Source: Ferrovibrio sp. MS7
GTDB taxonomy: Bacteria; Pseudomonadota; Alphaproteobacteria; Ferrovibrionales; Ferrovibrionaceae
Direction of reading: 5' to 3'
DNA: 64,000 nt
NCBI RefSeq assembly: GCF_038404985.1
Contig: NZ_JBBKBA010000001.1
Span: forward strand, 1,640,001 to 1,704,000
Part shown: in pieces, positions 1 to 64,000 of the stretch
How positions within the stretch are numbered: position 1 is the first letter of the stretch
Layout of the letters: every line of letters begins with the position of its first letter
Translations under genes and position numbers: made by a program
Notes under the pieces: model-generated
Told to the model about the DNA's origin: nothing
Databases searched by the model: none
Seen by the model: only the letters and a program-made list of their open reading frames with translations

Positions 1-67
1 TCTCGGCCATGGCGCTGCGCAACGCATGCAGGCGGACACAGCAACGGCGGGGGTGCGCCATGCTTGA
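1..67 (+). CDS. 3' end of a LivG-type ABC ATPase (partial)
   Basis: Frame 2 is open from the window edge to a TGA at 65-67. It reads LGHGAAQRMQADTATAGVRHA. The LGHG start resembles the YLG(H/S)G tail of branched-chain amino-acid ABC ATPases of the LivG type, and the next gene is a LivF homologue, the usual order. The last 8 bases overlap the livF-like start at 60. Only about 21 residues are visible, so the call rests on the short tail and on context. Confidence 0.5.
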   Translation, partial: LGHGAAQRMQADTATAGVRHA

Positions 68-761
68 AGTGCGTTCCCTGGAAGCCGGTTACGACGAGAT
101 CGCTGTTCTGCGCGGCGTCACGCTTGATGTTGCCAAGGGGGAGATCGTTGCCTTGCTCGGCGCCAATGGTGCTGGGAAATCGACGCTGAACAATAATCTT
201 TCGGGTCTCTATCGGCCGCAGGCCGGCAACATTCGTTTTCTGGGTCAAGACATCACCGGCGCTAATCCCGACCGCATTGTCGAGGCCGGGCTGATACAGG
301 TGCCGGAAGGTCGTCGGGTTTTTCCTAACCTGAGCGTGCGCGAGAATCTGGAGCTTGGCAGCTATCGTCGCGCTCGCGCCAGCCGTGTCGCCAATATCGA
401 GCGCGTCTATGCCATTTTTCCACGCCTGCAAGAGCGCGCCAGCCAGCATGCCGGCACGCTCTCGGGCGGTGAGCAGCAGATGTTGGCCATTGGCCGTGGC
501 CTGATGGCGGAACCGGAATTGCTGATCCTTGACGAGCCATCGCTCGGCCTTTCACCGCTGCTGGTGGAGGAAATGTTCGGCCTGATTCAGCGGCTGAACC
601 GCGAGGGCCTCTCGATCCTGCTGGTGGAACAGAATGTGGTACAATCCCTGGCCATCGCGCACCGCGCCTTCGTGCTTGAGCATGGCGTGATCGCCTTGTC
701 TGGCCCAGCGGCCGAGTTGATGAACGATCCGGGGCTCAAGGCCTCGTATCTGGGGATCTGA
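60..761 (+). CDS. LivF-type branched-chain amino-acid/amide ABC transporter ATPase
   Basis: Cytoplasmic ATPase subunit of a HAAT-family importer (amino acids, amides, aromatic acids). Walker A (GANGAGKST) lies near residue 34, the signature LSGGEQQ near residue 136, and Walker B with LILDEPSLGL follows. The size (233 aa) and the EGRRVFPNLSVRENL stretch are typical of LivF. A longer frame opens at 9, but the ATG at 60 gives the standard LivF N-terminus and overlaps the upstream gene in the usual way. The other subunits lie outside the window. The next seven genes are catabolic and co-directional, so this transporter probably imports their substrate, which is inference. A second, complete Liv system sits at 22509-27021. 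Confidence 0.9.
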   Translation: MLEVRSLEAGYDEIAVLRGVTLDVAKGEIVALLGANGAGKSTLNNNLSGLYRPQAGNIRFLGQDITGANPDRIVEAGLIQVPEGRRVFPNLSVRENLELGSYRRARASRVANIERVYAIFPRLQERASQHAGTLSGGEQQMLAIGRGLMAEPELLILDEPSLGLSPLLVEEMFGLIQRLNREGLSILLVEQNVVQSLAIAHRAFVLEHGVIALSGPAAELMNDPGLKASYLGI

Positions 762-763
762 CC

Positions 764-2053
764 ATGACCCAGGCGGCAATACAGCCGGCAATGACTCTCG
801 CTGAAAAACTGGTGGCCCGCGCCGCCGGGCGCGGCAGCGTGCGGCCGGGCGAGGTGATCACTGCCAGGGTCGATCTGGCCATGATGCACGATTCCGGTGG
901 CCCGCGACGGGTGGCGCCGATGCTGCAGCGGCTTGGCGCCTCGGTGTGGGATCCGGAGCGCGTGGTGGTGATCTCAGATCATTATGTGCCGGCAGTGGAT
1001 GCGGAGAGTGCAGGTATCCTCGATCTCACGCGCAAATGGGTGAAGGCTGCCGGCGTATCGAAGTTCCACGACATGCAGGGTATCTGCCATGTGGTGTTGC
1101 CGGAACGCGGCCATCTGCGCCCGGGCATGTTCGTGGTCGGCGGCGACAGTCACTCGCCCACAGGCGGAGCCTTCGGCGCCTACATGTTTGGCGTCGGTGC
1201 CACCGAGATGTGCGGCGTGCTGGTTACCGGCGAGATCTGGCTGCGCGTGCCGGAAACCATCCTGCTGCATTGGCAGGGCAAGCTCGCGCCGGGCGTGGTG
1301 GCGAAGGACATGATCCTAGCCATGTGTGCCAAGCTTGGCATGGATGGTGGCCGCTATCAGGCCATCCAGTATGCCGGCGACACCATCGGCAGACTGGCGA
1401 TGCAGGAACGCATGACCTTGAGCAACATGGCCGCTGAGCTTGGTGCCCAAGCCGGCCTGATCGCACCCGACGCAGTGACGCGCAGCTATCTCGAAAGCGT
1501 CGGCGTGGCGTCGGAAGTCATCGATACCGCCTATTGGCAAACCGATGCTGCTGCCTGTATCGCCGAACGCCATGATTTCGATGCTTCCGAATTGGCTCCG
1601 ATGGTTGCGGCGCCGCATAGCCCGGCCAATTCTGCGGCGGTCACCGAACACAGGGGCGTTGTTATCGATCAGGCCTATATTGGTGCCTGCACCGGTGCCA
1701 AGATCAACGATCTGCGTATGGCTGCCAGTGTGCTGAAGGGCCGCAAAGTGGCAAGCAGCACACGGCTGCTGATCGCGCCGGCCTCTGCCCGCACAACCGC
1801 CGAAGCCGCTGCAGACGGCACCCTGGCAATACTGGCCGAAGCCGGGGCAATCCTGTTGTCGTCAGGTTGCGGCGCCTGTGCCGGCTATGGCGCCGGTGTA
1901 CTGGCCGAAGACGAAACCTGCATCGCTTCCACGGCCCGCAATTTCAAAGGCCGCATGGGGGCTGGTTCTTCCAAGGTCTATCTCGGTTCGCCTTATACGG
2001 TGGCAGCATCAGCAATTTCGGGCCGTATCTCTGATCCCCGGGAGTTTCTGTGA
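764..2053 (+). CDS. Aconitase-family hydratase, large subunit (LeuC/DmdA-like)
   Basis: Catalytic [4Fe-4S] subunit of a two-protein (de)hydratase related to 3-isopropylmalate dehydratase, homoaconitase and 2,3-dimethylmaleate hydratase. The three cluster cysteines are present: Cys309 in IGACTG, and Cys369 and Cys372 in SGCGAC. GDSHSPTGGAFGAYMFGVGATEM is replaced in full leucine enzymes by a related substrate loop. The length (429 aa) fits the shorter archaeal/DmdA type better than the 465-aa proteobacterial LeuC. It starts 2 bases after the transporter stop; an alternative ATG lies at 791. The small subunit follows directly. Neighbours (isocitrate-lyase-like lyase, hydantoinases) argue against leucine synthesis, since no leuB or leuA is near. 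The substrate is not determined by the sequence. Confidence 0.85.
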   Translation: MTQAAIQPAMTLAEKLVARAAGRGSVRPGEVITARVDLAMMHDSGGPRRVAPMLQRLGASVWDPERVVVISDHYVPAVDAESAGILDLTRKWVKAAGVSKFHDMQGICHVVLPERGHLRPGMFVVGGDSHSPTGGAFGAYMFGVGATEMCGVLVTGEIWLRVPETILLHWQGKLAPGVVAKDMILAMCAKLGMDGGRYQAIQYAGDTIGRLAMQERMTLSNMAAELGAQAGLIAPDAVTRSYLESVGVASEVIDTAYWQTDAAACIAERHDFDASELAPMVAAPHSPANSAAVTEHRGVVIDQAYIGACTGAKINDLRMAASVLKGRKVASSTRLLIAPASARTTAEAAADGTLAILAEAGAILLSSGCGACAGYGAGVLAEDETCIASTARNFKGRMGAGSSKVYLGSPYTVAASAISGRISDPREFL

Positions 2054-2559
2054 TGGCCGGCCGGGTGTGGAAGTTTGGCGACAATATCGATACCGATGTC
2101 CTGGCGCCGGGCCTGTACATGAAAAGCCCGCTCAGTGAATTGGCCCGCCATTGTCTCGAGGCAGTGGAGCCGCGTTTCGCGGCGGAAGTGCGGCCGGGAG
2201 ATGTCGTGGTCGGTGGGCGCAATTTCGGTATGGGTTCATCGCGCGAGCAGGCGGTGATGGCGTTGCGGGAGCTTGGCGTTGGCGCTGTGATCGCGCCATC
2301 ATTCGCCGGCATCTTCTATCGCAATGCCCTGAATCTGGGGCTTCTCGCGCTGGTCTGCCCGCGCGCTGCCGAGATTCCCGCCGAAGCAATGCTGAATGTG
2401 GATGCAGCCAGCGCCACCCTGCGCGATACGGCCAGTGGTGCAGCATTTGACTGCGAGCCATTGCCCGTGCATCTGCTGCAGATGATCGATGATGGTGGCC
2501 TGCTGCCGCATCTGGAAAAGAAAATCAAAGCCAATAAGCTGAAGGAGGCGCAGGCATGA
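2053..2559 (+). CDS. Aconitase-family hydratase, small subunit (LeuD/DmdB-like)
   Basis: Swivelling small subunit that closes over the Fe-S active site of the large subunit. The family motif GGRNFGMGSSREQA is near residue 53 and GDNIDTDVLAPG is near residue 8. Length 168 aa suits the short LeuD/DmdB group. The ATG at 2053 overlaps the stop of the large subunit (TGATG); a GTG at 2050 is also in frame. The residues after DTD, which help set substrate choice in this family, read VLAPGLYM. Translational coupling with the large subunit supports a stoichiometric complex. Confidence 0.87.
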   Translation: MAGRVWKFGDNIDTDVLAPGLYMKSPLSELARHCLEAVEPRFAAEVRPGDVVVGGRNFGMGSSREQAVMALRELGVGAVIAPSFAGIFYRNALNLGLLALVCPRAAEIPAEAMLNVDAASATLRDTASGAAFDCEPLPVHLLQMIDDGGLLPHLEKKIKANKLKEAQA

Positions 2560-3437
2560 GCCAACTGCGCGCGAAATTGCAGGGCGGTGGCATTGTCGTC
2601 GCGCCTGGCGTCTATGACGGCCTGTCCGCCTTGGTGGCGAGCCAAGCCGGTTTCGAAGCTTTATACCTCTCGGGTGCCAGTATCGCTTATACCCGTTTCG
2701 GGCGCTCCGATATTGGTCTGGTTTCCATGACCGAGGTGGCCGATACGTTGGGGGCGATCCGCGAGCGTGTTGACACCGATATCATTGTTGATGCCGATAC
2801 CGGCTTTGGCAATGCATTGAATGTGCAACGTACCGTGCATCTATTCGAGCGCAATGGTGCCGCTGGAATCCAGATCGAGGACCAGGCTTTGCCAAAGCGC
2901 TGTGGCCATCTGGATGGCAAGATACTGGTGTCCCCGGCAGAGATGGTCGGCAAGATCAAGGCCGCGTTGGATGCCCGCCGTTCAGCGGATACGCTGATCG
3001 TTGCCCGCACCGATGCCATTGCTGTCGAGGGTTTCGACGCGGCGATGGAACGCGCTGCGCGTTATGTGGAAGCTGGCTGCGATGTGCTGTTCGTCGAGGC
3101 GCCGCAGGATACCGAACAGATGCATCAAGTAACCAGCCGCTTCGGCAACCGCGTACCGTTGCTGGCCAATATGGTGGAAGGCGGCAAGACGCCGCTGCTC
3201 TCGGCAGATGAGCTGGCGGCGATTGGCTATCGCCTGGCGATCTTCCCCGGTGGCCTGCCTCGCGCATTGGCGCATTGCATGACTGCCTATTTCGCCTCGC
3301 TCAAAAGTCACGGAACTACGGCGCCATTCCGCGACCGTATGCTGGATTTCAACGCGCTCAATGCCCTGATCGGCACGCCGGAATTGCTGGCGCGTGGCCG
3401 TGCCTATGATGCCGCGCAACATGAGGGCCAACCATGA
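2556..3437 (+). CDS. Isocitrate lyase/PEP mutase-family C-C lyase
   Basis: A 293-aa (beta/alpha)8 enzyme of the superfamily that includes 2-methylisocitrate lyase, 2,3-dimethylmalate lyase, oxaloacetate decarboxylase and PEP mutase. The Mg-binding DADTGFGN (about residues 87-94), the IEDQ segment and the loop KRCGH(L)DGK (about residues 112-120), which carries the lyase cysteine, are all visible. The cysteine favours a lyase over PEP mutase. It overlaps both neighbours by 4 bases. An aconitase-type hydratase directly followed by such a lyase matches the last steps of bacterial nicotinate fermentation (dimethylmaleate hydratase then dimethylmalate lyase, giving propionate and pyruvate), but methylisocitrate-type cleavage is equally open. 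Confidence 0.83.
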   Translation: MSQLRAKLQGGGIVVAPGVYDGLSALVASQAGFEALYLSGASIAYTRFGRSDIGLVSMTEVADTLGAIRERVDTDIIVDADTGFGNALNVQRTVHLFERNGAAGIQIEDQALPKRCGHLDGKILVSPAEMVGKIKAALDARRSADTLIVARTDAIAVEGFDAAMERAARYVEAGCDVLFVEAPQDTEQMHQVTSRFGNRVPLLANMVEGGKTPLLSADELAAIGYRLAIFPGGLPRALAHCMTAYFASLKSHGTTAPFRDRMLDFNALNALIGTPELLARGRAYDAAQHEGQP

Positions 3438-5119
3438 TCGATCCCATCACCCTGGCGGTGTTGAAAGGCCGCCTGGAGCAGGTCGCCGACGAGATGGACG
3501 CCACCTTGTTCCGCTCTGCCTTCAATCCGATTATTGCCGAGGCGCATGACGCCAGCCACGGCCTCTATCATGCCGATACTGGCGAGACCCTGGTGCAGGG
3601 CAAGTCTGGCCTGCCGATCTTCGTCGGCGCCATGGCTTTCGCGGTCAAGGCGGTGATCGACAAGGCAGCGCGCGACGGTGATCTGCAGGAAGGCGATGTC
3701 TATATATTCAACGATCCCTATGATGGCGGCACACATCTTTCGGATTTCAAGCTGGTACGGCCGTTCTTCCGCCAGGGCAAGGTATTTTGCCATCTTGCCT
3801 CAGTCGGCCATTGGCATGATGTTGGTGGCAATGTGCCGGGTAATTACAATCCAGTTGCCACCGAGTGCTTCCAGGAAGGCATGGTGATTCCGCCGGTGAA
3901 GCTTTATGCCGCAGGCGTGCTGCGGCAGGACGTCGTGGATATTCTGCGCGCGAATACGCGGCTGCCGGATAGCCTTTATGGCGACATGAACGGCCAGGTG
4001 AACGCACTGGATCTTGGCGCTCGCCGCCTGCATGCCTTGCTCGATGAGTACGGCGACGCGACGGTGGCCGAGACGCTGGTTGAACTGAAGCGGCGTGCCG
4101 CGCTGCAATTCCGCAGCCTGCTGCGCGAACTCCCGGATGGCCGCTATGCGGCTGAGGATTTCCTCGATAATGACGGCATCCGCGACGAGGCCCTGCGCAT
4201 CGGACTTGAGGTGGTGATCGAGGGAGAGGGGCTGACGCTCGATTTCACACGCACGTCGCCGGCCTGTGCCGGTCCGGTGAATATCGCGCGTTCAACGGCG
4301 ATTGCCGCCTGCTATGTTGCCATCAAGCACATTTTCCCCGATGTGCCGGCGAATTCAGGCGTACTCGAGCCGGTGAAATTCATCATCCCGGAAACCAGCC
4401 TGATCAGCGTGAAGGCGCCGAAGCCGGTCGGCGGTTATACCGAAACCATTCTGCGCCTGATCGATGTGATCTTCGCGGCTTTTGCGCAGATTGCGCCGCA
4501 GCGGGTGAATGGCTGCGCCTATGGTACCATCAATGCGCTGTCGCTGGCCGGGCACCGCAAGGACGGCCGGCGCTGGGTGATGTTCAGCTTTTTCGGCGGC
4601 GGCCATGGTGGTCACCCCCTTGGCGATGGCCTAAACCACGGCAATGCACCGATCTCGATGGCGACGATCCCGCCGCTTGAAATTCTGGAAGCCGCCTATC
4701 CCGTATTGTTCACTGAGTGGAGCTTGCGTGCGGATAGCGGTGGTGCCGGCAGGCATCGTGGTGGCCTGGGTGCTGTCTATGAAATCGAATTGCTGGAAGA
4801 ACAGGCAGACCTGTTTCTGTTCGGCGAACGCGGCAAATATGCGCCAGCCGGTGTACTCGGCGGTCATGCGGCGCAACGCAATCGTTTCCTTTATCCGAAG
4901 AATGGCGAAGTGGTCGAGCCGGCCATGGTATCGAAGCTGCATGACGCAAAGCTGAAGAAGGGGGAGCGCATTCGCTTGGAGACGCCGGGTGGCGGTGGCT
5001 ATGGCCCGCCGGCGGAACGCAAGCCAGAGCGGATCGCCGAGGATTTGCGGCTTGGCTATGTCACCGAGGCCGGCCTGGTGCGTGATTATGGCCGCAAGGC
5101 CAAGGAGGCGGCGGAATGA
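3434..5119 (+). CDS. hyuB: Hydantoinase B / 5-oxoprolinase-family subunit
   Basis: Beta subunit (561 aa) of the HyuA/HyuB family: ATP-dependent N-methylhydantoinases, 5-oxoprolinase, caprolactamase, and acetone or acetophenone carboxylases. N-terminal DPITLAVLKGRLEQVADEMDATLFRSAFNPI and the DPYDGGTHLSDF motif are characteristic, as are the glycine-rich FFGGGHGGHPLGDG (about residue 381) and the C-terminal LETPGGGGYG. It starts in an ATGA overlap with the lyase gene. It pairs with the HyuA homologue directly downstream, so the two should form a complex. Whether the reaction is ring hydrolysis or carboxylation cannot be read from the sequence; no gamma subunit of the acetone-carboxylase type is present. 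Confidence 0.9.
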   Translation: MIDPITLAVLKGRLEQVADEMDATLFRSAFNPIIAEAHDASHGLYHADTGETLVQGKSGLPIFVGAMAFAVKAVIDKAARDGDLQEGDVYIFNDPYDGGTHLSDFKLVRPFFRQGKVFCHLASVGHWHDVGGNVPGNYNPVATECFQEGMVIPPVKLYAAGVLRQDVVDILRANTRLPDSLYGDMNGQVNALDLGARRLHALLDEYGDATVAETLVELKRRAALQFRSLLRELPDGRYAAEDFLDNDGIRDEALRIGLEVVIEGEGLTLDFTRTSPACAGPVNIARSTAIAACYVAIKHIFPDVPANSGVLEPVKFIIPETSLISVKAPKPVGGYTETILRLIDVIFAAFAQIAPQRVNGCAYGTINALSLAGHRKDGRRWVMFSFFGGGHGGHPLGDGLNHGNAPISMATIPPLEILEAAYPVLFTEWSLRADSGGAGRHRGGLGAVYEIELLEEQADLFLFGERGKYAPAGVLGGHAAQRNRFLYPKNGEVVEPAMVSKLHDAKLKKGERIRLETPGGGGYGPPAERKPERIAEDLRLGYVTEAGLVRDYGRKAKEAAE

Positions 5120-7185
5120 CCGAGCAAAGCAGTATCCCTCGCTTCGCCGTTGGTGTGGATGTCGGCGGTACTTTCACCGATGTGTTCTTCATGGATGAAG
5201 CAAACGGCCGTATCGATATTGCCAAAGTGCCATCGACGCGCGGCGATCAGGCTACGGGTTTCATCGAGGGTCTGCGTACCAAGGTCTCGCCCAAGCAGAT
5301 TGCTACCGTAGTGCATGGTACCACGGTAGGCACCAATGCACTGCTGGAGCGTAAAGGTGCGCGTACTGGCATCATCACCACACGCGGTTTCCGCGATGTG
5401 CTGGAGATGCGTCGGCGCGACCGCCCGAATACCTGGGGCCTGTGGGGCCAGTTCATGCCGGTGGTGCCGCGGGATCTGCGGTTGGAAGTCTCTGAGCGCG
5501 TGCTGGCGGATGGCACGGTGCGCGAAAGCGTCAGACCGGAAGAAGTGCAGGCCATGGCGCGCGAGTTGCTGGCGCGCGGCGCCGAAGCCGTAGCGGTGGT
5601 GTTCATCAACGCTTACGCCAATCCGGAGAATGAGCGTGCCGCGCTGGCTGCCGTCCGCGAGGTATGGCCGAATGCCTATGTCACCGCCTCCAGTGACATT
5701 CTGCCCGAGATTCGCGAATTCGAGCGCACTTCCACGGCGGCCTTGAATGCCTACCTGCAGCCACCTGTCGGCAGCTATCTGCGCAAGCTGGAAAGTCGTC
5801 TGCAAGACGATGGCTTCGGCGGACAGCTTCTCATCGTGCAGTCGAATGGTGGCGTGATGAGTGTGGATAGCGCCGCCAGCCGGCCGGTGCGAACCGCACT
5901 TTCCGGGCCGGCGGCGGGTGTCATTGCCTGTCAGCATATCGCGGTTGCGGCCGGCTTCCCCAATGTCGTTACCTGCGATATGGGCGGCACCAGCTTTGAT
6001 GTGTCGTTGATTGCCGGCGGCGAGCCGGCGATGAGCGCCCAGACAGCGATCGATTTCGGCATGGTGGTGCGCGCGCCGATGATCGAGATCACCACCATCG
6101 GCGCCGGAGGCGGTTCGATCGCCTGGATCGATCGCGGCGGCATCTTGCAGATTGGCCCGGAAAGTGCTGGCTCCGATCCCGGCCCCGTTGCCTATGGCCT
6201 GGGCAACGACCGTCCGACCGTGACCGATGCCAATGTGGTGATGGGCCGCATCGATGCCGAACGTCCGATTGGCGGTAAGCTGAAGCGTCTGGATGTCGAG
6301 GCAGCGAAGGCGGCCATTGCCAAGCATATCGCGGAGCCGCTCGGGCTCGACGTCATGGCAGCGGCGGAAGCCATCATCCGCGTCGCAAATTCACGCATGG
6401 CCGGGGCGATCCGGCTGGTTTCCATAGAGCGCGGCCATAATCCGCGCGATTTTGCCGCCATGCCGTTTGGCGGCGGCGGTGCGTTGCATGTTGGTGCGCT
6501 GATCAAGGAAGTTGGTCTTGCTTCGGCCCTGGTGCCGCGCTTCCCCGGTGTTACCTCGGCGCTTGGCTGTGTCATTGCGGATATGCGCCATGATTTCGTC
6601 CGCACGGTGAATCGCACCCTGGATGAACTTGATCCGGTCGTGCTCGATACGGCGATCGCCGAGGCGGCGGGCGATGGCCTGCGGCTGCTTGATCAAGCCG
6701 GCATCGCCTTCGAAGGCCGCGCCATCCAGGTCGAACTGGATATGTCCTATCTCGGCCAGACGCATACTGTGGCGGTACCTTTGCCGGGGGATTTCAACCA
6801 GAGCTTTGCGCTCAACCGCAACGGCATCAAGGAGGCTTTCGAAGCTGCCTATGCCGCAGCCTTCGGCCGCGTGCTGGATAAGATCGGTATCCGCGTGCTG
6901 AACCTGCGGGTCGCGGCTATAGGCAAGCGCAAGAAGTTTGATCTGGCCCTGCTGGCGCCACCCAGCGAGGGCTCGCTGGCGGCAGCCAAGCGCACCACGC
7001 GCAAAGTCTGGCTTGATGGGGCCTGGCATGAGGCCGGCATCTATCGCCGTTTGGAACTGCCACTCGGCGCCGTGGTACCTGGCCCGGCAATACTCGAGCA
7101 GCCGGATACTACCATCCTGATTGAAGCTGATCTGGTCGGCGAAGTGGATGCTCATGGCAATCTGATCGTGAAGCGGAAGACTTGA
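5116..7185 (+). CDS. hyuA: Hydantoinase A / 5-oxoprolinase-family ATPase subunit
   Basis: Alpha subunit (689 aa) with the actin-like ATP-binding fold. The N-terminal phosphate loop reads VGVDVGGTFTDVFF (about residues 12-25), followed by GTTVGTNALLERKGARTG (about 70-87). The central VTCDMGGTSFDVSLI and GAGGGSIAWID motifs mark the Hydantoinase_A domain. It overlaps hyuB by 4 bases (ATGA). Family members use ATP to phosphorylate a lactam, imide or carbonyl oxygen before ring opening or carboxylation. With the hydratase, lyase and flavoprotein around it, ring opening of a five- or six-membered cyclic amide is the most economical reading. Confidence 0.92.
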   Translation: MTEQSSIPRFAVGVDVGGTFTDVFFMDEANGRIDIAKVPSTRGDQATGFIEGLRTKVSPKQIATVVHGTTVGTNALLERKGARTGIITTRGFRDVLEMRRRDRPNTWGLWGQFMPVVPRDLRLEVSERVLADGTVRESVRPEEVQAMARELLARGAEAVAVVFINAYANPENERAALAAVREVWPNAYVTASSDILPEIREFERTSTAALNAYLQPPVGSYLRKLESRLQDDGFGGQLLIVQSNGGVMSVDSAASRPVRTALSGPAAGVIACQHIAVAAGFPNVVTCDMGGTSFDVSLIAGGEPAMSAQTAIDFGMVVRAPMIEITTIGAGGGSIAWIDRGGILQIGPESAGSDPGPVAYGLGNDRPTVTDANVVMGRIDAERPIGGKLKRLDVEAAKAAIAKHIAEPLGLDVMAAAEAIIRVANSRMAGAIRLVSIERGHNPRDFAAMPFGGGGALHVGALIKEVGLASALVPRFPGVTSALGCVIADMRHDFVRTVNRTLDELDPVVLDTAIAEAAGDGLRLLDQAGIAFEGRAIQVELDMSYLGQTHTVAVPLPGDFNQSFALNRNGIKEAFEAAYAAAFGRVLDKIGIRVLNLRVAAIGKRKKFDLALLAPPSEGSLAAAKRTTRKVWLDGAWHEAGIYRRLELPLGAVVPGPAILEQPDTTILIEADLVGEVDAHGNLIVKRKT

Positions 7186-7189
7186 AGAC

Positions 7190-7798
7190 ATGGCCGATTT
7201 CGACCTTCGCCATACCGCCTTGCTTATTGTCGATCTGCAGAATGATTTTCTGCATCCGAAGGGCGCCTATGCGCGCGGCGGCGCCGTGCTGCCCGATGCA
7301 GCAAATCTGGTGCCGAACATGCGGTTGGTCACCGAGGCTATGCGCGCCAGAGGTGGCGTCATCATCTCGACTCAGTTCACCCTGGTGCCGGGACGCGGTG
7401 GTGAGCCGCTGATCAGCCCGCATCTCAAGCAGTTGCGCCCTTTCCTAGCCAAGGGTGATTTCCAGCCCGGTGCCTGGGGGCATGGCCTGGTGGATGAACT
7501 GGCGCCGGCGGATTTCGTGATCGAAAAGGTGGCTTACTCCGCCTTCTACATGACCAGGCTGGAATTCGTGCTGCGCAAGCTCGGTATCGAAAGCCTGCTG
7601 ATCGGCGGCATTGTTACCAATGGCGGCGTTGCCAGCACATTGCGCGATGCCCATGTACGCGATTTCCATGCCAGTCTGCTCACGGATGGTTGTGCGGCTT
7701 TCAGCCGCGAAGCGCATGAGGCCAGTATCGCCTCGCTTGGCACTATCGCGCCAAAGCTCACCTGTGCCGAGGCGGCGGCACGGATAAAAGCCGCATGA
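7190..7798 (+). CDS. Isochorismatase-fold hydrolase lacking the catalytic Cys
   Basis: A 202-aa cysteine-hydrolase/isochorismatase-fold protein. Asp15 (LLIVDLQNDF) and Lys113 (VIEKVAYSAF) of the usual triad are present, but the expected nucleophile position in VTN-x-C-V-x-ST-x-RDA reads VTNGGVASTLRDA, with Gly146 where cysteine should be. The remainder of the motif, including the cis-peptide region (GGIVTN), is intact, so this is not a decayed gene. In the family, cysteine is needed by amidases such as maleamate amidohydrolase and nicotinamidase, whereas vinyl-ether hydrolases of the PhzD type do without it. Amide hydrolysis is therefore doubtful. It lies 4 bases after hyuA and is probably co-transcribed. 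Confidence 0.85.
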   Translation: MADFDLRHTALLIVDLQNDFLHPKGAYARGGAVLPDAANLVPNMRLVTEAMRARGGVIISTQFTLVPGRGGEPLISPHLKQLRPFLAKGDFQPGAWGHGLVDELAPADFVIEKVAYSAFYMTRLEFVLRKLGIESLLIGGIVTNGGVASTLRDAHVRDFHASLLTDGCAAFSREAHEASIASLGTIAPKLTCAEAAARIKAA

Positions 7799-7822
7799 TC
7801 CCAATGCACTGAGGCTCGTGCC

Positions 7823-9217
7823 ATGAACCGTGTACTGCCAGCGTCCGGTATTGATTTCCCGTTACATGTACCGGTGCTGGTGATCGGCGCCGGTGCCTGT
7901 GGTCTCACTGCAGCCCTGGCGGCTCATGATGCCGGCGCAGAAGTTCTGGTGCTGGAGCGCGATCCGAGCCCCAGCGGCTCCACCGCCATGTCATCGGGCA
8001 TGATCCCGGCGGCTGGCACCAGCTTGCAGCAGAAAAGCGGCGTGGTTGATTCTGCCGCATTGATGGCCGCCGATATCCAGGCCAAGGCGCACGGTGAGAA
8101 TGATCCGGCCATGGTCGCGGCGATCTGCGCCGCCTCCGGCGCCACAGTGGATTGGCTGGTACACAAGCATCGCGTGCCGCTCACCCTGGTCGAAGGGTTT
8201 CTCTATCCCGGCCACAGCGTTGCGCGCATGCATGCGCCGGTCTCGCGCAGTGGCGCTGATTTGATTGCCGGATTACTCGCGGCCACTGGAGCCTCCGGCA
8301 TTGATATCGTCTGCGATGCCATTGTCACCACACTGTTTTCCGAAGCGGACGGCCGTATCCGTGGCGTGACATTGCGGCGGCCGGATGGCAGTGAGGAACG
8401 CATAGGCTGCACTGCGCTGGTGCTGGCCTGCTCCGGTTTTGGTGGGAATACCGATTTGGTGGCGCGCCATATCCCAGAGATGGCTGGCGCATTGTATTAT
8501 GGCCACACTGGTAATCGCGGCGATGCGCTGCTCTGGGGTGAGCAGCTCGGCGCCGGTGTCGGCAATCTTGGCGCTTACCAGGGCCATGGCTCGCTGGCCT
8601 CGCCGCATGCCATCCTGATCACCTGGGCCTTGATGATCGAAGGTGGCTTCCAGGTGAACGCGAGGGCTGAGCGCTTTTCCTGCGAGCACGATGGCTATTC
8701 CGAGCAGGCGATGCGTGTCATCCAGCAGCCCGGTGGGGTGGCTTGGAATATCTATGACGAGCGCCTGCACAAGCTGGGCCTCGATTTCGAGGATTATCGT
8801 GAGGCGGTTAATGCTGGTGCGGTCAAATCCGCCACCGATATCGCAACATTGGCGAGTGCGTGCGGCCTGCCTGGCGAGGCGTTGGCGGCAAGCCTGGCCG
8901 AGACGCGGCGTCTCGCAGCGGGCGAGGGGAGGGATCGTTTCGGCCGCGATTTCACCGGCAAGCCGCCGCTTGTCGGGCCGTATTTTGCGGTGAAGGTCAC
9001 CGGGGCGCTGTTTCACACCCAGGGCGGCCTTGCCATAGATACTGAGGCTCGCGTGCTGCGGCCGGATGGTTCCCCCTTGCCGAACCTGTTCGCCGGCGGT
9101 GGCGCCGCCTGTGGCATATCTGGACGGGGCCGCGATGGCTACCTGTCTGGCAACGGCCTGCTTGCCGCCACCGTGCTCGGCGCCAAGGCTGGGCGCTCTG
9201 CGGCCGGCCTTTCCTGA
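7823..9217 (+). CDS. FAD-dependent fumarate-reductase/ketosteroid-dehydrogenase-like flavoprotein
   Basis: A 464-aa FAD_binding_2 protein. The dinucleotide-binding VLVIGAGACGLTAALAAHDAG is near residue 21, and the second FAD motif (about residues 405-445) ends in GRDGYLSGNGLLAATVLGAKAGR. No signal peptide or haem motif is visible, so it should be cytoplasmic and rely on an outside electron partner. Members reduce or desaturate C=C bonds next to a carbonyl (fumarate, urocanate, 3-ketosteroids). As last gene of the operon, it could make or remove the double bond handled by the hydratase. A GAGG ribosome site lies about 10 bases before the ATG. The substrate is unknown. Confidence 0.83.
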   Translation: MNRVLPASGIDFPLHVPVLVIGAGACGLTAALAAHDAGAEVLVLERDPSPSGSTAMSSGMIPAAGTSLQQKSGVVDSAALMAADIQAKAHGENDPAMVAAICAASGATVDWLVHKHRVPLTLVEGFLYPGHSVARMHAPVSRSGADLIAGLLAATGASGIDIVCDAIVTTLFSEADGRIRGVTLRRPDGSEERIGCTALVLACSGFGGNTDLVARHIPEMAGALYYGHTGNRGDALLWGEQLGAGVGNLGAYQGHGSLASPHAILITWALMIEGGFQVNARAERFSCEHDGYSEQAMRVIQQPGGVAWNIYDERLHKLGLDFEDYREAVNAGAVKSATDIATLASACGLPGEALAASLAETRRLAAGEGRDRFGRDFTGKPPLVGPYFAVKVTGALFHTQGGLAIDTEARVLRPDGSPLPNLFAGGGAACGISGRGRDGYLSGNGLLAATVLGAKAGRSAAGLS

Positions 9218-9290
9218 CCGTTATATAACTGATTGTATTTATTGAAATAAGTCGTTTCTCGGCGGCGTTTTCTACCTAGGCATTCAGGAG

Positions 9291-9335
9291 GGTTGCGCCA
9301 GCAATCTTGACTGGGTTGCGCCTATTGCTAATAGT
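9291..9335 (+). promoter_or_regulatory. putA promoter with two GGTTGCGCC repeats
   Basis: A candidate sigma-70 promoter, TTGACT (9307-9312), 17-base spacer, AATAGT (9330-9335), precedes the putA GTG start at 9384. GGTTGCGCC occurs at 9291-9299 and again at 9314-9322, 23 bases apart, flanking the -35 box and inside the spacer. Enteric PutA proteins with an N-terminal ribbon-helix-helix bind GTTGCA-type sites to repress their own gene, so these repeats are plausible PutA operators. This is inferred from motif similarity and position. Confidence 0.45.
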
Positions 9336-9383
9336 GGCGCTACCTTTTTCTGGCCCTGCCATTATACAGCCCTGGAGCCTGCC

Positions 9384-12300
9384 GTGCCGGTCACCACTAT
9401 TGGCGTCAAGATCGACGACGAGCTGAAGCAACGATTGAAACTGGCTGCCGAGGGCATGGGCCGTTCGCCACATTGGCTGATCAAGCAGGCGATCTTCTCG
9501 GTGCTGGAACGGGTAGAGCGCGGGGATACGCTGCAGGATCTGTTCGGTGACAGCCGGGCCGTGGATGTTTCAGAGGTGAGTGCGGCAGCAGAAGCACCCC
9601 AGCCGCCGTTCCTGGAATTCGCCCAATCGGTTCAGCCGCAGAGCGTGTTGCGGGCCAAGATCACCGCCGCCTATCGCCGCCCGGAAACCGAATGCCTGCC
9701 GCAACTCATCGCCGAAGCATCGTTGCCCAAGGCGGTGACAGCAGCAGCGCGCGATCTTGCCACCCGGCTGGTCGAACGGCTGCGCGACAGGGACCAGTCC
9801 GGTGGTGTTGAGGGCCTGATTCACGAATATTCGCTGTCCAGTCAGGAAGGTGTGGCGCTGATGTGCCTGGCCGAGGCATTGCTGCGCATCCCTGACCGCG
9901 CCACGCGCGATGCATTGATCCGCGACAAGATCGGCCATGGCGACTGGGAAGCGCATCTCGGCAACAGCCGTTCGCTGTTCGTGAATGCTGCCACCTGGGG
10001 TCTGCTGATTACCGGCCGCCTCGCCAGCACCAATAGCGGCAAGTCGCTTTCCGGGGCGCTTGGCAAGTTGATTGCCAAGGGCGGCGAACCGCTGATCCGC
10101 AAGGGTGTCGATATCGCCATGCGCATGATGGGCGAGCAGTTCGTTTGCGGCCAGAGCATAGCCGACGCCCTGGCCAATAGCCGCAAATGGGAAGCGCTGG
10201 GTTTTCGCTACTCCTACGACATGCTGGGCGAGGCAGCGGTCACGGCGGCGGATGCGCAACGCTATTATGCGGATTACGAACAGGCGATCCACGCCATTGG
10301 CAAGTCGGCGGCGCGACGCGGCATTTATGAGGGGCCCGGTATCTCGGTGAAGCTGTCGGCGCTGCATCCGCGTTACAACCGCGCCAATCTCGATCGCGTG
10401 AAAACCGAACTGTTGCCGCGACTGAAGGCGCTGACCCTGCTGGCGCGGCGCTACGATATCGGCCTCAATATTGATGCGGAGGAAGCGGATCGTCTGGAAG
10501 TTTCGCTCGATCTGCTGGAAAGCCTCTGCTTCGATCCAGAGTTGGCGGGTTGGAACGGCATCGGCTTCGTGGTGCAGGCTTATCAGAAGCGCGCGCCCTT
10601 CGTACTCGACTGGATCATTGATCTGGCGCGCCGCAGCGGTCATCGGGTGATGGTGCGGCTGGTCAAGGGTGCCTATTGGGACAGCGAAATCAAGCGTGCC
10701 CAGGTGGATGGCTTGGAAGGCTTTCCTGTTTTCACCCGCAAGGTACATACCGATGTGTCGTATCTGGCCTGTGCCCGCAAGCTGCTGGCGGTGCCGGATG
10801 CGGTCTACCCGCAATTCGCCACCCATAATGCGCAGACGCTTGCCACCATTCATGCGATGGCCGGCGAGAACTATTATGTCGGCCAGTATGAGTTCCAATG
10901 CCTGCATGGCATGGGCGAGCCGCTGTATCAGGAGGTGGTGGGCCGCGACAAGCTGAACCGGCCTTGCCGGATTTATGCCCCGGTGGGTACCCATGAGACG
11001 CTGCTGGCCTATCTGGTGCGGCGCCTGCTGGAGAATGGCGCGAATACCTCTTTCGTCAACCAGATCGCCGACACTGCGATACCGGTTGAGAAGTTGACCG
11101 CCGATCCAGTGGAGGCGGCACGCGCCATCCAGCCGCTCGGTGCGCCGCACCCGAAGATTGCACTGCCATGTGACATGCTTGGTGCTCGCCGCAATTCCAC
11201 CGGCCTGGATCTCACCAATGAGCAGCGCCTGGCGTCACTTTCCGCAGCCTTGCTTTCAGGTGTGGATCAAGGCTGGCGCGCGGAGCCGTTGCTGGCCGAT
11301 GGTGCGGTGACAGAAGGCGATACACTGCTGGTACGTAATCCCGCCAATCGCAACGATGTGGTTGGTCGCGTGGTGGTGTCGGATGAAGCCCTGGTCAGCC
11401 GGGCTGTTGCCGGCGCGGTCGCTGCCGCGCCGATCTGGCAGGCAACGCCGCCGGCAGAGCGGGCGCAATGCCTGCATGCCGCTGCCGATCTGCTGGAAGA
11501 GCGGATGCCATTACTGTTGGGTCTGATTGTACGCGAGGCTGGCAAGTCATTGCCGAATGCCATCGGCGAGGTGCGCGAGGCTGTCGACTTCCTGCGCTAC
11601 TATGCAGATGCCGTGGCGAGAGACTTTTCCAACGATACGCATCGACCGCTGGGGCCAGTGGTCTGCATCAGCCCGTGGAATTTCCCGCTCGCCATCTTCA
11701 TGGGGCAGGTGGCGGCAGCACTTGCGGCGGGCAATGTGGTTGTCGCCAAGCCGGCAGAGGAGACGCCGCTGATCGCGGCCCAGGCCGTACATATCCTGCG
11801 CGAAGCCGGCGTGCCGCCGGGCAGCATTCAGCTAGTGCCAGGCGATGGCCGCATTGGCGCCGCGCTGGTGGGCGATACGCGCATCCGTGGTGTGATGTTC
11901 ACCGGCTCCACCGAGGTGGCTCGTCTGATCCAGAAGCAATTGGCGCCGCGCCTGACGCCTGATGGCAACCCGATCCCGCTGGTCGCGGAGACCGGTGGCC
12001 TCAATGCGATGATTGTCGATTCTTCGGCGCTGCCGGAACAGGTGGTGGCCGATGTGCTGGCCTCGGCTTTTGACTCCGCAGGCCAGCGTTGCTCTGCGCT
12101 GCGGGTGCTGTGCCTGCAGGAAGATATTGCCGATCACGTCCTGGCGATGCTGAAGGGTGCCATGGCCGAGCTTGCCATTGGCTCGCCGGATCGGCTTTCG
12201 GTAGATATCGGCCCGGTGATCACGGCAACGGCGCAGCAATCCATTCAGGCCCATATCGATGAGCTGAGGGCCAAAGGCTGCCGCGTGACGCAGCTAGAAC

Positions 12301-13250
12301 TCCCCGCTCAGGCAAGGTTCGGCAGCTTCGTACCCCCGACTATAATCGAATTGCCTCGGATTACCGATCTGGCCCGCGAAGTATTTGGCCCGGTGCTGCA
12401 TGTGGTGCGCTTCCCTCGCGATGAAGTCGATGCCCTGATCGCGGATATCAACGCATCCGGCTATGGCCTCACCTTTGGTGTGCATAGCCGCATCGAAGAG
12501 AGCATTGCCCATATCACGCAGGGCATCGCAGCCGGCAATCTTTATGTCAACCGCAACATTATCGGGGCCGTGGTCGGCGTGCAGCCTTTCGGCGGCCAAG
12601 GCCTCTCGGGCACCGGACCGAAAGCAGGCGGGCCGCTGTATCTGCGTCGCCTGCTGTCTTCTGTGCCACGGATGTCGACGCTGACCGGAGCTGCGGCAGC
12701 CCAGCCGGCCAAAGATTTCCTGACTTGGCTGTTGGCCCAAGGCCATGCAGAGGAAGCGCAGATCTGCCAGGATTACATCCAGCGCAGCCCGTTGGGGTAT
12801 ATGGGCGATCTGGCCGGTCCCGTGGGTGAGCGCAATGTCTATACCTTGCTGCCACGCGGCAATATTCGCTGTGTGCCGCAATCGCGCTCTGGCCTGTTCA
12901 CGCAGATTGCCGCCGTGTTGGCTACCGGTAACCGGGCCATCCTGCCGCAGCAGCTTGCCTTCCCGGAGGCGTTGGCTAGTTTGCCGCCTGGCTTGCAGCC
13001 GTGGTTGCTGCAGGATGATTCTGAGCCGGATATTGCTGCCGTGTTGTTTGAAGGTGATGGCGATGCACTGAGCCGGCTGGCGCAACAGCTTGCCGAAAGC
13101 CTGCCGCGCGTGGTGCCGATTTTCGGCAGACCTGCTGCGTCACATTCAGGTGATGCAGGCTACCCGCTGGAATTCCTGGTGGCCGAACGTGCGATCAGCA
13201 CCAATACGGCGGCGGCTGGTGGCAATGCCAGCCTGATGAGCATCGGCTGA
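9384..13250 (+). CDS. putA: Trifunctional proline utilisation protein PutA
   Basis: Oxidises proline to glutamate in two steps and, in the trifunctional class, represses its own promoter. The 1288-aa length matches that class. Domains: ribbon-helix-helix (about residues 1-48, VTTIGVKIDDELKQRLKLAA), FAD proline dehydrogenase (about 180-560, with VKLSALHPRY and the VRLVKGAYWD strand), pyrroline-5-carboxylate dehydrogenase (about 630-1100, Cys903 in GQRCSA, FTGSTEVAR), then a C-terminal ALDH-like domain. The start is GTG at 9384 with GGAG 6 bases before it; it gives the complete DNA-binding domain. It stands alone, converging with the GntR gene. A reverse-strand open frame of 526 codons inside it is a codon-bias shadow. 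Confidence 0.97.
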   Translation: MPVTTIGVKIDDELKQRLKLAAEGMGRSPHWLIKQAIFSVLERVERGDTLQDLFGDSRAVDVSEVSAAAEAPQPPFLEFAQSVQPQSVLRAKITAAYRRPETECLPQLIAEASLPKAVTAAARDLATRLVERLRDRDQSGGVEGLIHEYSLSSQEGVALMCLAEALLRIPDRATRDALIRDKIGHGDWEAHLGNSRSLFVNAATWGLLITGRLASTNSGKSLSGALGKLIAKGGEPLIRKGVDIAMRMMGEQFVCGQSIADALANSRKWEALGFRYSYDMLGEAAVTAADAQRYYADYEQAIHAIGKSAARRGIYEGPGISVKLSALHPRYNRANLDRVKTELLPRLKALTLLARRYDIGLNIDAEEADRLEVSLDLLESLCFDPELAGWNGIGFVVQAYQKRAPFVLDWIIDLARRSGHRVMVRLVKGAYWDSEIKRAQVDGLEGFPVFTRKVHTDVSYLACARKLLAVPDAVYPQFATHNAQTLATIHAMAGENYYVGQYEFQCLHGMGEPLYQEVVGRDKLNRPCRIYAPVGTHETLLAYLVRRLLENGANTSFVNQIADTAIPVEKLTADPVEAARAIQPLGAPHPKIALPCDMLGARRNSTGLDLTNEQRLASLSAALLSGVDQGWRAEPLLADGAVTEGDTLLVRNPANRNDVVGRVVVSDEALVSRAVAGAVAAAPIWQATPPAERAQCLHAAADLLEERMPLLLGLIVREAGKSLPNAIGEVREAVDFLRYYADAVARDFSNDTHRPLGPVVCISPWNFPLAIFMGQVAAALAAGNVVVAKPAEETPLIAAQAVHILREAGVPPGSIQLVPGDGRIGAALVGDTRIRGVMFTGSTEVARLIQKQLAPRLTPDGNPIPLVAETGGLNAMIVDSSALPEQVVADVLASAFDSAGQRCSALRVLCLQEDIADHVLAMLKGAMAELAIGSPDRLSVDIGPVITATAQQSIQAHIDELRAKGCRVTQLELPAQARFGSFVPPTIIELPRITDLAREVFGPVLHVVRFPRDEVDALIADINASGYGLTFGVHSRIEESIAHITQGIAAGNLYVNRNIIGAVVGVQPFGGQGLSGTGPKAGGPLYLRRLLSSVPRMSTLTGAAAAQPAKDFLTWLLAQGHAEEAQICQDYIQRSPLGYMGDLAGPVGERNVYTLLPRGNIRCVPQSRSGLFTQIAAVLATGNRAILPQQLAFPEALASLPPGLQPWLLQDDSEPDIAAVLFEGDGDALSRLAQQLAESLPRVVPIFGRPAASHSGDAGYPLEFLVAERAISTNTAAAGGNASLMSIG

Positions 13251-13258
13251 AGCGAGGG

Positions 13259-13990
13259 TTACTCGGCAGATTGCTTGGGGTCGTGATCAAGATGGCCGAC
13301 AATGCTGTCGGACACATCATGCAGATGCTCTTTCATCGCTGCGGCGGCCGCGTCCGGATTGCCTGACATCAGGCAGCGCACGATGCGGTCGTGATGTTCC
13401 GCCGCACCTTCGCTCAGCTTCTCGTATTCGTTGGCGCGATGCCGGGCCCGATGTACATGCCACATGATATGCTCATGCATGTCGGCCAGGGTTTTGTTTT
13501 CGGCGCCCAGCACGATGGCGCGATGAAATTCATCATTCAGGCGATAATAGGTCGAGGGATCGTGCTGATGCGCGGCGGCGTTCATGCGCATATGCAGCAG
13601 GTTGATCTGCTCCAGCACCGCCGGCGGTCGGGTCATCGCCACTTTCGCAGCGGCTGCCTGCTCCAGTGCGGAAAGCACTTCCATTTTCTCGGCCACATCG
13701 GGCTGTGTCGGGTCGGTGACCACGGCACCGACATGCGGCACCAGTTCCACCAGGCCTTCAGCTTCCAGGATTTTCAGCGCGTCGCGCATCGGCGTGCGTG
13801 AAATGCCAAACTCGGCGCAGAGCAGAGGCTCCGGCAGTCGTTCGCCAGGACGCCAGCGGCCTTCCACGATGTCACGGCGGATATGCGGCAGCACCTGTTC
13901 ATGCATCGGCTCGCGGCTGATCACCGTGCGCCGCATTGGAAGGTCGCTCGGTTCGGCAGCGCTGCGCGGAAGGGCAGCGATTTTAGTCAT
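13259..13990 (-). CDS. GntR-family (FadR/FCD) transcriptional regulator
   Basis: A 243-aa repressor-type regulator with an N-terminal winged helix (about residues 30-95; EPLLCAEFGISRTPMRDALKILEAEGLVE) and a C-terminal all-helical FCD ligand domain with metal-binding-type histidines (RLNDEFHRAIV, HEHIMWHVHRARH, EHHDRIV). The ATG at 13990 is preferred to an in-frame GTG at 14038, since family N-termini begin shortly before the helix-turn-helix. It is divergent from the molybdenum hydroxylase operon starting at 14241, with a perfect GTATAC-centred palindrome between them. It very likely controls that operon and itself, with a pathway intermediate as inducer. Confidence 0.9.
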   Translation of the reverse strand: MTKIAALPRSAAEPSDLPMRRTVISREPMHEQVLPHIRRDIVEGRWRPGERLPEPLLCAEFGISRTPMRDALKILEAEGLVELVPHVGAVVTDPTQPDVAEKMEVLSALEQAAAAKVAMTRPPAVLEQINLLHMRMNAAAHQHDPSTYYRLNDEFHRAIVLGAENKTLADMHEHIMWHVHRARHRANEYEKLSEGAAEHHDRIVRCLMSGNPDAAAAAMKEHLHDVSDSIVGHLDHDPKQSAE

Positions 13991-14135
13991 CACGTCCAAT
14001 CCTCGTTCCTCACCGATTCTATCTGCCGGCCTTCCCACTTACCCCTTATTGGGGAGGGAGAGAGGCTTTGGCAAGCCCATACGTGTGCCTGAATAAGGAG
14101 CAATACTGGTTCAGGCAAATTCTTGTGCATTTGAT

Positions 14136-14181
14136 GTTTGACTCTCGTCAAACAGATCGTATACGATATTCATTATACGAT
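14136..14181 (+). promoter_or_regulatory. Promoter/operator of the molybdenum hydroxylase operon
   Basis: ATCGTATACGAT at 14156-14167 is a perfect 12-base palindrome; a partial copy with the right half TATACGAT ends at 14181, 14 bases on. GTATAC-centred palindromes are typical operators of FCD-type GntR regulators, one of which is encoded divergently. TTGACT (14138-14143), 18 bases, TACGAT (14162-14167) forms a candidate promoter whose -10 lies inside the palindrome. A further perfect inverted repeat, GTTTGAC-N4-GTCAAAC, covers 14136-14153 around the -35. Repression by blocking polymerase is inferred. Confidence 0.55.
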
Positions 14182-14240
14182 GATTGGGCCGACAGTATAG
14201 GCCTAATTGTTGAAATTATTGCAAAATTTATGTCTCGGGG

Positions 14241-16625
14241 ATGACGAGTCAGATGGCGAATGGGACGATCGACGCTGCCGCTACCGGAAAAAGCCGCCCC
14301 CAGGGCGTCGGTAATGCAGTCCTTCGGGTCGAGGATCGGCGCTTTCTTGAGGGCAAGGGCGAGTATCTCGCCGACCTAAATATCCCCGGCACCTGGGACC
14401 TGGCTTTCCTGCGCAGCCCCGTCGCCCATGCCAGGCTCAAGGGCGTCACGATCCCCGAACAATATCGCGGCCAGGTTTTCCTGATCGACGCCATTGATTT
14501 CGCCAAGCCGATCGTCGCCGTGGGTAAGGCACCGGGCTTCAAATATTCCGAATATCCGCCGCTGGCGCGCGAGCGTATCCGTTTCGTCGGCGAGCCGATT
14601 GCCATGTGTATCGCGCCCACCCGTGCCGAAGCCGAGGATATCGCCCAGGCCTGCGAACTCGATATCGAGGAACTCCCGGCTTTGTGGGATATCGACGTGG
14701 CATTACAGCCCGGTGCGCCGACCCTGCATGATGGCTGGACCGACAATCTCTATGTCACCACCGAGATCAAGACCGGCGATATTGCCGAAGCCAAGGCGGC
14801 TGCCGCGGTTACGGTGAAGAAGTCGCTGCGCATGGGCCGCCATGTCGGCGTATCGCTGGAAACCCGCGGTGTGCTGGCGCATTACGACCGCCGGCTTGGC
14901 GAACTGGTAGTGTATTCCTCCACCCAGTTTCCGCATGTCATCCGCACCATCCTGGCGCAGGCCCTCGGCATTGCCGAATCGACTTTGCGCGTGGTGGCAC
15001 CCGATGTCGGCGGCGGCTTCGGCCCAAAGAATAATTTCCAGCCCGAGGAACTGGCCGTAGCGGCGCTGGCGATGAAGCTGGGCCGACCGTTGCGCTGGCT
15101 GGAAGATCGCCGCGAGCATTTCATTGCCTCTCCCCATGCCCGTGAGCACCGCTACGAACTCACCGCCTACGCCGATGCCAAGGGCAAGCTGCTCGGCGTC
15201 GAGGGGCAGGTGACGGTGGATGCCGGCGCCTATTCAGTCTGGCCCTGGACCGCCTCGATGGAGGCCGGCATGGCCGCGGGCATCATGACCGGGCCTTACG
15301 ACATCCCGATCTATCACGGCCGCGCGATTACCGTTGGCACCAACAAGTCGCCGCTCGGGCCCTATCGCGGCGTCGGTCGCACCGGCGCCTGCTTCGCCAT
15401 CGAAACCCTGATCGATGCGGTGGCGCGGGCGGTGAACCGTCCGCCGGAAGATGTCCGCATCGAAAACATGGTGAAGCCGGAGCAGATGCCGTATCGCTCA
15501 GCCACCCATAAACTCTATGACAGCGGCGATTATCCGGAATGTGCGCGCCGCGCGGTGGCGGCCATCGATCCGGCCGCGATCCGCGCGCGTCAGGCCAAAG
15601 GTGAGCCAGATGGCCGCCTGATCGGCTATGGCGTTGCCAGCTATACCGAACAATCGGCCCATGGCACGGCGGAATGGGTGGCACGTGGCCTGCCGGTGGT
15701 GTTCGGCTTCGAACCGGCTTTAGGCCGCTTCACACCCGATGGCAAGCTGATCCTGTTCGTCGGTATCCAGAATCATGGCCAAGGCCTGGAAACCACCCTG
15801 GCGCAGGTGGCGAGCGAGGAGCTTGGCATTAGCGTCGAGGATGTGGTGGTACGCCATGGCGACAGCTCCACCTCGCCTTATGGCATGGGCACCTTCGCCT
15901 CCCGCAGCATGACCATGGCCGGCGGTGCCGTATCGCGCGCCTGTGCCGAACTGGCAGTGAAGGTGAAACGCATCGGCGCGCATCTGCTGCAGGCACCGGA
16001 AGATCAGGTGAAGCTTGCCGATAATGCCGCCTGGTTTGGCGATCAGTCGATCAGCTTTGCCGAGATCTGCAATGCCGCCTACCTGCATCCGGAGCGTCTG
16101 CCGGAGGGCATGGAGCCGAGCCTGGAAGCCAGTGTGGTCTACGAGCCCGGCCGCTCCACCGGCGCCTTCTCCTATGCCACCCATGCCTGCGTGGTGGCGG
16201 TGGATCCCGGCACCGGCCTTGTCGAAGTGCTGGATTACGTGGTGTGCCACGATTGCGGCACCATGGTGAACCCGTTGCTGGTGGAAGCGCAGGTGGTTGG
16301 CGGTGTCGCCCAGGGTCTCGGCACTGCGCTCTATGAGGAAATCCCCTACGACGAGAATGGCCAGCCGCTGGCCTCCACTTTCCTCGATTATCTGATTCCC
16401 GGCGCCGCCGAGGTGCCGGATGTGCGGGTGCTGCATATGGAAACCCCGTCGCCGCATACCCGCTTTGGTATCAAGGGCATGGGCGAGGGTGGCGCCATCG
16501 CGCCGCCCGCCGTGGTGGTCAATGCCATCAACGATGCCCTGCGCGGCCTGAACGTGGAAATCAGCGAAACCCCGGTCACGCCTGAGCGTTTGCTCGCTGC
16601 CCTGCTTGATGCGCGGAGCCACTAA
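14241..16625 (+). CDS. Molybdenum hydroxylase, molybdopterin-binding large subunit (CoxL-like)
   Basis: Large subunit (794 aa) of a xanthine-oxidase-family hydroxylase that inserts water-derived oxygen into an aromatic, N-heteroaromatic or aldehyde C-H bond. N-terminal Ald_Xan_dh_C-type domain (about 20-140; GKGEYLADLNIPGTWD) is followed by the cofactor-binding domain. The active-site loop is PYRGVGR, not the AYxCSFR of true CO dehydrogenase, so the CO-oxidising role is excluded. The catalytic Glu749 lies in GMGEGG. No Tat signal is visible. It leads an L-M-S gene order with the dioxygenase, ALDH and transporter downstream, so hydroxylation of an imported ring compound is the likely job. An in-frame ATG at 14253 is an alternative start. 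Confidence 0.93.
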   Translation: MTSQMANGTIDAAATGKSRPQGVGNAVLRVEDRRFLEGKGEYLADLNIPGTWDLAFLRSPVAHARLKGVTIPEQYRGQVFLIDAIDFAKPIVAVGKAPGFKYSEYPPLARERIRFVGEPIAMCIAPTRAEAEDIAQACELDIEELPALWDIDVALQPGAPTLHDGWTDNLYVTTEIKTGDIAEAKAAAAVTVKKSLRMGRHVGVSLETRGVLAHYDRRLGELVVYSSTQFPHVIRTILAQALGIAESTLRVVAPDVGGGFGPKNNFQPEELAVAALAMKLGRPLRWLEDRREHFIASPHAREHRYELTAYADAKGKLLGVEGQVTVDAGAYSVWPWTASMEAGMAAGIMTGPYDIPIYHGRAITVGTNKSPLGPYRGVGRTGACFAIETLIDAVARAVNRPPEDVRIENMVKPEQMPYRSATHKLYDSGDYPECARRAVAAIDPAAIRARQAKGEPDGRLIGYGVASYTEQSAHGTAEWVARGLPVVFGFEPALGRFTPDGKLILFVGIQNHGQGLETTLAQVASEELGISVEDVVVRHGDSSTSPYGMGTFASRSMTMAGGAVSRACAELAVKVKRIGAHLLQAPEDQVKLADNAAWFGDQSISFAEICNAAYLHPERLPEGMEPSLEASVVYEPGRSTGAFSYATHACVVAVDPGTGLVEVLDYVVCHDCGTMVNPLLVEAQVVGGVAQGLGTALYEEIPYDENGQPLASTFLDYLIPGAAEVPDVRVLHMETPSPHTRFGIKGMGEGGAIAPPAVVVNAINDALRGLNVEISETPVTPERLLAALLDARSH

Positions 16626-16628
16626 GTC

Positions 16629-17450
16629 ATGAAGCCCGCTTCCTTCACCTATGCCCGCCCCACTGCGCTGGATGAAGCCATTCAGTTGTTGCGCGATGCT
16701 GGTGCTCGTCCGCTGGCCGGCGGTCAGTCGCTGGTGCCGATGCTGAACCTGCGCCTGGCACCAGTGGACCAACTGGTCGATCTTGGTCGTATCTCGGCGC
16801 TGCGCGATGTAAGCGAAACCCCAGCAGCGGTGATCTACGGCGCAGGCACGCGTCACGCCGCTTTCGAGGATGGCCTGGTGCCCGATGCCTCCAATGGCCT
16901 GATGCGCCATGTCGCTGCGCGTTTTGCTTATCGCGCCGTGCGCAATCGCGGCACCATCGGCGGCGCCCTGGCATTGGCCGATCCCGCCGCCGATTGGCTG
17001 CTCACGGTCATTGCGCTGGAAGGCAAGCTACATCTGCAGGGTGCTGATGGCGTGCGTGTCGTCGAGGCCGAGGCATTCGTTCTGGGACCGTATTTCACCG
17101 CGCTGGCTGAAGGCGAACTGATCACGGCGGTGGAGATTCCGCGGCGGCCGGCGGGTGAACGCTGGGGATACAGCAAAGTCACCACCAAGATCGGTGAATA
17201 TGCCGAATCGATGGCGCTTGCACTGTTCGACAAGGCCGCGGCCAAGGCCCGCTTGGTGCTTGGCGCTGCCGATGGTGCGCCCATCGTGCTGCGCGACACT
17301 GCTGCCGCCTGGATCTCTGGCACCAGCGGCGAGGCGCTGCGGCCGCTTATTCTCAAGGAAATCGATGCCGCTGAGCGCGAATTCAGCGCCGCCAAGCGGC
17401 ATATGCATGCCACCACGCTGCTGCGTGCAACACAGGATGCGGCCAAGTGA
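16629..17450 (+). CDS. Molybdenum hydroxylase, FAD-binding medium subunit (CoxM-like)
   Basis: A 273-aa subunit that passes electrons from the Fe-S clusters to its acceptor through FAD. The FAD pyrophosphate motif AGGQSLVPMLNLRLA is near residue 35 and the second glycine-rich loop RNRGTIGGALALADPAADW near residue 106; the usual Cox reading is TIGG(S/N), also seen here. A CO_deh_flav_C domain follows (about 170-270). It begins 3 bases after the large subunit and overlaps the small subunit by 4 bases. It is the paralogue of the gene at 38054. Confidence 0.93.
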   Translation: MKPASFTYARPTALDEAIQLLRDAGARPLAGGQSLVPMLNLRLAPVDQLVDLGRISALRDVSETPAAVIYGAGTRHAAFEDGLVPDASNGLMRHVAARFAYRAVRNRGTIGGALALADPAADWLLTVIALEGKLHLQGADGVRVVEAEAFVLGPYFTALAEGELITAVEIPRRPAGERWGYSKVTTKIGEYAESMALALFDKAAAKARLVLGAADGAPIVLRDTAAAWISGTSGEALRPLILKEIDAAEREFSAAKRHMHATTLLRATQDAAK

Positions 17451-17959
17451 CTACCAGCCCCAAAATTCCGGTCTCCCTTACTGTCAACGGCCATGCCGTG
17501 GAAGCGATGGTGGAGCCGCGCACCCATCTTGCCGACCTGCTGCGTGACAAGCTCCGCCTCACGGCCACGCATCTTGGCTGCGAGCATGGTGTGTGCGGCG
17601 CCTGCACCATTCTGATCGATGGCCAGCCGGCGCGCTCCTGCATCGCTCTTGCGGTCAGCGTCGATGGCGCCGAGATCCGCACGCTGGAGGGCATGCAGGG
17701 CGATGCGCTGATGGAGATTTTGAAGCAGGCCTTCCATGAGCAGCATGGCTTGCAATGCGGTTTCTGTACCCCCGGGATGCTGACCAGCGCCTGGGATCTG
17801 CTTCGGCGTGGGGTGACGCTGGATGAACGGAGCGTGCGCGAGGCGATGGGCGGCAATCTGTGCCGCTGCACCGGCTACCAGGGCATCATCCGTTCGATCA
17901 TGGCCGCGGCTAAGATGGCCAAGGCGACCGGCCTCATCAAGATCGGAGAAACTGCCTGA
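17447..17959 (+). CDS. Molybdenum hydroxylase, [2Fe-2S] small subunit (CoxS-like)
   Basis: A 170-aa protein with two [2Fe-2S] clusters linking the molybdenum site to FAD. The plant-ferredoxin-type cluster ligands are CEHGVCGAC plus a later SC, and the second helical cluster has CGFCTPGM and CRCTGY. The GTG start at 17447 overlaps the stop of the FAD subunit, and its own TGA overlaps the ATG of the dioxygenase at 17959. All eight cysteine ligands are present, so the enzyme should be functional. Confidence 0.94.
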   Translation: MTTSPKIPVSLTVNGHAVEAMVEPRTHLADLLRDKLRLTATHLGCEHGVCGACTILIDGQPARSCIALAVSVDGAEIRTLEGMQGDALMEILKQAFHEQHGLQCGFCTPGMLTSAWDLLRRGVTLDERSVREAMGGNLCRCTGYQGIIRSIMAAAKMAKATGLIKIGETA

Positions 17960-19017
17960 TGACCAGCACCATCGTCGGCGGCGCCATGCTGCCGCATGCC
18001 CCGCAATTCTTTACTCTGCCGGATACCGAGGACAAGGCCACTGTCGCGAGTGTGCAGAAGGTTGCTGCCGAGATCGGCGACAGGCTGCGAGCCCTCGATC
18101 CCGATCTCTGGATCATCTTTTCCAACGATCATGCCGAGCAGTTCTTCCACGGCATCGCGCCGCCCTTTACCATTCATGTCGGCGGCGAGGCGGGCGGTGA
18201 ATTCGCCGGCCGCAAATTTCATTGGGAAATTCCCAGCGCGGTGAGTTTTGAGCTGGTGCGCCAGCTCTATCGCCAGGGTTTTGATCCGGCTTTCACCAGC
18301 ACGGCGAAATTCGACTATGCCATGGGCATTCCGCTCACCCATCTGGGTCACAAGGGCGCGGTGCTGCCGATCTATGTGAATGCCTATCTGCCGCCGCAGC
18401 CGACTGTAGAACGCTGCTATGCCTTCGGCCAGGCGGTGGCACGGGCCGTCACCAATCTTGGCTTGCGTACCGTGGTGTTGGCATCGGGCGGCATGTCGCA
18501 TTTCCCCGGCACAGACCGCTACTCGCATCCGGAGCTGGATTGGGACAACAAGGTGCTGGAGCGCCTTGCCGTTGGCAATCTCAAGTCGCTGATCGGCTAT
18601 GACGAAACCGAACTCGACGACAAAGGCAATATCGAGCTGCGTTGCTGGGCCTGTGCCGCCGGCGCACTCGGCGAGCGCAAGCCCGATATCGTGCAGATGG
18701 ACCCGAGCTGGCATCACAATTATGCCTCCCTCGGTTGGTTCAACAGCGATCTGGTCGGCGCCGAGCCGCATTACCCGACGATCAAGCCGGATCTGGTGCA
18801 GATCACCTCGGCTCTGCATGCCCTGGCGCATGACCGCGAGGCGCGCAACGCCTATATCGCCGATCCGGCCGCCTATGCTGGCCGCTATCAGCTCAGCGAA
18901 GCCCAGCATCGCGCCCTGGTGGCGCTGGATATGCCAGCCATTGTGGCGATGGGCGCGCACCCGCTGGTGCCCTTCCTTGCCAACATGCAGATCCAGCGCC
19001 TGCGCAATCCCAAGTAA
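17959..19017 (+). CDS. Class III extradiol ring-cleavage dioxygenase, LigB-LigA fusion
   Basis: A 352-aa Fe(II) dioxygenase. Residues about 1-290 form a LigB-type domain: metal ligands His13 (MLPHAPQF) and His58 (SNDHAEQF), and His181 in SGGMSHF, the acid/base position of LigB. Residues about 305-350 (LSEAQHRALVALDMPAIVAMGAHPLVPFLANM) resemble the separate LigA alpha subunit, so alpha and beta are fused in B-A order, as in gallate dioxygenases such as DesB/GalA, though this protein is shorter. It cuts a catechol-type ring next to the diol. Directly downstream of the molybdenum hydroxylase and upstream of an aldehyde dehydrogenase, it probably cleaves the hydroxylated product to a semialdehyde. 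Confidence 0.86.
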   Translation: MTSTIVGGAMLPHAPQFFTLPDTEDKATVASVQKVAAEIGDRLRALDPDLWIIFSNDHAEQFFHGIAPPFTIHVGGEAGGEFAGRKFHWEIPSAVSFELVRQLYRQGFDPAFTSTAKFDYAMGIPLTHLGHKGAVLPIYVNAYLPPQPTVERCYAFGQAVARAVTNLGLRTVVLASGGMSHFPGTDRYSHPELDWDNKVLERLAVGNLKSLIGYDETELDDKGNIELRCWACAAGALGERKPDIVQMDPSWHHNYASLGWFNSDLVGAEPHYPTIKPDLVQITSALHALAHDREARNAYIADPAAYAGRYQLSEAQHRALVALDMPAIVAMGAHPLVPFLANMQIQRLRNPK

Positions 19018-19045
19018 TCGTCAGGCCAAGAGACCACCAGGAAAG

Positions 19046-20428
19046 ATGATGACCCATCCCGCGATCGATCTGATCAACCCCCAGGACGGCAGCCTGATCA
19101 CCAGGTTGCCGGAGCAGGGTGAGGCTGGCGTGACGGCGGCGGTCGTCGCTGCCGAAGCTTGCTTCGCGGCGCATCGCAAAGCGCCGGTGCATCAACGCGT
19201 CGCCTGGTTGAAGGCGGCGGCTGTTGCCCTGCAAGCCGCGGCGGAAGAGTTCGCCCAGATCATCCGTGAGGATGTCGGCAAGCCGATCCGTGTTGCACGC
19301 GGCGAGGTGAAGCGCGGCGTGGAGTTCATCGAAGCCTGTGCTGCCTTCTTGCCGCAGCTTGGCGGCGAAGTACTGGCGCTGGACGCCACGGCGATGGGGG
19401 CGGGTAATTTCGGCTTCACCAGGCATATCCCCTATGGCGTGGTGGCAGGCATCACGCCGTTCAATGCACCGATCAATCTGCTGGTGCAAAAAGTGGCGCC
19501 GGCCATTGCCGCCGGCAATGCCATCGTGGTGAAGCCGGCACCGGCCGGCACCCGCACGGCCCAGCGTCTGACGGAGGTGTTCCGCGCCGCCGGCTGGCCT
19601 GAAGGCCTGTTCAGCGTGGTCAGCGGCGACCGCATCACGGCGGCGGCACTGGTGTCGCATCCTGGCGTACGGGCTGTCAGTTTCACTGGTTCGACTTCAG
19701 GCGGCGAGGCACTGGCTCGGGCGGCTGGCGCCAAGAAGTTTGTCGCCGAGCTAGGCTCCAATGCTGCAAATATTGTGTTGGCCGACGCCGATGTGGCTGA
19801 TGCCGCCAAGAAGATTGCCGGCGCCGGCTTCGAGGCCAGCGGCCAGCAATGCATCTCGGCCCAGCGTGTGCTGGTGGCGCGTACCGTGCTGCCGGCCTTC
19901 CTTGAGGCGTTCGTTGCCGCCGCCAAGGCGCTGAAGGTCGGGCGCGCTGACGACGCCACCAGCGATCTTGGCCCGATGGTGACAGAGGCGGCGGCCAAGC
20001 GGGTGATGGCGCTATGCGAGGATGCCATTGCACGAGGCGCTCGCTATGCCCTGGAGCCGAAGCGTGATGGCGCCACTGTCTCTCCCGGCATTCTCATCGA
20101 TCTGCCGTTCCAGGCGCGGCTGTGGTGCGAGGAAGTATTCGGGCCGGTCGCCGTTGTGGTGCCGTTCGATGATATCGACGAGGCGCTGAAGCTCGCCAAT
20201 GATTCCGATTTCGGCCTGCAAGGCGCGCTGTTTACCCGCGACCTCGGCGCTGCCTTCCGCTTCGCCGAGGATTTCGATGTCGGCGCGGTGTGGGTCAACC
20301 AGGCCAGCCGTTTCCGGCTCGACATGTATCCCTTCGGTGGCGTGAAGCAGAGCGGCGTCGGCCGAGAGGGCGTGCGCTACGCCATCGAGGAACTCTGTCA
20401 AATCAAGTTCATCGGGATCAAGGCCTGA
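19046..20428 (+). CDS. Aldehyde dehydrogenase (semialdehyde-type)
   Basis: A 460-aa NAD(P)-dependent ALDH. Catalytic Cys269 (GQQCISA) and general base Glu235 (AELGSN) are present, with cofactor motif FNAPINLLVQKVAPA and FTGSTSGG. The open frame extends upstream to 18599 inside the dioxygenase gene, but the ALDH homology starts at MMTHPAIDLINP; ATGs at 19046 and 19049 follow an AGGA, the second with better spacing. It is closely related to the ALDH at 28869 (identical C-terminal block MYPFGGVKQSGVGREGVRYA). It likely oxidises the semialdehyde released by ring cleavage. Confidence 0.93.
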   Translation: MMTHPAIDLINPQDGSLITRLPEQGEAGVTAAVVAAEACFAAHRKAPVHQRVAWLKAAAVALQAAAEEFAQIIREDVGKPIRVARGEVKRGVEFIEACAAFLPQLGGEVLALDATAMGAGNFGFTRHIPYGVVAGITPFNAPINLLVQKVAPAIAAGNAIVVKPAPAGTRTAQRLTEVFRAAGWPEGLFSVVSGDRITAAALVSHPGVRAVSFTGSTSGGEALARAAGAKKFVAELGSNAANIVLADADVADAAKKIAGAGFEASGQQCISAQRVLVARTVLPAFLEAFVAAAKALKVGRADDATSDLGPMVTEAAAKRVMALCEDAIARGARYALEPKRDGATVSPGILIDLPFQARLWCEEVFGPVAVVVPFDDIDEALKLANDSDFGLQGALFTRDLGAAFRFAEDFDVGAVWVNQASRFRLDMYPFGGVKQSGVGREGVRYAIEELCQIKFIGIKA

Positions 20429-20429
20429 G

Positions 20430-21833
20430 ATGAACAGCCTGGAGCGCCTTTGTCAGACCGTCGCCGCCACCGGCAACAAGGTGGTGACATCGGCGCATCC
20501 TGCCGCCAGCGCGGCTGGAATCGCAGCCTTCGCCCAAGGCGGCAACGCCTTCGATGCGGCTCTGGCGGCCTGCTTCATGGAGACCGTGGCGCTGCCGATG
20601 AAATGCGGCCTGGCCGGCGATCTGGTGGCGCTGTATCGCCGTGCCGATGGCTCGATGGAAACCATCGTCAGTGTCGGCCCCGGCCCGCAGGGTTTGGCCC
20701 TAGGCGCGATCCTGGAGCGTGTCGGGCCGCGTTCTGTGGGGATTCCCGGAGCACCTGATGGCTATGCCATGCTGCACAGTTTAGGCAGCTTGCCGCTGAA
20801 GCAACTGGTGGCGGCGGCGGTGCAGGCAGCGGATGCCGGTATCCCCTGGACCTGGACGGCACTCAGTTATCTCGATGAAGCAGAAGAACTGCTCGGCCGC
20901 TACAGCCCGCATCATCCCTATTGCCCGCATGGCCGCCGGCCGCAGATTGGCGAACTGCGTCGCCTGCCAGGCCTGGGCCGCTTGCTGGAAGCCTTCGCTG
21001 AAGCGGGTGCTGATCTTTTTGCCGGCGATCATGGCCGCAGGCTGGCGGCGGAAGTGCAGAGCCGTGGCGGCTTCATCACGCTCGCCGATTTGCGGACACG
21101 CCCAGCCAGGCGTTTGCCGGTGATCAGTGTGACGCTTGGTGAGCGCATCGAGTTGCTGGCGACGCCAGCGCCGACCGGTGGCCCGCGCCTTGCCGATGTC
21201 TTGAGCCGCTATCAGGCTGGCGCTGGCAACCTGCTCGACCTAGTCCGCGCCGAACGCCAGGAAAGCCGCAAGCGCAACCGTGAGGCTCAGGACGAGGGCA
21301 CCTCGGTGGTCACGGCGGCCGACGACCAGGGTAATGCCGTGGTGGTGGTGCATAGCAATTCCTTCCCGCGTTTCGGTTCCGGTGTGGTGCTGGAAAGTGG
21401 CCTGGTGCTGAACAACCGTCCGGGCCGTGGTTTCGACCTGAATGCACCGCCGCAGGCACGCAATGCCCCGGCGGCAGGGCGCGTGCCGCAAACCACGTTG
21501 CATGCCTGGGCCTTGAGCCATGGTGAAACACTCTGCCTGGGCGCCACGCCGGGCGGCGTCAATCAGTTGCCATGGAACAGCCAGGTGCTGGCCGATCTGC
21601 TTGCCGGTGCGACACCCGCCGAAGCCGTGACCAATCCGCGCTGGGCATTGGATGACAAGGAAGAATTGAGTGCCGAGGACGGTGTGCATTGCGCCGCTGG
21701 CACGGTGCCTGACCGGGCGCTACAGCGGTTCGCCCATCGCTCGGTGCAGCAGGTGGTGATGATGCGGGCCGGTTTTCCGCATTTAGCGGCGGCGGACCCG
21801 CGCAGCGGCGCTTCAGCGCTGGGCATGTATTGA
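20430..21833 (+). CDS. Gamma-glutamyltransferase-family Ntn hydrolase, divergent, cytoplasmic
   Basis: A 467-aa member of the GGT family. N-terminal ASAAGIAAFAQGGNAFDAALAA is the family opening, and DEGTSVVTAADDQGNAVVVVHS holds the putative autocatalytic nucleophile Thr291. It lacks a signal peptide, which periplasmic glutathione-degrading GGTs have, and is shorter than their usual 550 or so residues; the active-site loop reads CGLAGDLVAL in place of SGIGGGG. Cleavage or transfer of an amide within the cell is likelier than glutathione turnover. It sits 1 base after the ALDH stop and 12 bases before the CoxG-like gene, firmly inside the aromatic operon. The substrate is unknown. Confidence 0.8.
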   Translation: MNSLERLCQTVAATGNKVVTSAHPAASAAGIAAFAQGGNAFDAALAACFMETVALPMKCGLAGDLVALYRRADGSMETIVSVGPGPQGLALGAILERVGPRSVGIPGAPDGYAMLHSLGSLPLKQLVAAAVQAADAGIPWTWTALSYLDEAEELLGRYSPHHPYCPHGRRPQIGELRRLPGLGRLLEAFAEAGADLFAGDHGRRLAAEVQSRGGFITLADLRTRPARRLPVISVTLGERIELLATPAPTGGPRLADVLSRYQAGAGNLLDLVRAERQESRKRNREAQDEGTSVVTAADDQGNAVVVVHSNSFPRFGSGVVLESGLVLNNRPGRGFDLNAPPQARNAPAAGRVPQTTLHAWALSHGETLCLGATPGGVNQLPWNSQVLADLLAGATPAEAVTNPRWALDDKEELSAEDGVHCAAGTVPDRALQRFAHRSVQQVVMMRAGFPHLAAADPRSGASALGMY

Positions 21834-21845
21834 GGAAGTAGAGCA

Positions 21846-22472
21846 ATGCAGATCGAAAAGGAATTCACTGTTGCGCATGGCCCTGATGTGGTGTGGGGCG
21901 CTTTCTCTGATGTGCGCCTTGTCGCTTCCTGCCTGCCAGGTGCGGCGATCCTGGCCGAACTCGGCGACGACCGCTATCGCGGCCAGTTCTCGGTGAAAGT
22001 TGGCCCGCTCGCCGCGGCTTTCGATGGCGAGGTGACGCTGAAGCGTGATGACGCGGCGATGAGCGGCCATGTCGAGGGCAAGGGCGCGGATGCCAAGAGC
22101 AACTCCCGCGCCTCGGGCAGCATGACCTACCGCGTGCTGCCGGATGCAGCCGGCAGCCGTGTGGCGGTGGATTGCACCATCAACCTGGCCGGGGCACTGG
22201 CGCAATTCGGCAAGGCCGGGGTGGTGAAGGAAATCGCCAACCGCATCACCGCTGAATTCGTGCGCAATCTGGAAGCCCAGCTTGCCGCGCGGGTGCCGGC
22301 CACGGCCGCAGAGATAGGCGAAAATGCTGCGCCTGCCGCTGCCCAGGAACAAGTTTCGCCGCCGCCGCCAGCCCAGTCGCTGGATGCGGGTCGGCTCCTC
22401 TGGTCGATCGTCCGCGATGCGTTTGTCGGATTCTTCCGCTCGCTTTTCGGCCGTCGCAACAGTGTCATGTGA
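21846..22472 (+). CDS. CoxG-like SRPBCC protein with C-terminal hydrophobic anchor
   Basis: A 208-aa protein. Residues 1-150 form a CoxG/polyketide-cyclase-like SRPBCC domain (FTVAHGPDVVWGAFSDV, CLPGAAI, KVGPLAAAF). A proline-rich linker follows and then a hydrophobic/basic tail (LLWSIVRDAFVGFFRSLFG) that could bind the membrane. In CO dehydrogenase clusters CoxG recruits the hydroxylase to the membrane quinone pool. The same role is plausible here for the enzyme at 14241-17959. A tail-less paralogue lies at 31350. Confidence 0.85.
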   Translation: MQIEKEFTVAHGPDVVWGAFSDVRLVASCLPGAAILAELGDDRYRGQFSVKVGPLAAAFDGEVTLKRDDAAMSGHVEGKGADAKSNSRASGSMTYRVLPDAAGSRVAVDCTINLAGALAQFGKAGVVKEIANRITAEFVRNLEAQLAARVPATAAEIGENAAPAAAQEQVSPPPPAQSLDAGRLLWSIVRDAFVGFFRSLFGRRNSVM

Positions 22473-22508
22473 TCAACCCAAGCCAACCAAGACGACAAGG
22501 AGGAGTGC

Positions 22509-23642
22509 ATGAATCGGACTGCTTTATTCGGCGCTGTAGCCGCCGCTGCATTGTTCCTGGGCCAGCCCGCCCAGGCGCAGGACACCATCAAGATCGGCGT
22601 CATCCAGCCGCTTACCGGCTCGGTGGCCTATAACGGCAAGGCCGATGTCTCCGGCTCCGAACTCGCGGTTGAGCAGCGCAATGCTGCCGGCGGTGTGCTC
22701 GGCAAGAAGGTCGAGTTGATCATCGAGGACGGTTCGTGCAATCCGGCCAAGTCGGTGAACGCGGCCGAAAAGCTGATCCAGCGCGACAAGGTGACTGTAC
22801 TCTCTGGCGCCTTCTGCTCCTCCGCCACCCTGGCGGTGATGCCGGTGGCCGAAAACTACAAGATCCCGCTGGTTACCGGCGTGTCGTCCAAGGCCGATCT
22901 GACGGAGAAGGGTAATCGCTACTTCTTCCGCGCCACCGAGACCGACGCGCTGCTCGCCGAGGCTTTCGCCAAGATCCTCTATGATCAGCTCAAGTTGCGC
23001 AAAGTTGCTTATATCGGCGTCAACGACGACTGGGGCCGTGGCGGCGTTGAAGAGTTCGAGAAGAACATGAAGGCGCTGGGTGCCACTACCGTGATGAAGG
23101 ATTACTTCGATCACGGCACCACCGACTTCTACACCCTGCTGGCCAAGCTGAAGGCATCGGGCGCCGATGGTGTATTCGTTGCCGCCGAAACTCAGGACGG
23201 TTCTATCTTCGTGAAGCAGAAGGCCGAGTTTGCCCTCAACCTGAAGATCTTCGGTGTTGGCTCCTGGGCCACTGCCGACTTCATGCGCCTGACCGAGAAA
23301 GCGTCCGAGGGTATCTATGCTGCGGTGCCCTATGCCTCGACCATGACCACACCGAAGAACCAGGCCTTCGTCGCCGCTTATGAGGCGAAGACCAAGGAGA
23401 AGCCGGGCAAGTATGGCGCGGCTGGCTACAACGCGATCAACATCATCATGGATGCGATCCAGCGTGCTGGTTCCACCGAGCCGGAGAAGATCCGTGAGGC
23501 TCTGACCAAGACTGATTATGAAGGCCCGAACGGCAAGTTCCGCTTCGATGCCAAGGGTCAGGCCAGCGGTTTCGATGTGGTGCTGGTGCAGCTTCGCAGC
23601 GGCGTGCCGGTGGTTGCCGCGTCGACTTCTATCGGTCAATAA
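22509..23642 (+). CDS. Branched-chain amino-acid-type ABC transporter, periplasmic binding protein
   Basis: A 377-aa periplasmic_binding_6 protein with a clear Sec signal peptide (residues 1-23, ending AQAQ). The mature start DTIKIGVIQPLTGS is characteristic. AAGGVLGKKVELIIEDG and FRATETDALLAEA follow the usual LivK/HAAT layout. A strong AAGGAGGAG site precedes the ATG. It is the ligand-binding part of the five-gene transporter that follows. HAAT binding proteins often recognise aromatic acids in catabolic clusters, which fits this operon; the ligand itself is not readable. Confidence 0.94.
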   Translation: MNRTALFGAVAAAALFLGQPAQAQDTIKIGVIQPLTGSVAYNGKADVSGSELAVEQRNAAGGVLGKKVELIIEDGSCNPAKSVNAAEKLIQRDKVTVLSGAFCSSATLAVMPVAENYKIPLVTGVSSKADLTEKGNRYFFRATETDALLAEAFAKILYDQLKLRKVAYIGVNDDWGRGGVEEFEKNMKALGATTVMKDYFDHGTTDFYTLLAKLKASGADGVFVAAETQDGSIFVKQKAEFALNLKIFGVGSWATADFMRLTEKASEGIYAAVPYASTMTTPKNQAFVAAYEAKTKEKPGKYGAAGYNAINIIMDAIQRAGSTEPEKIREALTKTDYEGPNGKFRFDAKGQASGFDVVLVQLRSGVPVVAASTSIGQ

Positions 23643-23649
23643 GCATTAC

Positions 23650-23677
23650 CCAGCCGGCGGCTATTGCCGCCGGCTGG
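23650..23677 (+). terminator. Strong hairpin between binding-protein and permease genes
   Basis: A perfect 12-base-pair GC-rich stem (CCAGCCGGCGGC and its complement) with a TATT loop, followed by a pyrimidine-rich TTCTCTCTTTC stretch. It begins 8 bases after the livK stop and ends 28 bases before the permease start. Without a pure T run it may act as a leaky terminator or a 3' mRNA stabiliser, giving more binding protein than permease. Confidence 0.65.
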
Positions 23678-23704
23678 TTCTCTCTTTCAGTAGGCGGGGT
23701 GAAG

Positions 23705-24577
23705 ATGGATTTCTTACTGCAATTGGTGGCCAATGGCCTGGTGAATGGCAGCTTCTATGCGCTATCCGCCATCGGCCTCACCCTGGTCTTCGGCCTGATG
23801 CGCGTGGTGAATTTCGCGCATGGCGATATTTACATGGTGGGCGGCCTGCTCGGCTGGACTTTCACCGTGCATCTCGGCCTCGGCTTCTTCCCCTCGCTGC
23901 TGGCAGTGATCGTGGTGATGGGGGCCGCCGGCTGGCTGATCGAGCGCGTGCTGATCGAGCGTGTGCGCGAACAGGGCGAAGAGCCCGGCATCCTGCTCAC
24001 CATCGGCCTTTCCATCTTCCTGGTGAATACCGCGTTGCTGATCTACGGCACGGCACCGCTGAAAGTCACCGGCCCGATGCCGAACGCACCGATCTTCCTT
24101 GGCCCTGTGGTGTTGACCAAGGCGCGCCTGGCCATTGTTGGCATAGCCGCGCTGCTGATCCTGACATCACATCTGATTATCCAGCACACCAAGCTAGGCC
24201 GCGCCATGCGCGCCACTTTCCAGGATACCATGGCGGCAAAGCTTGCTGGCATCCAGACTGCCCAGGTCTATGCCACCACCTTCGCCATGGGCATCGTGCT
24301 GGCTAGCGTTGCCGGCATGCTGCTCGGTTCGATCTACGTGGCACAGCCGACCATTGGCGGTCTCGTCAGCCTGAAGGCTTTCGTCGTGGTAATCTTCGGC
24401 GGCATGGGCAGTTTCCCCGGCGCCATTGTCGGCGGCCTGGTCCTTGGTCTGGTTGAAGCCATATGGGGGGGCTATGTCGGCACCGGCTATGTCGATGCGA
24501 TCGGCTTCGCCATGGTCATTGTCATGCTGCTGGTGCGGCCTTATGGCCTGTTTTCCAAGCGCGCGGAGCGGGTGTGA
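23705..24577 (+). CDS. Liv-type ABC transporter permease (LivH-like)
   Basis: A 290-aa inner-membrane permease with about eight hydrophobic segments. The N-terminal LLQLVANGLVNGSFYALSAIGLTLVFGLMRVVNFAHGDIYM is the LivH hallmark. The ATG at 23705 is chosen because GGGG precedes it; the in-frame GTG at 23699 lies inside that site. It overlaps the next permease by one base (TGATG). Confidence 0.94.
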   Translation: MDFLLQLVANGLVNGSFYALSAIGLTLVFGLMRVVNFAHGDIYMVGGLLGWTFTVHLGLGFFPSLLAVIVVMGAAGWLIERVLIERVREQGEEPGILLTIGLSIFLVNTALLIYGTAPLKVTGPMPNAPIFLGPVVLTKARLAIVGIAALLILTSHLIIQHTKLGRAMRATFQDTMAAKLAGIQTAQVYATTFAMGIVLASVAGMLLGSIYVAQPTIGGLVSLKAFVVVIFGGMGSFPGAIVGGLVLGLVEAIWGGYVGTGYVDAIGFAMVIVMLLVRPYGLFSKRAERV

Positions 24578-25536
24578 TGCGCAATACCGAACGTAATATT
24601 CTGCTCGCCTTCATTGCTGTTGCAGCTCTGTTGCCGCTATTGGTGCGCAATGAGTATGTGTTGCATCTTGGCGTCATGGTGATGTTTTCGCTGATCCTGG
24701 CGACCAGCTTCAACCTGATCGTTGGCTATGTCGGTGAATTTCCTCTTGGTCATATGGCTTTCCTCGGCATCGGCGCTTATGCCGCAGCCATCGGCTCGTC
24801 GAAGTTGGGGTTGCCGATCGAGCTGACCATACCTTTTGCCGGTGTCATTGCGGCCATCTCCGGCCTTGCCATCGGCGCCATCACGCTGCGGCTGCGTGGT
24901 CCGTTCTTTGTCATCATCACGCTCTGCTTCGCTGAAGTGCTGCGTCTGGTGGCAAATAACTGGGTGGCGCTGACCAATGGTCCGATGGGTATTTCCGGCA
25001 TCCGCAAGCCGCCGGCCATTGCTGTGCTCGATGCTCTGGGACAGAAGACCGCTTTTTACTATGTCGCGCTGCTGCTTGCCGCCATCGTGCTCTATGTTGC
25101 TTTCCGCTTCGTCTATTCGAATATCGGGCGCGGTGCGGTGGCGATCCGAGAGAACCGCTTTGTGGCACAGTCGGTCGGCATCTCGCCGTTCCACTATGCC
25201 CTGCTCACTTTTGTCGTTGCTGCAGCACTGGCAGGCCTGAGCGGCGGCTTCTATGCGCATTATATCTCCTTTGTCGGCCCGGAAGTGTTTGGTTTCAGCT
25301 TCATGGCTTCCACCATCATCATGGTGCTGCTGGGCGGCAAGGGTACGTTGGTCGGCCCGGTGCTCGGTGCACTGGTGGTCGTGGTGCTGGAAGAGTATCT
25401 GCGTGATTTCAAGGAATTGCGGCTCTCGATCTTCGGCGCCATCGTGATCGCCGTGGTGCTGTTCATGCCGCGTGGCATCATGGGGTTCCTGACGGAAAAG
25501 CGTGACAATTACGCCCGTGCCAAGGAGGCCGTCTGA
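24577..25536 (+). CDS. Liv-type ABC transporter permease (LivM-like)
   Basis: A 319-aa inner-membrane permease and partner of the LivH-like protein. FNLIVGYVGEFPLGHMAFLGIGAYAAAI (about residues 47-74) and the GGKGTLVGPVLGALVVVVLEEYL block are family signatures. Start ATG at 24577 overlaps the upstream stop as TGATG. The open frame continues upstream to 24463 but adds a sequence without family resemblance. Confidence 0.93.
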   Translation: MRNTERNILLAFIAVAALLPLLVRNEYVLHLGVMVMFSLILATSFNLIVGYVGEFPLGHMAFLGIGAYAAAIGSSKLGLPIELTIPFAGVIAAISGLAIGAITLRLRGPFFVIITLCFAEVLRLVANNWVALTNGPMGISGIRKPPAIAVLDALGQKTAFYYVALLLAAIVLYVAFRFVYSNIGRGAVAIRENRFVAQSVGISPFHYALLTFVVAAALAGLSGGFYAHYISFVGPEVFGFSFMASTIIMVLLGGKGTLVGPVLGALVVVVLEEYLRDFKELRLSIFGAIVIAVVLFMPRGIMGFLTEKRDNYARAKEAV

Positions 25537-26300
25537 TGCTGCAGGTCAATAACCTCCGCATGCGCTTTGGTGGCATCACCGCCGTCAACGACGTGTCTTT
25601 CGAGGTCAACAAGGGCGAGATCGTTAGCCTGATCGGCCCGAATGGCGCCGGCAAGACCACCTGTTTCAACATGATCACAGGCTTCCTCAAGCCGACCGAT
25701 GGTTCGGCGGCTTTCGAGGGCCAGGTGGTGACAGGCAGGGCGCCGCATGACATCGCGCGGCTTGGCGTGGTGCGCAGCTTCCAGAAGACCAATATCCTCA
25801 AGAGCCTGTCGGTGTTCGAGAATATTCTGGCGGCGCATCAGCGCCAGGGCACGCTATCGCTGCTCGCCACCCTGCTGCCCGGCAGTGGCGTGAAGCAGAG
25901 CGAGGCCCGGCTGCGTGATAGTGCAGCAGAGATCGTTGACTTGATCGGCCTGGGTTCACGCATGAACACCGAGGCAGCATCGCTTTCCTGCGGCGAGTTG
26001 CGTTTGCTGGAAGTCGGTATCGGCCTGGGTGCCAAGCCGCGCCTGCTGATGCTGGATGAGCCGGCGGCCGGCCTCAATTCAGAGGAGGCGTTGAAGCTGG
26101 GCACGATCCTGAAGGGCCTTGTCGGCAGCCAAATCGAGGCGCTCTTGCTGGTCGAGCATAATATGAACCTGGTGATGAGCATTTCAGACCGTATCGTGGT
26201 GATGAATTTCGGCCTCAAGCTGGCCGAAGGCGGCCCGGAGGAAGTGCGCAACAATCCGGAAGTGATTGCTGCCTATCTCGGCAGCGCGACGGGGCATTGA
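25536..26300 (+). CDS. Liv-type ABC transporter ATPase (LivG-like)
   Basis: A 254-aa ATPase. Walker A GPNGAGKTT near residue 35, signature LSCGELRLLEVGIGL (Cys in place of the common Tyr or Gly after LS), Walker B LLMLDEPAAGLN, and the YLGS-type LivG tail. The start overlaps the livM stop by one base. Confidence 0.94.
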   Translation: MLQVNNLRMRFGGITAVNDVSFEVNKGEIVSLIGPNGAGKTTCFNMITGFLKPTDGSAAFEGQVVTGRAPHDIARLGVVRSFQKTNILKSLSVFENILAAHQRQGTLSLLATLLPGSGVKQSEARLRDSAAEIVDLIGLGSRMNTEAASLSCGELRLLEVGIGLGAKPRLLMLDEPAAGLNSEEALKLGTILKGLVGSQIEALLLVEHNMNLVMSISDRIVVMNFGLKLAEGGPEEVRNNPEVIAAYLGSATGH

Positions 26301-26301
26301 T

Positions 26302-27021
26302 ATGACGCAGCAACCGATTCTGGAATTGCGCGACCTCAAGGTCAGCTACGGCAAGGTGCAGGCATTGCATGGCGTCAGCTTCAGCATCGCCCAGGGCGAG
26401 GTGGTGGCGCTGATCGGCTCGAATGGTGCCGGTAAGAGTACGTCGCTGCGGGCGATTTCCGGCCTGATGGCCCCGTCCGCCGGCAGTATCCTGTTCAAGG
26501 GCGGCGATATTTCCGGCAAGCGGGCCGATGAGGTGCTGCGTGCCGGCATTGCTCATTGCCCGGAAGAGCGTCATGTCTGGCCGGAAATGACTGTCGAGGA
26601 AAACCTCCAGCTCGGCGGCTATATCGTCAGCGACAAGACTAAGCTGGATGCCCGCGTCGAGGATGGCTTCAACCGCTTTCCGCGCCTGCGCGAGCGTCGC
26701 AAGCAATTGGCCGGCACGCTTTCTGGCGGCGAGCAGCAGATGCTGGCAATTGCCCGCGCCTTGATCTCGGAGCCGACTCTGCTGTTGCTGGATGAGCCGA
26801 GCCTGGGCCTCAGCCCGCTGCTGGCGCAGGAAGTGATGGGTGCGGTGCGTGAGTTGCAGAAAGGCGGCATGACCATTCTACTGGTGGAGCAGAATGTGCA
26901 TAACGCACTCTCGGTTGCCTCGCGCGCCTATGTGCTGGAAACCGGCCGTGTTGTGGCTGCAGACACGTCTGCGGCTTTGCTCGGTAACAAGGATGTGCTG
27001 CGCGCTTATCTCGGAGGCTGA
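26302..27021 (+). CDS. Liv-type ABC transporter ATPase (LivF-like)
   Basis: A 239-aa ATPase with Walker A GSNGAGKST (near residue 38), CPEERHVWPEMTVEENL, signature LSGGEQQMLAIARAL and Walker B LLLLDEPSLGLS. ATG 26302 lies 1 base after the livG stop; upstream in-frame ATG 26266 would overlap livG by 35 bases and adds no homology. It completes a five-part importer and is followed 4 bases later by the aspartate-dehydrogenase-like gene. Confidence 0.94.
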   Translation: MTQQPILELRDLKVSYGKVQALHGVSFSIAQGEVVALIGSNGAGKSTSLRAISGLMAPSAGSILFKGGDISGKRADEVLRAGIAHCPEERHVWPEMTVEENLQLGGYIVSDKTKLDARVEDGFNRFPRLRERRKQLAGTLSGGEQQMLAIARALISEPTLLLLDEPSLGLSPLLAQEVMGAVRELQKGGMTILLVEQNVHNALSVASRAYVLETGRVVAADTSAALLGNKDVLRAYLGG

Positions 27022-27025
27022 TCCC

Positions 27026-27820
27026 ATGTCCGGTCTGAAGGTTGGCCTGATCGGTTATGGTGCCATCGGTGGCCTGGTGGCCGAGGCAATTGCCGGCCGA
27101 GATGATATGGCACTGGCTGGTGTGTTGCTGCGGCCTGAATCGCAGCGGGCGCTGCCTGAGGGCCTGCCGCTGGTGACGGATGCCGCCGGATTGCTGGCGA
27201 AGCAACCCAATATCGTGGTAGAGGCGGCCGGCCATGGCGGCTTGCGGGCTTATGGGGCTGCGATCTTGAGTGGCGGCGTTGACTTGCTGATCGCCTCTGT
27301 CGGCGCATTGGCCGATGCCGAACTGGAAAACCGCCTGCGTACTGCAGCGAAAGCGGGCCGCGCCAGAGTGTTGGTACCTGCCGGTGCGCTGGGTGGCCTG
27401 GATGCTCTGGGGGCGGCGAAACATGCCGGACTCGAGCGGGTGCAATATATCGGTCGCAAGGCGCCGAAAGCCTGGATCGGCACCAAGGCTGAAAGCATGA
27501 TTGATCTGGCCAAGGTGACAGAGCCGACGCCGTTCTTCGAGGGCAGCGCGCGCGAAGCGGCCCTGGCTTTTCCGCAGAATGCCAATGTGGTTGCGGCCGT
27601 GGCGCTGGCGGGTCTCGGCTTCGACCATACCCGGGTGCGGTTGATGGTGGATCCTACCGAGGCACGCAATCAGCATAGCGTCGAGGCCAGCGGAGCCTTC
27701 GGCAGCTTCAGCAGCCATGTGGTGGCCCAGGTGCTGCCGAGCAATCCCAAGACCTCGATGCTGGCCCCCTACAGCCTGGTGCGCGGCCTTTGCGGCATGG
27801 TTGATACCATCGCCGCCTGA
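27026..27820 (+). CDS. Aspartate-dehydrogenase-like oxidoreductase (NadX family), copy 1
   Basis: A 264-aa protein with an N-terminal Rossmann fold (KVGLIGYGAIGGLVAEAI) and a C-terminal DUF108/aspartate dehydrogenase domain (about 165-250; FPQNANVVAAVALAGLGFDHTRVRLMVDP). L-aspartate dehydrogenases interconvert aspartate and iminosuccinate with NAD(P). No NAD-synthesis genes (nadA, nadC) are near, so a catabolic role, such as reducing or hydrolysing an imine or enamine from N-heterocycle breakdown, is more likely here, which is inference. It converges on a paralogue at 27858. Confidence 0.88.
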   Translation: MSGLKVGLIGYGAIGGLVAEAIAGRDDMALAGVLLRPESQRALPEGLPLVTDAAGLLAKQPNIVVEAAGHGGLRAYGAAILSGGVDLLIASVGALADAELENRLRTAAKAGRARVLVPAGALGGLDALGAAKHAGLERVQYIGRKAPKAWIGTKAESMIDLAKVTEPTPFFEGSAREAALAFPQNANVVAAVALAGLGFDHTRVRLMVDPTEARNQHSVEASGAFGSFSSHVVAQVLPSNPKTSMLAPYSLVRGLCGMVDTIAA

Positions 27821-27857
27821 GGGGCGAGAGCAGAATTGCCGCCCGGTTGCCCGGCCT

Positions 27858-28682
27858 TTAGCTGCCAACCTGCAGGGTCGCGGTCAGCCGCCGCAACGTA
27901 CTGACGATGGACATGGCCGTGATGCGGCTGGAACGTGGGTTATCGGCCATCGGCAGGTTCTCGATGGTGGCGGAGAGCAGCGCGCTATCAGAAGTAATCT
28001 CGATGGCGTGGGTGTTGCGTACCAGGCTGGGATCGGCCCAGACCTCGACCTGGGTGCGATCCGGGCCGATGCCGGCGAGGCTCAGCGTTGCCGCGACATT
28101 GACATTGGCCGGAAAAGCCTTTGCTGCGGCGCGGGCATTGCCGCTGAACACGCAGAGTGGCGCGGTCAGCGCCTCCAGGCTGATGCCCTGTTCGGCCAGA
28201 TAGGGGGCGCTGCGCAAGCCGTTTGGCGGCTTGCGTGAAATCAGCTTGGCGCTGGTGATCTCGCCTTCTGCCATCGCCGCCAGGGCATCCAGGGCCATCA
28301 TCGCACCAGACGGCACGATGATGCGGCCGCCATGCCGCCGGGCCAGTACTGGCAGGTCTTCGGCCTCAAGCAAGGCAGCCGAACTGATGGCAATCAGGAT
28401 TTTGCCGCGCATCAGCACCGGTACGGCAATGTCACGAAATGCCGCCGCCGGCAGGCTCTCCACCACGATATCGGCCTGCTCGGCAAGTGCGGTCAGACTA
28501 CACATTGCCGGGGGTTGCTTGAAGGAAGCCAGCTTGGCAACAGCCTTGGCCTCATCGCGGGCGGCAATTCCGGCGAGCATCAGGCCATCAATGCCAGTAT
28601 CCAGGCGTCGTGCCACATCAAGGCCAATGGCACCAAGTCCAGCGATGCCGACGCGGAGCGGAGGGGTGGTTGTGGTCATCAT
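27858..28682 (-). CDS. Aspartate-dehydrogenase-like oxidoreductase (NadX family), copy 2
   Basis: A 274-aa paralogue of the gene at 27026: Rossmann motif RVGIAGLGAIGLDVARRL, then IIVPSGAMMALDALAAMAEG and FPANVNVAATLSLAGIGPDRTQVEVWADP in the catalytic domain. The ATG at 28682 has AGGTGA 5 bases upstream; an in-frame start at 28727 would place the N-terminus inside an inverted repeat. It is tail-to-tail with copy 1, and head-to-head with the aldehyde dehydrogenase at 28869, itself a paralogue of the region-3 aldehyde dehydrogenase. Confidence 0.87.
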   Translation of the reverse strand: MMTTTTPPLRVGIAGLGAIGLDVARRLDTGIDGLMLAGIAARDEAKAVAKLASFKQPPAMCSLTALAEQADIVVESLPAAAFRDIAVPVLMRGKILIAISSAALLEAEDLPVLARRHGGRIIVPSGAMMALDALAAMAEGEITSAKLISRKPPNGLRSAPYLAEQGISLEALTAPLCVFSGNARAAAKAFPANVNVAATLSLAGIGPDRTQVEVWADPSLVRNTHAIEITSDSALLSATIENLPMADNPRSSRITAMSIVSTLRRLTATLQVGS

Positions 28683-28715
28683 ATGCTTCACCTGTAGAAA
28701 TGCATTCGAGTATTG

Positions 28716-28758
28716 TTTCGCCACCATCTGCCCATTGCCTGTGCAGATGGTGGCGAAA
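28716..28758. repeat. Perfect 16-bp inverted repeat with 11-base loop
   Basis: TTTCGCCACCATCTGC at 28716-28731 is exactly complementary to 28743-28758. It lies in the 186-base divergent gap between the second aspartate-dehydrogenase-like gene and the aldehyde dehydrogenase. It lacks a T run on either side, so a factor-independent terminator is unlikely. It could be an operator for a dimeric regulator or a leader hairpin in the leftward transcript. Confidence 0.8.
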
Positions 28759-28805
28759 TATTGGAGACGGCAACCCTACAGGGTCAATCCTTGTCTGCCA
28801 ATATT
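28757..28805. repeat. Second inverted repeat in the same divergent gap
   Basis: AATATTGGAGAC (28757-28768) pairs with GTCTGCCAATATT (28793-28805) apart from one bulged base, with a 24-base gap. It starts inside the right arm of the 16-bp repeat and ends on the -35 region of the candidate aldehyde-dehydrogenase promoter. The layout suggests looping or two operator half-sites. Confidence 0.55.
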
Positions 28806-28832
28806 GACTATCTGGTTAGTAATAAATATTCT
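28804..28832 (+). promoter_or_regulatory. Promoter with TetR-type palindrome, site A
   Basis: TTGACT (28804-28809), 17 bases, TATTCT (28827-28832) forms a good sigma-70 promoter for the aldehyde dehydrogenase start at 28869. Overlapping it, ACTATCTGGTTAGT (28807-28820) is an imperfect palindrome (ACTA-N6-TAGT). It differs by only two bases from each of the sites at 31259 and 36126 and by four from that at 43445. Blocking of the -35 box by a repressor is inferred. Confidence 0.6.
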
Positions 28833-28868
28833 GTATCGCATGGTGCAACCAGTCTGACGGGTGAGGTC

Positions 28869-30299
28869 ATGGCCAATATCATTCAGTCGTATTTCCCAGG
28901 CAGTGAAGCCCTGCCAACCGACACCCGTTTCAATCTGGTGCGTCCTAGTGACGGCGCCGTGATTGGCGAAATCGCCGAAGCCGGCGTGCCGGGCGTGGCG
29001 GCAGCGGTGGCGTCCTCGCTCGCGACTTTCCGGGCGCTGCGCAGGACGCCGCTGCATACGCGCATCCAGTGGCTGCGGCAAGCGGCAGCGGCACTGAAAG
29101 GCGAGGCCGAAGCACTGGCACAGCTCATCGCCGAGGATGTCGGCAAACCGATCCGGGCCTGCCGCTTCGAAGCCCAGCGCGGCGTGGAATTCATCGAGGC
29201 CTGTGCCGCTGCCATCGCGCAGATTGGCGGCGAGGTATTGCCGCTGGATGCCGCAGCCACTGGCACCGGTTTGATCGGCATGACCCGTCATTTGCCCTAT
29301 GGCGTGGTTGGTGCCATTACGCCGTTCAATGCGCCGATCAACCTGCTGGTGCAGAAGCTGGCGCCGGCTGTTGCCGCCGGCAACACCGTGGTGGTGAAGC
29401 CGGCTCCGGCCGGCACCCGTACCGCTTTGAAGCTGGCTGCCCTGTTCCGTGCGGCAGGATGGCCTGAGGGGTTGTTCAACGTGGTGACCGGAGACAAGGA
29501 GACGGCGCTTGCCCTGGCGGCGCATTCCGATGTGCGGGCGGTATCCTTCACCGGCGGCACGCAGGGTGGCGAAGCCCTGGCCCGCGCCGCTGGCGCCAAG
29601 AAATTTGTTGCTGAGCTGGGCTCGAATGCCGCAAATATCGTGTTGGCTGATGCCAATCTGGCCGTCGCTGCCAAGAAGATCGCCAGCGCCGCCTTCGAGG
29701 CCAGTGGCCAGCAATGCATTTCGGCCCAGCGTGTGCTGGTGCAGGAATCAGTGTTCGAGGCTTTCACCGCGCAGTTCGCCGCCGCTGCGGCCGCACTCAA
29801 GGTCGGCAAGCCCGAGGATCCCGCCACCGATGTTGCCGCCATGGTATCGAGCCAGGCCGCTGACCGGGTGATGGCAATGATCGCCGATGCCAAGCAGCAT
29901 GGTGCCGTTACCGTGCTGGAACCGAGCCGCGATGGCGCGACGATCTCGCCGGCCATCCTCAGCCTGGTGCCGAAAGCGGCGCGGCTGTGGCGCGAAGAAG
30001 TCTTCGGCCCAGTGGCGATCCTGGTGCCGTTCAAGACCGTGGAGGAGGCCATTGCGCTGGCGAATGATTCGCCCTTCGGTTTGCAGGGTGCGGTATTCAC
30101 CAGCAATCTTGCCACGGCGCTGCAATTCGCCGATGATTTCGATGTCGGCTCGCTCTGGATCAACGAGGCCAGCCGTTTCCGGCTCGACATGTATCCTTTC
30201 GGCGGTGTGAAGCAGAGCGGTGTTGGCCGCGAGGGTGTGCGCTATGCCATCGAGGAAATGTCGCAGATCAAGTTCATCGGCATCCGGCCGACGGCTTAA
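28869..30299 (+). CDS. Aldehyde dehydrogenase, paralogue of the 19046 gene
   Basis: A 476-aa ALDH with catalytic Cys283 (GQQCISA) and Glu249 (AELGSN), cofactor block FNAPINLLVQKLAPAVAAGNTVVVKPAPAGT, and a C-terminus almost identical to that of the ALDH at 19046. The ATG at 28869 follows GGGTGAGG; the frame is open upstream to 28713 across the promoter but without homology. It is monocistronic, ending 3 bases before the converging esterase gene. As a near copy of the region-3 enzyme it probably acts on a related semialdehyde, under a different regulator. Confidence 0.92.
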   Translation: MANIIQSYFPGSEALPTDTRFNLVRPSDGAVIGEIAEAGVPGVAAAVASSLATFRALRRTPLHTRIQWLRQAAAALKGEAEALAQLIAEDVGKPIRACRFEAQRGVEFIEACAAAIAQIGGEVLPLDAAATGTGLIGMTRHLPYGVVGAITPFNAPINLLVQKLAPAVAAGNTVVVKPAPAGTRTALKLAALFRAAGWPEGLFNVVTGDKETALALAAHSDVRAVSFTGGTQGGEALARAAGAKKFVAELGSNAANIVLADANLAVAAKKIASAAFEASGQQCISAQRVLVQESVFEAFTAQFAAAAAALKVGKPEDPATDVAAMVSSQAADRVMAMIADAKQHGAVTVLEPSRDGATISPAILSLVPKAARLWREEVFGPVAILVPFKTVEEAIALANDSPFGLQGAVFTSNLATALQFADDFDVGSLWINEASRFRLDMYPFGGVKQSGVGREGVRYAIEEMSQIKFIGIRPTA

Positions 30300-30302
30300 G
30301 GT

Positions 30303-31211
30303 TCAGCCTTCGGCGATAAATCCGAGGATCGCTTCGCCCAGTGCAGTTTCAGCGGTGTTGAAATGCGCGATGGATGAGGTGTGGTTGTGGCGTTTGAGCC
30401 AGTAGACCGGCGGCGCCCGACGTTTTGCCACGGCCAGCCGGTGCGCCAGTTCCAGGCAGTAGAGGTCGATCAGCGGATTCTCGAATTCCGCGAGCGCGAT
30501 GAAGGTGCGCACACTATTGGCATCGACATGCGAGACCGGTGAGTAATCGTCGAACTTGGTGGCATCTGGCCCGTAATAGGCCTCTACTTTTCGGGCATTG
30601 GGATTCTCGGCCAGATTGTCGGCCCGCACACGGCCGCTGACGATGATCAGGCCGGCTAGGCCATGGCCCTTGGCGCCATGCAGGCGCTGGTCATAGGCAT
30701 AGCTGGCGGTATGGGCGCCGCCGGCGGAATGGCCCATCAGGTAGATCCGTGCCGGATCAATCCGCCAGTCGGTGGCATGGCTTTTCACCCAGTCGACCAC
30801 ACTGGCGATATCCTGGCTGGCCCCGGGATAGGATGTGTCGTCAGCCAGGCGATAACCGATATTGATGCCGACAATCCCGTGCCGCGCGAAATAATAAAGC
30901 ACGTTCGCGTAAATCTCGTCGCTGCGGTTGCGATGCCCCTCGACGAAGGCACCGCCATGGACAAACAGCAGCACTGGCCGCGGTTTGTCGATTGAATCCT
31001 GCGGCGAGAAAATATCGAATTGCTGGCGTGGATGTGGGCCATAGGCAATATCGCTGGTCACCGATACGCCAGCCTTTGGCGCGTTTTTCAGCACCTTGCT
31101 GAAGGCTTCGATCATGCGCCGGACATTGCCGCCGGTATCGGAACCCCAGCGCGGCCCGATTTCGGCCATTTCGGCCCAGAGCTCGTCGGGAATCGGTGGC
31201 AAGCTGGTCAT
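30303..31211 (-). CDS. Alpha/beta hydrolase, carboxylesterase/HSL-like
   Basis: A 302-aa cytoplasmic serine hydrolase. The oxyanion motif VHGGAFVEGHRN (HGG type) and nucleophile elbow GHSAGG are clear; Asp and His (HNHTSSIAHF) follow in order. Family members include N-formylkynureninase-like and arylesterase-like enzymes, both plausible in ring catabolism. ATG 31211 is preferred to a TTG at 31274, which lies inside the site-B palindrome. It is divergent from the CoxG-AtzG-AtzE operon. Confidence 0.85.
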   Translation of the reverse strand: MTSLPPIPDELWAEMAEIGPRWGSDTGGNVRRMIEAFSKVLKNAPKAGVSVTSDIAYGPHPRQQFDIFSPQDSIDKPRPVLLFVHGGAFVEGHRNRSDEIYANVLYYFARHGIVGINIGYRLADDTSYPGASQDIASVVDWVKSHATDWRIDPARIYLMGHSAGGAHTASYAYDQRLHGAKGHGLAGLIIVSGRVRADNLAENPNARKVEAYYGPDATKFDDYSPVSHVDANSVRTFIALAEFENPLIDLYCLELAHRLAVAKRRAPPVYWLKRHNHTSSIAHFNTAETALGEAILGFIAEG

Positions 31212-31258
31212 TGCATGCGGTCCACTATTGAACGGATTGTGAGCAAGTAGGTCACCAA

Positions 31259-31274
31259 TTGACCAGATAGTCAA
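31259..31274. promoter_or_regulatory. TetR-type palindrome, site B
   Basis: TTGACCAGATAGTCAA has perfect five-base arms (TTGAC-N6-GTCAA). Read on the minus strand it is TTGACTATCTGGTCAA, matching site A at 14 of 16 positions. It sits in the divergent gap between the esterase (start 31211) and the CoxG-like gene (start 31350), so one bound regulator could control both directions. Confidence 0.6.
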
Positions 31275-31349
31275 TTATTGACGTATTGTCGGTGATCCGA
31301 TAGGTGTTGTTCATTCTGTTGTAAAACGTAGTCCAGGGGTGGCATTGCG

Positions 31350-31826
31350 ATGGCTATGAATATGAAGGGCGAGGTTTCCCTCCCGGCATCACGCAACACA
31401 GTATGGCAGAAGCTCAATGATCCGGAAGTACTGAAGCTCTGCATCCCGGGTTGTGAATCCCTGGAGCGCACCGAGGAAGGCGGCTTTGCCGCTGTTGCCA
31501 AGATGAAGATCGGGCCGGTTTCGGCCACGTTCCGCGGCAAGGTCGAACTGGCCGATCTCGATCCCCCGAATGGCTATCGCATTCTTGGTGCAGGTGATGG
31601 CGGCATTGCCGGGCATGCCAAGGGCGGAGCCAAGGTGGCGTTGACGGCGGAGGGCGAGGATCAGTGTCTGCTGAGCTATGAGGCGGAGGCCAATATCGGC
31701 GGCAAGATCGCTCAGCTCGGTGCCCGCATGATCGATTCCGTGGCCAAGAAGATGGCGGATCAGTTCTTCGAGAAATTCGCCGCCCAGGTTGGTGGAGAGA
31801 GTGGCGGCCAGGAGGCCCAGGCATGA
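31350..31826 (+). CDS. CoxG-like SRPBCC protein
   Basis: A 158-aa CoxG-family protein (MKGEVSLPASRNTVWQKLNDPEVLKLCIPGCESL; KMKIGPVSATFRGKVEL; C-terminal VAKKMADQFFEKFAAQV). It lacks the membrane tail of the paralogue at 21846. First of five coupled genes, it overlaps the AtzG-like gene by 4 bases. CoxG-like proteins assist maturation or membrane placement of molybdenum hydroxylases; an IorA/IorB-type enzyme lies at the end of this operon. ATGs at 31350, 31356 and 31362 are all in frame; the first is listed. Confidence 0.88.
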   Translation: MAMNMKGEVSLPASRNTVWQKLNDPEVLKLCIPGCESLERTEEGGFAAVAKMKIGPVSATFRGKVELADLDPPNGYRILGAGDGGIAGHAKGGAKVALTAEGEDQCLLSYEAEANIGGKIAQLGARMIDSVAKKMADQFFEKFAAQVGGESGGQEAQA

Positions 31827-32023
31827 GCAGCAGCATGAGCGGCGATGAATTCGATGCCGAAACTTTCGTGCGCCAGAGCGCGGCGCTGAGCGGCTTCACC
31901 ATCACGCCGGAGCAGCTGCCGGGCGTGGTGACGAATATCAAGCGGATCGTGCCGCTTGCCCGGCTCTATCTGGATTTTCCCCTGCCCGATGAGGTGGAGC
32001 TGGCATCGGTGTTCAAGCCATGA
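31823..32023 (+). CDS. AtzG-like small amidase partner (DUF4089, GatC-like)
   Basis: A 66-aa protein with two predicted helices (FVRQSAALSGFTITPEQLPGVVTNIKRIVPLARLYLDFPLP) and the terminal PLPDEVELASVFKP that resembles AtzG and the belt of GatC. AtzG is known to wrap and stabilise the amidase AtzE. Overlaps of 4 bases at both ends, with the AtzE-like amidase next, support a 1:1 complex. In-frame ATGs at 31823 and 31835 are both possible. Confidence 0.85.
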   Translation: MSSSMSGDEFDAETFVRQSAALSGFTITPEQLPGVVTNIKRIVPLARLYLDFPLPDEVELASVFKP

Positions 32024-33411
32024 TCGACCATACCAGCAACGCGGCGGAAATTGCAGCCGAGGTTCAGTCCGGTCGCCGGAGCGCGGCAGAGGCGGTGGAG
32101 ATTTCCCTGGGCCGCATCGCCGCCCTGGATTCGAAGCTGAACGGCTTCACCGATGTGATGGCGGATCGCGCCCGCGCCACGGCGTCGCGGCTGGATGCGG
32201 CGCGTGCCGCCGGAACGGTGCTGGGGCCGCTGGCCGGTGTGCCCTTCGCGGTGAAGAGTCTTTATGATGTTGCCGGACGTGTCACGGTGGCTGGTTCGGC
32301 AATCAATCGCGATCATGCCCCGCGCCAGGCCGATCAGCCGTTGATCCAACGCCTGGAAGCCGCCGGTGCCATTCTGATCGGCGCGCTGAACATGAGCGAG
32401 TATGCCTACGATTTCGTTGGCGAGAATGTGCATTACGGCCATGCCCGTAATCCGCATGATCCCTCGCGTGGCGCCGGTGGCTCATCCAGCGGCTCTGGTG
32501 TGGCGGTCGCCAGCGGCATGGTGCCTCTCAGCCTTGGCTCCGATACCAATGGTTCGATCCGTGTGCCGTCTTCTTTCTGCGGTCTGTTCGGCTTGAAGCC
32601 GACTTTTGGCCGCTTACCGCGTAATGGCAGCTTCCCCTTCGTGTCCAGCCTTGATCATCTTGGGCCGATTGCCCGCAGTACGCGGGATCTGGCCTTGGCC
32701 TACGATGCAATACAGGGGCCGGATGCCGCCGACCCGGTCTGCGCCCAGTGCGCGCCGGAGCCGGTCCTAGGTAGTCTGGAGCAAGGCATCGATGGTCTGC
32801 GTATCGCCGTTGCTGATGGCTACTTCGCCAAAGGCGGAGAACCGCTGGCGCATGAGGCAGTGGAGGCTTTCGCCAAGGCATTGGGTGCCGACCGGCGAGT
32901 GACGATCCCGGAAGCCCATCGTGCCCGTGCCGCTGCCTATGTTATGACGGCCATCGAAGGCGCCAATCTGCATCGTGAGCGGTTGAAGCAGCGCGCCGAT
33001 GATATCAACCCCGAGGCACGCGACCGTTTCCTGGCCGGCGCCCTGCTGCCGGGCGAATGGTATGCCCAGGCCAGCCGCTTCCGCCGCTGGTATCAATCCC
33101 GGGTGCAGGAAATCTTCCGCGATGTCGATATCATCCTGGCACCAGCCACTCCCTGTGTGGCACCGCAATTCGGCCAGGAGATCATTGTCATCGATGGTGT
33201 GGAATTGCCGGTGAAGTCCACCATCGGCATGTTCGTGCAGCCGATTTCCTTCCTCGGCCTGCCGGTGGTGGCGACGCCCTATGCCAAGGCAGCGCCAATG
33301 CCCATTGGTGTGCAGGTGATCGCTGCTCCATGGCGCGAGGATCTGGCCCTGCGCGTGGCGCATCATCTCGAGCGCCAGGGTGTCGCGGCCTCGCGGGTCG
33401 CTTTCTTGTGA
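32020..33411 (+). CDS. Amidase-signature hydrolase, AtzE-like
   Basis: A 463-aa amidase-signature enzyme with the Ser-cisSer-Lys triad: Lys79 (PFAVKSLYDV), the cis-Ser in GGSSSGSG (about 155-156) and nucleophile Ser179 (SDTNGSIRVPSS). Preceded by an AtzG-like partner, as for 1-carboxybiuret hydrolase AtzE, but no cyanuric-acid hydrolase (AtzD) or AtzF is near, so triazine breakdown is not indicated. It overlaps the next Fe-S subunit by 4 bases, so it is co-translated with a molybdenum hydroxylase. It probably removes an amide or ureido nitrogen from the hydroxylase product or substrate. Confidence 0.9.
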   Translation: MIDHTSNAAEIAAEVQSGRRSAAEAVEISLGRIAALDSKLNGFTDVMADRARATASRLDAARAAGTVLGPLAGVPFAVKSLYDVAGRVTVAGSAINRDHAPRQADQPLIQRLEAAGAILIGALNMSEYAYDFVGENVHYGHARNPHDPSRGAGGSSSGSGVAVASGMVPLSLGSDTNGSIRVPSSFCGLFGLKPTFGRLPRNGSFPFVSSLDHLGPIARSTRDLALAYDAIQGPDAADPVCAQCAPEPVLGSLEQGIDGLRIAVADGYFAKGGEPLAHEAVEAFAKALGADRRVTIPEAHRARAAAYVMTAIEGANLHRERLKQRADDINPEARDRFLAGALLPGEWYAQASRFRRWYQSRVQEIFRDVDIILAPATPCVAPQFGQEIIVIDGVELPVKSTIGMFVQPISFLGLPVVATPYAKAAPMPIGVQVIAAPWREDLALRVAHHLERQGVAASRVAFL

Positions 33412-33920
33412 GGTTGGAGCCTGTAGCCCCGCCAGTTGCCGCACCAGCGGAAACGGTGCGGCTATGCGTCAATGGTTGCGATAAAGCTGTCGCTGTTCCT
33501 GCTGGTGCGACTTTGCTGGAAGCCTTGCGGAATCAACTTGGCCTGACGGCAGCACGCTTCGGCTGTGGTCTGGAGCAATGCGGTGCCTGCATGGTGCTGG
33601 TTGATGATGTGCTGCGCCATGCTTGCCGGATTGAGGTGGCGGATATGGCCGGTCGAAATATCCGCACGCCAGAGGCCTTGCAGGATGATCCTCTCGGCAG
33701 GATGTTGATTGATGCCTTCGTGACCCATCAGGCAGCGCAATGCGGCTATTGTCTCAGCGGCATTCTGATCACGGCCTATGCTTGGCTGCGTGGCCTGGAT
33801 TATCTACCCGGCCGGACTGAGATTGCCGCCCAGCTCGACCACCATCTCTGCCGCTGTGGGGCACATCCACGCATCTTGGCGGCGATAGCGGCGGCGGCCA
33901 AAGCACGCGTTACCGCCTAG
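33408..33920 (+). CDS. Molybdenum hydroxylase [2Fe-2S] subunit, IorA/NicA type
   Basis: A 170-aa protein with both [2Fe-2S] sites: CGLEQCGAC and a later C (ACRI), then QCGYCLSG and CRCGAHPRI. The CG-x-EQCGAC and CRCG forms are those of isoquinoline 1-oxidoreductase IorA and nicotinate dehydrogenase NicA, not of CoxS. The frame opens far upstream inside the amidase gene; the GTG at 33408, overlapping its stop, gives the right N-terminus. It pairs with the large subunit that starts 3 bases after its stop. Confidence 0.9.
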   Translation: MRLEPVAPPVAAPAETVRLCVNGCDKAVAVPAGATLLEALRNQLGLTAARFGCGLEQCGACMVLVDDVLRHACRIEVADMAGRNIRTPEALQDDPLGRMLIDAFVTHQAAQCGYCLSGILITAYAWLRGLDYLPGRTEIAAQLDHHLCRCGAHPRILAAIAAAAKARVTA

Positions 33921-33922
33921 GC

Positions 33923-36022
33923 ATGAAACCGCCGCCGAAAAGCCTGCAGGACAATCCATGCCTCGGTGCCTGGCTGGCACTGGAACAGCCGGGCCGCGTC
34001 AGTCTGCGCAGCGGCAAGGTGGAGTTGGGGCAGGGTATTCATACTGCCCTGATCCAGATCGCTGCCGAAGAATTGAACCTGAAGCCTGAGTGCTTCGATC
34101 TGCAGCCATTGCTCACCAGCTCCGGCCCGGATGAATGGCTCACCGCCAGCAGCCAGTCGATTGAAAGCGGCGGTGCCGCCATACGCACAGCGGCCGCCTG
34201 CTTGCGCACATCCACTATTGCCATTGCCGCGTCGATGCTGAATGCCGATCCTGCCCAGTTGGATCTGGTCCAAGGCGAAGTGTGGCATGGCGATGTCGCC
34301 ACTGGCCATGATTTGTGGTCGCTGGCAGGCCGGATCGACTGGCAGCAGGACCTGCGTGACGGTTGGAGTGGTTGGCCTGCGACTATGCAGCGTTCGATCG
34401 GGCAGTCTCTGCCGCGCCGTGATCTGCCGCACATCATTGCCGGCGGTGGATTCCTGCAGGACCTGCAGCTACCGGGCATGTTGCATGGCCGCGTGCTGCA
34501 TCCACCCGCTCATGGCGCGGTGCTTGAGAATTTGCCGGAGATGGCTTTCAAGGCACGTTTTGCCGAGCAATGCCGGCTACTGCGGCGGCGTGATTTCCTT
34601 GCTGTTGTTGCCGATAGCGAAACCCTGGCTCGACAGGCGGCTGACTATCTCGGCCCACGGCTGCGCTGGCGGCAAGCCGAGATTGTCATACCGGAAGATA
34701 TTGCCCCATGGTTACAGGCGCAGCCTGCGCAAACGATGCGTGATGATCCGGTGTCAACCGGTCCGGGCATTGCTCCGCATGCAGCCACCTATTCGCGCAG
34801 CTTCCTGTTGCATGGTTCTATTGCGCCTAGCTGTGCTGTGGCTATGCGCGGTGGCGGCGGACTGCATATCTGGACACACAGCCAAGGGGTTTTCCCGCTG
34901 CGCAGCCAGCTTGTCCGCGTCCTGGGCTTGCCGGCAGAGGAGATCGTGCTGGAGCATCGCCCAAGCGCGGGCTGTTATGGCCATAATGGTGCCGATGATG
35001 TGGCGCTGGAGGCTGCCCTTCTGGCGGAAGCATTCCCTGGCCGGCCGGTCCGCGTGTTGTGGAGCCGGGCGGATGAAATGGCCGCCACCTGCGGCTCGGC
35101 GATGGCGATCAGCCTGCAGGCGGGCATGGATGCCTCGGGCCGGATCGGACCATGGCGGGCCGAGGTCTGGAGTGGCACTCATTCCAGCCGGCCGGGCGCC
35201 GGCGGTGACGTCAATCTCAGCGCCGCCGCTGCGTGCGATGCGGCTTTTGTACCGAAGGCAATCAGCGATGTCGCCGATGCGGTGGGCGGCGGTGCCATGC
35301 GCAATATTGCGCCCCTTTATGATCTGCCATCGATCAGCGTGCGGCACCACCTTCTGCCGCAATTACCGCTGCGCACGTCATCGCTGCGGGCGCTTGGCGC
35401 ACAGCCGAATGTATTCGCCATCGAAGGTTTCATGGATGAACTAGCGGAACGGGCTGGTTGCGATCCATTGCATTTCCGCAAGCAGCATCTGAAGGATCCA
35501 CGCGCTCTCGCCGTGCTGGAGGGGGTGGCCGCCATGGCGGGATGGGAAGCCGATGCCAAAACTGGTATGGGCCGCGCGAAAGGCATCGGCTTCGCGCGTT
35601 ACAAGAACAAATCGGCTTATTGTGCCGTGGTGGTGGAGGTTGAGGTTGAAGAAATTGTGCAGGTGACGCGCGTGTGGTGCGTCGTCGATGCCGGACTTGT
35701 GATCAATCCCGATGGCGCAAGAAACCAGGTCGAAGGTGGTATCGTGCAATCGCTGAGCTGGTGCCTGAAGGAAACGGTGCGCAGCGATGGCGGTATGATC
35801 AGCAGTCGTGACTGGGACAGCTATCCGATTCTGCGTTTTTCAGAAGTGCCTGAAATCGAAACACGTTTTATCATAGACTGGGAGACGGAACCCCTGGGCG
35901 TCGGCGAGACATCACAGGGCCCAACAGCGGCAGCACTCGGCAATGCGGTCAGCCGTGCGCTGGGTACCCGGTTGCGTGCCCTGCCGTTCACGCGCGACCG
36001 GCTGCTGGCCGCCTTAGCCTGA
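33923..36022 (+). CDS. Molybdenum hydroxylase large subunit, IorB type
   Basis: A 699-aa molybdopterin-binding subunit of the two-subunit IorAB class (no FAD subunit), which oxidises N-heteroaromatics such as isoquinoline or nicotinate and passes electrons to a cytochrome or other carrier. The N-terminus reaches straight to the WLALEQPGRVSLRSGKVELGQGIHTALIQIAAEEL block, so the Tat leader of many IorB proteins is missing. Catalytic Glu662 lies in GVGETSQGP. No cytochrome domain is present, unlike NicB. It ends the five-gene operon. Confidence 0.88.
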   Translation: MKPPPKSLQDNPCLGAWLALEQPGRVSLRSGKVELGQGIHTALIQIAAEELNLKPECFDLQPLLTSSGPDEWLTASSQSIESGGAAIRTAAACLRTSTIAIAASMLNADPAQLDLVQGEVWHGDVATGHDLWSLAGRIDWQQDLRDGWSGWPATMQRSIGQSLPRRDLPHIIAGGGFLQDLQLPGMLHGRVLHPPAHGAVLENLPEMAFKARFAEQCRLLRRRDFLAVVADSETLARQAADYLGPRLRWRQAEIVIPEDIAPWLQAQPAQTMRDDPVSTGPGIAPHAATYSRSFLLHGSIAPSCAVAMRGGGGLHIWTHSQGVFPLRSQLVRVLGLPAEEIVLEHRPSAGCYGHNGADDVALEAALLAEAFPGRPVRVLWSRADEMAATCGSAMAISLQAGMDASGRIGPWRAEVWSGTHSSRPGAGGDVNLSAAAACDAAFVPKAISDVADAVGGGAMRNIAPLYDLPSISVRHHLLPQLPLRTSSLRALGAQPNVFAIEGFMDELAERAGCDPLHFRKQHLKDPRALAVLEGVAAMAGWEADAKTGMGRAKGIGFARYKNKSAYCAVVVEVEVEEIVQVTRVWCVVDAGLVINPDGARNQVEGGIVQSLSWCLKETVRSDGGMISSRDWDSYPILRFSEVPEIETRFIIDWETEPLGVGETSQGPTAAALGNAVSRALGTRLRALPFTRDRLLAALA

Positions 36023-36099
36023 CGGCGTGACCGGCAGCTTGCCGCAATTTCACGCAGCAACTGCCTGATTGCTGGGCTGCCGCAGAATGCGACATTTGC

Positions 36100-36142
36100 T
36101 TGACCATGCTGTGCTTGCAAACTAAACTAACCGGACAGTCAA
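36100..36142 (+). promoter_or_regulatory. Promoter with TetR-type palindrome, site C
   Basis: TTGACC (36100-36105), 17 bases, TAAACT (36123-36128) is a candidate promoter. ACTAACCGGACAGT (36126-36139) overlaps the -10 end; on the minus strand it reads ACTGTCCGGTTAGT, 12 of 14 identical to site A, including the adjacent TTG. The transcript would carry a leader of about 170 bases before the hydrolase start at 36314. Confidence 0.6.
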
Positions 36143-36313
36143 TTAAGTATGCAGTGGTGGTGCGGCCCTATCGCAGCTTGGAGACGGCTGCGGTGTTTGG
36201 TGAAGACGGCTGACACCAGGAAATTGCCATGTTGTGAATTGCGGCTTGGGTGTCGGGTTGTTGAGTATCGTGCTGCGGCTTCCTGGCTGCAGCCCGTTTC
36301 GGGGGTGAGGCAG

Positions 36314-38026
36314 ATGGGTGGCGTGAAAGGTGGCGCGAAGCCGGGTGCTGGCGTCGCGGACATGGTTTTTGAAAAAGACGTGCCGATCCAGGTCGGCGAT
36401 GGCACCGTGCTGCGTGCCAATGTCTACCGCCCGGCGCAGCCCGGGCGCTATCCCGTGGTGATGGCCATGGGCATCTACGGCAAGGACATCCACTTTGCCG
36501 ATGGTTATAAGCTGCAATGGGATGTGCTGAAGCGCATCTATCCGGGCGTGGATTCGGAAGGTACTTCCGGCGAACATCTGCGCTGGGAACTGGTGGATCC
36601 GGAGCGCTGGGTGCCAGCGGGTTATGTGGTGGTTGCCGTTGATTCGCGCGGCAGCGGCAAATCGCCGGGCTATCTCGATCCCTTCTCGCCGCGCGAAACA
36701 CAGGATTATTACGATGCCATCGAATGGGCCGGCGTGCAGCCCTGGTCGAATGGCAAGGTCGGTACCATCGGCATTTCCTATTACGGCATCAAGCAGTGGC
36801 AGGTGGCGTCGCTGCGACCGCCGCATCTGGCGGCAATCTGTGTCTGGGAAGGTGGCTCAGATCTTTATCGCGACTGGAGCCATCACGGCGGCATTTTCAG
36901 TCATCTCTTCCCTACCGCCTGGTATCCGCGCCAGGTGCTGCCAAATCAGCATGGCAACGCTGCCACGCATTACCGCGAGCGCGATACCGGCCAGCCGAAT
37001 ACCGGCGCGCCACTGAGTCCGGCAATGCTTGCCGGCAACCGCGCCGATCATCCGCGTGATCTGCTGGAGCATCCCCTGGATGATGCCTGGTACAGGGCGC
37101 GTTCGCCAAACCTGCCGCGCATCGATGTGCCGCTGCTCTCGGCGGGCAATTGGGGCGGTTCCGGCCTGCATCTGCGCGGCAATATCGAAGGTTTTCTGCG
37201 TGCCGGTTCGCAGCAGAAATGGCTGCAGCTTCATATTGGCACGCATTTCGAGAGTTTTTATCTGCCGGAATTCATCCAGCGCCAGCAGCGTTTCTTCGAT
37301 CACTTCCTGAAAGGTGAGGAAAACGGCTGGGACGATGAGGCTAGAATACGGCTGTTCATCCGCCGGCCCGATGGCGGCGCCTTCCGCACCGAAACGGAAT
37401 GGCCCTTGGCCCGCACGGCATGGACCCGCCTGCATCTCGATGCTGCCGGCAAAGCGCTAAAGGCTTCTCCGCCGCAGGTGGAAGCCAAGCTGAGCTATCG
37501 GTCGCTGGGCGAAGGCATCAGCTTCAGCACCGAGCCTTTCGTGCAGGAAACCGAATTCACCGGCCCGCTCAAGGCGCATCTCTGGGTCAGTTCCAGCACA
37601 ACGGATATGGACTTGTTCGTCACCCTGCGGCTATTCGATCCGGCCGGTGAGGAAGTGGTATTCACTGGCGCCAGCGATCTCACGCCGGTGGCGCGTGGCT
37701 GGCTACGAGCCTCGCATCGCAAGCAGGATGCGGCGATGACGCAGCCCTACCGGCCCTATCACAGCCACGACGAAATCCAGAAACTGACGCCTGGCGAAGC
37801 CTATGAACTGGACGTCGAAATCTGGCCGACCAGCATTGTCTGCCCGCCGGGCCATCGTCTGGTGCTGACGATTCAGGGCCGCGATTTCGAGGCTTGGGAT
37901 ATTCCCGGGCGCATCCTGCATAACAGTGAAGCGGATCGCCCACGCGCCGAGTTCGATGGCCTTTGCACCATCCTCACCGGCCCGGAACACGATTCCTACC
38001 TGCTGCTACCGAAGATCCCTGCCTGA
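36314..38026 (+). CDS. CocE/NonD-family serine hydrolase (X-Pro dipeptidyl-peptidase type)
   Basis: A 570-aa hydrolase. An N-terminal alpha/beta domain carries Ser155 in GISYYG, DSRGSGKSPG and the oxyanion region; a C-terminal jelly-roll domain (about 350-565) has the family TEFTGPLKAHLWVSSSTTDMDLFVTL stretch. Relatives hydrolyse cocaine-type esters, glutaryl amides and X-Pro amides. The start is uncertain: the frame opens at 36149, but GGTGAGG directly before the ATG at 36314 and the loss of family resemblance upstream favour 36314. First gene of a coupled operon with a third molybdenum hydroxylase. Confidence 0.84.
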   Translation: MGGVKGGAKPGAGVADMVFEKDVPIQVGDGTVLRANVYRPAQPGRYPVVMAMGIYGKDIHFADGYKLQWDVLKRIYPGVDSEGTSGEHLRWELVDPERWVPAGYVVVAVDSRGSGKSPGYLDPFSPRETQDYYDAIEWAGVQPWSNGKVGTIGISYYGIKQWQVASLRPPHLAAICVWEGGSDLYRDWSHHGGIFSHLFPTAWYPRQVLPNQHGNAATHYRERDTGQPNTGAPLSPAMLAGNRADHPRDLLEHPLDDAWYRARSPNLPRIDVPLLSAGNWGGSGLHLRGNIEGFLRAGSQQKWLQLHIGTHFESFYLPEFIQRQQRFFDHFLKGEENGWDDEARIRLFIRRPDGGAFRTETEWPLARTAWTRLHLDAAGKALKASPPQVEAKLSYRSLGEGISFSTEPFVQETEFTGPLKAHLWVSSSTTDMDLFVTLRLFDPAGEEVVFTGASDLTPVARGWLRASHRKQDAAMTQPYRPYHSHDEIQKLTPGEAYELDVEIWPTSIVCPPGHRLVLTIQGRDFEAWDIPGRILHNSEADRPRAEFDGLCTILTGPEHDSYLLLPKIPA

Positions 38027-38053
38027 TGCGCCCCTCATCCGCATGGTCCTGAC

Positions 38054-38914
38054 ATGAAGTTGTCTCGTCTCGAATACGCGCGCCCCGCCAGTGTGGCCGA
38101 AGCCATTGCCCTGCTGCAGGCCAATGAAGGTGCCAAGATCATTTCTGGCGGCCAGAGCCTGATGCCGGTGCTGGCTTTCCGCCTGGCGGCGCCGCCGCTG
38201 CTGGTGGATATCGGCGCCATTGAAGCGTTGCGTGGCATAGAGATCGCGGCGGCCGGTACCCGCCTTGGGGCACGGGTCCGCTGGTGCGAAATTGAGCGCG
38301 ATGTTGCTTTGCGCCAGGCGCAGCCATTACTGGTGGCGATGATTGATCAGGTGGCGCATTACCAGATTCGCAACCGGGGCACGGTTGGCGGCAGCTTGGC
38401 CCACGCCGATCCGGCGGCGGAAATGCCGGGCGTATCGGTGGTATGCGATGCTGTGTTGCATATCGTCGGGTCTGGCGGCAGCCGTGCCGTGCCGGCGGCG
38501 GATTTCTTCACCGGCCCGCTGCAGACCGTGCTGGCGGAAGATGAGGTGTTGGTGGCGGTCGACCTGCCGGCCTGGCCGGCAGCACGGCGCTGGGGCTTCG
38601 AGGAATTCGCGCTGCGTCGGGGTGATTTTGCCTTGGCCGGCGTTGCCGTGCATTACGATCGTGATGCGGCTGGTCAGGCGCGCCACGTCCATGTCGGCGT
38701 TATCGGTGCCGACGAAATGCCGCGTCGCCTGCATGATGTCGAGCAGGCGATGGAGGGCCAGAAGATCGATGCAGCATTGATTGCCTCGTCAGCGGCGCTT
38801 GCCGCCGCCAGCGTCAATCCGATGAGCGATCTGCATGCCGATGCGGAATACCGCCGGGCATTGGTGGCAACCCTCTTCGAGCGCGTGGTCCGCCGCGCCG
38901 AACAGTTGCAGTAA
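38054..38914 (+). CDS. Molybdenum hydroxylase, FAD-binding medium subunit (CoxM-like), copy 2
   Basis: A 286-aa FAD subunit. AGGQSL-type motif (ISGGQSLMPVLAFRLA, about residue 32), RNRGTVGGSLAHADPAAEMP (about residue 109) and the CO_deh_flav_C domain are all present. Gene order here is M-S-L, unlike the L-M-S order at 14241, so the two loci are not a simple recent duplication. Confidence 0.93.
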   Translation: MKLSRLEYARPASVAEAIALLQANEGAKIISGGQSLMPVLAFRLAAPPLLVDIGAIEALRGIEIAAAGTRLGARVRWCEIERDVALRQAQPLLVAMIDQVAHYQIRNRGTVGGSLAHADPAAEMPGVSVVCDAVLHIVGSGGSRAVPAADFFTGPLQTVLAEDEVLVAVDLPAWPAARRWGFEEFALRRGDFALAGVAVHYDRDAAGQARHVHVGVIGADEMPRRLHDVEQAMEGQKIDAALIASSAALAAASVNPMSDLHADAEYRRALVATLFERVVRRAEQLQ

Positions 38915-38924
38915 GGAACAAGCG

Positions 38925-39428
38925 ATGTCCGTGCAATTCACTTTGAATGGCAAGGCGGTGGAGTTCACCGGTGAAGCCCGCACCACTCTGTCTGATTGCG
39001 TGCGCCATCATTTCGGCAAGACCGGCACGCATGTCGGTTGCGAGCATGGTGTCTGCGGTGCCTGCACCGTGCTGGTGGATGGCGAGGCAGTGCGATCCTG
39101 CCTGATGCTGGCGGCGCAGGCCGGTGGTCACGAGGTGGTGACGGTGGAGGGGCTGTCGAATGACGACGAACTGTCGCCATTGCAGGCCGCCTTCCGCAAG
39201 CATCATGCATTGCAATGCGGGTTCTGCACGCCGGGCATCCTGACGACCGCACATGCCCTGCTGACCCATGAGCCGGATGCCGACGCAGAACGGATTCGCC
39301 ATGTTCTCTCTGGCAATATCTGCCGCTGCACCGGCTATCTGCCGATCATTGACGCAATCCTGGAGGCAAGGGCCGCCTATGCCAAGCCGGGCATTCAGGT
39401 GAAGTCCGACCAAGGAGAGCCGAAATGA
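38925..39428 (+). CDS. Molybdenum hydroxylase, [2Fe-2S] small subunit (CoxS-like), copy 2
   Basis: A 167-aa two-cluster ferredoxin-like subunit: CEHGVCGAC plus SC, CGFCTPGI and CRCTGY. The ATG at 38925 has AAGGA seven bases upstream; the frame opens at 38835 inside the FAD gene but the extension is not conserved. It overlaps the large-subunit gene by 4 bases. Confidence 0.94.
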   Translation: MSVQFTLNGKAVEFTGEARTTLSDCVRHHFGKTGTHVGCEHGVCGACTVLVDGEAVRSCLMLAAQAGGHEVVTVEGLSNDDELSPLQAAFRKHHALQCGFCTPGILTTAHALLTHEPDADAERIRHVLSGNICRCTGYLPIIDAILEARAAYAKPGIQVKSDQGEPK

Positions 39429-41752
39429 CGGTGCATGGCAGGGAATTCTCTGCGGCGGCGCCCGCCATCGGCCAGCCCATCAGCCGCGTCGAGGATCTGC
39501 GGCTGCTGCGTGGCAAGGGCCGCTATATCGACGATCTGTCGCTGCCCAATCAGGTTTTCGCCGTCATGCTGCGCAGCAGCGTGCCGCATGGTCGCATCAT
39601 TTCTATAGATGTGTCGGCAGCCCGGCGCATGCCTGGCGTGCATGCAGTGCTCACCGCAGCCGATATCGGGCTGCCGGTACCAAGCATTCCGGTGCGCTTG
39701 TTCCCGATACCTGAATATCTGCCGTTCCAGCAGCCGGTGATCGCCCAGGACAAGGTGCGTTACGTCGGTGAGCCCATCGCCATGGTGATCGCCGATAGCC
39801 CAGCCATCGGCGAGGACGCGTTGGAATTGATCGAAGTGGATATCGAGATGCTGCCCCCTGTGGCCGATCTCGAAGCCTCGCGCCGTGATCAAGCCCTGCT
39901 GGTCGAAGCCACCGGCTCGAACAAGTCGCATTTTTTCGAGGTCAGGAAAGGTGATGCCGAGGCGGCTTTCGCTGGCGCCGAATATACCAGGCGTGAGCGG
40001 CTCTATGTGCATCGCCATACCGGTGTCACCATGGAATTGCGTGGTTCGCTGGCACAGTGGGATGTCGAGCGCGGCCATATGACCGTATGGGGTGCCTCCA
40101 AGGTGCCGTTCGCCAATCGCCGTATTCTGGCCGCCACGATGGGCCTGCCGGAAGAAGCCGTCGATATGATCGAGGGTGACTCGGGCGGCAGCTATGGCGT
40201 GAAGGGCGAGTTCTTCCCTGAGGATTTCCTGGTTCCCTATGCGGCCAAATTGCTGGGCCGGCCAGTTAAATGGACCGAGGACCGCCGCGAACATCTGCTG
40301 GCTATCAGCCATGCCCGCGATATCGAGGCAGAGCTGGAGATTGCCTGCACCCGTGAAGGCCGTGTGCTCGCCATTCGTGGCGAAGTCTGGGCCAATATCG
40401 GCGCTTATATGCGCACGGCTGCGGTGATCACGCCGCGCAATGCCGGGCAGTTCATCTCCGGCCCTTATCAGGTCGAGCATGTGCATATAGACGTGGCGAT
40501 GCAGGTGTCGAACAAGTCGCCGTCCGGTACATACCGTGGCCCGGGCCGCTTTGAGGCGGATTTCTTCCGTGAGCGCCTGTTTGATCTTGTCGCCAAGGAT
40601 CTCGGCATCGATCCGGTGGAGTTCCGCCGTCGCAATCTGGTGCCCGAATCGGCGATGCCTTATCCGCTGCCGCAAACCGCGCCGGTGAACAATCCCACCG
40701 CGCTGGATAGTGGCGCCTATGAATTGCTGTTGGACCGCTGTCTCGCCGATGCCGGCTGGGCCGAGAAGCAGCATCTGCAGGGCAAGCTGGTTGATGGCCT
40801 GTATCATGGCCTGGCGGTGGCCTGTTTCATCGAAGGCGGCGCCGCTGGTCCGCGCGAATCCTCACGCATCGTGATCGAGGCCGATGGCATGGCGTCGGTT
40901 TATGTGGGTTCCTCCGGCGTCGGTCAGGGGGCGGAGACCATTCTGGCCCAGATCGCGGCCGATGCCCTTGATGTGCCTTATGACCGGGTGCGGATGTTCC
41001 TTGGCTCGACCACTTATGTGAAGGAGGGCTGGGGTTCCTACCATTCGCGCTCCACCGTGATGGGCGGTTCGGCGATCCTGCTGGCTGCGGAAGAGATCAA
41101 GCAGAAGCTGCGTGAGGCAGCGGCGATGCGGTTCAACTGTGCGCCTGATGAAGTGGACGTTACGCGTGGCGAGGTGCTGGCGCGCGATGGTCGGCGCTTG
41201 AGCTTTGCTGATCTGTCCTGTCAGGATATCAGCACAGAGGCGACCTTCCACAATCATCGCCATACCTATGCCTATGGCAGCCATGTGGCGCATGTGACAG
41301 TCGATCCCGGCACCGGACAGGTGACGGTGGTGGATTATGTCACCGTGGAAGATGCTGGCCGCGTCATCAATCCGCTGACCCTGCATGGCCAATCGATTGG
41401 CTCCATCGTGCAGGGCCTGGGCGGCACGCTGCTCGAGAATCTGGTCTACGATGAGAATGGCCAGATGCTGAGCGCGTCTTTCGCCGATTACCTGATGCCG
41501 CTGGCGACCGACTTTCCCAATATCCGTTCCACGGCCATCGGACTGCGGCCATCGCCATTCAATCCGCTGGGCGCCAAGGGCGCGGGCGAAGGCGGCACCA
41601 TTCCGGTTGGCGGCATCATTGCCAATGCGGTAGCCAATGCGCTTTCCAGTTTCGGCGTCGAGCCGATGGAACTACCGCTGACCCCGCCGCGCGTGTGGCG
41701 CATGATTCAAGCCGCCAGGCGCAAGCAACAGTCGATGGGAAGGACGGCGTGA
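39425..41752 (+). CDS. Molybdenum hydroxylase, molybdopterin-binding large subunit (CoxL-like), copy 2
   Basis: A 775-aa large subunit with Ald_Xan_dh_C domain (GKGRYIDDLSLPNQVFAVMLRSS), substrate-loop TYRGPGRFEADF in place of the CO dehydrogenase cysteine loop, and catalytic Glu722 in GAGEGG. It differs substantially from the subunit at 14241, so another substrate is likely. It overlaps its neighbours at both ends (ATGA), placing the following NMT1-type protein in the same transcript. Confidence 0.93.
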   Translation: MTVHGREFSAAAPAIGQPISRVEDLRLLRGKGRYIDDLSLPNQVFAVMLRSSVPHGRIISIDVSAARRMPGVHAVLTAADIGLPVPSIPVRLFPIPEYLPFQQPVIAQDKVRYVGEPIAMVIADSPAIGEDALELIEVDIEMLPPVADLEASRRDQALLVEATGSNKSHFFEVRKGDAEAAFAGAEYTRRERLYVHRHTGVTMELRGSLAQWDVERGHMTVWGASKVPFANRRILAATMGLPEEAVDMIEGDSGGSYGVKGEFFPEDFLVPYAAKLLGRPVKWTEDRREHLLAISHARDIEAELEIACTREGRVLAIRGEVWANIGAYMRTAAVITPRNAGQFISGPYQVEHVHIDVAMQVSNKSPSGTYRGPGRFEADFFRERLFDLVAKDLGIDPVEFRRRNLVPESAMPYPLPQTAPVNNPTALDSGAYELLLDRCLADAGWAEKQHLQGKLVDGLYHGLAVACFIEGGAAGPRESSRIVIEADGMASVYVGSSGVGQGAETILAQIAADALDVPYDRVRMFLGSTTYVKEGWGSYHSRSTVMGGSAILLAAEEIKQKLREAAAMRFNCAPDEVDVTRGEVLARDGRRLSFADLSCQDISTEATFHNHRHTYAYGSHVAHVTVDPGTGQVTVVDYVTVEDAGRVINPLTLHGQSIGSIVQGLGGTLLENLVYDENGQMLSASFADYLMPLATDFPNIRSTAIGLRPSPFNPLGAKGAGEGGTIPVGGIIANAVANALSSFGVEPMELPLTPPRVWRMIQAARRKQQSMGRTA

Positions 41753-42660
41753 TGCAGAAGCTGAAAGTCATCGTTTTCGAAGGTATGCAGAACCTGGCGA
41801 TCTTTGCGGCGCAAGCGCAAGGATATTTTGCGGCCGAGGGACTGGATATCGATCTCACTTTCACACCGGATTCCGGTGTGTTGCGCAATGGCCTGGCCGC
41901 CGGGGATTACGATATCGCGCATACGGCCGTGGACAATGCCATCGCCATGGTCGAGCTGGCCAAGGCAGATGTTGCCGTTGTGCTGGGCGGCGACAGTGGC
42001 TTCAACGCGCTGATGTTCCAGCCGGATGTCGGCTCGTTCGAGGATCTGCGTGGTCAGACCGTGCTGGTCGATGCACCTAACACCGCCTTCGCCCTGGTGC
42101 TGTATCGCATCATGGAACTGCATGGCCTTAAGCGCGGCGATTATGTGGCGCAGCCGGTGGGCGCCACGCCATTCCGCTTCAAGCGTATGCAGGAAGACCC
42201 TGCGGCACGGGCCTCGATCATGAACCTGCCATTCCGGATCCAGGCGCAGCGCGCCGGCCTGAAGCTGATCTGTGAAGCCATTGATGAAATCGGCCCGTAT
42301 CTGTCCACGGCTGGTTTTGTCATGCGGCCCTGGGCAGCGCGACATGAAGCAGCGCTTACAGCCTATTGCCGTGCCTATATCCGGGGCCTGCGCTGGGCGC
42401 TGGCGGCGGAGAATCAGGCGGCGGCCGTGGCATTGTTGGCCGAACGGCTGCGGCTTCCGGCCGATGTTGCCGCCGAAGGCTTTGCCATCGCCACAGCACC
42501 CGGCGGCATCGCTGTGGACGCAGAGATCGACATGGTCGGGCTTGGCAATGTGCTGCGGCTGCGCGCCGTGGTGGAAGGGCAGTGGGGCGGCGTGGCGCCG
42601 CCACCGGAGAATTATGTCGACCGGCATTTTCACGCGGCGGCACTGGCATCCTTGGGGTGA
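41752..42660 (+). CDS. NMT1/THI5-like ligand-binding protein without signal peptide
   Basis: A 302-aa protein with the NMT1/SsuA-type two-lobe fold: KVIVFEGMQNLAIFAAQAQGYFAAEGLDIDLTFTPDSGVLRNGLAAGDYDIAHTAVDNAI. Such proteins are normally exported importers' binding subunits, but here the fold starts at residue 3 with no signal peptide. The ATG overlaps the hydroxylase stop, and the upstream frame adds no leader. It may be a cytoplasmic sensor, a chaperone-like ligand carrier, or an enzyme of the THI5 type; alternatively, the export signal has been lost. No ABC genes adjoin it directly, although an NMT1-type importer starts at 43607. Confidence 0.8.
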   Translation: MQKLKVIVFEGMQNLAIFAAQAQGYFAAEGLDIDLTFTPDSGVLRNGLAAGDYDIAHTAVDNAIAMVELAKADVAVVLGGDSGFNALMFQPDVGSFEDLRGQTVLVDAPNTAFALVLYRIMELHGLKRGDYVAQPVGATPFRFKRMQEDPAARASIMNLPFRIQAQRAGLKLICEAIDEIGPYLSTAGFVMRPWAARHEAALTAYCRAYIRGLRWALAAENQAAAVALLAERLRLPADVAAEGFAIATAPGGIAVDAEIDMVGLGNVLRLRAVVEGQWGGVAPPPENYVDRHFHAAALASLG

Positions 42661-42735
42661 AGGGAATGGGAAGGTGCCGCCAGACATGCGGCGGCAACTG
42701 GCCTCGATATTAACGTGAGTGAGAAGGAGACTGTC

Positions 42736-43269
42736 ATGAGTGTCGCGCGTCATAAGCGCCCCCCTGAACTGGAGGGCATGTCGCTGGAGCAGATCATTGC
42801 CACCCATGTTGGCGAGTTCCGTAACAAGCGTGCCGATTGGGCCGCTTTCGAGGATGCCAAGATCGAGGGCTTCAAGCGGGCACAGCATCGCTTCATTGGT
42901 GCCGGCGGCTCTGGCAAGCATAACGATCCTACCGTTATTCCGGCGCGCAACATGACCCTGTCGATCATGTATGTCGAACCGGGCCAGGGTAATGCCGCGC
43001 ATACCCATGAGGTGGAAGAAGTGTTCTTCGTGCTCGATGGGCATCTCGATGTCTTCGTCGAGGATGAAGAAGGCAACCGCATTACCAAGCGTCTCGGTAA
43101 GTGGGATTGCATTTCCTGCCCGCCTGGCGTGATCCATGGGTATGAAAACAACAGCCTTGAGCGCGTCTACTTCCAGGTCATGCTGGGCCGTGCCAAGCCT
43201 GAGACCATGGGTTATGCGGATGACAGGCTGTTTCAGCGCCGCTCCGCGCACTTGTCTGAAACTGACTAA
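42736..43269 (+). CDS. Cupin-domain protein
   Basis: A 177-aa single-domain cupin. Motif 1 reads HTHEVEEVFFVLDGHLDVFVEDEEG (about residues 94-118) and motif 2 PPGVIHGYENN, with His/His/Glu/His metal ligands in place. The start at 42736 is fixed by AAGGAG six bases upstream; the in-frame GTG at 42715 precedes that site. Cupins in such operons can be ring-cleavage dioxygenases or isomerases, but this one is too general to assign. It is the last gene before a fresh promoter at 43415. Confidence 0.85.
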   Translation: MSVARHKRPPELEGMSLEQIIATHVGEFRNKRADWAAFEDAKIEGFKRAQHRFIGAGGSGKHNDPTVIPARNMTLSIMYVEPGQGNAAHTHEVEEVFFVLDGHLDVFVEDEEGNRITKRLGKWDCISCPPGVIHGYENNSLERVYFQVMLGRAKPETMGYADDRLFQRRSAHLSETD

Positions 43270-43606
43270 GCGGCAGTGCTTGATGAGAATGGCGATGCAA
43301 GCGGCTAAATTTCGTGCGTATGCCCCTTTATCGACCGTGCACCTGCTGAAAAAGCAGAGACGCGGCGATGCGCACAATGCCGTTCGAACACGAATGGACG
43401 GCGTGGGAATCCGCTTTGCATCTGCTTTTTTTGTGCCTATAAAAACTGACGAGTTAGTAAAGTAAGGAAAATCGGTGCTGCAGGCGATGCGTGATCGCAA
43501 GCGGATTCCGTTAGGGGTGGCAAAGCGTTCAAGCGGTGGAGCAAGCGGCGGAATGGTCTGCAATTTGCAAAGCCTGGCGCAGTTTAAACGGAAGGAAATC
43601 GCGAAA
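43270..43606 (+). other. 337-base intergenic region before the second ABC operon
   Basis: No convincing gene is seen. The first part holds no clear terminator. The second half has the promoter and palindrome at 43415-43458, followed by a leader of roughly 150 bases. An open frame from 43475 continues into the binding-protein gene, but its translation (MLQAMRDRKRIPLGVAKRSS) is not a plausible signal peptide. Confidence 0.6.
43415..43458 (+). promoter_or_regulatory. Promoter with TetR-type palindrome, site D
   Basis: TTTGCA (43415-43420), 17 bases, TATAAA (43438-43443) is a strong sigma-70 candidate. ACTGACGAGTTAGT (43445-43458) begins 2 bases after the -10, over the expected transcription start, a classic repressor position. 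It matches site C (minus strand) at 11 of 14 positions and keeps the ACT...AGT arms. Confidence 0.6.
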
Positions 43607-44653
43607 ATGGAACAACTCAACCGGCATACACTTCTTCGTTCGCATCTCTTTGCGGCGGTACTGTTTTCCGCTGTCGCAGGCGCGGCGGTGCTGATGGCGC
43701 AGCCCGTGCAGGCGGCTGATCGTCCGGTCAAGATGCTGCTCGACTGGATCCATAACGGCCCGAATAGCGGCTTCGTGGTGGCGAAGGAGAAGGGCTTCTA
43801 CAAGGAAGCCGGCCTCGATGTTTCCATCGAGCAGGGCAAGGGCTCGGGCAGCACTGCTCAGCTCATCGCCAGCAAGGTTGCCGATTTCGGCTTTGCCGAT
43901 GGCTATGTCGTCACCAACGGCGTTGCCAAGGGCATGGACCTGAAGATGGTGGCAGGCGTGTTCCGCCGCAATCCCACCGCAGTGATCGCGCTGCAGAAGT
44001 CCAGCGTCACCTCGGCCAAGGAACTCGAAGGCAAGACCATCGGCATCGCCACCGGCGCCGCCCAGTTCCAGCAATGGCCGGCCTTTGTCGGCGGTTGCAA
44101 GCTGGATGGCAGCAAGATCAAGGTGGTGAATATCGATCCGGCCGGTTATGTCGCGTCGATGATCGCCGGTCAGGTCGATGCCGTCGCCGGCTTCGCCCAG
44201 GGCATGGTCCCGGGTATCGAAGTGCGCGCCAACCAGGATGCCCGCATCATGTGGTATGCCGATTGCGGCGTTAATGCGGTGTCCAATGGCATTATAGTCC
44301 ACAGCGATTTCCTCAAATCCGATCCGGCGGTGATCAAGAGCTTCGTTGCCGCCAGCCTGCGCGGCTTCCTCTATGGTCGCGCCAATCCGGCGGAGGCGAT
44401 CGATATCCTGAAGAAGTATCAGCCGAATCTGACTCCGGCGATTACCAACCGCGAGATGAGCATCTCCTGGACCAACTGGGTGACGCCTAACACAGCCGAC
44501 AAGCCGCTCGGTTGGATGTCGGAACAGGATTGGGCTTCCACCATCGAGGTTGCCAAGCAGTTCGGCGGCATGACCGCGGACCTGAAGACGTCGCAGCTCT
44601 ACACCAATGAGTTTGTGCCGACGGAAGCATCCTTCATTCCGCCTCAGAAATGA
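43607..44653 (+). CDS. NMT1/SsuA-type ABC transporter, periplasmic binding protein
   Basis: A 348-aa exported binding protein. The signal peptide covers about residues 1-36 (FAAVLFSAVAGAAVLMAQPVQAAD). The mature start RPVKMLLDWIHNGPNSGFVVAKEKGFYKEAGLDV is close to pyrimidine/riboflavin-precursor binding proteins of the ThiY type. The ATG at 43607 has GGAAGGA about 11 bases upstream and is the only start giving a good signal peptide. It works with the ATPase and permease that follow. Confidence 0.9.
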   Translation: MEQLNRHTLLRSHLFAAVLFSAVAGAAVLMAQPVQAADRPVKMLLDWIHNGPNSGFVVAKEKGFYKEAGLDVSIEQGKGSGSTAQLIASKVADFGFADGYVVTNGVAKGMDLKMVAGVFRRNPTAVIALQKSSVTSAKELEGKTIGIATGAAQFQQWPAFVGGCKLDGSKIKVVNIDPAGYVASMIAGQVDAVAGFAQGMVPGIEVRANQDARIMWYADCGVNAVSNGIIVHSDFLKSDPAVIKSFVAASLRGFLYGRANPAEAIDILKKYQPNLTPAITNREMSISWTNWVTPNTADKPLGWMSEQDWASTIEVAKQFGGMTADLKTSQLYTNEFVPTEASFIPPQK

Positions 44654-44680
44654 GTCGGGCGCAGGCTTAAGCGATGCAAT

Positions 44681-44715
44681 ACTGTCCCGCCGGGCCTGAA
44701 ACCTGGCGGGACAGT
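44681..44715 (+). terminator. Hairpin between binding-protein and ATPase genes
   Basis: ACTGTCCCGCCGGG (44681-44694) pairs with CCTGGCGGGACAGT (44702-44715): 13 Watson-Crick pairs plus one G-T, with loop CCTGAAA. No T run follows, so it may protect the upstream mRNA or reduce read-through rather than stop transcription. The arrangement mirrors the hairpin at 23650 after the other binding-protein gene. Confidence 0.6.
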
Positions 44716-44741
44716 CCAGCAGGTGCCTCTTGGAGTTCGGC

Positions 44742-45545
44742 ATGACACAGGGTGAAGCGGTACGCGGCCAGGACGACGCGTATCTGAATATTGATCACAT
44801 AACCAAGGTCTACAGCACGCCCACCGGCTCGGTCAGGGCGCTGGAAGAGACCACCATCAAGCAGCGGCCGGGAGAGTTTCTCTCCATTGTCGGCCCCAGC
44901 GGCTGCGGCAAGAGCACCTTGCTGATGATCGCGGCAGGATTATCCGCGCCTTCGACCGGGGCCGTGATTGCCGGCGGCAAGACCATTACCGCCCCGCGCA
45001 CCGATATCGGCATTGTCTTTCAGAGCCATGTGCTGCTGGAATGGCGCACTGTGCTCGGTAATGTCATGCTGCAGGCCGAGGCCCATAAAATCGAGAAAAG
45101 CGAGGGCGAACGCCGTGCCAGGGCACTGCTGAAATCGGTTGGCCTTGAGGGTTTTGAAGACAAGTATCCGCATGAATTGTCTGGCGGCATGCGTCAGCGT
45201 GTTTCGATCTGCCGTGCCTTGGTGCATGAGCCGAAGCATTTGCTGATGGACGAGCCATTCGGCGCTCTCGACGCGCTGACTCGTGATCAGATGATCCTGG
45301 ATATGCAGAAAATCTGCCGTGAACGCGCCATGTCGGTGTTGTTGATCACGCACAGCGTTTCCGAGGCGGTTTTCCTTTCTGACCGCGTCATCGTGATGAC
45401 GCCGCGGCCGGGCAAGATCGACCGTGTTCTGGAGATCGATCTGCCGCGTCCGCGTCGTCTGATCGATCGCGAAAGCCCGGAATTCAACCGCTATAACCGC
45501 GAAATCCTGGAGATGTTCCTGGCGCGCGGCGTGCTGCGCGAGTGA
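44742..45545 (+). CDS. ABC transporter ATPase (SsuB/TauB type)
   Basis: A 267-aa ATPase: Walker A GPSGCGKST (near residue 46), Q-loop FQSHVLLEWRTVLGNV, signature LSGGMRQRVSICRAL, Walker B LLMDEPFGALD and H-loop ITHSVSEAVFLSDRV. These are nitrate/sulfonate/taurine-type features. GGAG six bases before the ATG at 44742 decides the start over the TTG at 44730. Confidence 0.94.
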   Translation: MTQGEAVRGQDDAYLNIDHITKVYSTPTGSVRALEETTIKQRPGEFLSIVGPSGCGKSTLLMIAAGLSAPSTGAVIAGGKTITAPRTDIGIVFQSHVLLEWRTVLGNVMLQAEAHKIEKSEGERRARALLKSVGLEGFEDKYPHELSGGMRQRVSICRALVHEPKHLLMDEPFGALDALTRDQMILDMQKICRERAMSVLLITHSVSEAVFLSDRVIVMTPRPGKIDRVLEIDLPRPRRLIDRESPEFNRYNREILEMFLARGVLRE

Positions 45546-45590
45546 TGCCGGCTGCCTGTCTGCCGGCCTGTCGATTTATGAGGGGGTGCC

Positions 45591-46421
45591 ATGAGTGAAG
45601 ATGTCGAAGCTGCGGTGGAACGCCGCCGGCGCAATTTCGAGCGGCGTGAGAAGTTCAGCGTGGTGTTTTACCCGCTCTTCGCCATGTTCGTGTTGCTGGT
45701 GATCTGGGAAGTTCTCACGCTGGTTTTCAATGTGCCAGAATTCCTGCTGCCGAAGCCGACGGTCGTATTCCAGTCGATCCAGCAGAATGCATCGCTGATT
45801 CTGCGTGAAAGCTGGGTCACGGCGGCGGAGATTGCGCTTGGCTATTTGCTCAGTATCGCCGTAGGTGTGCCGCTGGCATTGGCGATTTTCCTCTGGCCGT
45901 TCTTCGCGCGCTCGATCTACCCGATCCTGATTGCCACCCAGGCGATGCCCAAGGTGGCGGTCGCGCCGCTGCTGATCGTCTGGTTTGGCTTCGGCATGCT
46001 ACCCAAAGTGCTGATCGCCTTCCTAATCGCTTTCTTCCCCATCGTCATCAACACGGTTATGGGTCTTACATCGATTGAGAAAGAGAAGATCTATCTCGCC
46101 CGCGCCATGGGTCTCGGCACCATCGACACCTTCTTCAAGATCCGCCTGCCGAACGCCATGCCGTCGATCTTTGGTGGCTTGAAGATTTCGATCACACTGG
46201 CCGTGGTCGGCGCGGTGGTGGGCGAGTTCGTTGGCGGCAATGCCGGCCTCGGCTATCAGCTCATTGTCGCCAATGGCGCCATGGACACGCCGATGCTGTT
46301 CGCTCTGCTCTTTGGCCTCACCTTGCTGGGTATCGGCATGTTCCTGCTGGTCGAACTGGCCGAGCGGCTGATCGTGCCGCGCCATATGATTGGCGCTGGC
46401 GGTGGCCGCGAGATGATCTGA
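45591..46421 (+). CDS. ABC transporter permease (SsuC/TauC type)
   Basis: A 276-aa BPD_transp_1 permease with about six transmembrane helices. The ATPase-contact EAA region reads EKEKIYLARAMGLGTIDTFFKIRLPNAMPSIFGGLK (about residues 163-198). A GAGGGGG ribosome site precedes the ATG. It is followed 2 bases later by the dihydroorotate-dehydrogenase-like gene, which is therefore in the same transcript. Confidence 0.93.
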   Translation: MSEDVEAAVERRRRNFERREKFSVVFYPLFAMFVLLVIWEVLTLVFNVPEFLLPKPTVVFQSIQQNASLILRESWVTAAEIALGYLLSIAVGVPLALAIFLWPFFARSIYPILIATQAMPKVAVAPLLIVWFGFGMLPKVLIAFLIAFFPIVINTVMGLTSIEKEKIYLARAMGLGTIDTFFKIRLPNAMPSIFGGLKISITLAVVGAVVGEFVGGNAGLGYQLIVANGAMDTPMLFALLFGLTLLGIGMFLLVELAERLIVPRHMIGAGGGREMI

Positions 46422-46423
46422 TT

Positions 46424-47431
46424 ATGTCGATTTACGAGACGGCGCTGCGCCCGCTGCTGTTCCGGTTGTCGCCGGACCGCACCCACGAACTGGCACAGCT
46501 TGCCCTGCGCTGGCCGCTGCCCTGGCAATTGCTGTCGCGGCTTTCCGGTTTGCGGGAAACTTCTCTGGGTGAAGGCAGTGCCGGTCTCGAGACCAATTAT
46601 GCCGGCATCAAGCTGGCTAATCCGATCGGTCTGGCTGCTGGCTTCGACAAGAATTGCGAATTACTGGATAGCCTGTCCAAGCTTGGTTTCGGCTTCCTCA
46701 CTGTCGGTTCGGTGATGCCGGTGCCCCGCTTTGGCAATCCATTTCCACGCCTGGTGCGCTATCCAGATAAAGAAGGCATTGCCGACTCCATGGGGGTGCC
46801 GAGCAAGGGGCGGGCCTATGCAGTGGAGCGGCTTAAGCAGTTCGATCGCCGCCGCCGCATCCCACTGATCTGCAATATTGGTGGCTTTTCCGCTGAGGAG
46901 ATTGCGCAGGGCTTTGTCGATGTCGAGCCTTATGTCGATATCGTCGAACTCAGCCTGATGTGTCCGAATGTGCTGAAGCCGGGCGAGGTTTTCGATTATA
47001 CCGGCATGCTGCGCGATGTGCTGCGGCGTATCGACAAGCGGCAGAAACCGGTGACGGTGCGGATTCCGAATGACGTTGCGGTATCCGATGCATTGCTTGG
47101 CGCGTTGCTTGAGGCCGCCGTGGCGGAAGGTGTGGCCGGGATCAAGATCGGCGGTGGCCGGCCGGTGCCGGAGCCGGGGCTTGGCACCGGGCGCGGTACG
47201 CTCCATGGCCGTCCCATTGCCGATGCCGCCTTGGAAAATCTTAAGCGGGCGGTCCGGCTGGCCAATGGCCGGCTGTCGATCAAGGGCAATGGCGGTGTCT
47301 TCACTGCGGCCGATGCCCGGGCCATGCTATCGGCCGGTGCCGCCTGCATCGACCTCTATTCCGCTTTTATCTATCGCGGCTGGACCATCGCACGTGATAT
47401 CAACCGCGGGCTTGCCACCGGCAAGCCCTGA
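46424..47431 (+). CDS. Divergent dihydroorotate-dehydrogenase-like flavoenzyme
   Basis: A 335-aa FMN TIM-barrel protein. The N-terminal helices (LFRLSPDRTHELAQLAL) and ANPIGLAAGFDKN block look like class-2, quinone-linked PyrD. Several active-site features differ: the catalytic segment is LMCPN with Cys180 where class 2 has Ser (SSPN), SMGVPSKG replaces the orotate-binding MGFNN, and the Lys of VKIAPD is replaced (VRIPND). LYSAFIYRG near the C-terminus keeps the FMN phosphate site. It is therefore unlikely to be the cell's pyrimidine enzyme. Embedded in an importer operon, it may reduce or oxidise the imported ring. Confidence 0.78.
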   Translation: MSIYETALRPLLFRLSPDRTHELAQLALRWPLPWQLLSRLSGLRETSLGEGSAGLETNYAGIKLANPIGLAAGFDKNCELLDSLSKLGFGFLTVGSVMPVPRFGNPFPRLVRYPDKEGIADSMGVPSKGRAYAVERLKQFDRRRRIPLICNIGGFSAEEIAQGFVDVEPYVDIVELSLMCPNVLKPGEVFDYTGMLRDVLRRIDKRQKPVTVRIPNDVAVSDALLGALLEAAVAEGVAGIKIGGGRPVPEPGLGTGRGTLHGRPIADAALENLKRAVRLANGRLSIKGNGGVFTAADARAMLSAGAACIDLYSAFIYRGWTIARDINRGLATGKP

Positions 47432-47477
47432 TCCGGCTTTTCAGCGGAAAAGATAGCAAAACTAGGGACAGCCCAGT

Positions 47478-47557
47478 CAGTCTATAGTATAGATTGAGAA
47501 TCAACCGCATCTGATTCAAACGGGCAGAAGCGGGTCGCCCCTATTTGCAAACGTTTG
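47478..47557 (+). promoter_or_regulatory. Two palindromes upstream of the tetR gene
   Basis: CAGTCTATAGTATAGATTG (47478-47496) has nine-base arms with one mismatch around a central G, and includes a TATAGT-type -10. A perfect CAAACGTTTG lies at 47548-47557, 15 bases before the start codon. Either could be an autoregulatory operator. Neither resembles the ACT-N8-AGT sites A-D, so self-control and regulon control may not use the same site. Confidence 0.4.
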
Positions 47558-47571
47558 TCTGAAGCGGGCTT

Positions 47572-48303
47572 ATGACCATGGTGAAGAAGACTCTGTCCTC
47601 ACGGCGCGGCGCGGCGGCTAAAGCACAATCGACTGCCAAAGCGCTATCGACGGCGCCGAAGCGCAAGCGCGATGCGGAACAGAGCCGGCGGCTTATTCTG
47701 GAGACGGCTCTGCGGCATTTTGCCACCAAGGGCTATGACGGTGCCCGGGTCGACGACATCGTTGCCGAGACGCATCTCAGCAAGAACATGCTGTATCACT
47801 ATTACGGCAGCAAGGAAGAACTATTCGTCGCCGTGCTGGAAACGATCTACGAGCGCTTCCGCGGCCGCCATGGCGAAATCGCCATCGCTGAACTGGAGCC
47901 GGTGGAGGCTTTGCGGCAACTGGTGGCGGAAACCGCCAAGGCACTGATCCGCACGCCGGAAATCATTTCGATCCTGAACACCGAGAATCTCTACAAGGCG
48001 GCCCATATCAAAAGCTCGAAGAAGATCCGGATGATCTATGATCCGCTGTTTGGCGATCTTGGCCGGGTGCTGGAGAAGGGGCAGAAGGCCGGTGTGTTCC
48101 GCGCCGAGATCGAGCCGTTGCAGCTCTATATCTCGCTCTCGTCGCTGGTCTATCACTATCTATCCAACGGCTACACGCTGTCGGTGATCCTGCGGCAGAA
48201 TCTGCTGTCGCGGCAGAATGTCGCCGAACGCATCAGTCATGTGGAAGAAATGGTGCTGCGTTTCTGTGTGCGTCCGGAACTGGCAGCCAAGTATATCGGC
48301 TAG
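47572..48303 (+). CDS. TetR/AcrR-family transcriptional regulator
   Basis: A 243-aa repressor-type regulator. The helix-turn-helix lies at about residues 37-83 (RLILETALRHFATKGYDGARVDDIVAETHLSKNMLYHYYGSKEELF), after a basic, Ala/Lys-rich N-terminal tail. The C-terminal domain (TetR_C-like, about 95-235) is the ligand and dimer part. It is the only TetR gene seen in the window and lies just after the operons with TetR-type palindromes, so it is the best candidate for their regulator. Its stop codon is shared tail-to-tail with the diguanylate cyclase gene (CTAG). An in-frame ATG at 47578 is an alternative start. Confidence 0.9.
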   Translation: MTMVKKTLSSRRGAAAKAQSTAKALSTAPKRKRDAEQSRRLILETALRHFATKGYDGARVDDIVAETHLSKNMLYHYYGSKEELFVAVLETIYERFRGRHGEIAIAELEPVEALRQLVAETAKALIRTPEIISILNTENLYKAAHIKSSKKIRMIYDPLFGDLGRVLEKGQKAGVFRAEIEPLQLYISLSSLVYHYLSNGYTLSVILRQNLLSRQNVAERISHVEEMVLRFCVRPELAAKYIG

Positions 48304-50027
48304 GCATTCCTCGGCATGGACGGCTGCTGGAATATCACCCGGTTGCGGCCTGTCGACTTGGCTTTATAGAGCGCCACATCGGCGCGGTCGATGCTATCCT
48401 GGATATCCTCGTCCGCTTCGGCGAATACGGTGCAGCCCAGGCTGACGGTCAACTTCAGCGGCGGTGCTTCCGGCAGGGCAATGCCAGATTCCGCGATCAT
48501 GCTGCGCACACGCTCGGCATAGGCATTGGTGGCGGCGGCATCGGTTTCCGGCAATATCACAACGAACTCCTCGCCGCCGAAGCGGCCAACCAGATCGCTG
48601 TCGCGGGCCGCCGCCTTCAGCCGTTCGGCCACGGCGCGGATGGCCAGATCGCCCACCGCATGGCCATGGGTATCATTCACCGATTTGAAGTGGTCGATAT
48701 CCACCACCACGATGCCGATAGCGCGATTGTAACGCCGGGCCAGGGAGACCAGCCGCTCGGCTGAGTCGAGGAAACCGCGACGGTTCAGCAGGCCGGTAAG
48801 CGGATCGCTTTCGGCAAGCTGGCGCAGGCGCTCGACATCGCTGGTCAGTTTTCGCGCTTCCGCATTCTTGGAAGCGATATCCTCGGCGGCATGAGCGAGT
48901 TGTTCCTCGGCGAGGCCGATGCGGCGCAGCAGCGAGCGCAAGGCGCGCGACAATTCCGCCACTTCACGCGAGCCGCCGGCTCGCGGCAGGGTGTCGCCGC
49001 CGAGACTACGGCCGAGGCGTTCGGCATCGGTGGTCAAGCTCCGGATCGGGTGGGTCAGGCGCCGCGCCAGCAGCCAGGCGCCCAGGCTACCGGCGAGGCT
49101 GAGCAGCAGGCCAATGCCGGCGGTAATACCCACTAGGTTGCGCACCGGAGCATTCGCCACGTTGGCCGGCTGCTGCGCGATCACTACCCAGCCGAGTCCC
49201 GGATAATCGCGATGGCCGCGCGTGGCGGCAAAACCGGTGAGCCATTGCTCTGGTTGGGCGCCAAAGTAAATGCCGACGCCGCGCTTCTGCGTCAACAGAT
49301 GCTTCATGGTGTTCTGATCAAGCAGAATGCGGCCACGACTTTCGCCCAGCAGCACCCGGCCATTGTGGTCCAGGATGGAAACACGGGTACGGCTGGGCCG
49401 AGATTCCCGCAGCAGCACATCGCGCGCTTCCGCCGCCCAGTCCCAGCTCATATGCGCAGCCAGCACACCGAGCAGGAGGCCATCCTTGTCTCGTATTGGA
49501 TACGCGACATCGACAAAGCGGAAGGGTTCGTCATCGCTGCGCGGGCCTAGCAGCTTGGCCAACAGCACCGCATCATGCACATCGCCAACGAAAGGTCCGG
49601 CCAAGCCACCGCTGAACCAGGGGCGCTGCGCCACCGACAATCCCTCCAGCATGCCGCGCGTTGCGGCGCGTACCGTGCCGGCGGTATCGGCAAAGCCGAT
49701 CCAGGCATAATCAGGATAACTCTGCTGCAATTGCTCCAGGCTTGACCTGAGCACAACGGGATCGCCGGTCCAGATATCACGCAAGGGTTCCAACTTCGCG
49801 AGCGTGCCGATCTCGCGATAGCGCTCGAACATGTCATAATCCAGCCGCGCTGCCATGGCCACGGCGAGATCGGCCATATGGCCGCTGACTAGTTCAGCGG
49901 TGCGTTGGCGCGCAAACCAGCCCGCGCCCGCCGAGGCCATTGATACCAGCAGGACGCAAAGCGCTCCAACGGCTACGGCCATTTGTACTTGCACGGACAT
50001 CCGTCCGATGGCGGCGGCAACACGCAA
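48300..50027 (-). CDS. Membrane diguanylate cyclase with periplasmic Cache sensor
   Basis: A 575-aa protein: TM helix (about 10-35), periplasmic double-Cache-type sensor (about 38-275; GFADTAGTVRAATRGMLEGLSVAQRPWF, VRIxDHNGRVLLGES-like), TM helix (about 285-310), HAMP (about 312-365), short coiled coil, and GGDEF domain (about 405-570). The catalytic loop is GGEEF (484-488) and the product-inhibition site RDSD (475-478) is present, so it should make c-di-GMP under feedback control. The start is TTG at 50027, favoured because AAAGGGAG lies just upstream whereas the ATG at 50000 has no ribosome site. Confidence 0.93.
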   Translation of the reverse strand: MRVAAAIGRMSVQVQMAVAVGALCVLLVSMASAGAGWFARQRTAELVSGHMADLAVAMAARLDYDMFERYREIGTLAKLEPLRDIWTGDPVVLRSSLEQLQQSYPDYAWIGFADTAGTVRAATRGMLEGLSVAQRPWFSGGLAGPFVGDVHDAVLLAKLLGPRSDDEPFRFVDVAYPIRDKDGLLLGVLAAHMSWDWAAEARDVLLRESRPSRTRVSILDHNGRVLLGESRGRILLDQNTMKHLLTQKRGVGIYFGAQPEQWLTGFAATRGHRDYPGLGWVVIAQQPANVANAPVRNLVGITAGIGLLLSLAGSLGAWLLARRLTHPIRSLTTDAERLGRSLGGDTLPRAGGSREVAELSRALRSLLRRIGLAEEQLAHAAEDIASKNAEARKLTSDVERLRQLAESDPLTGLLNRRGFLDSAERLVSLARRYNRAIGIVVVDIDHFKSVNDTHGHAVGDLAIRAVAERLKAAARDSDLVGRFGGEEFVVILPETDAAATNAYAERVRSMIAESGIALPEAPPLKLTVSLGCTVFAEADEDIQDSIDRADVALYKAKSTGRNRVIFQQPSMPRNA

Positions 50028-50247
50028 GCCAGCTCCCTTTCCTTACCGGCCTAAATCACCACCAGTCTAGCCGCAGGTTCTGGTGAGATGAACCGGTTTT
50101 CCGGCTTCGTCTACGTTGGTTTGGTTGAGGGATGGTGTTGGAAGGCGCGGAAAAGTAATGACGTTCGGAAATTTCGCCTAAGCTGTCGCCCCACACATAA
50201 TCCAGAATACTCGAAGTTCCGGTTGGTTGTCGTCAGCAATGTTTCTG

Positions 50248-50928
50248 TCAACGCGCAACAAGGTGAAAAGAGAGTGCAGCGTCATCCCATGCCATATTCC
50301 AGGCGAGACTGGTTTCGCTCCCCTGGCAACGCTCCAGGCGCAGGCGCCAACAGGGGCGATAACCGTCGCTGTTAACCCAATCGATATGCCAGCGTGTGAG
50401 TGCGGCAGAGGGCTGGCTATCGCGGCGCAGCAGGAAGCCGATGCCACCGCCCTGCTTGGCAGCGCTCTGTAGGCGGTGTGTCTCGGCCAGGTTGATGCTG
50501 TCGATCTCGGCCACCACGGCGCCATAGCCGAGTTCGCTCAAGCCTTCCTCGATCGACCACAGACGATCATCGGCTCGGCGGGCGGAGACAATGGTGAGGC
50601 GGCGATGATCGAGGCCGAACTGCAAGAGGCCAGACGCATGGAGACTGGAATCGGGCGTTACCCATAGCACTTCGCCACAGCGCGGATTTTGTCCGAGCAG
50701 GGCCGCGAGGAAGCCGGTGATGGCGCCGCGATCCCCGGTCATTTCATGCAGGGCGCCGCGCGCCAGGCCTTGGCCGGGCAGCGCCTGCTCGATCTCTGGC
50801 AGGCCAAGCTTGAGAGCACTACCGCCGATCAATCCGCCGCTGGTGAGCCTGGAAAGCTGTTGGCGCAGATGGTCAATGGCCGGGCTGAAAAGGGGCGCTG
50901 GGCTGCGGGGGATCGGGCTGTAATGCAT
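50248..50928 (-). CDS. imuA: ImuA-like RecA-fold protein (SOS mutagenesis cassette member)
   Basis: A 226-aa protein of the ImuA/SulA-related family. LPEIEQALPGQGLARGALHEMTGDRGAITGFLAALLGQ matches the family's N-terminal region, with a degenerate Walker A lacking the Lys-Thr pair, and DRLWSIEEGLSELGYGAVVAEI follows. The ATG at 50928 has GGAGG six bases upstream, ruling out the 50982 start. ImuA normally precedes imuB and dnaE2 and helps error-prone translesion synthesis; here the downstream gene is a diguanylate cyclase. The partners must lie elsewhere or be absent. Confidence 0.82.
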   Translation of the reverse strand: MHYSPIPRSPAPLFSPAIDHLRQQLSRLTSGGLIGGSALKLGLPEIEQALPGQGLARGALHEMTGDRGAITGFLAALLGQNPRCGEVLWVTPDSSLHASGLLQFGLDHRRLTIVSARRADDRLWSIEEGLSELGYGAVVAEIDSINLAETHRLQSAAKQGGGIGFLLRRDSQPSAALTRWHIDWVNSDGYRPCWRLRLERCQGSETSLAWNMAWDDAALSFHLVAR

Positions 50929-50953
50929 GGTGGCCTCCGTGGCTGAGGCATAT

Positions 50954-51000
50954 GTTCTACTATTGATCTTATAAAATCGCAAAATGTTCTTTTTATGAAC
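50954..51000 (-). promoter_or_regulatory. AT-rich promoter region of imuA with possible LexA-type sites
   Basis: Two candidates lie upstream: GTTC-N7-GATC (50954-50968) and GTTC-N7-GAAC (50986-51000). The alphaproteobacterial LexA box is GTTC-N7-GTTC in direct orientation, so the first has one mismatch when read on the minus strand (GATC-N7-GAAC) and the second is inverted. The match is suggestive only. Confidence 0.3.
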
Positions 51001-51091
51001 TTGAATTTTCCACTATTTTGTATGAGAACGCGAATGCCAGCCACCAGATACAGGGTTCCCTTCGCCGTCTGCACAGGTGACGCAGAAATGA

Positions 51092-51121
51092 GAACGGCGG
51101 CATCGCAGGATGCCGCCGTTC
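51092..51121 (-). terminator. Terminator hairpin after dctP
   Basis: A perfect 13-base-pair stem, GAACGGCGGCATC, with a four-base GCAG loop, lies 56 bases past the stop of the leftward dctP gene. No long T run follows, but it is the only strong hairpin between the TRAP gene and imuA. Confidence 0.65.
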
Positions 51122-51176
51122 CGGGAAGGCTCAAGCCGGCGACCAAGTCCAGAGGGACCCAGCCGCCAGGATTGGG

Positions 51177-52232
51177 CTACATCTTGCCGCGTACTTCCGC
51201 CAGGGCAGCGCGGAATTCCTTCAGCACCTGGGTGCCGGGCTTGCCGCGCTTGTCGAGGGTTTCAGCCCAGTCGCGCGCCACTTCATCCGACACATCATCG
51301 AACGGCTTGCGCTCGGCGGCGGTCAGCGTGTGGTACTGCACGCCCGCGGCGGCGAGTTTGGCCTGGGCTTCCTCGACGCTGTGATCGACCACCTTGCACA
51401 TATTGGCTGTGGTGGCGTCGCCGGTTTCGGTGATGATTTTCTGCACATCCTTCGGCAGCTTGTTGAACACCGCGTCGCTGATCACGTAGGAAGCGACGAA
51501 GGAGCCGAAATTACCGCCCTTGGTGCCAAACTTCACGAAGCTCTGCAGATCGTAGGACATCACGCTTTCATTCGGGAAGATCAGGCCATCGAGCGTGCCG
51601 CGCGAGAGCGATTCACGGGCTTCCGGCGCCGGAATGCGCACCGGAATGGCGCCAATCTTGCGCGCGAAGATATCCATTGCGCCGCCGGTGGAGCGCAGCT
51701 TCAGGCCCTTCACATCCTCCACCGTCTTCACCTGCTTGGTGGTGGTGTAGAACTGATACGGCTCGAGCACGATGGCGAAGATGGCCCGCACCTTGTTCGG
51801 CGCGAACTCGTTCTTGGTCATGGTCTCGCCCTTGACCAGCTTCCAGTAGGCCGTGGTGCCTTCACAGGCGGTGGTGAAGCTGCCGGGCAGCTGCGCCACA
51901 CTGGAGAAGGGCATCTTGTCGGAAACATAGGACATGCCGACATAGCCGATATCGGCAACGCCGCTCTGGGTCAGGTTGAGCAGATCCTGCGCCTTGCCGA
52001 GCTGCTGCGCCGGGAAATATTCGAACTTGATACGGCCATTGGTCCGCTTGGTCACTTCCTCCATCCACGGCTTGGTGCCGCGTTCCGAAATGAAATGGCC
52101 GACAGGGAAGGAATCAGCGACGCGCAGCGTCGTGACCTTGTCCTGGGCCTGGGCCCCCTGGGCCAGCCCCAAGGCTGCCAACGGAACACCGATGATGGCG
52201 GCTGATACAAGCAATTTCAAAGTTTTACGCAT
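51177..52232 (-). CDS. dctP: TRAP transporter substrate-binding protein (DctP)
   Basis: A 351-aa periplasmic DctP-family protein with a signal peptide (about residues 1-29, ending AQAQ). The conserved arginine region IPVRIPAPEARESLSRGTLDGLI that binds a substrate carboxylate is present at about residue 190-215. AGGAGG before the ATG at 52232 fixes the start over an in-frame codon at 52310. It is divergent from iclR; the matching membrane subunits DctQ and DctM lie 7.5 kb away at the end of the enzyme operon, which ties the whole block into one uptake-and-degradation unit for an organic acid. Confidence 0.93.
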   Translation of the reverse strand: MRKTLKLLVSAAIIGVPLAALGLAQGAQAQDKVTTLRVADSFPVGHFISERGTKPWMEEVTKRTNGRIKFEYFPAQQLGKAQDLLNLTQSGVADIGYVGMSYVSDKMPFSSVAQLPGSFTTACEGTTAYWKLVKGETMTKNEFAPNKVRAIFAIVLEPYQFYTTTKQVKTVEDVKGLKLRSTGGAMDIFARKIGAIPVRIPAPEARESLSRGTLDGLIFPNESVMSYDLQSFVKFGTKGGNFGSFVASYVISDAVFNKLPKDVQKIITETGDATTANMCKVVDHSVEEAQAKLAAAGVQYHTLTAAERKPFDDVSDEVARDWAETLDKRGKPGTQVLKEFRAALAEVRGKM

Positions 52233-52325
52233 GTTTCCTCCTGGGTGTTTTTTGTTTCGGGGGCTGTACTTTCGTCCCGGCTTTCGGCATGAAAGGACTG
52301 AACTGGACACAACCCGTCTTTCTTA

Positions 52326-52360
52326 ATTCTTATATCGGAACTATATTCAATATTATGAAC
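52326..52360 (-). promoter_or_regulatory. Tandem IclR-type palindromes at the iclR start
   Basis: Two ATTC-N8-GAAC palindromes lie 19 bases apart: 52326-52341 and 52345-52360, the second covering the iclR start codon at 52355. On the minus strand the first reads GTTCCGATATAAGAAT, 15 of 16 identical to 53306-53321. Autorepression of iclR, and control of divergent dctP, is inferred. Confidence 0.6.
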
Positions 52361-53194
52361 AGTGCAATCCCTAAATCGGACCGTGTCAAGGCCACCCTGG
52401 ATGGCAAGCCGGAAGGGCCGCGTTCGCCGTTGCGCGTGATGCAGGCGCTGGAATTGCTCGCCGCCGAGCCCGATGGCTTGTCATTGGCGCGTCTGGCCGA
52501 GCGACTGCAAACGCCGAAGACCAGCCTGCTCAGCCTGCTGCGTTCACTTGAAGCCGGCGGCTACGTCACCCAGCTTGGCGCCCAATATCAACTTGGTGCC
52601 AAGACGATGCGGCTCGGTGCCCTGGTTGCCAGCCGCGCGACGCCGGATTCCTCGATCACCGCGCGCATGCATCCACTGCTGCGCGAGATGATGGAGCAGA
52701 GCGGCGAGACCACCTTGCTCGGTGTGATGGGCGATGACCGTCGCCATGGCGTCTATGTCGATATCGTCGAGGGCCGTGGCGCAATCCGCTTTTCGTCGCT
52801 TATTGGTACGCGTAGACCGCTGTTTTGCTCGGCTTTCGGCAAGATACTGCTGGCCTACCAGCCGCAAGCCGAAATCGATTTCTATCTTGATAACACTGAA
52901 CTGGTGCAGCCCAATGGCGGCCGCCGCATGCACAAGGAAGAAGTGCTTGGCATCCTGGCGGCGATCCGCGCCACCGGCATCGGTGTTTCGCATGAAGAGA
53001 TCGTGGATGGCGCCGGCGGCATCGGCTCGCCGATCTTCGACCGCGATGGCCGCAATTGCGGCGTGCTGGTGGTGGCGGCGCCGATCTCGCGGCTGCGTTC
53101 GCAGCATGACCGGTTTTCAGCGATGACCCATGATTACGGCGAGCGTGCCTCGCGCCTGCTTGGCTTCTCCGGCCGCTATCCCGGCAGCAAATAA
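52355..53194 (+). CDS. IclR-family transcriptional regulator
   Basis: A 279-aa regulator: winged helix at about residues 25-85 (LRVMQALELLAAEPDGLSLARLAERLQTPKTSLLSLLRSLEAGGYV) and C-terminal IclR effector domain (about 100-265; GRGAIRFSSLIGTRRPLFCSAFGKILLAY, EEVLGILAAIRATGIGVSHEEIVDG). ATG 52355 is chosen; the frame from 52289 adds hydrophobic sequence outside the family. No clear ribosome site is seen, and a palindrome overlaps the start. It is divergent from dctP and upstream of the CoA operon, which it probably represses. Confidence 0.9.
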   Translation: MNSAIPKSDRVKATLDGKPEGPRSPLRVMQALELLAAEPDGLSLARLAERLQTPKTSLLSLLRSLEAGGYVTQLGAQYQLGAKTMRLGALVASRATPDSSITARMHPLLREMMEQSGETTLLGVMGDDRRHGVYVDIVEGRGAIRFSSLIGTRRPLFCSAFGKILLAYQPQAEIDFYLDNTELVQPNGGRRMHKEEVLGILAAIRATGIGVSHEEIVDGAGGIGSPIFDRDGRNCGVLVVAAPISRLRSQHDRFSAMTHDYGERASRLLGFSGRYPGSK

Positions 53195-53256
53195 GCCCTT
53201 CAATTCTGTCCGGTAGTCTGCGCGTAAACGCGCCACCCCGTTTTGCGACAACCCTA

Positions 53257-53321
53257 TTGACTTTGCCGCCGACCTTTCCCTACGATGTTCAAATATAAGC
53301 ACGTTGTTCCGATATAAGAAC
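53257..53321 (+). promoter_or_regulatory. Promoter and tandem IclR-type palindromes of the CoA operon
   Basis: TTGACT (53257-53262), 18 bases, TACGAT (53281-53286) is the candidate promoter. Immediately after it come GTTCAAATATAAGCAC (53287-53302) and GTTCCGATATAAGAAC (53306-53321), 13 of 16 identical and 19 bases apart, the same spacing as at 52326. The position downstream of the -10 suits repression. Confidence 0.65.
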
Positions 53322-53358
53322 ATATTATCGGGCGACGGCCGGGAATTGGGAGAGAAAC

Positions 53359-54525
53359 GTGACTGTCGACCTGACCGCCGACCAGCAATCGATTCGGGAT
53401 GCGGTGTCCCGCCTGTGCACCAAGTTTGGCGACGATTACTGGCTTGCCCGCGACCGCGATGGCGAATTCCCGGAGGAGTTCAAGCAGGCGCTAGCGGAGG
53501 GTGGCTGGCTTGGCCTGACCATGCCGGTGGATTGCGGCGGTGCCGGCTTCGGCATCACCGAGGGCGCCATCATGATGCAGGCGATTGCCGAATCCGGTGC
53601 CGGCATGAGCGGGGCCTCGGCGATCCATCTCAATGTCTTCGCGCCAAAGATTATTGCCCGCTACGGCACCGAGGAGCAGAAGCAGCGCATGCTGCCGCCG
53701 ATCATCAGCGGCCAGGTGATCGCCGCCTTCGGCGTCACCGAGCCGGATGCCGGCCTGGATACCACCAATATCAAGACCAAAGCGGTGCTGAAGGGCGATC
53801 GTTACATCGTCAATGGCCGCAAGGTGTGGACCACGCTGGCGCAGCGCGCCAGCAAGCTGTTCCTGCTGGCCCGCACCACGCCGCGCGAGCAATGCGCCAA
53901 GGCCACCGATGGCATTTCGCTGTTCTACACCGATCTCGACCGCACGCGTTGCGAGGCGCGCGAGATCGAGAAGATGGGCCGCAAGTGCATCGATTCGAAC
54001 CAGTTCTTCATCGATAACCTTGAAATCCCGGTGCATGACCGCATCGGCGAGGAAGGCCGTGGCTTCGAATACATCCTTGCCGGTCTCAATCCCGAGCGCG
54101 TGCTGCTGGCTGCCGAGGCCGTTGGTCTTGGCCGCGCCGCGCTCAACCGCGCCACGCGCTATGCCAAGGAGCGCGTGGTGTTCAACCGGCCGATCGGCAA
54201 GAACCAGGCGATCCAGCATCCGTTGGCGCTGAACTGGATGGAACTGGAAGCGGCGAACCTGATGGTGTTCCGTGCCGCCCAGCTTTACGACGCCGGAAAA
54301 CCCTGCGGCGCCGAGGCGAATGCCGCCAAGTATCTCGCGGCCGAAGCCGGCTTCAAGGCCTGCACCCAAGCGGTGATGACCCACGGCGGCTACGGCTATT
54401 CCAAGGAATTCCACGTCGAGCGCTACATGCGCGAGGTGATGATCCCGCGCATCGCGCCGGTCAGCCGCGAGATGATCCTGAGCTTCATCGCCGAGCGCGT
54501 GCTCGGCCTGCCGAAATCCTACTAA
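53359..54525 (+). CDS. Acyl-CoA dehydrogenase family protein
   Basis: A 388-aa FAD enzyme introducing a 2,3-double bond into an acyl-CoA. The three ACAD domains are in order, with AFGVTEPDAGLDTTNIKTKA (about 124-143) and the C-terminal MTHGGYGYSKEFHVERYMRE. The common catalytic Glu of the YEGT motif is missing (IAPVSREM, about 365-372), but Glu246 in NPERVLLAAEAVGLG sits at the position used by isovaleryl-CoA dehydrogenase. The GTG start at 53359 has GGGAGA upstream. First gene of an eight-gene operon, ahead of lyase and CoA-transferase genes. Confidence 0.9.
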   Translation: MTVDLTADQQSIRDAVSRLCTKFGDDYWLARDRDGEFPEEFKQALAEGGWLGLTMPVDCGGAGFGITEGAIMMQAIAESGAGMSGASAIHLNVFAPKIIARYGTEEQKQRMLPPIISGQVIAAFGVTEPDAGLDTTNIKTKAVLKGDRYIVNGRKVWTTLAQRASKLFLLARTTPREQCAKATDGISLFYTDLDRTRCEAREIEKMGRKCIDSNQFFIDNLEIPVHDRIGEEGRGFEYILAGLNPERVLLAAEAVGLGRAALNRATRYAKERVVFNRPIGKNQAIQHPLALNWMELEAANLMVFRAAQLYDAGKPCGAEANAAKYLAAEAGFKACTQAVMTHGGYGYSKEFHVERYMREVMIPRIAPVSREMILSFIAERVLGLPKSY

Positions 54526-54552
54526 GCAAGAAACCCCAGCGGAGAAGCTATC

Positions 54553-55554
54553 GTGTCGATTGAGAAGCTGTTGCGTTCCACTGAATTGTGCCGCCGCGTC
54601 GGCCTGGAATATCCGATCATGCAGGCCGGCATGGGCCAGGTTGCTTATGGCCGGTTGGCCGGCGCGGTTTCCGCTGCGGGCGGCCTGGGCGTCATCGGCG
54701 CCGGCTATCTTACCGCCGATGAACTGCGCCGCGAAATCCGTGTCATTCGCGATACCACCGACAAGCCGTTCGGCGTCGATATCCTGTTCGCCAAGGTGAG
54801 CGGCAACGACGATGCGGCGGTGGCCTATACCACCCAGGTGCAGGACCAGATCAATGTCAGCCTCGACGAACGTGTGCCGGTGCTGATTTCCGGCCTCGGC
54901 AATCCGCTCGGCGTGGTGAAGGAAGCGCATGAGCGCAACATGCTGGTGATGAGCGTGGTGGGTAATGTGCGCCAGGCCAAGCTGCTGGAAGCGGAAGGCG
55001 TGGATATGCTGATCGCTTCGGGCGGCGATGGCGGCGGCCATGTCGGCCGCGTTGGCACCGCGGCCCTGGTGCCGGCGGTGACCGAAGCGGTGAAGATTCC
55101 GGTGATAGCCGGTGGTGGCCTGGCCGATGGCCGTGGCCTGCTGGCAGCTTTGTCCTTCGGCGCAGTCGGTGTGTGGATGGGCACGCGCTTCATCGCCTCG
55201 GAAGAGGCGCGGGCGCATGAGAATTACAAGAATGAACTGGTGGCGCGCGATGACGAAGGCACGGTGATCAGCCGCGCCCATAGCGGCAAGACGGTGCGCA
55301 TGCTGCGCAATGCCTTCACCAATTACTGGGAGCGGAATCAGGACAAGATTCTGCCCTATCCCCGCCAGATGCAGGAAGTCGGCTTGCCGGCCACCATCAA
55401 GGGCCGTATCGAGGGTGATATCGACAATGGCGTACTGCCTGCTGGCCAGAGCGTGGCGCTGATCCATCAGGTGAAGCCTGCTGGCCAGATCGTGCGAGAC
55501 ATCTTCGAGGAAGCCTGCGCCTCTTACCGCAAGACCTTTGGCGGTGCGGCATGA
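54553..55554 (+). CDS. Nitronate monooxygenase/2-nitropropane-dioxygenase-like flavoprotein
   Basis: A 333-aa FMN TIM-barrel of the NPD/FabK group: YPIMQAGMGQVAYGRLAGAVSAAGGLGVIGAG at the N-terminus, ASGGDGGGHVGRVGTAALVP with the conserved His, and GVWMGTRF in the phosphate loop. The start is GTG with GGAG eight bases upstream. Members oxidise alkyl nitronates or reduce enoyl thioesters (FabK-like). Inside a CoA operon the second role deserves thought, but the sequence alone does not decide. Confidence 0.86.
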   Translation: MSIEKLLRSTELCRRVGLEYPIMQAGMGQVAYGRLAGAVSAAGGLGVIGAGYLTADELRREIRVIRDTTDKPFGVDILFAKVSGNDDAAVAYTTQVQDQINVSLDERVPVLISGLGNPLGVVKEAHERNMLVMSVVGNVRQAKLLEAEGVDMLIASGGDGGGHVGRVGTAALVPAVTEAVKIPVIAGGGLADGRGLLAALSFGAVGVWMGTRFIASEEARAHENYKNELVARDDEGTVISRAHSGKTVRMLRNAFTNYWERNQDKILPYPRQMQEVGLPATIKGRIEGDIDNGVLPAGQSVALIHQVKPAGQIVRDIFEEACASYRKTFGGAA

Positions 55555-56423
55555 TCCGCAGCCTGTTCTTCGCCCCGGCCAACCGCCACGACCTGCTGGC
55601 CAAATTCCCGCGTTTCCAGGCTGATTGTTATGTCATCGACCTGGAGGACGGCACGCCGCCTGCCGAGAAGGAGGGCGCCCGCGCCAAGCTGAACGAAGCC
55701 GTGCAGATGCTGCGCGCCGCCAAGCTGCAGGGCAAGATCTATGTCCGCATCAACGAGCCGGTCTCGCAGCATTATATCCGTGACATCGAAGCCTCGGTGG
55801 CCTGCGATATCGATGGCCTGGTGCTGCCGAAGCTGGAACAGCGCGACCAGATTTTCCCGATCAGCCATGCCATTGCCCGTGTCGAAAGCCAGGACAAGGC
55901 GAAGCGCCGCATCGAGATCATGGCCGGCATCGAATCGATGCGCGGTGTGATCGATGCCGTGCCGCTTTGTGCCGCGCATGAGCGCATCACCTCGGCATTT
56001 TTCGGCGCCGAGGATTTCGCCGCTGATATCGGCGCCCGCCGCACCAAGGCCGGCGATGAAGTGCTTTATGCCCGCTCGCAGGTGGTGCTGGCGGCCAAGG
56101 CGGCCCGCGCCATTGCCATCGACCAGGCGGTAGTGGATATCCGCGATGACGAGCAATGCCGGCTCGATGCCGAGAAAGGCCGCAATCTCGGCTATGGCGG
56201 CAAGATCTGCCTGTTGCCGCGTCAGGTGGAAATCTGCAACGAGGTCTATGCGCCGACGGCGGCCGAGATCAGCCACGCCCGCGACCTGATCGCTGCCTAT
56301 GAGGATGCGACGCGGCGCGGCATCGGTACCATCGACTTCAAGGGCCAGATGGTGGATGGCCCGATCCTGAAGCGGTCCGAAGCCATCCTCGCCATGGCCG
56401 CCAAACTCGAAGCAGGCAAGTGA
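55551..56423 (+). CDS. HpcH/HpaI aldolase/CitE-like (beta-hydroxyacyl-CoA) lyase
   Basis: A 290-aa Mg-dependent TIM-barrel of the CitE/malyl-CoA lyase group. RSLFFAPANRHDLLAKF, DLEDGTPPAEK, YVRINEP and IMAGIESMRGV give the CoA-binding and Arg/Glu catalytic positions, and FFGAEDFAADIG the metal Asp. It stands alone without CitD or CitF, so citrate lyase is excluded; malyl-, citramalyl- or a related CoA ester is likely. It overlaps its upstream neighbour by 4 bases and the next gene starts at or 3 bases beyond its stop. Confidence 0.88.
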   Translation: MIRSLFFAPANRHDLLAKFPRFQADCYVIDLEDGTPPAEKEGARAKLNEAVQMLRAAKLQGKIYVRINEPVSQHYIRDIEASVACDIDGLVLPKLEQRDQIFPISHAIARVESQDKAKRRIEIMAGIESMRGVIDAVPLCAAHERITSAFFGAEDFAADIGARRTKAGDEVLYARSQVVLAAKAARAIAIDQAVVDIRDDEQCRLDAEKGRNLGYGGKICLLPRQVEICNEVYAPTAAEISHARDLIAAYEDATRRGIGTIDFKGQMVDGPILKRSEAILAMAAKLEAGK

Positions 56424-56425
56424 TC

Positions 56426-57697
56426 ATGCAGACCGTCAGTGCCGATAGCCTTGATCTCAAGGGCCTGATCCGGCCAGGCGATACCATCATGTGGGGCCAG
56501 GCCTGCGGCGAGCCAACCACGCTGGTGGAAATCCTGCTCAAGCAGCGCGCCAGCCTTGGCGGCGTGCAGGCTTTCATGGGCTCGGGCTTTTCCAACACGC
56601 TGAAGCCGGAACATGCCGACCACATCCGCTTTGCCGCCATGGGCGCCGCCGGCACCCATCGCCGGCTGACCAAGGCGGGCGTGCTGGATATCCTGCCCTG
56701 CCATGTCTCGAAGATGGAGGGCTATGTCGCTGATGGCCTGCTGCCCTGCGATGTGGTGTTCATCCAGGTGTCGCCGCCCGATGAGAACGGGCATTACAGC
56801 CTTGGCCTGATCAGCGACTATATCCGCGCCGCCGTGCGCCGCGCGCGGGTAGTCATCGCCGAGATGAATGCCCAGGTGCCGCAGGTGCCTTGCGCCGAAC
56901 CGCTGACCGCTGACGAGATTCACTACCTGATTGCCACCGACCGGCCGCTGATCGAATTGCCGGCGGCACCGGTTACCGATCTCGACCGCACCATCGCCGG
57001 CTTCGTGCAGAATTTCATCCCGGAACGTGCCACCCTGCAGGTCGGCATTGGTGCGGTGCCGGAGGCGGTGATGTCCGGTCTGCGCGACCGCCGCGACATG
57101 GGCATCCATTCCGGCATGCTGGGCGACAGCGTGGTCGACCTGGTGGAAGCCGGCGCGATTTCCAATGCCTACAAGGAAGTCGATCCCGGCCTGATCATTA
57201 CCGGCGCATTGATCGGCACCAAACGGCTCTACAATTTTTGCCACCGCAACAAGCTGGTGCGCATGCATCCCTTGTCGCATACCCACAACATCGCGGTACT
57301 GTCGCGGCTGTCCAATTTCATCTCGCTCAATTCGGCCATCGAGGTCGATCTGAGCGGCCAGGTGAATGCCGAATCCGCTGGCGGCCAGTATATCGGCGCT
57401 GTCGGCGGCCAAGTGGATTATGTCCGTGCCGGTTCGGCCTCGCGTGGTGGCCACTCCATTATCGCCTTGCCCGCGACGGCGCAGAATGGCGAAGTCAGCC
57501 GCATCGTCGCCGGCCTGGGTGGTCCGGTGACCACGGCGCGCAGCGATGTGGATGTGGTGGTGACCGAGTTCGGCGCCGCCGAATTGCGCGGCAAGACCCT
57601 GAGCCAGCGCGCCAAGGCACTGATCGCTATCGCCCATCCGGCGCATCGCGAGGTGCTCGAGCGCGCTGCCCATGGTGCAAGCAAGAGTGCCGCATGA
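56426..57697 (+). CDS. Acetyl-CoA hydrolase/4-hydroxybutyrate-CoA-transferase family, Glu lost
   Basis: A 423-aa type I CoA-transferase-fold protein with both halves in one chain. The N-terminal IRPGDTIMWGQACGEPTTLVEILL and C-terminal GAVGGQVDYVRAGSASRGGHSIIALPAT are typical. The covalent-catalysis motif GxH(T/S)EM reads GIHSGML, with Gly230 at the position of the CoA-binding glutamate. Neighbouring residues (GDSVVDLVEAG) are normal, so it is not a decayed copy but may belong to a subfamily with other chemistry. An in-frame GTG at 56420 overlaps the CitE stop and is an alternative start. Confidence 0.82.
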   Translation: MQTVSADSLDLKGLIRPGDTIMWGQACGEPTTLVEILLKQRASLGGVQAFMGSGFSNTLKPEHADHIRFAAMGAAGTHRRLTKAGVLDILPCHVSKMEGYVADGLLPCDVVFIQVSPPDENGHYSLGLISDYIRAAVRRARVVIAEMNAQVPQVPCAEPLTADEIHYLIATDRPLIELPAAPVTDLDRTIAGFVQNFIPERATLQVGIGAVPEAVMSGLRDRRDMGIHSGMLGDSVVDLVEAGAISNAYKEVDPGLIITGALIGTKRLYNFCHRNKLVRMHPLSHTHNIAVLSRLSNFISLNSAIEVDLSGQVNAESAGGQYIGAVGGQVDYVRAGSASRGGHSIIALPATAQNGEVSRIVAGLGGPVTTARSDVDVVVTEFGAAELRGKTLSQRAKALIAIAHPAHREVLERAAHGASKSAA

Positions 57698-58920
57698 CCA
57701 AGCCAGCCGCGAAGCAGCCCGGACCGCTGGATGGCATCCGTGTGGTCGATCTCACCTCGGTGCTGATGGGGCCCTACTGTACGCAGATTCTGGCCGATCT
57801 TGGCGCCGATGTGGTGAAGGTGGAAAGCCCGCTCGGCGATACCTCGCGCTATGTCGGCCCGACCAAGACCAAGGGCCGCAGCGGCATGTTCGCCAATCTC
57901 AACCGCGGCAAGCGTGGTGTTGTGCTGGACCTGCAGACGGAGGAGGGGCGCGAACTCTGCCTCAAGCTGGTCGAGCGCGCTGATATCGTGCTGCATTCCA
58001 TGCGCAAGCCGGCGATCGAACGGCTGCGGCTGAATTATGAAACCGTTTCGGCGGTCAATCCTGGCGTCATTTATGCCAGCCTCTATGGCTATGGCCGCGA
58101 GGGCCGCTATTCCGGCCGTGCCGCCTATGACGATACGATCCAAGCGGTGAGCGGCATGGCGATGCTGCAGGCCGAGATCAATCCCGAGCCGCAATATGTC
58201 ACTACCGTGCTTGGCGACAAGGTCAGTGCCTTGAGCGCTGCCTATGCGCTGATGGCCGCCCTGTTCCACCGCCAGCGCGGCGGCAAGGGGCAGGAAATCG
58301 AAGTGCCGATGTTCGAGATCATGGCGTCTTTCCTGCTCGCCGAGCATATCGCTGGCGCTGCCTATGTTCCGCCGCTGACCCGACCGGTCTATACCCGAAC
58401 CGTCACGCCCTACCGCCGGCCCTACAAGACCGCCGACGGCTATATCTCGGTGCTGGTTTACAATGACAAGCAGTGGCAGCGCTTTGCCGCTTTGGCCGGA
58501 CGGCCAGACCTGGCCAAGGACGAACGTTTCATCAGCCAGTCGCAACGCAGCGTCAATATAGCCGCCTTCTGCGAATTCGTTGCCGAGACCATAGCGCAGA
58601 AGACCTCCGCCGAATGGATGGAGCTGCTGAACGAGGCCGAGATCCCGGTAGCGCGGCTGAACGAGATGGCGGATCTCTATACCGATCCTCACCTTGCCGA
58701 TGTCGGCTTTTTCCGCACCCTGCAGGATCCGTTGGATGGCGCGATGCTGTTTCCTGAGAGTCCGGTGCGTTTCTCCGATACGCCTGGCGGTTTCGAGCGT
58801 GCCGGGCCGATGCTGGGCGAGCATACAGCGGAGGTGCTGCGCGAACTCGGCATCAGCGATGCGGAATTGGAAGGATACGAACAGCGCGGCGCGATCCGGC
58901 GCTGGAGTGGAAAGGCCTGA
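57694..58920 (+). CDS. CaiB/BaiF (type III) CoA-transferase
   Basis: A 408-aa family III CoA-transferase, which passes CoA between carboxylates through an aspartyl-CoA anhydride. GIRVVDLTSVLMGPYCTQILADLGADVVKVE (about 12-42) is the family start; the catalytic Asp lies in GRAAYDDT (Asp146). The ATG at 57694 overlaps the upstream stop; a larger frame from 57238 is an accident of the upstream gene. With the preceding protein missing its key Glu, this may be the enzyme that activates the imported acid. Confidence 0.92.
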   Translation: MTKPAAKQPGPLDGIRVVDLTSVLMGPYCTQILADLGADVVKVESPLGDTSRYVGPTKTKGRSGMFANLNRGKRGVVLDLQTEEGRELCLKLVERADIVLHSMRKPAIERLRLNYETVSAVNPGVIYASLYGYGREGRYSGRAAYDDTIQAVSGMAMLQAEINPEPQYVTTVLGDKVSALSAAYALMAALFHRQRGGKGQEIEVPMFEIMASFLLAEHIAGAAYVPPLTRPVYTRTVTPYRRPYKTADGYISVLVYNDKQWQRFAALAGRPDLAKDERFISQSQRSVNIAAFCEFVAETIAQKTSAEWMELLNEAEIPVARLNEMADLYTDPHLADVGFFRTLQDPLDGAMLFPESPVRFSDTPGGFERAGPMLGEHTAEVLRELGISDAELEGYEQRGAIRRWSGKA

Positions 58921-58922
58921 GC

Positions 58923-59684
58923 ATGAGTGAGATTCTTTACGAGCGCAGTGGCGCTGTTGCCATCATCACCATCAATCGGCCTGAGCAGCGCAATGCCATC
59001 AGCAAGGCCGTGCGCAGCGGCCTGCGTGAAGCCTTCGAGCGTTTCGAGGCCGAGGACGATGCCCTGGTGGCGATTCTCACCGGTACCGGGGAGAAAGCTT
59101 TCTGTGCCGGCATGGACCTCAAGGAAGCCGCCGATACCATGATCGGCGTGCCACCACGTGGTTTCATTCCGGTGCTGGGCGATAGCGTGCATGTCACCAA
59201 GCCGGTGATCGCGGCGGTGAACGGCGTGGCCTATGCCGGCGGCTGGCTGCTGGCGCAGATGTGCGATCTTTGCATCGCTTCCGAGACGGCCACATTCGCC
59301 ATCACTGAAGGCAAGGTGGGGCGCGGCATGCCCTGGGCGACGCCGCTGGCCAATATGATACCGCAGCGCATCATGATGGAGCTGCTGCTTACCGGCGATC
59401 CCATCGACGCCAAGCGCGCGCATGCGATTGGCTTCGTCAACCATGTGGTGCCGCCGACCGAACTGATGCCGGCTGCCATCGCCATGGCCGAGCGGATCGC
59501 GGCTTGTGCCCCCTTGACCGTGCGGGCGGCGCGCGAGACCGTGTATCTTGCTGCCGAGATGGGGCGTTCTGCGGCGCTGCGCGCTGCCAATCACGTCTTC
59601 GACCGCGTCTATCGCAGCGAAGATGCCCAGGAAGGCCCGCGCGCCTTCAAGGAGAAACGCAAGCCGCAATGGCGGGGTCGCTGA
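58923..59684 (+). CDS. Enoyl-CoA hydratase/isomerase (crotonase family)
   Basis: A 253-aa crotonase. Both catalytic glutamates are present: Glu129 (AITEGKVGRG) and Glu153 (MMELLLTGD). The oxyanion segments GEKAFCAGMDLKEA and AVNGVAYAGGWLLAQMCDL are clear. It starts 2 bases after the CoA-transferase stop. It likely hydrates the double bond made by the acyl-CoA dehydrogenase to give the beta-hydroxyacyl-CoA cut by the CitE-like lyase. Confidence 0.93.
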   Translation: MSEILYERSGAVAIITINRPEQRNAISKAVRSGLREAFERFEAEDDALVAILTGTGEKAFCAGMDLKEAADTMIGVPPRGFIPVLGDSVHVTKPVIAAVNGVAYAGGWLLAQMCDLCIASETATFAITEGKVGRGMPWATPLANMIPQRIMMELLLTGDPIDAKRAHAIGFVNHVVPPTELMPAAIAMAERIAACAPLTVRAARETVYLAAEMGRSAALRAANHVFDRVYRSEDAQEGPRAFKEKRKPQWRGR

Positions 59685-59719
59685 CCGCGTCGGCCAAAAA
59701 AGAATAAGCCGGGGGAGAC

Positions 59720-60265
59720 ATGACGGGATTATTGAAACGCTATGGAAAGCTGGAAACGGCTTTTCTCTACCTCACCAGCTTTGGGCTGTTTCTGATCATG
59801 ATGGTGATCGTGGTCGATGTGGTGCTGCGCTACATGTTCAATGCGCCCTTAAGCTGGTCTTTCGACCTGATCTCGATGTACCTGGTGACGCTGGTCTTCT
59901 TCCCGGCTCTTGCCGATACCTTCAGCCGTGGCGGCCATATCAAGGTGGACATGTTCGATGCTTTCCGCCGCACCAAGGTCTTCGCTTTCTTCGAGATCGT
60001 CGGCTACTGCACCGCCATCGTCTTTTTCTCGCTGATCTTCTGGAAGATGGCGGAAACCGGCTGGGAAGCCTTCATCGAGAAGGAAGTGGTGGATGGTGCG
60101 ATCCCGTGGCCGACCTGGCCGCCGCAGGCCTTCGGCGCGGTCGGCGTCGGATTGCTGCTGATCAGCATGGCGGTCGGCATCGTGCTGCGGGCCCAGGCTC
60201 TGATGGAGGGGCGTGTATTTGAGGCACAAGGTGAGCATCACCACGCCGGGGAGCATGTAGAATGA
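59720..60265 (+). CDS. dctQ: TRAP transporter small membrane subunit (DctQ)
   Basis: A 181-aa protein with four hydrophobic helices. YLTSFGLFLIMMVIVVDVVLRYMFNAPLSWSFDLISMYLVTLVFFPALADTFSRGGHIKVDMF is the DctQ signature. A GGGGGAGA site precedes the ATG. It overlaps dctM by 4 bases. Its binding partner DctP is encoded at 51177 on the other strand. Confidence 0.92.
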   Translation: MTGLLKRYGKLETAFLYLTSFGLFLIMMVIVVDVVLRYMFNAPLSWSFDLISMYLVTLVFFPALADTFSRGGHIKVDMFDAFRRTKVFAFFEIVGYCTAIVFFSLIFWKMAETGWEAFIEKEVVDGAIPWPTWPPQAFGAVGVGLLLISMAVGIVLRAQALMEGRVFEAQGEHHHAGEHVE

Positions 60266-61551
60266 TTGTCGCGGCTGGTCTCATCGCGCTTTTCGCGCTG
60301 CTGATTTTTGGCATGCCGGTTGCCTTCTCGCTCGGCATTGCCGGCATGATCGGGCTCTACCTCAAGGGCGGTCTGGACATGGTGCTGGGTATCCTGCGCA
60401 CCACGCCGATCTCCACCACCTCGTCCTATGAACTCATCACCGTACCGATGTTCATGCTGATGGCAGAGTTCATCATCGTCAGCCGCATCGCCGAGGAATT
60501 GTTCGACAGCGCCAAGGTCTGGCTTGGTCGCACGCCAGCGGGCCTGGCCATTTCAACGGCCCTGGCCGGTGCCGGTTTCGGCGCCATCTCCGGTTCATCC
60601 ACGGCTTCAGCGGCGACGTTGTCGGGCACCAGCATCCCGGCGATGATCCGGCATAAATACGATCCGCGACTGGCTTCTGGCGTGGTGGCGATTTCCGGCA
60701 CGCTTGCCATGCTGATTCCGCCATCCATCGCCATCGTGCTCTATGGTCTGATCGCCCAGGTGAGCATTTCCAAGCTGCTGATTGCCGGCATCATCCCCGG
60801 CATCCTGGTGACCGCCGTAATCATCCTCACGGTGCTGGTGCTGGTGGCGATCAATCCCTCCCATGCGCCGGCGGGCTCGAGCTACTCTATGCGCGAGAAG
60901 TTGGCGTCGCTCCGCGTGGTTGGCCCGATGCTGGCCCTCATCATGCTGGTGACGGGCTGCATCTATCTCGGTATTGCCACACCCACAGAAGCCGCCAGCC
61001 TTGGTGCCTTCGGCGCCATGGTGATTGCCGCGATCCGTGGCCGCCTTAACTTCAAGACCTGCCTGCAGGCCCTGTTCAATGCCTCGCGCACCACTTGCAT
61101 GATCATTCTGATCGTGATCTGCGCGCAGGTGTTCGGCTACTACTTCACCCTTACCGGCTTCACCCAGGATCTGGTTTCCTATGTCGGCGGCCTGGATGTA
61201 TCGCGCTGGGTGATTTTCTGCCTGATCATCCTGCTTTATCTGGCGCTCGGCTGCATCATGGACCAGATTGCGATTCTGTTCCTCACCGTGCCGGTGGTGC
61301 TGCCGGTGATGACCGCTCTGGGCTTCGATCCGATCTGGTTCGGCATCATCATCATCGTCACAGCCGAGGTCGGTCTGGTCACGCCGCCGGTGGGCCTGAA
61401 TGTTTTCGTGGTTTCGGCCTATTCCAAGATACCGGTTAAGGATATCTTCATCGGCGTGGCGCCGCATGTGGCAGCGCATCTGCTGGTGATCTTCCTGTTG
61501 GCGGCATTCCCGGGCCTGGTCCTCTGGCTGCCATCAACCATCTCGCAATAG
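60262..61551 (+). CDS. dctM: TRAP transporter large membrane subunit (DctM)
   Basis: A 429-aa permease with about 12 helices. GAGFGAISGSSTASAATLSGTSIPAMIRHKYDPRLASGVVAISGTLAMLIPPSIAIVLYG is the DctM core, and FVVSAYSKIPVKDIFIGVAPHV the C-terminal family block. It completes the Na+-driven organic-acid importer with DctP and DctQ. Confidence 0.94.
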   Translation: MIVAAGLIALFALLIFGMPVAFSLGIAGMIGLYLKGGLDMVLGILRTTPISTTSSYELITVPMFMLMAEFIIVSRIAEELFDSAKVWLGRTPAGLAISTALAGAGFGAISGSSTASAATLSGTSIPAMIRHKYDPRLASGVVAISGTLAMLIPPSIAIVLYGLIAQVSISKLLIAGIIPGILVTAVIILTVLVLVAINPSHAPAGSSYSMREKLASLRVVGPMLALIMLVTGCIYLGIATPTEAASLGAFGAMVIAAIRGRLNFKTCLQALFNASRTTCMIILIVICAQVFGYYFTLTGFTQDLVSYVGGLDVSRWVIFCLIILLYLALGCIMDQIAILFLTVPVVLPVMTALGFDPIWFGIIIIVTAEVGLVTPPVGLNVFVVSAYSKIPVKDIFIGVAPHVAAHLLVIFLLAAFPGLVLWLPSTISQ

Positions 61552-61555
61552 GCAT

Positions 61556-62827
61556 ATGGGTAGAGGCGACGAGGCAGCGGAAACCGGGCGAGGCAATAGT
61601 CGCATCGCCTGGTATGCGCTGAGCGTCGCCTTTTTCTTTGTGCTGGTATCGCGCGGCGTGATCGATACCTGGATGGTGTTCCTGCTGCCGATTGAGCAGG
61701 AGTTCAATGTCAACCGCCAGCTCACGGCCGGCGTGTTCTCCACCTATATGCTGGCCACTGGGCTGAGTGCACCGCTGGCCGGATTGATGTTGCGCCGCTT
61801 CGGCTATCGCCTTTGCTACTGCTTGGGCCTCGCACTCATCGCCCTGGCCAATTTCATTGCTTCGCGTGCCCATGGCATGCTGGAGTTGTATCTTTGCATC
61901 GGGATCCTGTCTTCCATCGGCATTTCAGCCATTGGCGTGGTGCCGGCATCGGCGCTGATCGGCCGCTGGTTCAGGCATCGCATGTCGGTGGCGATGGGCG
62001 CGGTATATGCTGGGCTTGGCACCGGGTCGCTGCTGCTGGTGCCCCTGGCTCAGTGGCTGATCGAACTGCAAGGCTGGCGCGCCACGTATATCCTGATGGC
62101 CAGCAGCGTTGCCGTGTTGGCGCTGATTGCGCTGATACTGCCCTGGCGTACCCTGGAAGGCGGCAATGCCGAGCCGATAGTTGCCGCTGGCAGCGGCGGT
62201 ACAGCCAGCCCGCCTGAAGGCATCACCCTGCGCCAAGCCATCCGGTGCCGGGAATTCATCGGCCTGTTCATCTCTTTCGGCTGCACCGGGCTTGGCATGT
62301 ATATCGTGGTGGTGCAGGCGGTACCGTTCCTGATCGATGGCGGTGTCTCGCCGCTCAAGGCTGCGACGGCGTATGGCCTGTGCGGCATGCTGTCGGTGGG
62401 CGGCGTCATCATCACCGGCTGGCTGTCGGATCGCTTCGGCCTGCGACCGGTGGCCTTGGCGAGCTTCGCCTGCACATTTGGCGGCATACTCTGCCTCCTC
62501 GGCCTGAGCTTCGGTGTTTCGGAAATACTGCTGGCCAGCTATGTCGCCTGTTTCGGTATTGCGCAGGGTGCGCGCGGGCCGATTGTCGCCACGCTCTCGA
62601 ATCGGCTGTTTCCCGGCCCGTCTGCCGCCGCGATCTATGGCGTCATCTATGCGTCCAGCAATATCGGCGCTGGCGGCGGCGCCTGGCTTTCCGGCTTGCT
62701 GCATGACATGACTGGCAGCTATCGGCCGGCATTGCTGCTGGCGGCAGTGATCATCTTTAGCGCGGCGATGCCCTTCGCTTTTGTGCGTGCCTTCCGGGCG
62801 CCACAGCCAGTGCAGCCGCTAACATGA
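61556..62827 (+). CDS. MFS transporter (oxalate/formate or monocarboxylate type)
   Basis: A 423-aa protein with 12 hydrophobic segments in two halves separated by a cytoplasmic loop (about residues 195-225). The MFS motif between helices 2 and 3 is LMLRRFGYR and repeats as GWLSDRFGLRP in the second half. The opening FFFVLVSRGVIDTWMVFLLPIEQEFNVNRQ resembles the OFA/MCT subfamily of carboxylate carriers. It starts 4 bases after dctM, so it may be a second uptake or product-export route for the same pathway. Confidence 0.9.
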   Translation: MGRGDEAAETGRGNSRIAWYALSVAFFFVLVSRGVIDTWMVFLLPIEQEFNVNRQLTAGVFSTYMLATGLSAPLAGLMLRRFGYRLCYCLGLALIALANFIASRAHGMLELYLCIGILSSIGISAIGVVPASALIGRWFRHRMSVAMGAVYAGLGTGSLLLVPLAQWLIELQGWRATYILMASSVAVLALIALILPWRTLEGGNAEPIVAAGSGGTASPPEGITLRQAIRCREFIGLFISFGCTGLGMYIVVVQAVPFLIDGGVSPLKAATAYGLCGMLSVGGVIITGWLSDRFGLRPVALASFACTFGGILCLLGLSFGVSEILLASYVACFGIAQGARGPIVATLSNRLFPGPSAAAIYGVIYASSNIGAGGGAWLSGLLHDMTGSYRPALLLAAVIIFSAAMPFAFVRAFRAPQPVQPLT

Positions 62828-62842
62828 AGAGGGGTGAGCAGT

Positions 62843-63565
62843 ATGTCTGGCGAGATTGTGGTGCCGCGGCTGGCGGCGTCTCTGATCATCCTGCGTGATG
62901 GTGCCCAAGGGATTGAGGCCTTGCTGGTTGAGCGGACCGGCAAGGCCAGCTTCGCCGCAGGCAAGTTCGTGTTTCCCGGCGGCACTGTGGACCAGGAAAG
63001 CGATGCGGCATTGGCGCCGGATATCGAGGATGGTGCCTTGCGAGCCGCTGCGATACGCGAAACCTATGAGGAAAGCGGCCTGTTGATTGTCGAGCCGGAG
63101 CCGCGCGACGTTGCGCCAGGCCAGGATTTTGCTGCTCTTTGCCGCGCCAGTGGTTTCGCGCCGGCCACGCACCGCCTGGTACGTTTTGCCCATTGGATCA
63201 CCCCGATCACCCAGCCGAAACGCTTCGATACTCATTTCTACCTGGCAGCGGCGCCGAATGCGCAGGTTGCTCAGGCGGATCAGCGCGAAGTGATGTCGGC
63301 GGTGTGGCGTCAGCCCCGCGCCGTGGTCGCTGCCGCCGAGGCGGAAGAACTCGATCTGATGTTCGCCACCTATATGAATTTGCGCTGGCTGTCGCGTTTC
63401 GATGCCGTGGCCGAGGCCCTGGCGGCGGCGGCGCAGCGCCGCATTGTCACTGTGGTGCCCAGGCCCGAGGCCGGACCGGATGGCCGCATCTTCCATATTC
63501 CGGCGGATGCCGATTATGCCGAGGCTGCGGTGCCTGAGAAGCGTTTCCGCCGCGCACCGCCGTAA
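62843..63565 (+). CDS. Nudix hydrolase, NUDT19/RP2-like
   Basis: A 240-aa protein. The Nudix box is split: GGTVDQESD, then an insert of about 15 residues, then REtyEESGLL. Such a stretched box is seen in the NUDT19/CoA-diphosphatase-like group. GAGGGG before the ATG at 62843 favours it over an in-frame GTG at 62834. Hydrolysis of CoA or acyl-CoA diphosphates would fit the neighbouring CoA operon, but this is inferred. Confidence 0.85.
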   Translation: MSGEIVVPRLAASLIILRDGAQGIEALLVERTGKASFAAGKFVFPGGTVDQESDAALAPDIEDGALRAAAIRETYEESGLLIVEPEPRDVAPGQDFAALCRASGFAPATHRLVRFAHWITPITQPKRFDTHFYLAAAPNAQVAQADQREVMSAVWRQPRAVVAAAEAEELDLMFATYMNLRWLSRFDAVAEALAAAAQRRIVTVVPRPEAGPDGRIFHIPADADYAEAAVPEKRFRRAPP

Positions 63566-63648
63566 AATAGGGCAGTCTCCCGTTGCGCGATCCGGTAGCC
63601 CGTGCCATGCAGATACTGGGCCTCTGAGCCATAAAACGGAGGGTGGGG

Positions 63649-64000
63649 ATGGGAAAGCTCACGGCGACCGGGATTCTGCCGCGCGATGAAAACGCCTTGC
63701 TGGTTGGCCGTGTCTGGTCGGCACGGGCGAAGGGGCCATGCCTGGTGCTGGTGGAGCGCAGTGGCCTTGGCCTGCGGGATATTACGCCGCTGGGGCCAAC
63801 TATGGCGCAGTTGCTCGAGCGAGACGACTTGCCGGCGCGCCTGCGGGAGCCGGCGCGTTTCGAGGCACTAGGGCCAATCGATGATTTCCTGCGCCAGGCC
63901 CCGGAAGCTGGTGGCAATACGCTGTTGGCGCCCTGCGATCTGCAGGCGGTGAAGGCGGCTGGTGTCACCTTCGTCGACAGCATGCTGGAGCGGGTGATTG
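63649..64000 (+). CDS. Fumarylacetoacetate-hydrolase-family protein (N-terminal part)
   Basis: The frame opens at ATG 63649 after a strong GGAGGGTGGGG site and runs off the window edge (117 residues seen). ENALLVGRVWSARAKGPCLVLV, LGPTMAQLLE and NTLLAPCDLQAVKAAGVTFVDSMLERVI match the N-terminal region of FAH-family dehydratases of the keto-sugar-acid (AraD1-like) branch. The metal-binding core lies beyond the window. Such enzymes hydrolyse or dehydrate 2-keto acids. Confidence 0.75.
   Translation, partial: MGKLTATGILPRDENALLVGRVWSARAKGPCLVLVERSGLGLRDITPLGPTMAQLLERDDLPARLREPARFEALGPIDDFLRQAPEAGGNTLLAPCDLQAVKAAGVTFVDSMLERVI

Follow-up and report, generated by a model that had tools for sequence, protein, structure and literature searches.

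A candidate TetR-family repressor and 16-bp palindromic sites in a catabolic and transport gene cluster of Ferrovibrio sp. MS7

Genes of the cluster and its palindromic sites

We analyzed a 64,000-nucleotide stretch of the Ferrovibrio sp. MS7 genome (the window) that carries a run of catabolic and transport genes. An aspartate-dehydrogenase-like gene, AspDH2 (27858-28682, minus strand; start approximate), is divergent from an aldehyde dehydrogenase (ALDH) gene (28869-30299, plus strand). A gene for an alpha/beta hydrolase, or esterase (30303-31211, minus strand), is likewise divergent from a plus-strand series encoding a CoxG-like protein (31350-31826), an AtzG-like small subunit (31823-32023; PF13318), an AtzE-family amidohydrolase (32020-33411; TIGR02715 over cut-off), an IorA-like [2Fe-2S] subunit (33432-33920, the start adopted for the search of relatives; its domains were found in a longer frame, 33057-33920) and an IorB-like molybdopterin subunit (33923-36022). 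All on the plus strand, there follow a CocE/NonD-family hydrolase (36356-38026; TIGR00976 over cut-off, start backed by homologs), a three-subunit molybdenum hydroxylase (CoxM, CoxS and CoxL-like, 38054-41752; CoxM and CoxS assigned from translations and synteny), an NMT1/THI5-like protein (41752-42660) and a cupin-domain protein (42739-43269). The last series, also on the plus strand, comprises an NMT1-type ABC solute-binding protein (43607-44653, with the start moved by alignment from 43475 to near 43607), an ABC ATPase and permease (44742-46421, from translations and synteny), a dihydroorotate-dehydrogenase-like (DHODH-like) protein (46424-47431), which falls short of the curated cut-off in every DHODH model listed, and, at 47572-48303, a predicted TetR-family repressor. 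An IclR-like gene, named from its translation, lies farther on (52352-53194).

An earlier note had described four copies of one palindrome in this region, and pattern matching located all four where it had put them, although the palindrome spans 16 bp, about YTRACYRNNYRGTYAR, and not 14 positions. Predicted operators A (28804-28819, plus strand; TTGACTATCTGGTTAG), B (31259-31274, minus strand; TTGACTATCTGGTCAA) and C (36127-36142, minus strand) match TTGACTRTCYGGTYAR exactly, B being the best palindrome among the sites, while the weak predicted operator D (43446-43461, minus strand) has 3 mismatches. Each sits in a promoter gap as the note had it, with the correction that two of the gaps are divergent: A lies between AspDH2 and ALDH and B between the esterase and CoxG genes, while C precedes CocE and D the ABC importer. 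With up to 3 mismatches allowed, the window holds 11 matches; in 100 shuffles the mean was 1.69 and the maximum 4. Site D scores 10.8 with a model built from A to C, a value equaled in 3 of 1,000 simulated gaps of the same composition, and would be marginal if taken alone. A possible degenerate operator, CAGCCCAGTCAGTCTA, lies in the TetR promoter gap (47469-47484, plus strand). The stretch is conserved in relatives G006 and G008, and the best score of this gap was matched in 154 of 1,000 simulated gaps; autoregulation through it is weak, non-significant by itself, and is proposed only tentatively.

In the whole genome (4,576,383 bases; 4.58 Mb), TTGACTRTCYGGTYAR has three exact matches, which are A, B and C, compared to none for a reversed-pattern control. 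Wide occurrence at chance frequency, which the note had named as refuting its proposal, is thus not observed for the exact consensus, and all of its matches fall in the cluster. At up to 2 mismatches the genome holds 14 matches versus 15 for the control, so that beyond A to C these counts reflect only background. A scan with YTRACYRNNYRGTYAR again returned A, B and C only, while its reversed control hit three places; it therefore adds no wider regulon, and we rejected one extending beyond the cluster. TTGACYRNNYRGTCAA at one mismatch occurs in 9 places versus 21 for its control, and exactly only at B.

Conservation in related lineages

Scanning a genome collection with the TetR protein returned two MAG loci, G015 and G016, so alike as to be near duplicates; counted together with G006, they represent two lineages, not three. 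Sites A, C and D precede the same genes in both lineages, and B does so in one. Orthologs of site A are present in all three relatives; in G006 the ALDH gene has been relocated between CoxL and NMT1, and its site A is found there too. Site B appears as TTGACCAATTAGTCAA in the same gap of G015 and G016; G006, in which the esterase gene has moved, yielded no B site. Site C occupies the same position in all three, and site D lies in the same gap in all three and is identical in G006.

When all positions were ranked by the A-to-C model, the C, A and B gaps came first, second and third in both G015 (45,049 bases) and G016 (30,865 bases), and the C and A gaps came first and second in G006 (contig bases 8000-67522). 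Site D ranks only sixth in each relative, under some matches outside the gaps; what rescues it is that all of these relatives keep it in the corresponding gap. A further, 12-site model combines the window's four sites with eight from the relatives that had been found with the three-site model; as it includes the relatives' sites, only the A-to-C model tests them independently. The 12-site model served for the scans, described here, of TetR loci with a window-like helix, of CocE loci and of E. coli DNA. The CoxG-like protein has no match of at least 45% identity in the three relatives. Around CocE relatives elsewhere (52-53% identity), no notable site was found in the 7 of 15 non-self loci scanned with 1.5-kb flanks, where the best score was 9.3.

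The TetR protein and its relatives

The protein encoded at 47572-48303 has TetR_N and TetR_C_29 (PF17938) domains, with scores of 54.3 bits for PF00440 and 113.5 bits for PF17938, both over cut-off, as for a member of the TetR_C_29 subfamily; its recognition helix reads LSKNMLYHY. All three relatives whose contigs reach far enough carry an ortholog (71-82% identity by tblastn) next to the cluster. The earlier note had named this TetR as the sole nearby candidate regulator. The gene is kept with the cluster; given the IclR-like gene, it is not strictly the only candidate in the window. Neither that gene nor the window's TRAP-type genes has a match of at least 45% identity beside the cluster in the relatives, and we rejected the IclR-like gene as the regulator.

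The sites could nonetheless be operators of another regulator, whether the IclR-like protein inside the window or one of the many other TetR proteins of the genome (the RutR model has 30 matches at E <= 0.001), with the local TetR controlling something else; the absence of a significant site in the tetR promoter would fit this. We consider it quite unlikely, as the TetR gene, unlike the IclR-like gene, is found beside the cluster in relatives, and as paralogs have palindromes with other arms. Four other PF17938 TetR proteins are encoded in the genome, of which L043 and L049 are associated with palindromes armed TCAAC and GTAAC, respectively; no palindrome was found for L083, and the fourth was outside the test. 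Window-like-helix TetR proteins elsewhere, moreover, have window-like palindromes close by, as follows.

A comparison of 54 distinct TetR relatives placed a palindrome of this architecture no more than 500 bp from 33 of them; for the 15 other core dinucleotides the number was 0-8. The other 21 relatives have none in that range, 12 of these being of the SKR class. Across 34 loci, 22 palindromes of the same core lie within 300 bp of TetR relatives and 2 elsewhere, versus 0 and 0-1, respectively, for four control cores. The outer arm varies with the recognition helix, in counts that ignore relatedness: NKR helices occur with GTA (17) or ATA (1), NKQ with TCA (8) or CCA (1), and SKR with TGA (3). 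Outside the ortholog group, five TetR proteins carry a window-like helix (SKN or SKG). Four of them, those of G014, G077, G360 and Sinorhizobium sp. RAC02, come with a clear site of the window's type near importer, hydantoinase or CocE/CoxL genes. The fifth, from Paracoccus ferrooxidans, has a doubtful site in the right gap, and its score of 10.9 is no better than chance matches in stretches of like length (9.9 in L077 and 12.9 in L128). It is an even call, from these sequence comparisons, whether TetR_C_29 proteins follow a code in which the helix triplets NKR, NKQ, SKR and SKN set the outer arms GTA, TCA, TGA and YTR of a common RACYRNNYRGTY palindrome, the arms keeping same-genome paralogs apart.

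Among these relatives are alphaproteobacterial TetR proteins, many with TetR_C_29, that lie by NMT1-type ABC importers and hydantoinases. They resemble the window's system in TetR protein (about 33-48% identity), palindrome core and gene company, and differ in the arms, by helix class, and in operator position: the palindrome is mostly downstream of tetR (among the 33, downstream only in 24, upstream only in 7 and on both sides in 2), whereas here four promoter regions upstream of tetR carry it. A more distant parallel is Escherichia coli RutR, a TetR repressor that acts on the rut operon, responds to uracil and has the same 16-bp palindrome layout. A passage in PMC10891134 describes RutR as binding a palindrome of approximately 16 bp. 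In the E. coli rut and carA regions, the 12-site model found its best matches as TGGACTAAACGGTCAA between rutA and rutR and as TTGACCATTTGGTCCA ahead of carA, with the layout seen here; as no passage spelling out the RutR consensus was found in the literature searched, the likeness was judged by this test on E. coli DNA. Both recognition helices start with SK, yet the two proteins are only 25% identical and no rut genes were seen in the cluster. We rejected the identification of the window's TetR as RutR, since it scores 56.1 bits with TIGR03613 against an equivalog cut-off of 368 and its ligand domain is PF17938 instead of the TetR_C_3 (PF08362) of RutR.

Promoter placement and the proposed regulon

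The sites were compared with promoter hexamers chosen by best match, without a null. As the earlier note had observed of C and D, both are tied to a good -10 element: C overlaps the TAAACT of TTGACC-N17-TAAACT ahead of CocE, and D lies two bases past the TATAAA of TTTGCA-N17-TATAAA. The left arm of A, TTGACT, is readable as a -35 element 17 bp from TATTCT, while the hexamers flanking B are weak. Site C overlaps the -10 element in the window and in all three relatives; site D comes after it in G006 as in the window, its promoter being indistinct in G015 and G016. Sites A, C and D thus lie on or after sigma-70-like hexamers, as expected of repressor operators, and apart from the weak hexamers at B the sequence agrees with TetR-type palindromic operators over target promoters.

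That the TetR instead acts as an activator or dual regulator seems quite unlikely: activators also use geometries such as those of A, with its arm as a -35 element, and of B, between divergent genes with weak hexamers, but the positions of C and D relative to the -10 elements would block polymerase, and TetR proteins are mostly repressors. It is highly improbable that the palindrome is fortuitous and TTGAC merely common sigma-70 -35 sequence, despite the usable TTGACT of A and the control-like genome count at 2 mismatches, because C and D sit downstream of their own -35 elements, the second arm is also conserved in orthologous gaps of another genus, and a site moved together with ALDH.

Collectively, the sites in orthologous gaps, the site that moved with ALDH, the retention of TetR with the cluster and the co-variation of arm and helix support the proposal of a local regulon, and there is good support for the protein encoded at 47572 as the putative reader of its sites. 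We consider it highly likely, on sequence evidence, that this TetR is a local repressor that acts as a dimer on the 16-bp palindrome at four promoter regions. The dimer would bind about YTRACYRNNYRGTYAR at A to control AspDH2 and ALDH, at B the esterase and CoxG-AtzGE-IorAB, at C CocE-CoxMSL-NMT1-cupin and at D the ABC importer and DHODH, and may weakly bind its own promoter. Bound on or just past the sigma-70 elements, it would block polymerase until released by a small molecule, probably an imported N-heterocyclic substrate or its metabolite, whereupon uptake and breakdown would be induced together. The regulon very likely includes the divergent AspDH2 gene and the DHODH-like gene, for about 18 breakdown and uptake genes in total. 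Predicted co-regulation and synteny make it plausible that its units belong to a single pathway, and the substrate is probably an N-heterocycle; among solved structures, the best match to the CoxL-like subunit is 6-hydroxypseudooxynicotine dehydrogenase (7dqx), a CoxL-type N-heterocycle hydroxylase, a likeness at the subunit level.

The system would add one more member to the known TetR-palindrome regulons. With a predicted operator and regulator for a hitherto unassigned catabolic and transport block of this size, substrate and inducer can be searched for together. The relatives also offer a testable helix-operator link in a large, little-described TetR group, and if the code holds, the operators and regulons of many uncharacterized catabolic clusters would be predictable from the protein alone.

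Palindromic sites ahead of catabolic and transport genes

The four palindromic sites claimed by the earlier note were all found at their positions, each as a putative 16-bp operator. Site A (28804-28819, plus strand) lies in the gap from which AspDH2 and ALDH diverge, site B (31259-31274, minus) in that from which the esterase and CoxG genes diverge, site C (36127-36142, minus) ahead of CocE-CoxMSL-NMT1-cupin, and site D (43446-43461, minus) ahead of an ABC importer and a DHODH-like gene. These units comprise eighteen genes; tetR brings the total to nineteen. The genome scan proposed with that claim returned exact TTGACTRTCYGGTYAR matches only at A, B and C and none beyond them in the whole genome (4,576,383 bases, 5 contigs); the reversed control pattern likewise had no exact match genome-wide. 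At up to three mismatches, the distance of site D, the window held 11 matches (mean 1.69 and maximum 4 in 100 shuffles). With two mismatches allowed, there was no genome-wide excess (14 matches versus 15 for the reversed control), so the motif is specific only close to its full form.

Promoter-like elements were taken as the best hexamer matches, picked without a null. The element at site A is TTGACT-N17-TATTCT, with the -35 within the operator; in two relatives, G006 and G015, the best match places the operator between -35 and -10. As had been proposed, C and D lie near a -10 box in best-match hexamers: C shares the last two bases of TTGACC-N17-TAAACT, an overlap also present in G006 (N18, TAGACT), G015 and G016, and D begins two bases past TTTGCA-N17-TATAAA, an arrangement that is alike in G006 and has no clear counterpart in G015 or G016. 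Only weak hexamer matches surround site B. The placement of C and D, as predicted from these elements, is that of repressor operators.

Two aspartate-dehydrogenase-like paralogs adjoin at 27029-28682 (the first named from its translation), and the second alone forms a divergent pair with ALDH on the far side of site A. A perfect 16-bp inverted repeat (28716-28758; TTTCGCCACCATCTGC / GCAGATGGTGGCGAAA, 11-base loop) lies in the stretch separating the AspDH2 start from this site, at a distance of 45 bp from the site; its arm-end pattern has one genome match, the repeat itself.

Conservation alongside tetR orthologs

Orthologs of the TetR protein (72-85% identity) occur in two genomes of the same genus, G006 and G008, and in two of another, G015 and G016, which are near copies and were counted as one lineage. 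The G008 contig (14,640 bases) stops at tetR, leaving the cluster outside it; in 3/3 others the cluster is syntenic among listed matches of at least 45% identity. With a model built from A-C, sites C, A and B ranked first to third of all positions on the G015 and G016 contigs and D sixth in each; on G006, C was first, A second and D sixth, with ranks 3-5 outside the cluster. The three best G015 scores were 18.8, 15.1 and 14.8, and in 60 simulated 20-kb sequences matched to G015 in dinucleotide composition the best score was 10.1 on average (maximum 15.6) and the fourth-best never exceeded 9.1. The fourth and fifth G015 scores (11.9 and 11.4) both lie within genes, indicating that the background of real DNA is somewhat above the simulated one. 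Site D is identical in G006, similar in G015 and G016, and prominent in the four-way alignment. In G006, ALDH is relocated between CoxL and NMT1 with TTGACTGAACAGTTAG directly before it, and the esterase is relocated to adjoin tetR, with no clear B site remaining there. Collectively, these sequence comparisons indicate that the predicted local regulon is real.

G006 also has a hairpin between AtzE and IorA (locus L056, 6192-6233; G006:C142 34191-34232), with arms GTGGCGGCAATAT / ATATTGCCGCCAC and a palindrome-like site as its loop.

Proposed function of the genes in the probable regulon

The set comprises two molybdenum hydroxylases, an AtzGE amidase, the CocE and esterase hydrolases, a cupin, ALDH, AspDH-like and DHODH-like proteins and an NMT1-type importer, a content that suggests uptake of an N-heterocycle followed by stepwise oxidation and hydrolysis. 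The best solved relative of CoxL is 6-hydroxypseudooxynicotine dehydrogenase; those of the binding protein are 4nmy and then 3ix1, whose ligand is a thiamine-derived pyrimidine. A related set surrounds the TetR of G121 (cupin 75%, CoxS 61%, ALDH 49%, AspDH 45%, CoxM and CoxL 36-37%), which supports inclusion of the AspDH genes.

A second catabolic block (14241-22472), with its own three-subunit molybdenum hydroxylase and LigAB-type dioxygenase, ALDH, gamma-glutamyltranspeptidase-like and CoxG genes, precedes a branched-chain-type importer; it holds no site as strong as A-D (best 10.2 at 16765).

The TetR protein and putative operators of its relatives

The protein encoded at 47572-48303 (plus) combines TetR_N with TetR_C_29 (PF17938). 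According to published work, RutR represses rut, acts at carAB and binds a palindrome of ~16 bp (PMC10891134), and RutR motifs carry taxon-specific substitutions in a comparative study (PMC5343134). A 12-site model from this cluster and its relatives (the window's four sites plus eight found with the A-C model) was run on E. coli DNA: its best match in 10,001 bases around rut was TGGACTAAACGGTCAA in the rutA-rutR gap, scoring 14.0 (next 8.1), and that in 2,001 bases upstream of and within carA was TTGACCATTTGGTCCA, scoring 13.8 (next 3.9). That the window's TetR is itself RutR was ruled out by the RutR model score and by the ligand domain.

In 34 loci around TetR relatives, some of them near duplicates, RACYRNNYRGTY-core palindromes with at least 6/7 symmetric pairs numbered 22 at no more than 300 bp from the matched gene, against 2 elsewhere; four altered cores gave 0 near and 0-1 elsewhere. 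We also assembled 54 relatives from protein searches, three plasmid records and a PF17938 search, thinning out proteins >90% alike. A palindrome with this core (at least 5/7 pairs) lay within 500 bp in 33 of these, compared with 0 to 8 when the core AC was swapped for each of the 15 other dinucleotides. No such palindrome lay within 500 bp in the other 21, 12 of which belong to the 15-member SKR class, named, like the others, for the residues with which the recognition helix starts.

The window's TetR has the triplet SKN. Clear window-like sites by the 12-site model accompany four of the five SKN/SKG TetRs outside the ortholog group in the set. These are CTAACTAGTTAGTCAA (19.6) in G014, separating tetR from an NMT1-type binding protein gene; CAGACCAATCAGTCAA (16.1) in G077, directly after tetR and before SDR-like (named by eye), CocE (66%) and CoxL (67%) genes; TTGACTAAATGGTTAG (17.9) in G360, followed by a pair of hydantoinase-like genes (named by eye) and by tetR and an ABC importer; and, in Sinorhizobium sp. 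RAC02 (SKG), CTGACTAGTCAGTCAA (20.9) in the divergent gap that an amidohydrolase shares with an SBP_bac_1-type importer and CTGACTGGTCAGTCAA (20.0) in another divergent gap. For the fifth, from Paracoccus ferrooxidans, the site is CTAACCAACTAGTACA, with an ABC importer on one side and hydantoinase genes on the other, but its score of 10.9 is inside the background of such stretches (locus L128 scores 12.9 elsewhere). The regulator of the cluster is very probably the TetR encoded at 47572, acting as a repressor.

Separately, overlapping GGTCAG/CTGACC-like repeats occur in Chelatococcus sp. CO-6 (L077, 15836-15870), upstream of a ureidoglycolate lyase gene and adjoining an FCD-domain regulator gene.

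Across the relatives, the outer arm of the palindrome tracks the helix start, counted on the first-listed site per TetR: GTA in 17 and ATA in 1 for NKR, TCA in 8 and CCA in 1 for NKQ, TGA in 3 for SKR, ATA and CTA in 1 each for NKN, and ATA in 1 for SKN, where the overlapping second palindrome CTAACTAGTTAGTCAA is closer to the window type. This agreement was reached in 0 of 20,000 label shuffles, which ignore kinship among the TetRs. A helix-operator code in these regulators may possibly be the broader result.
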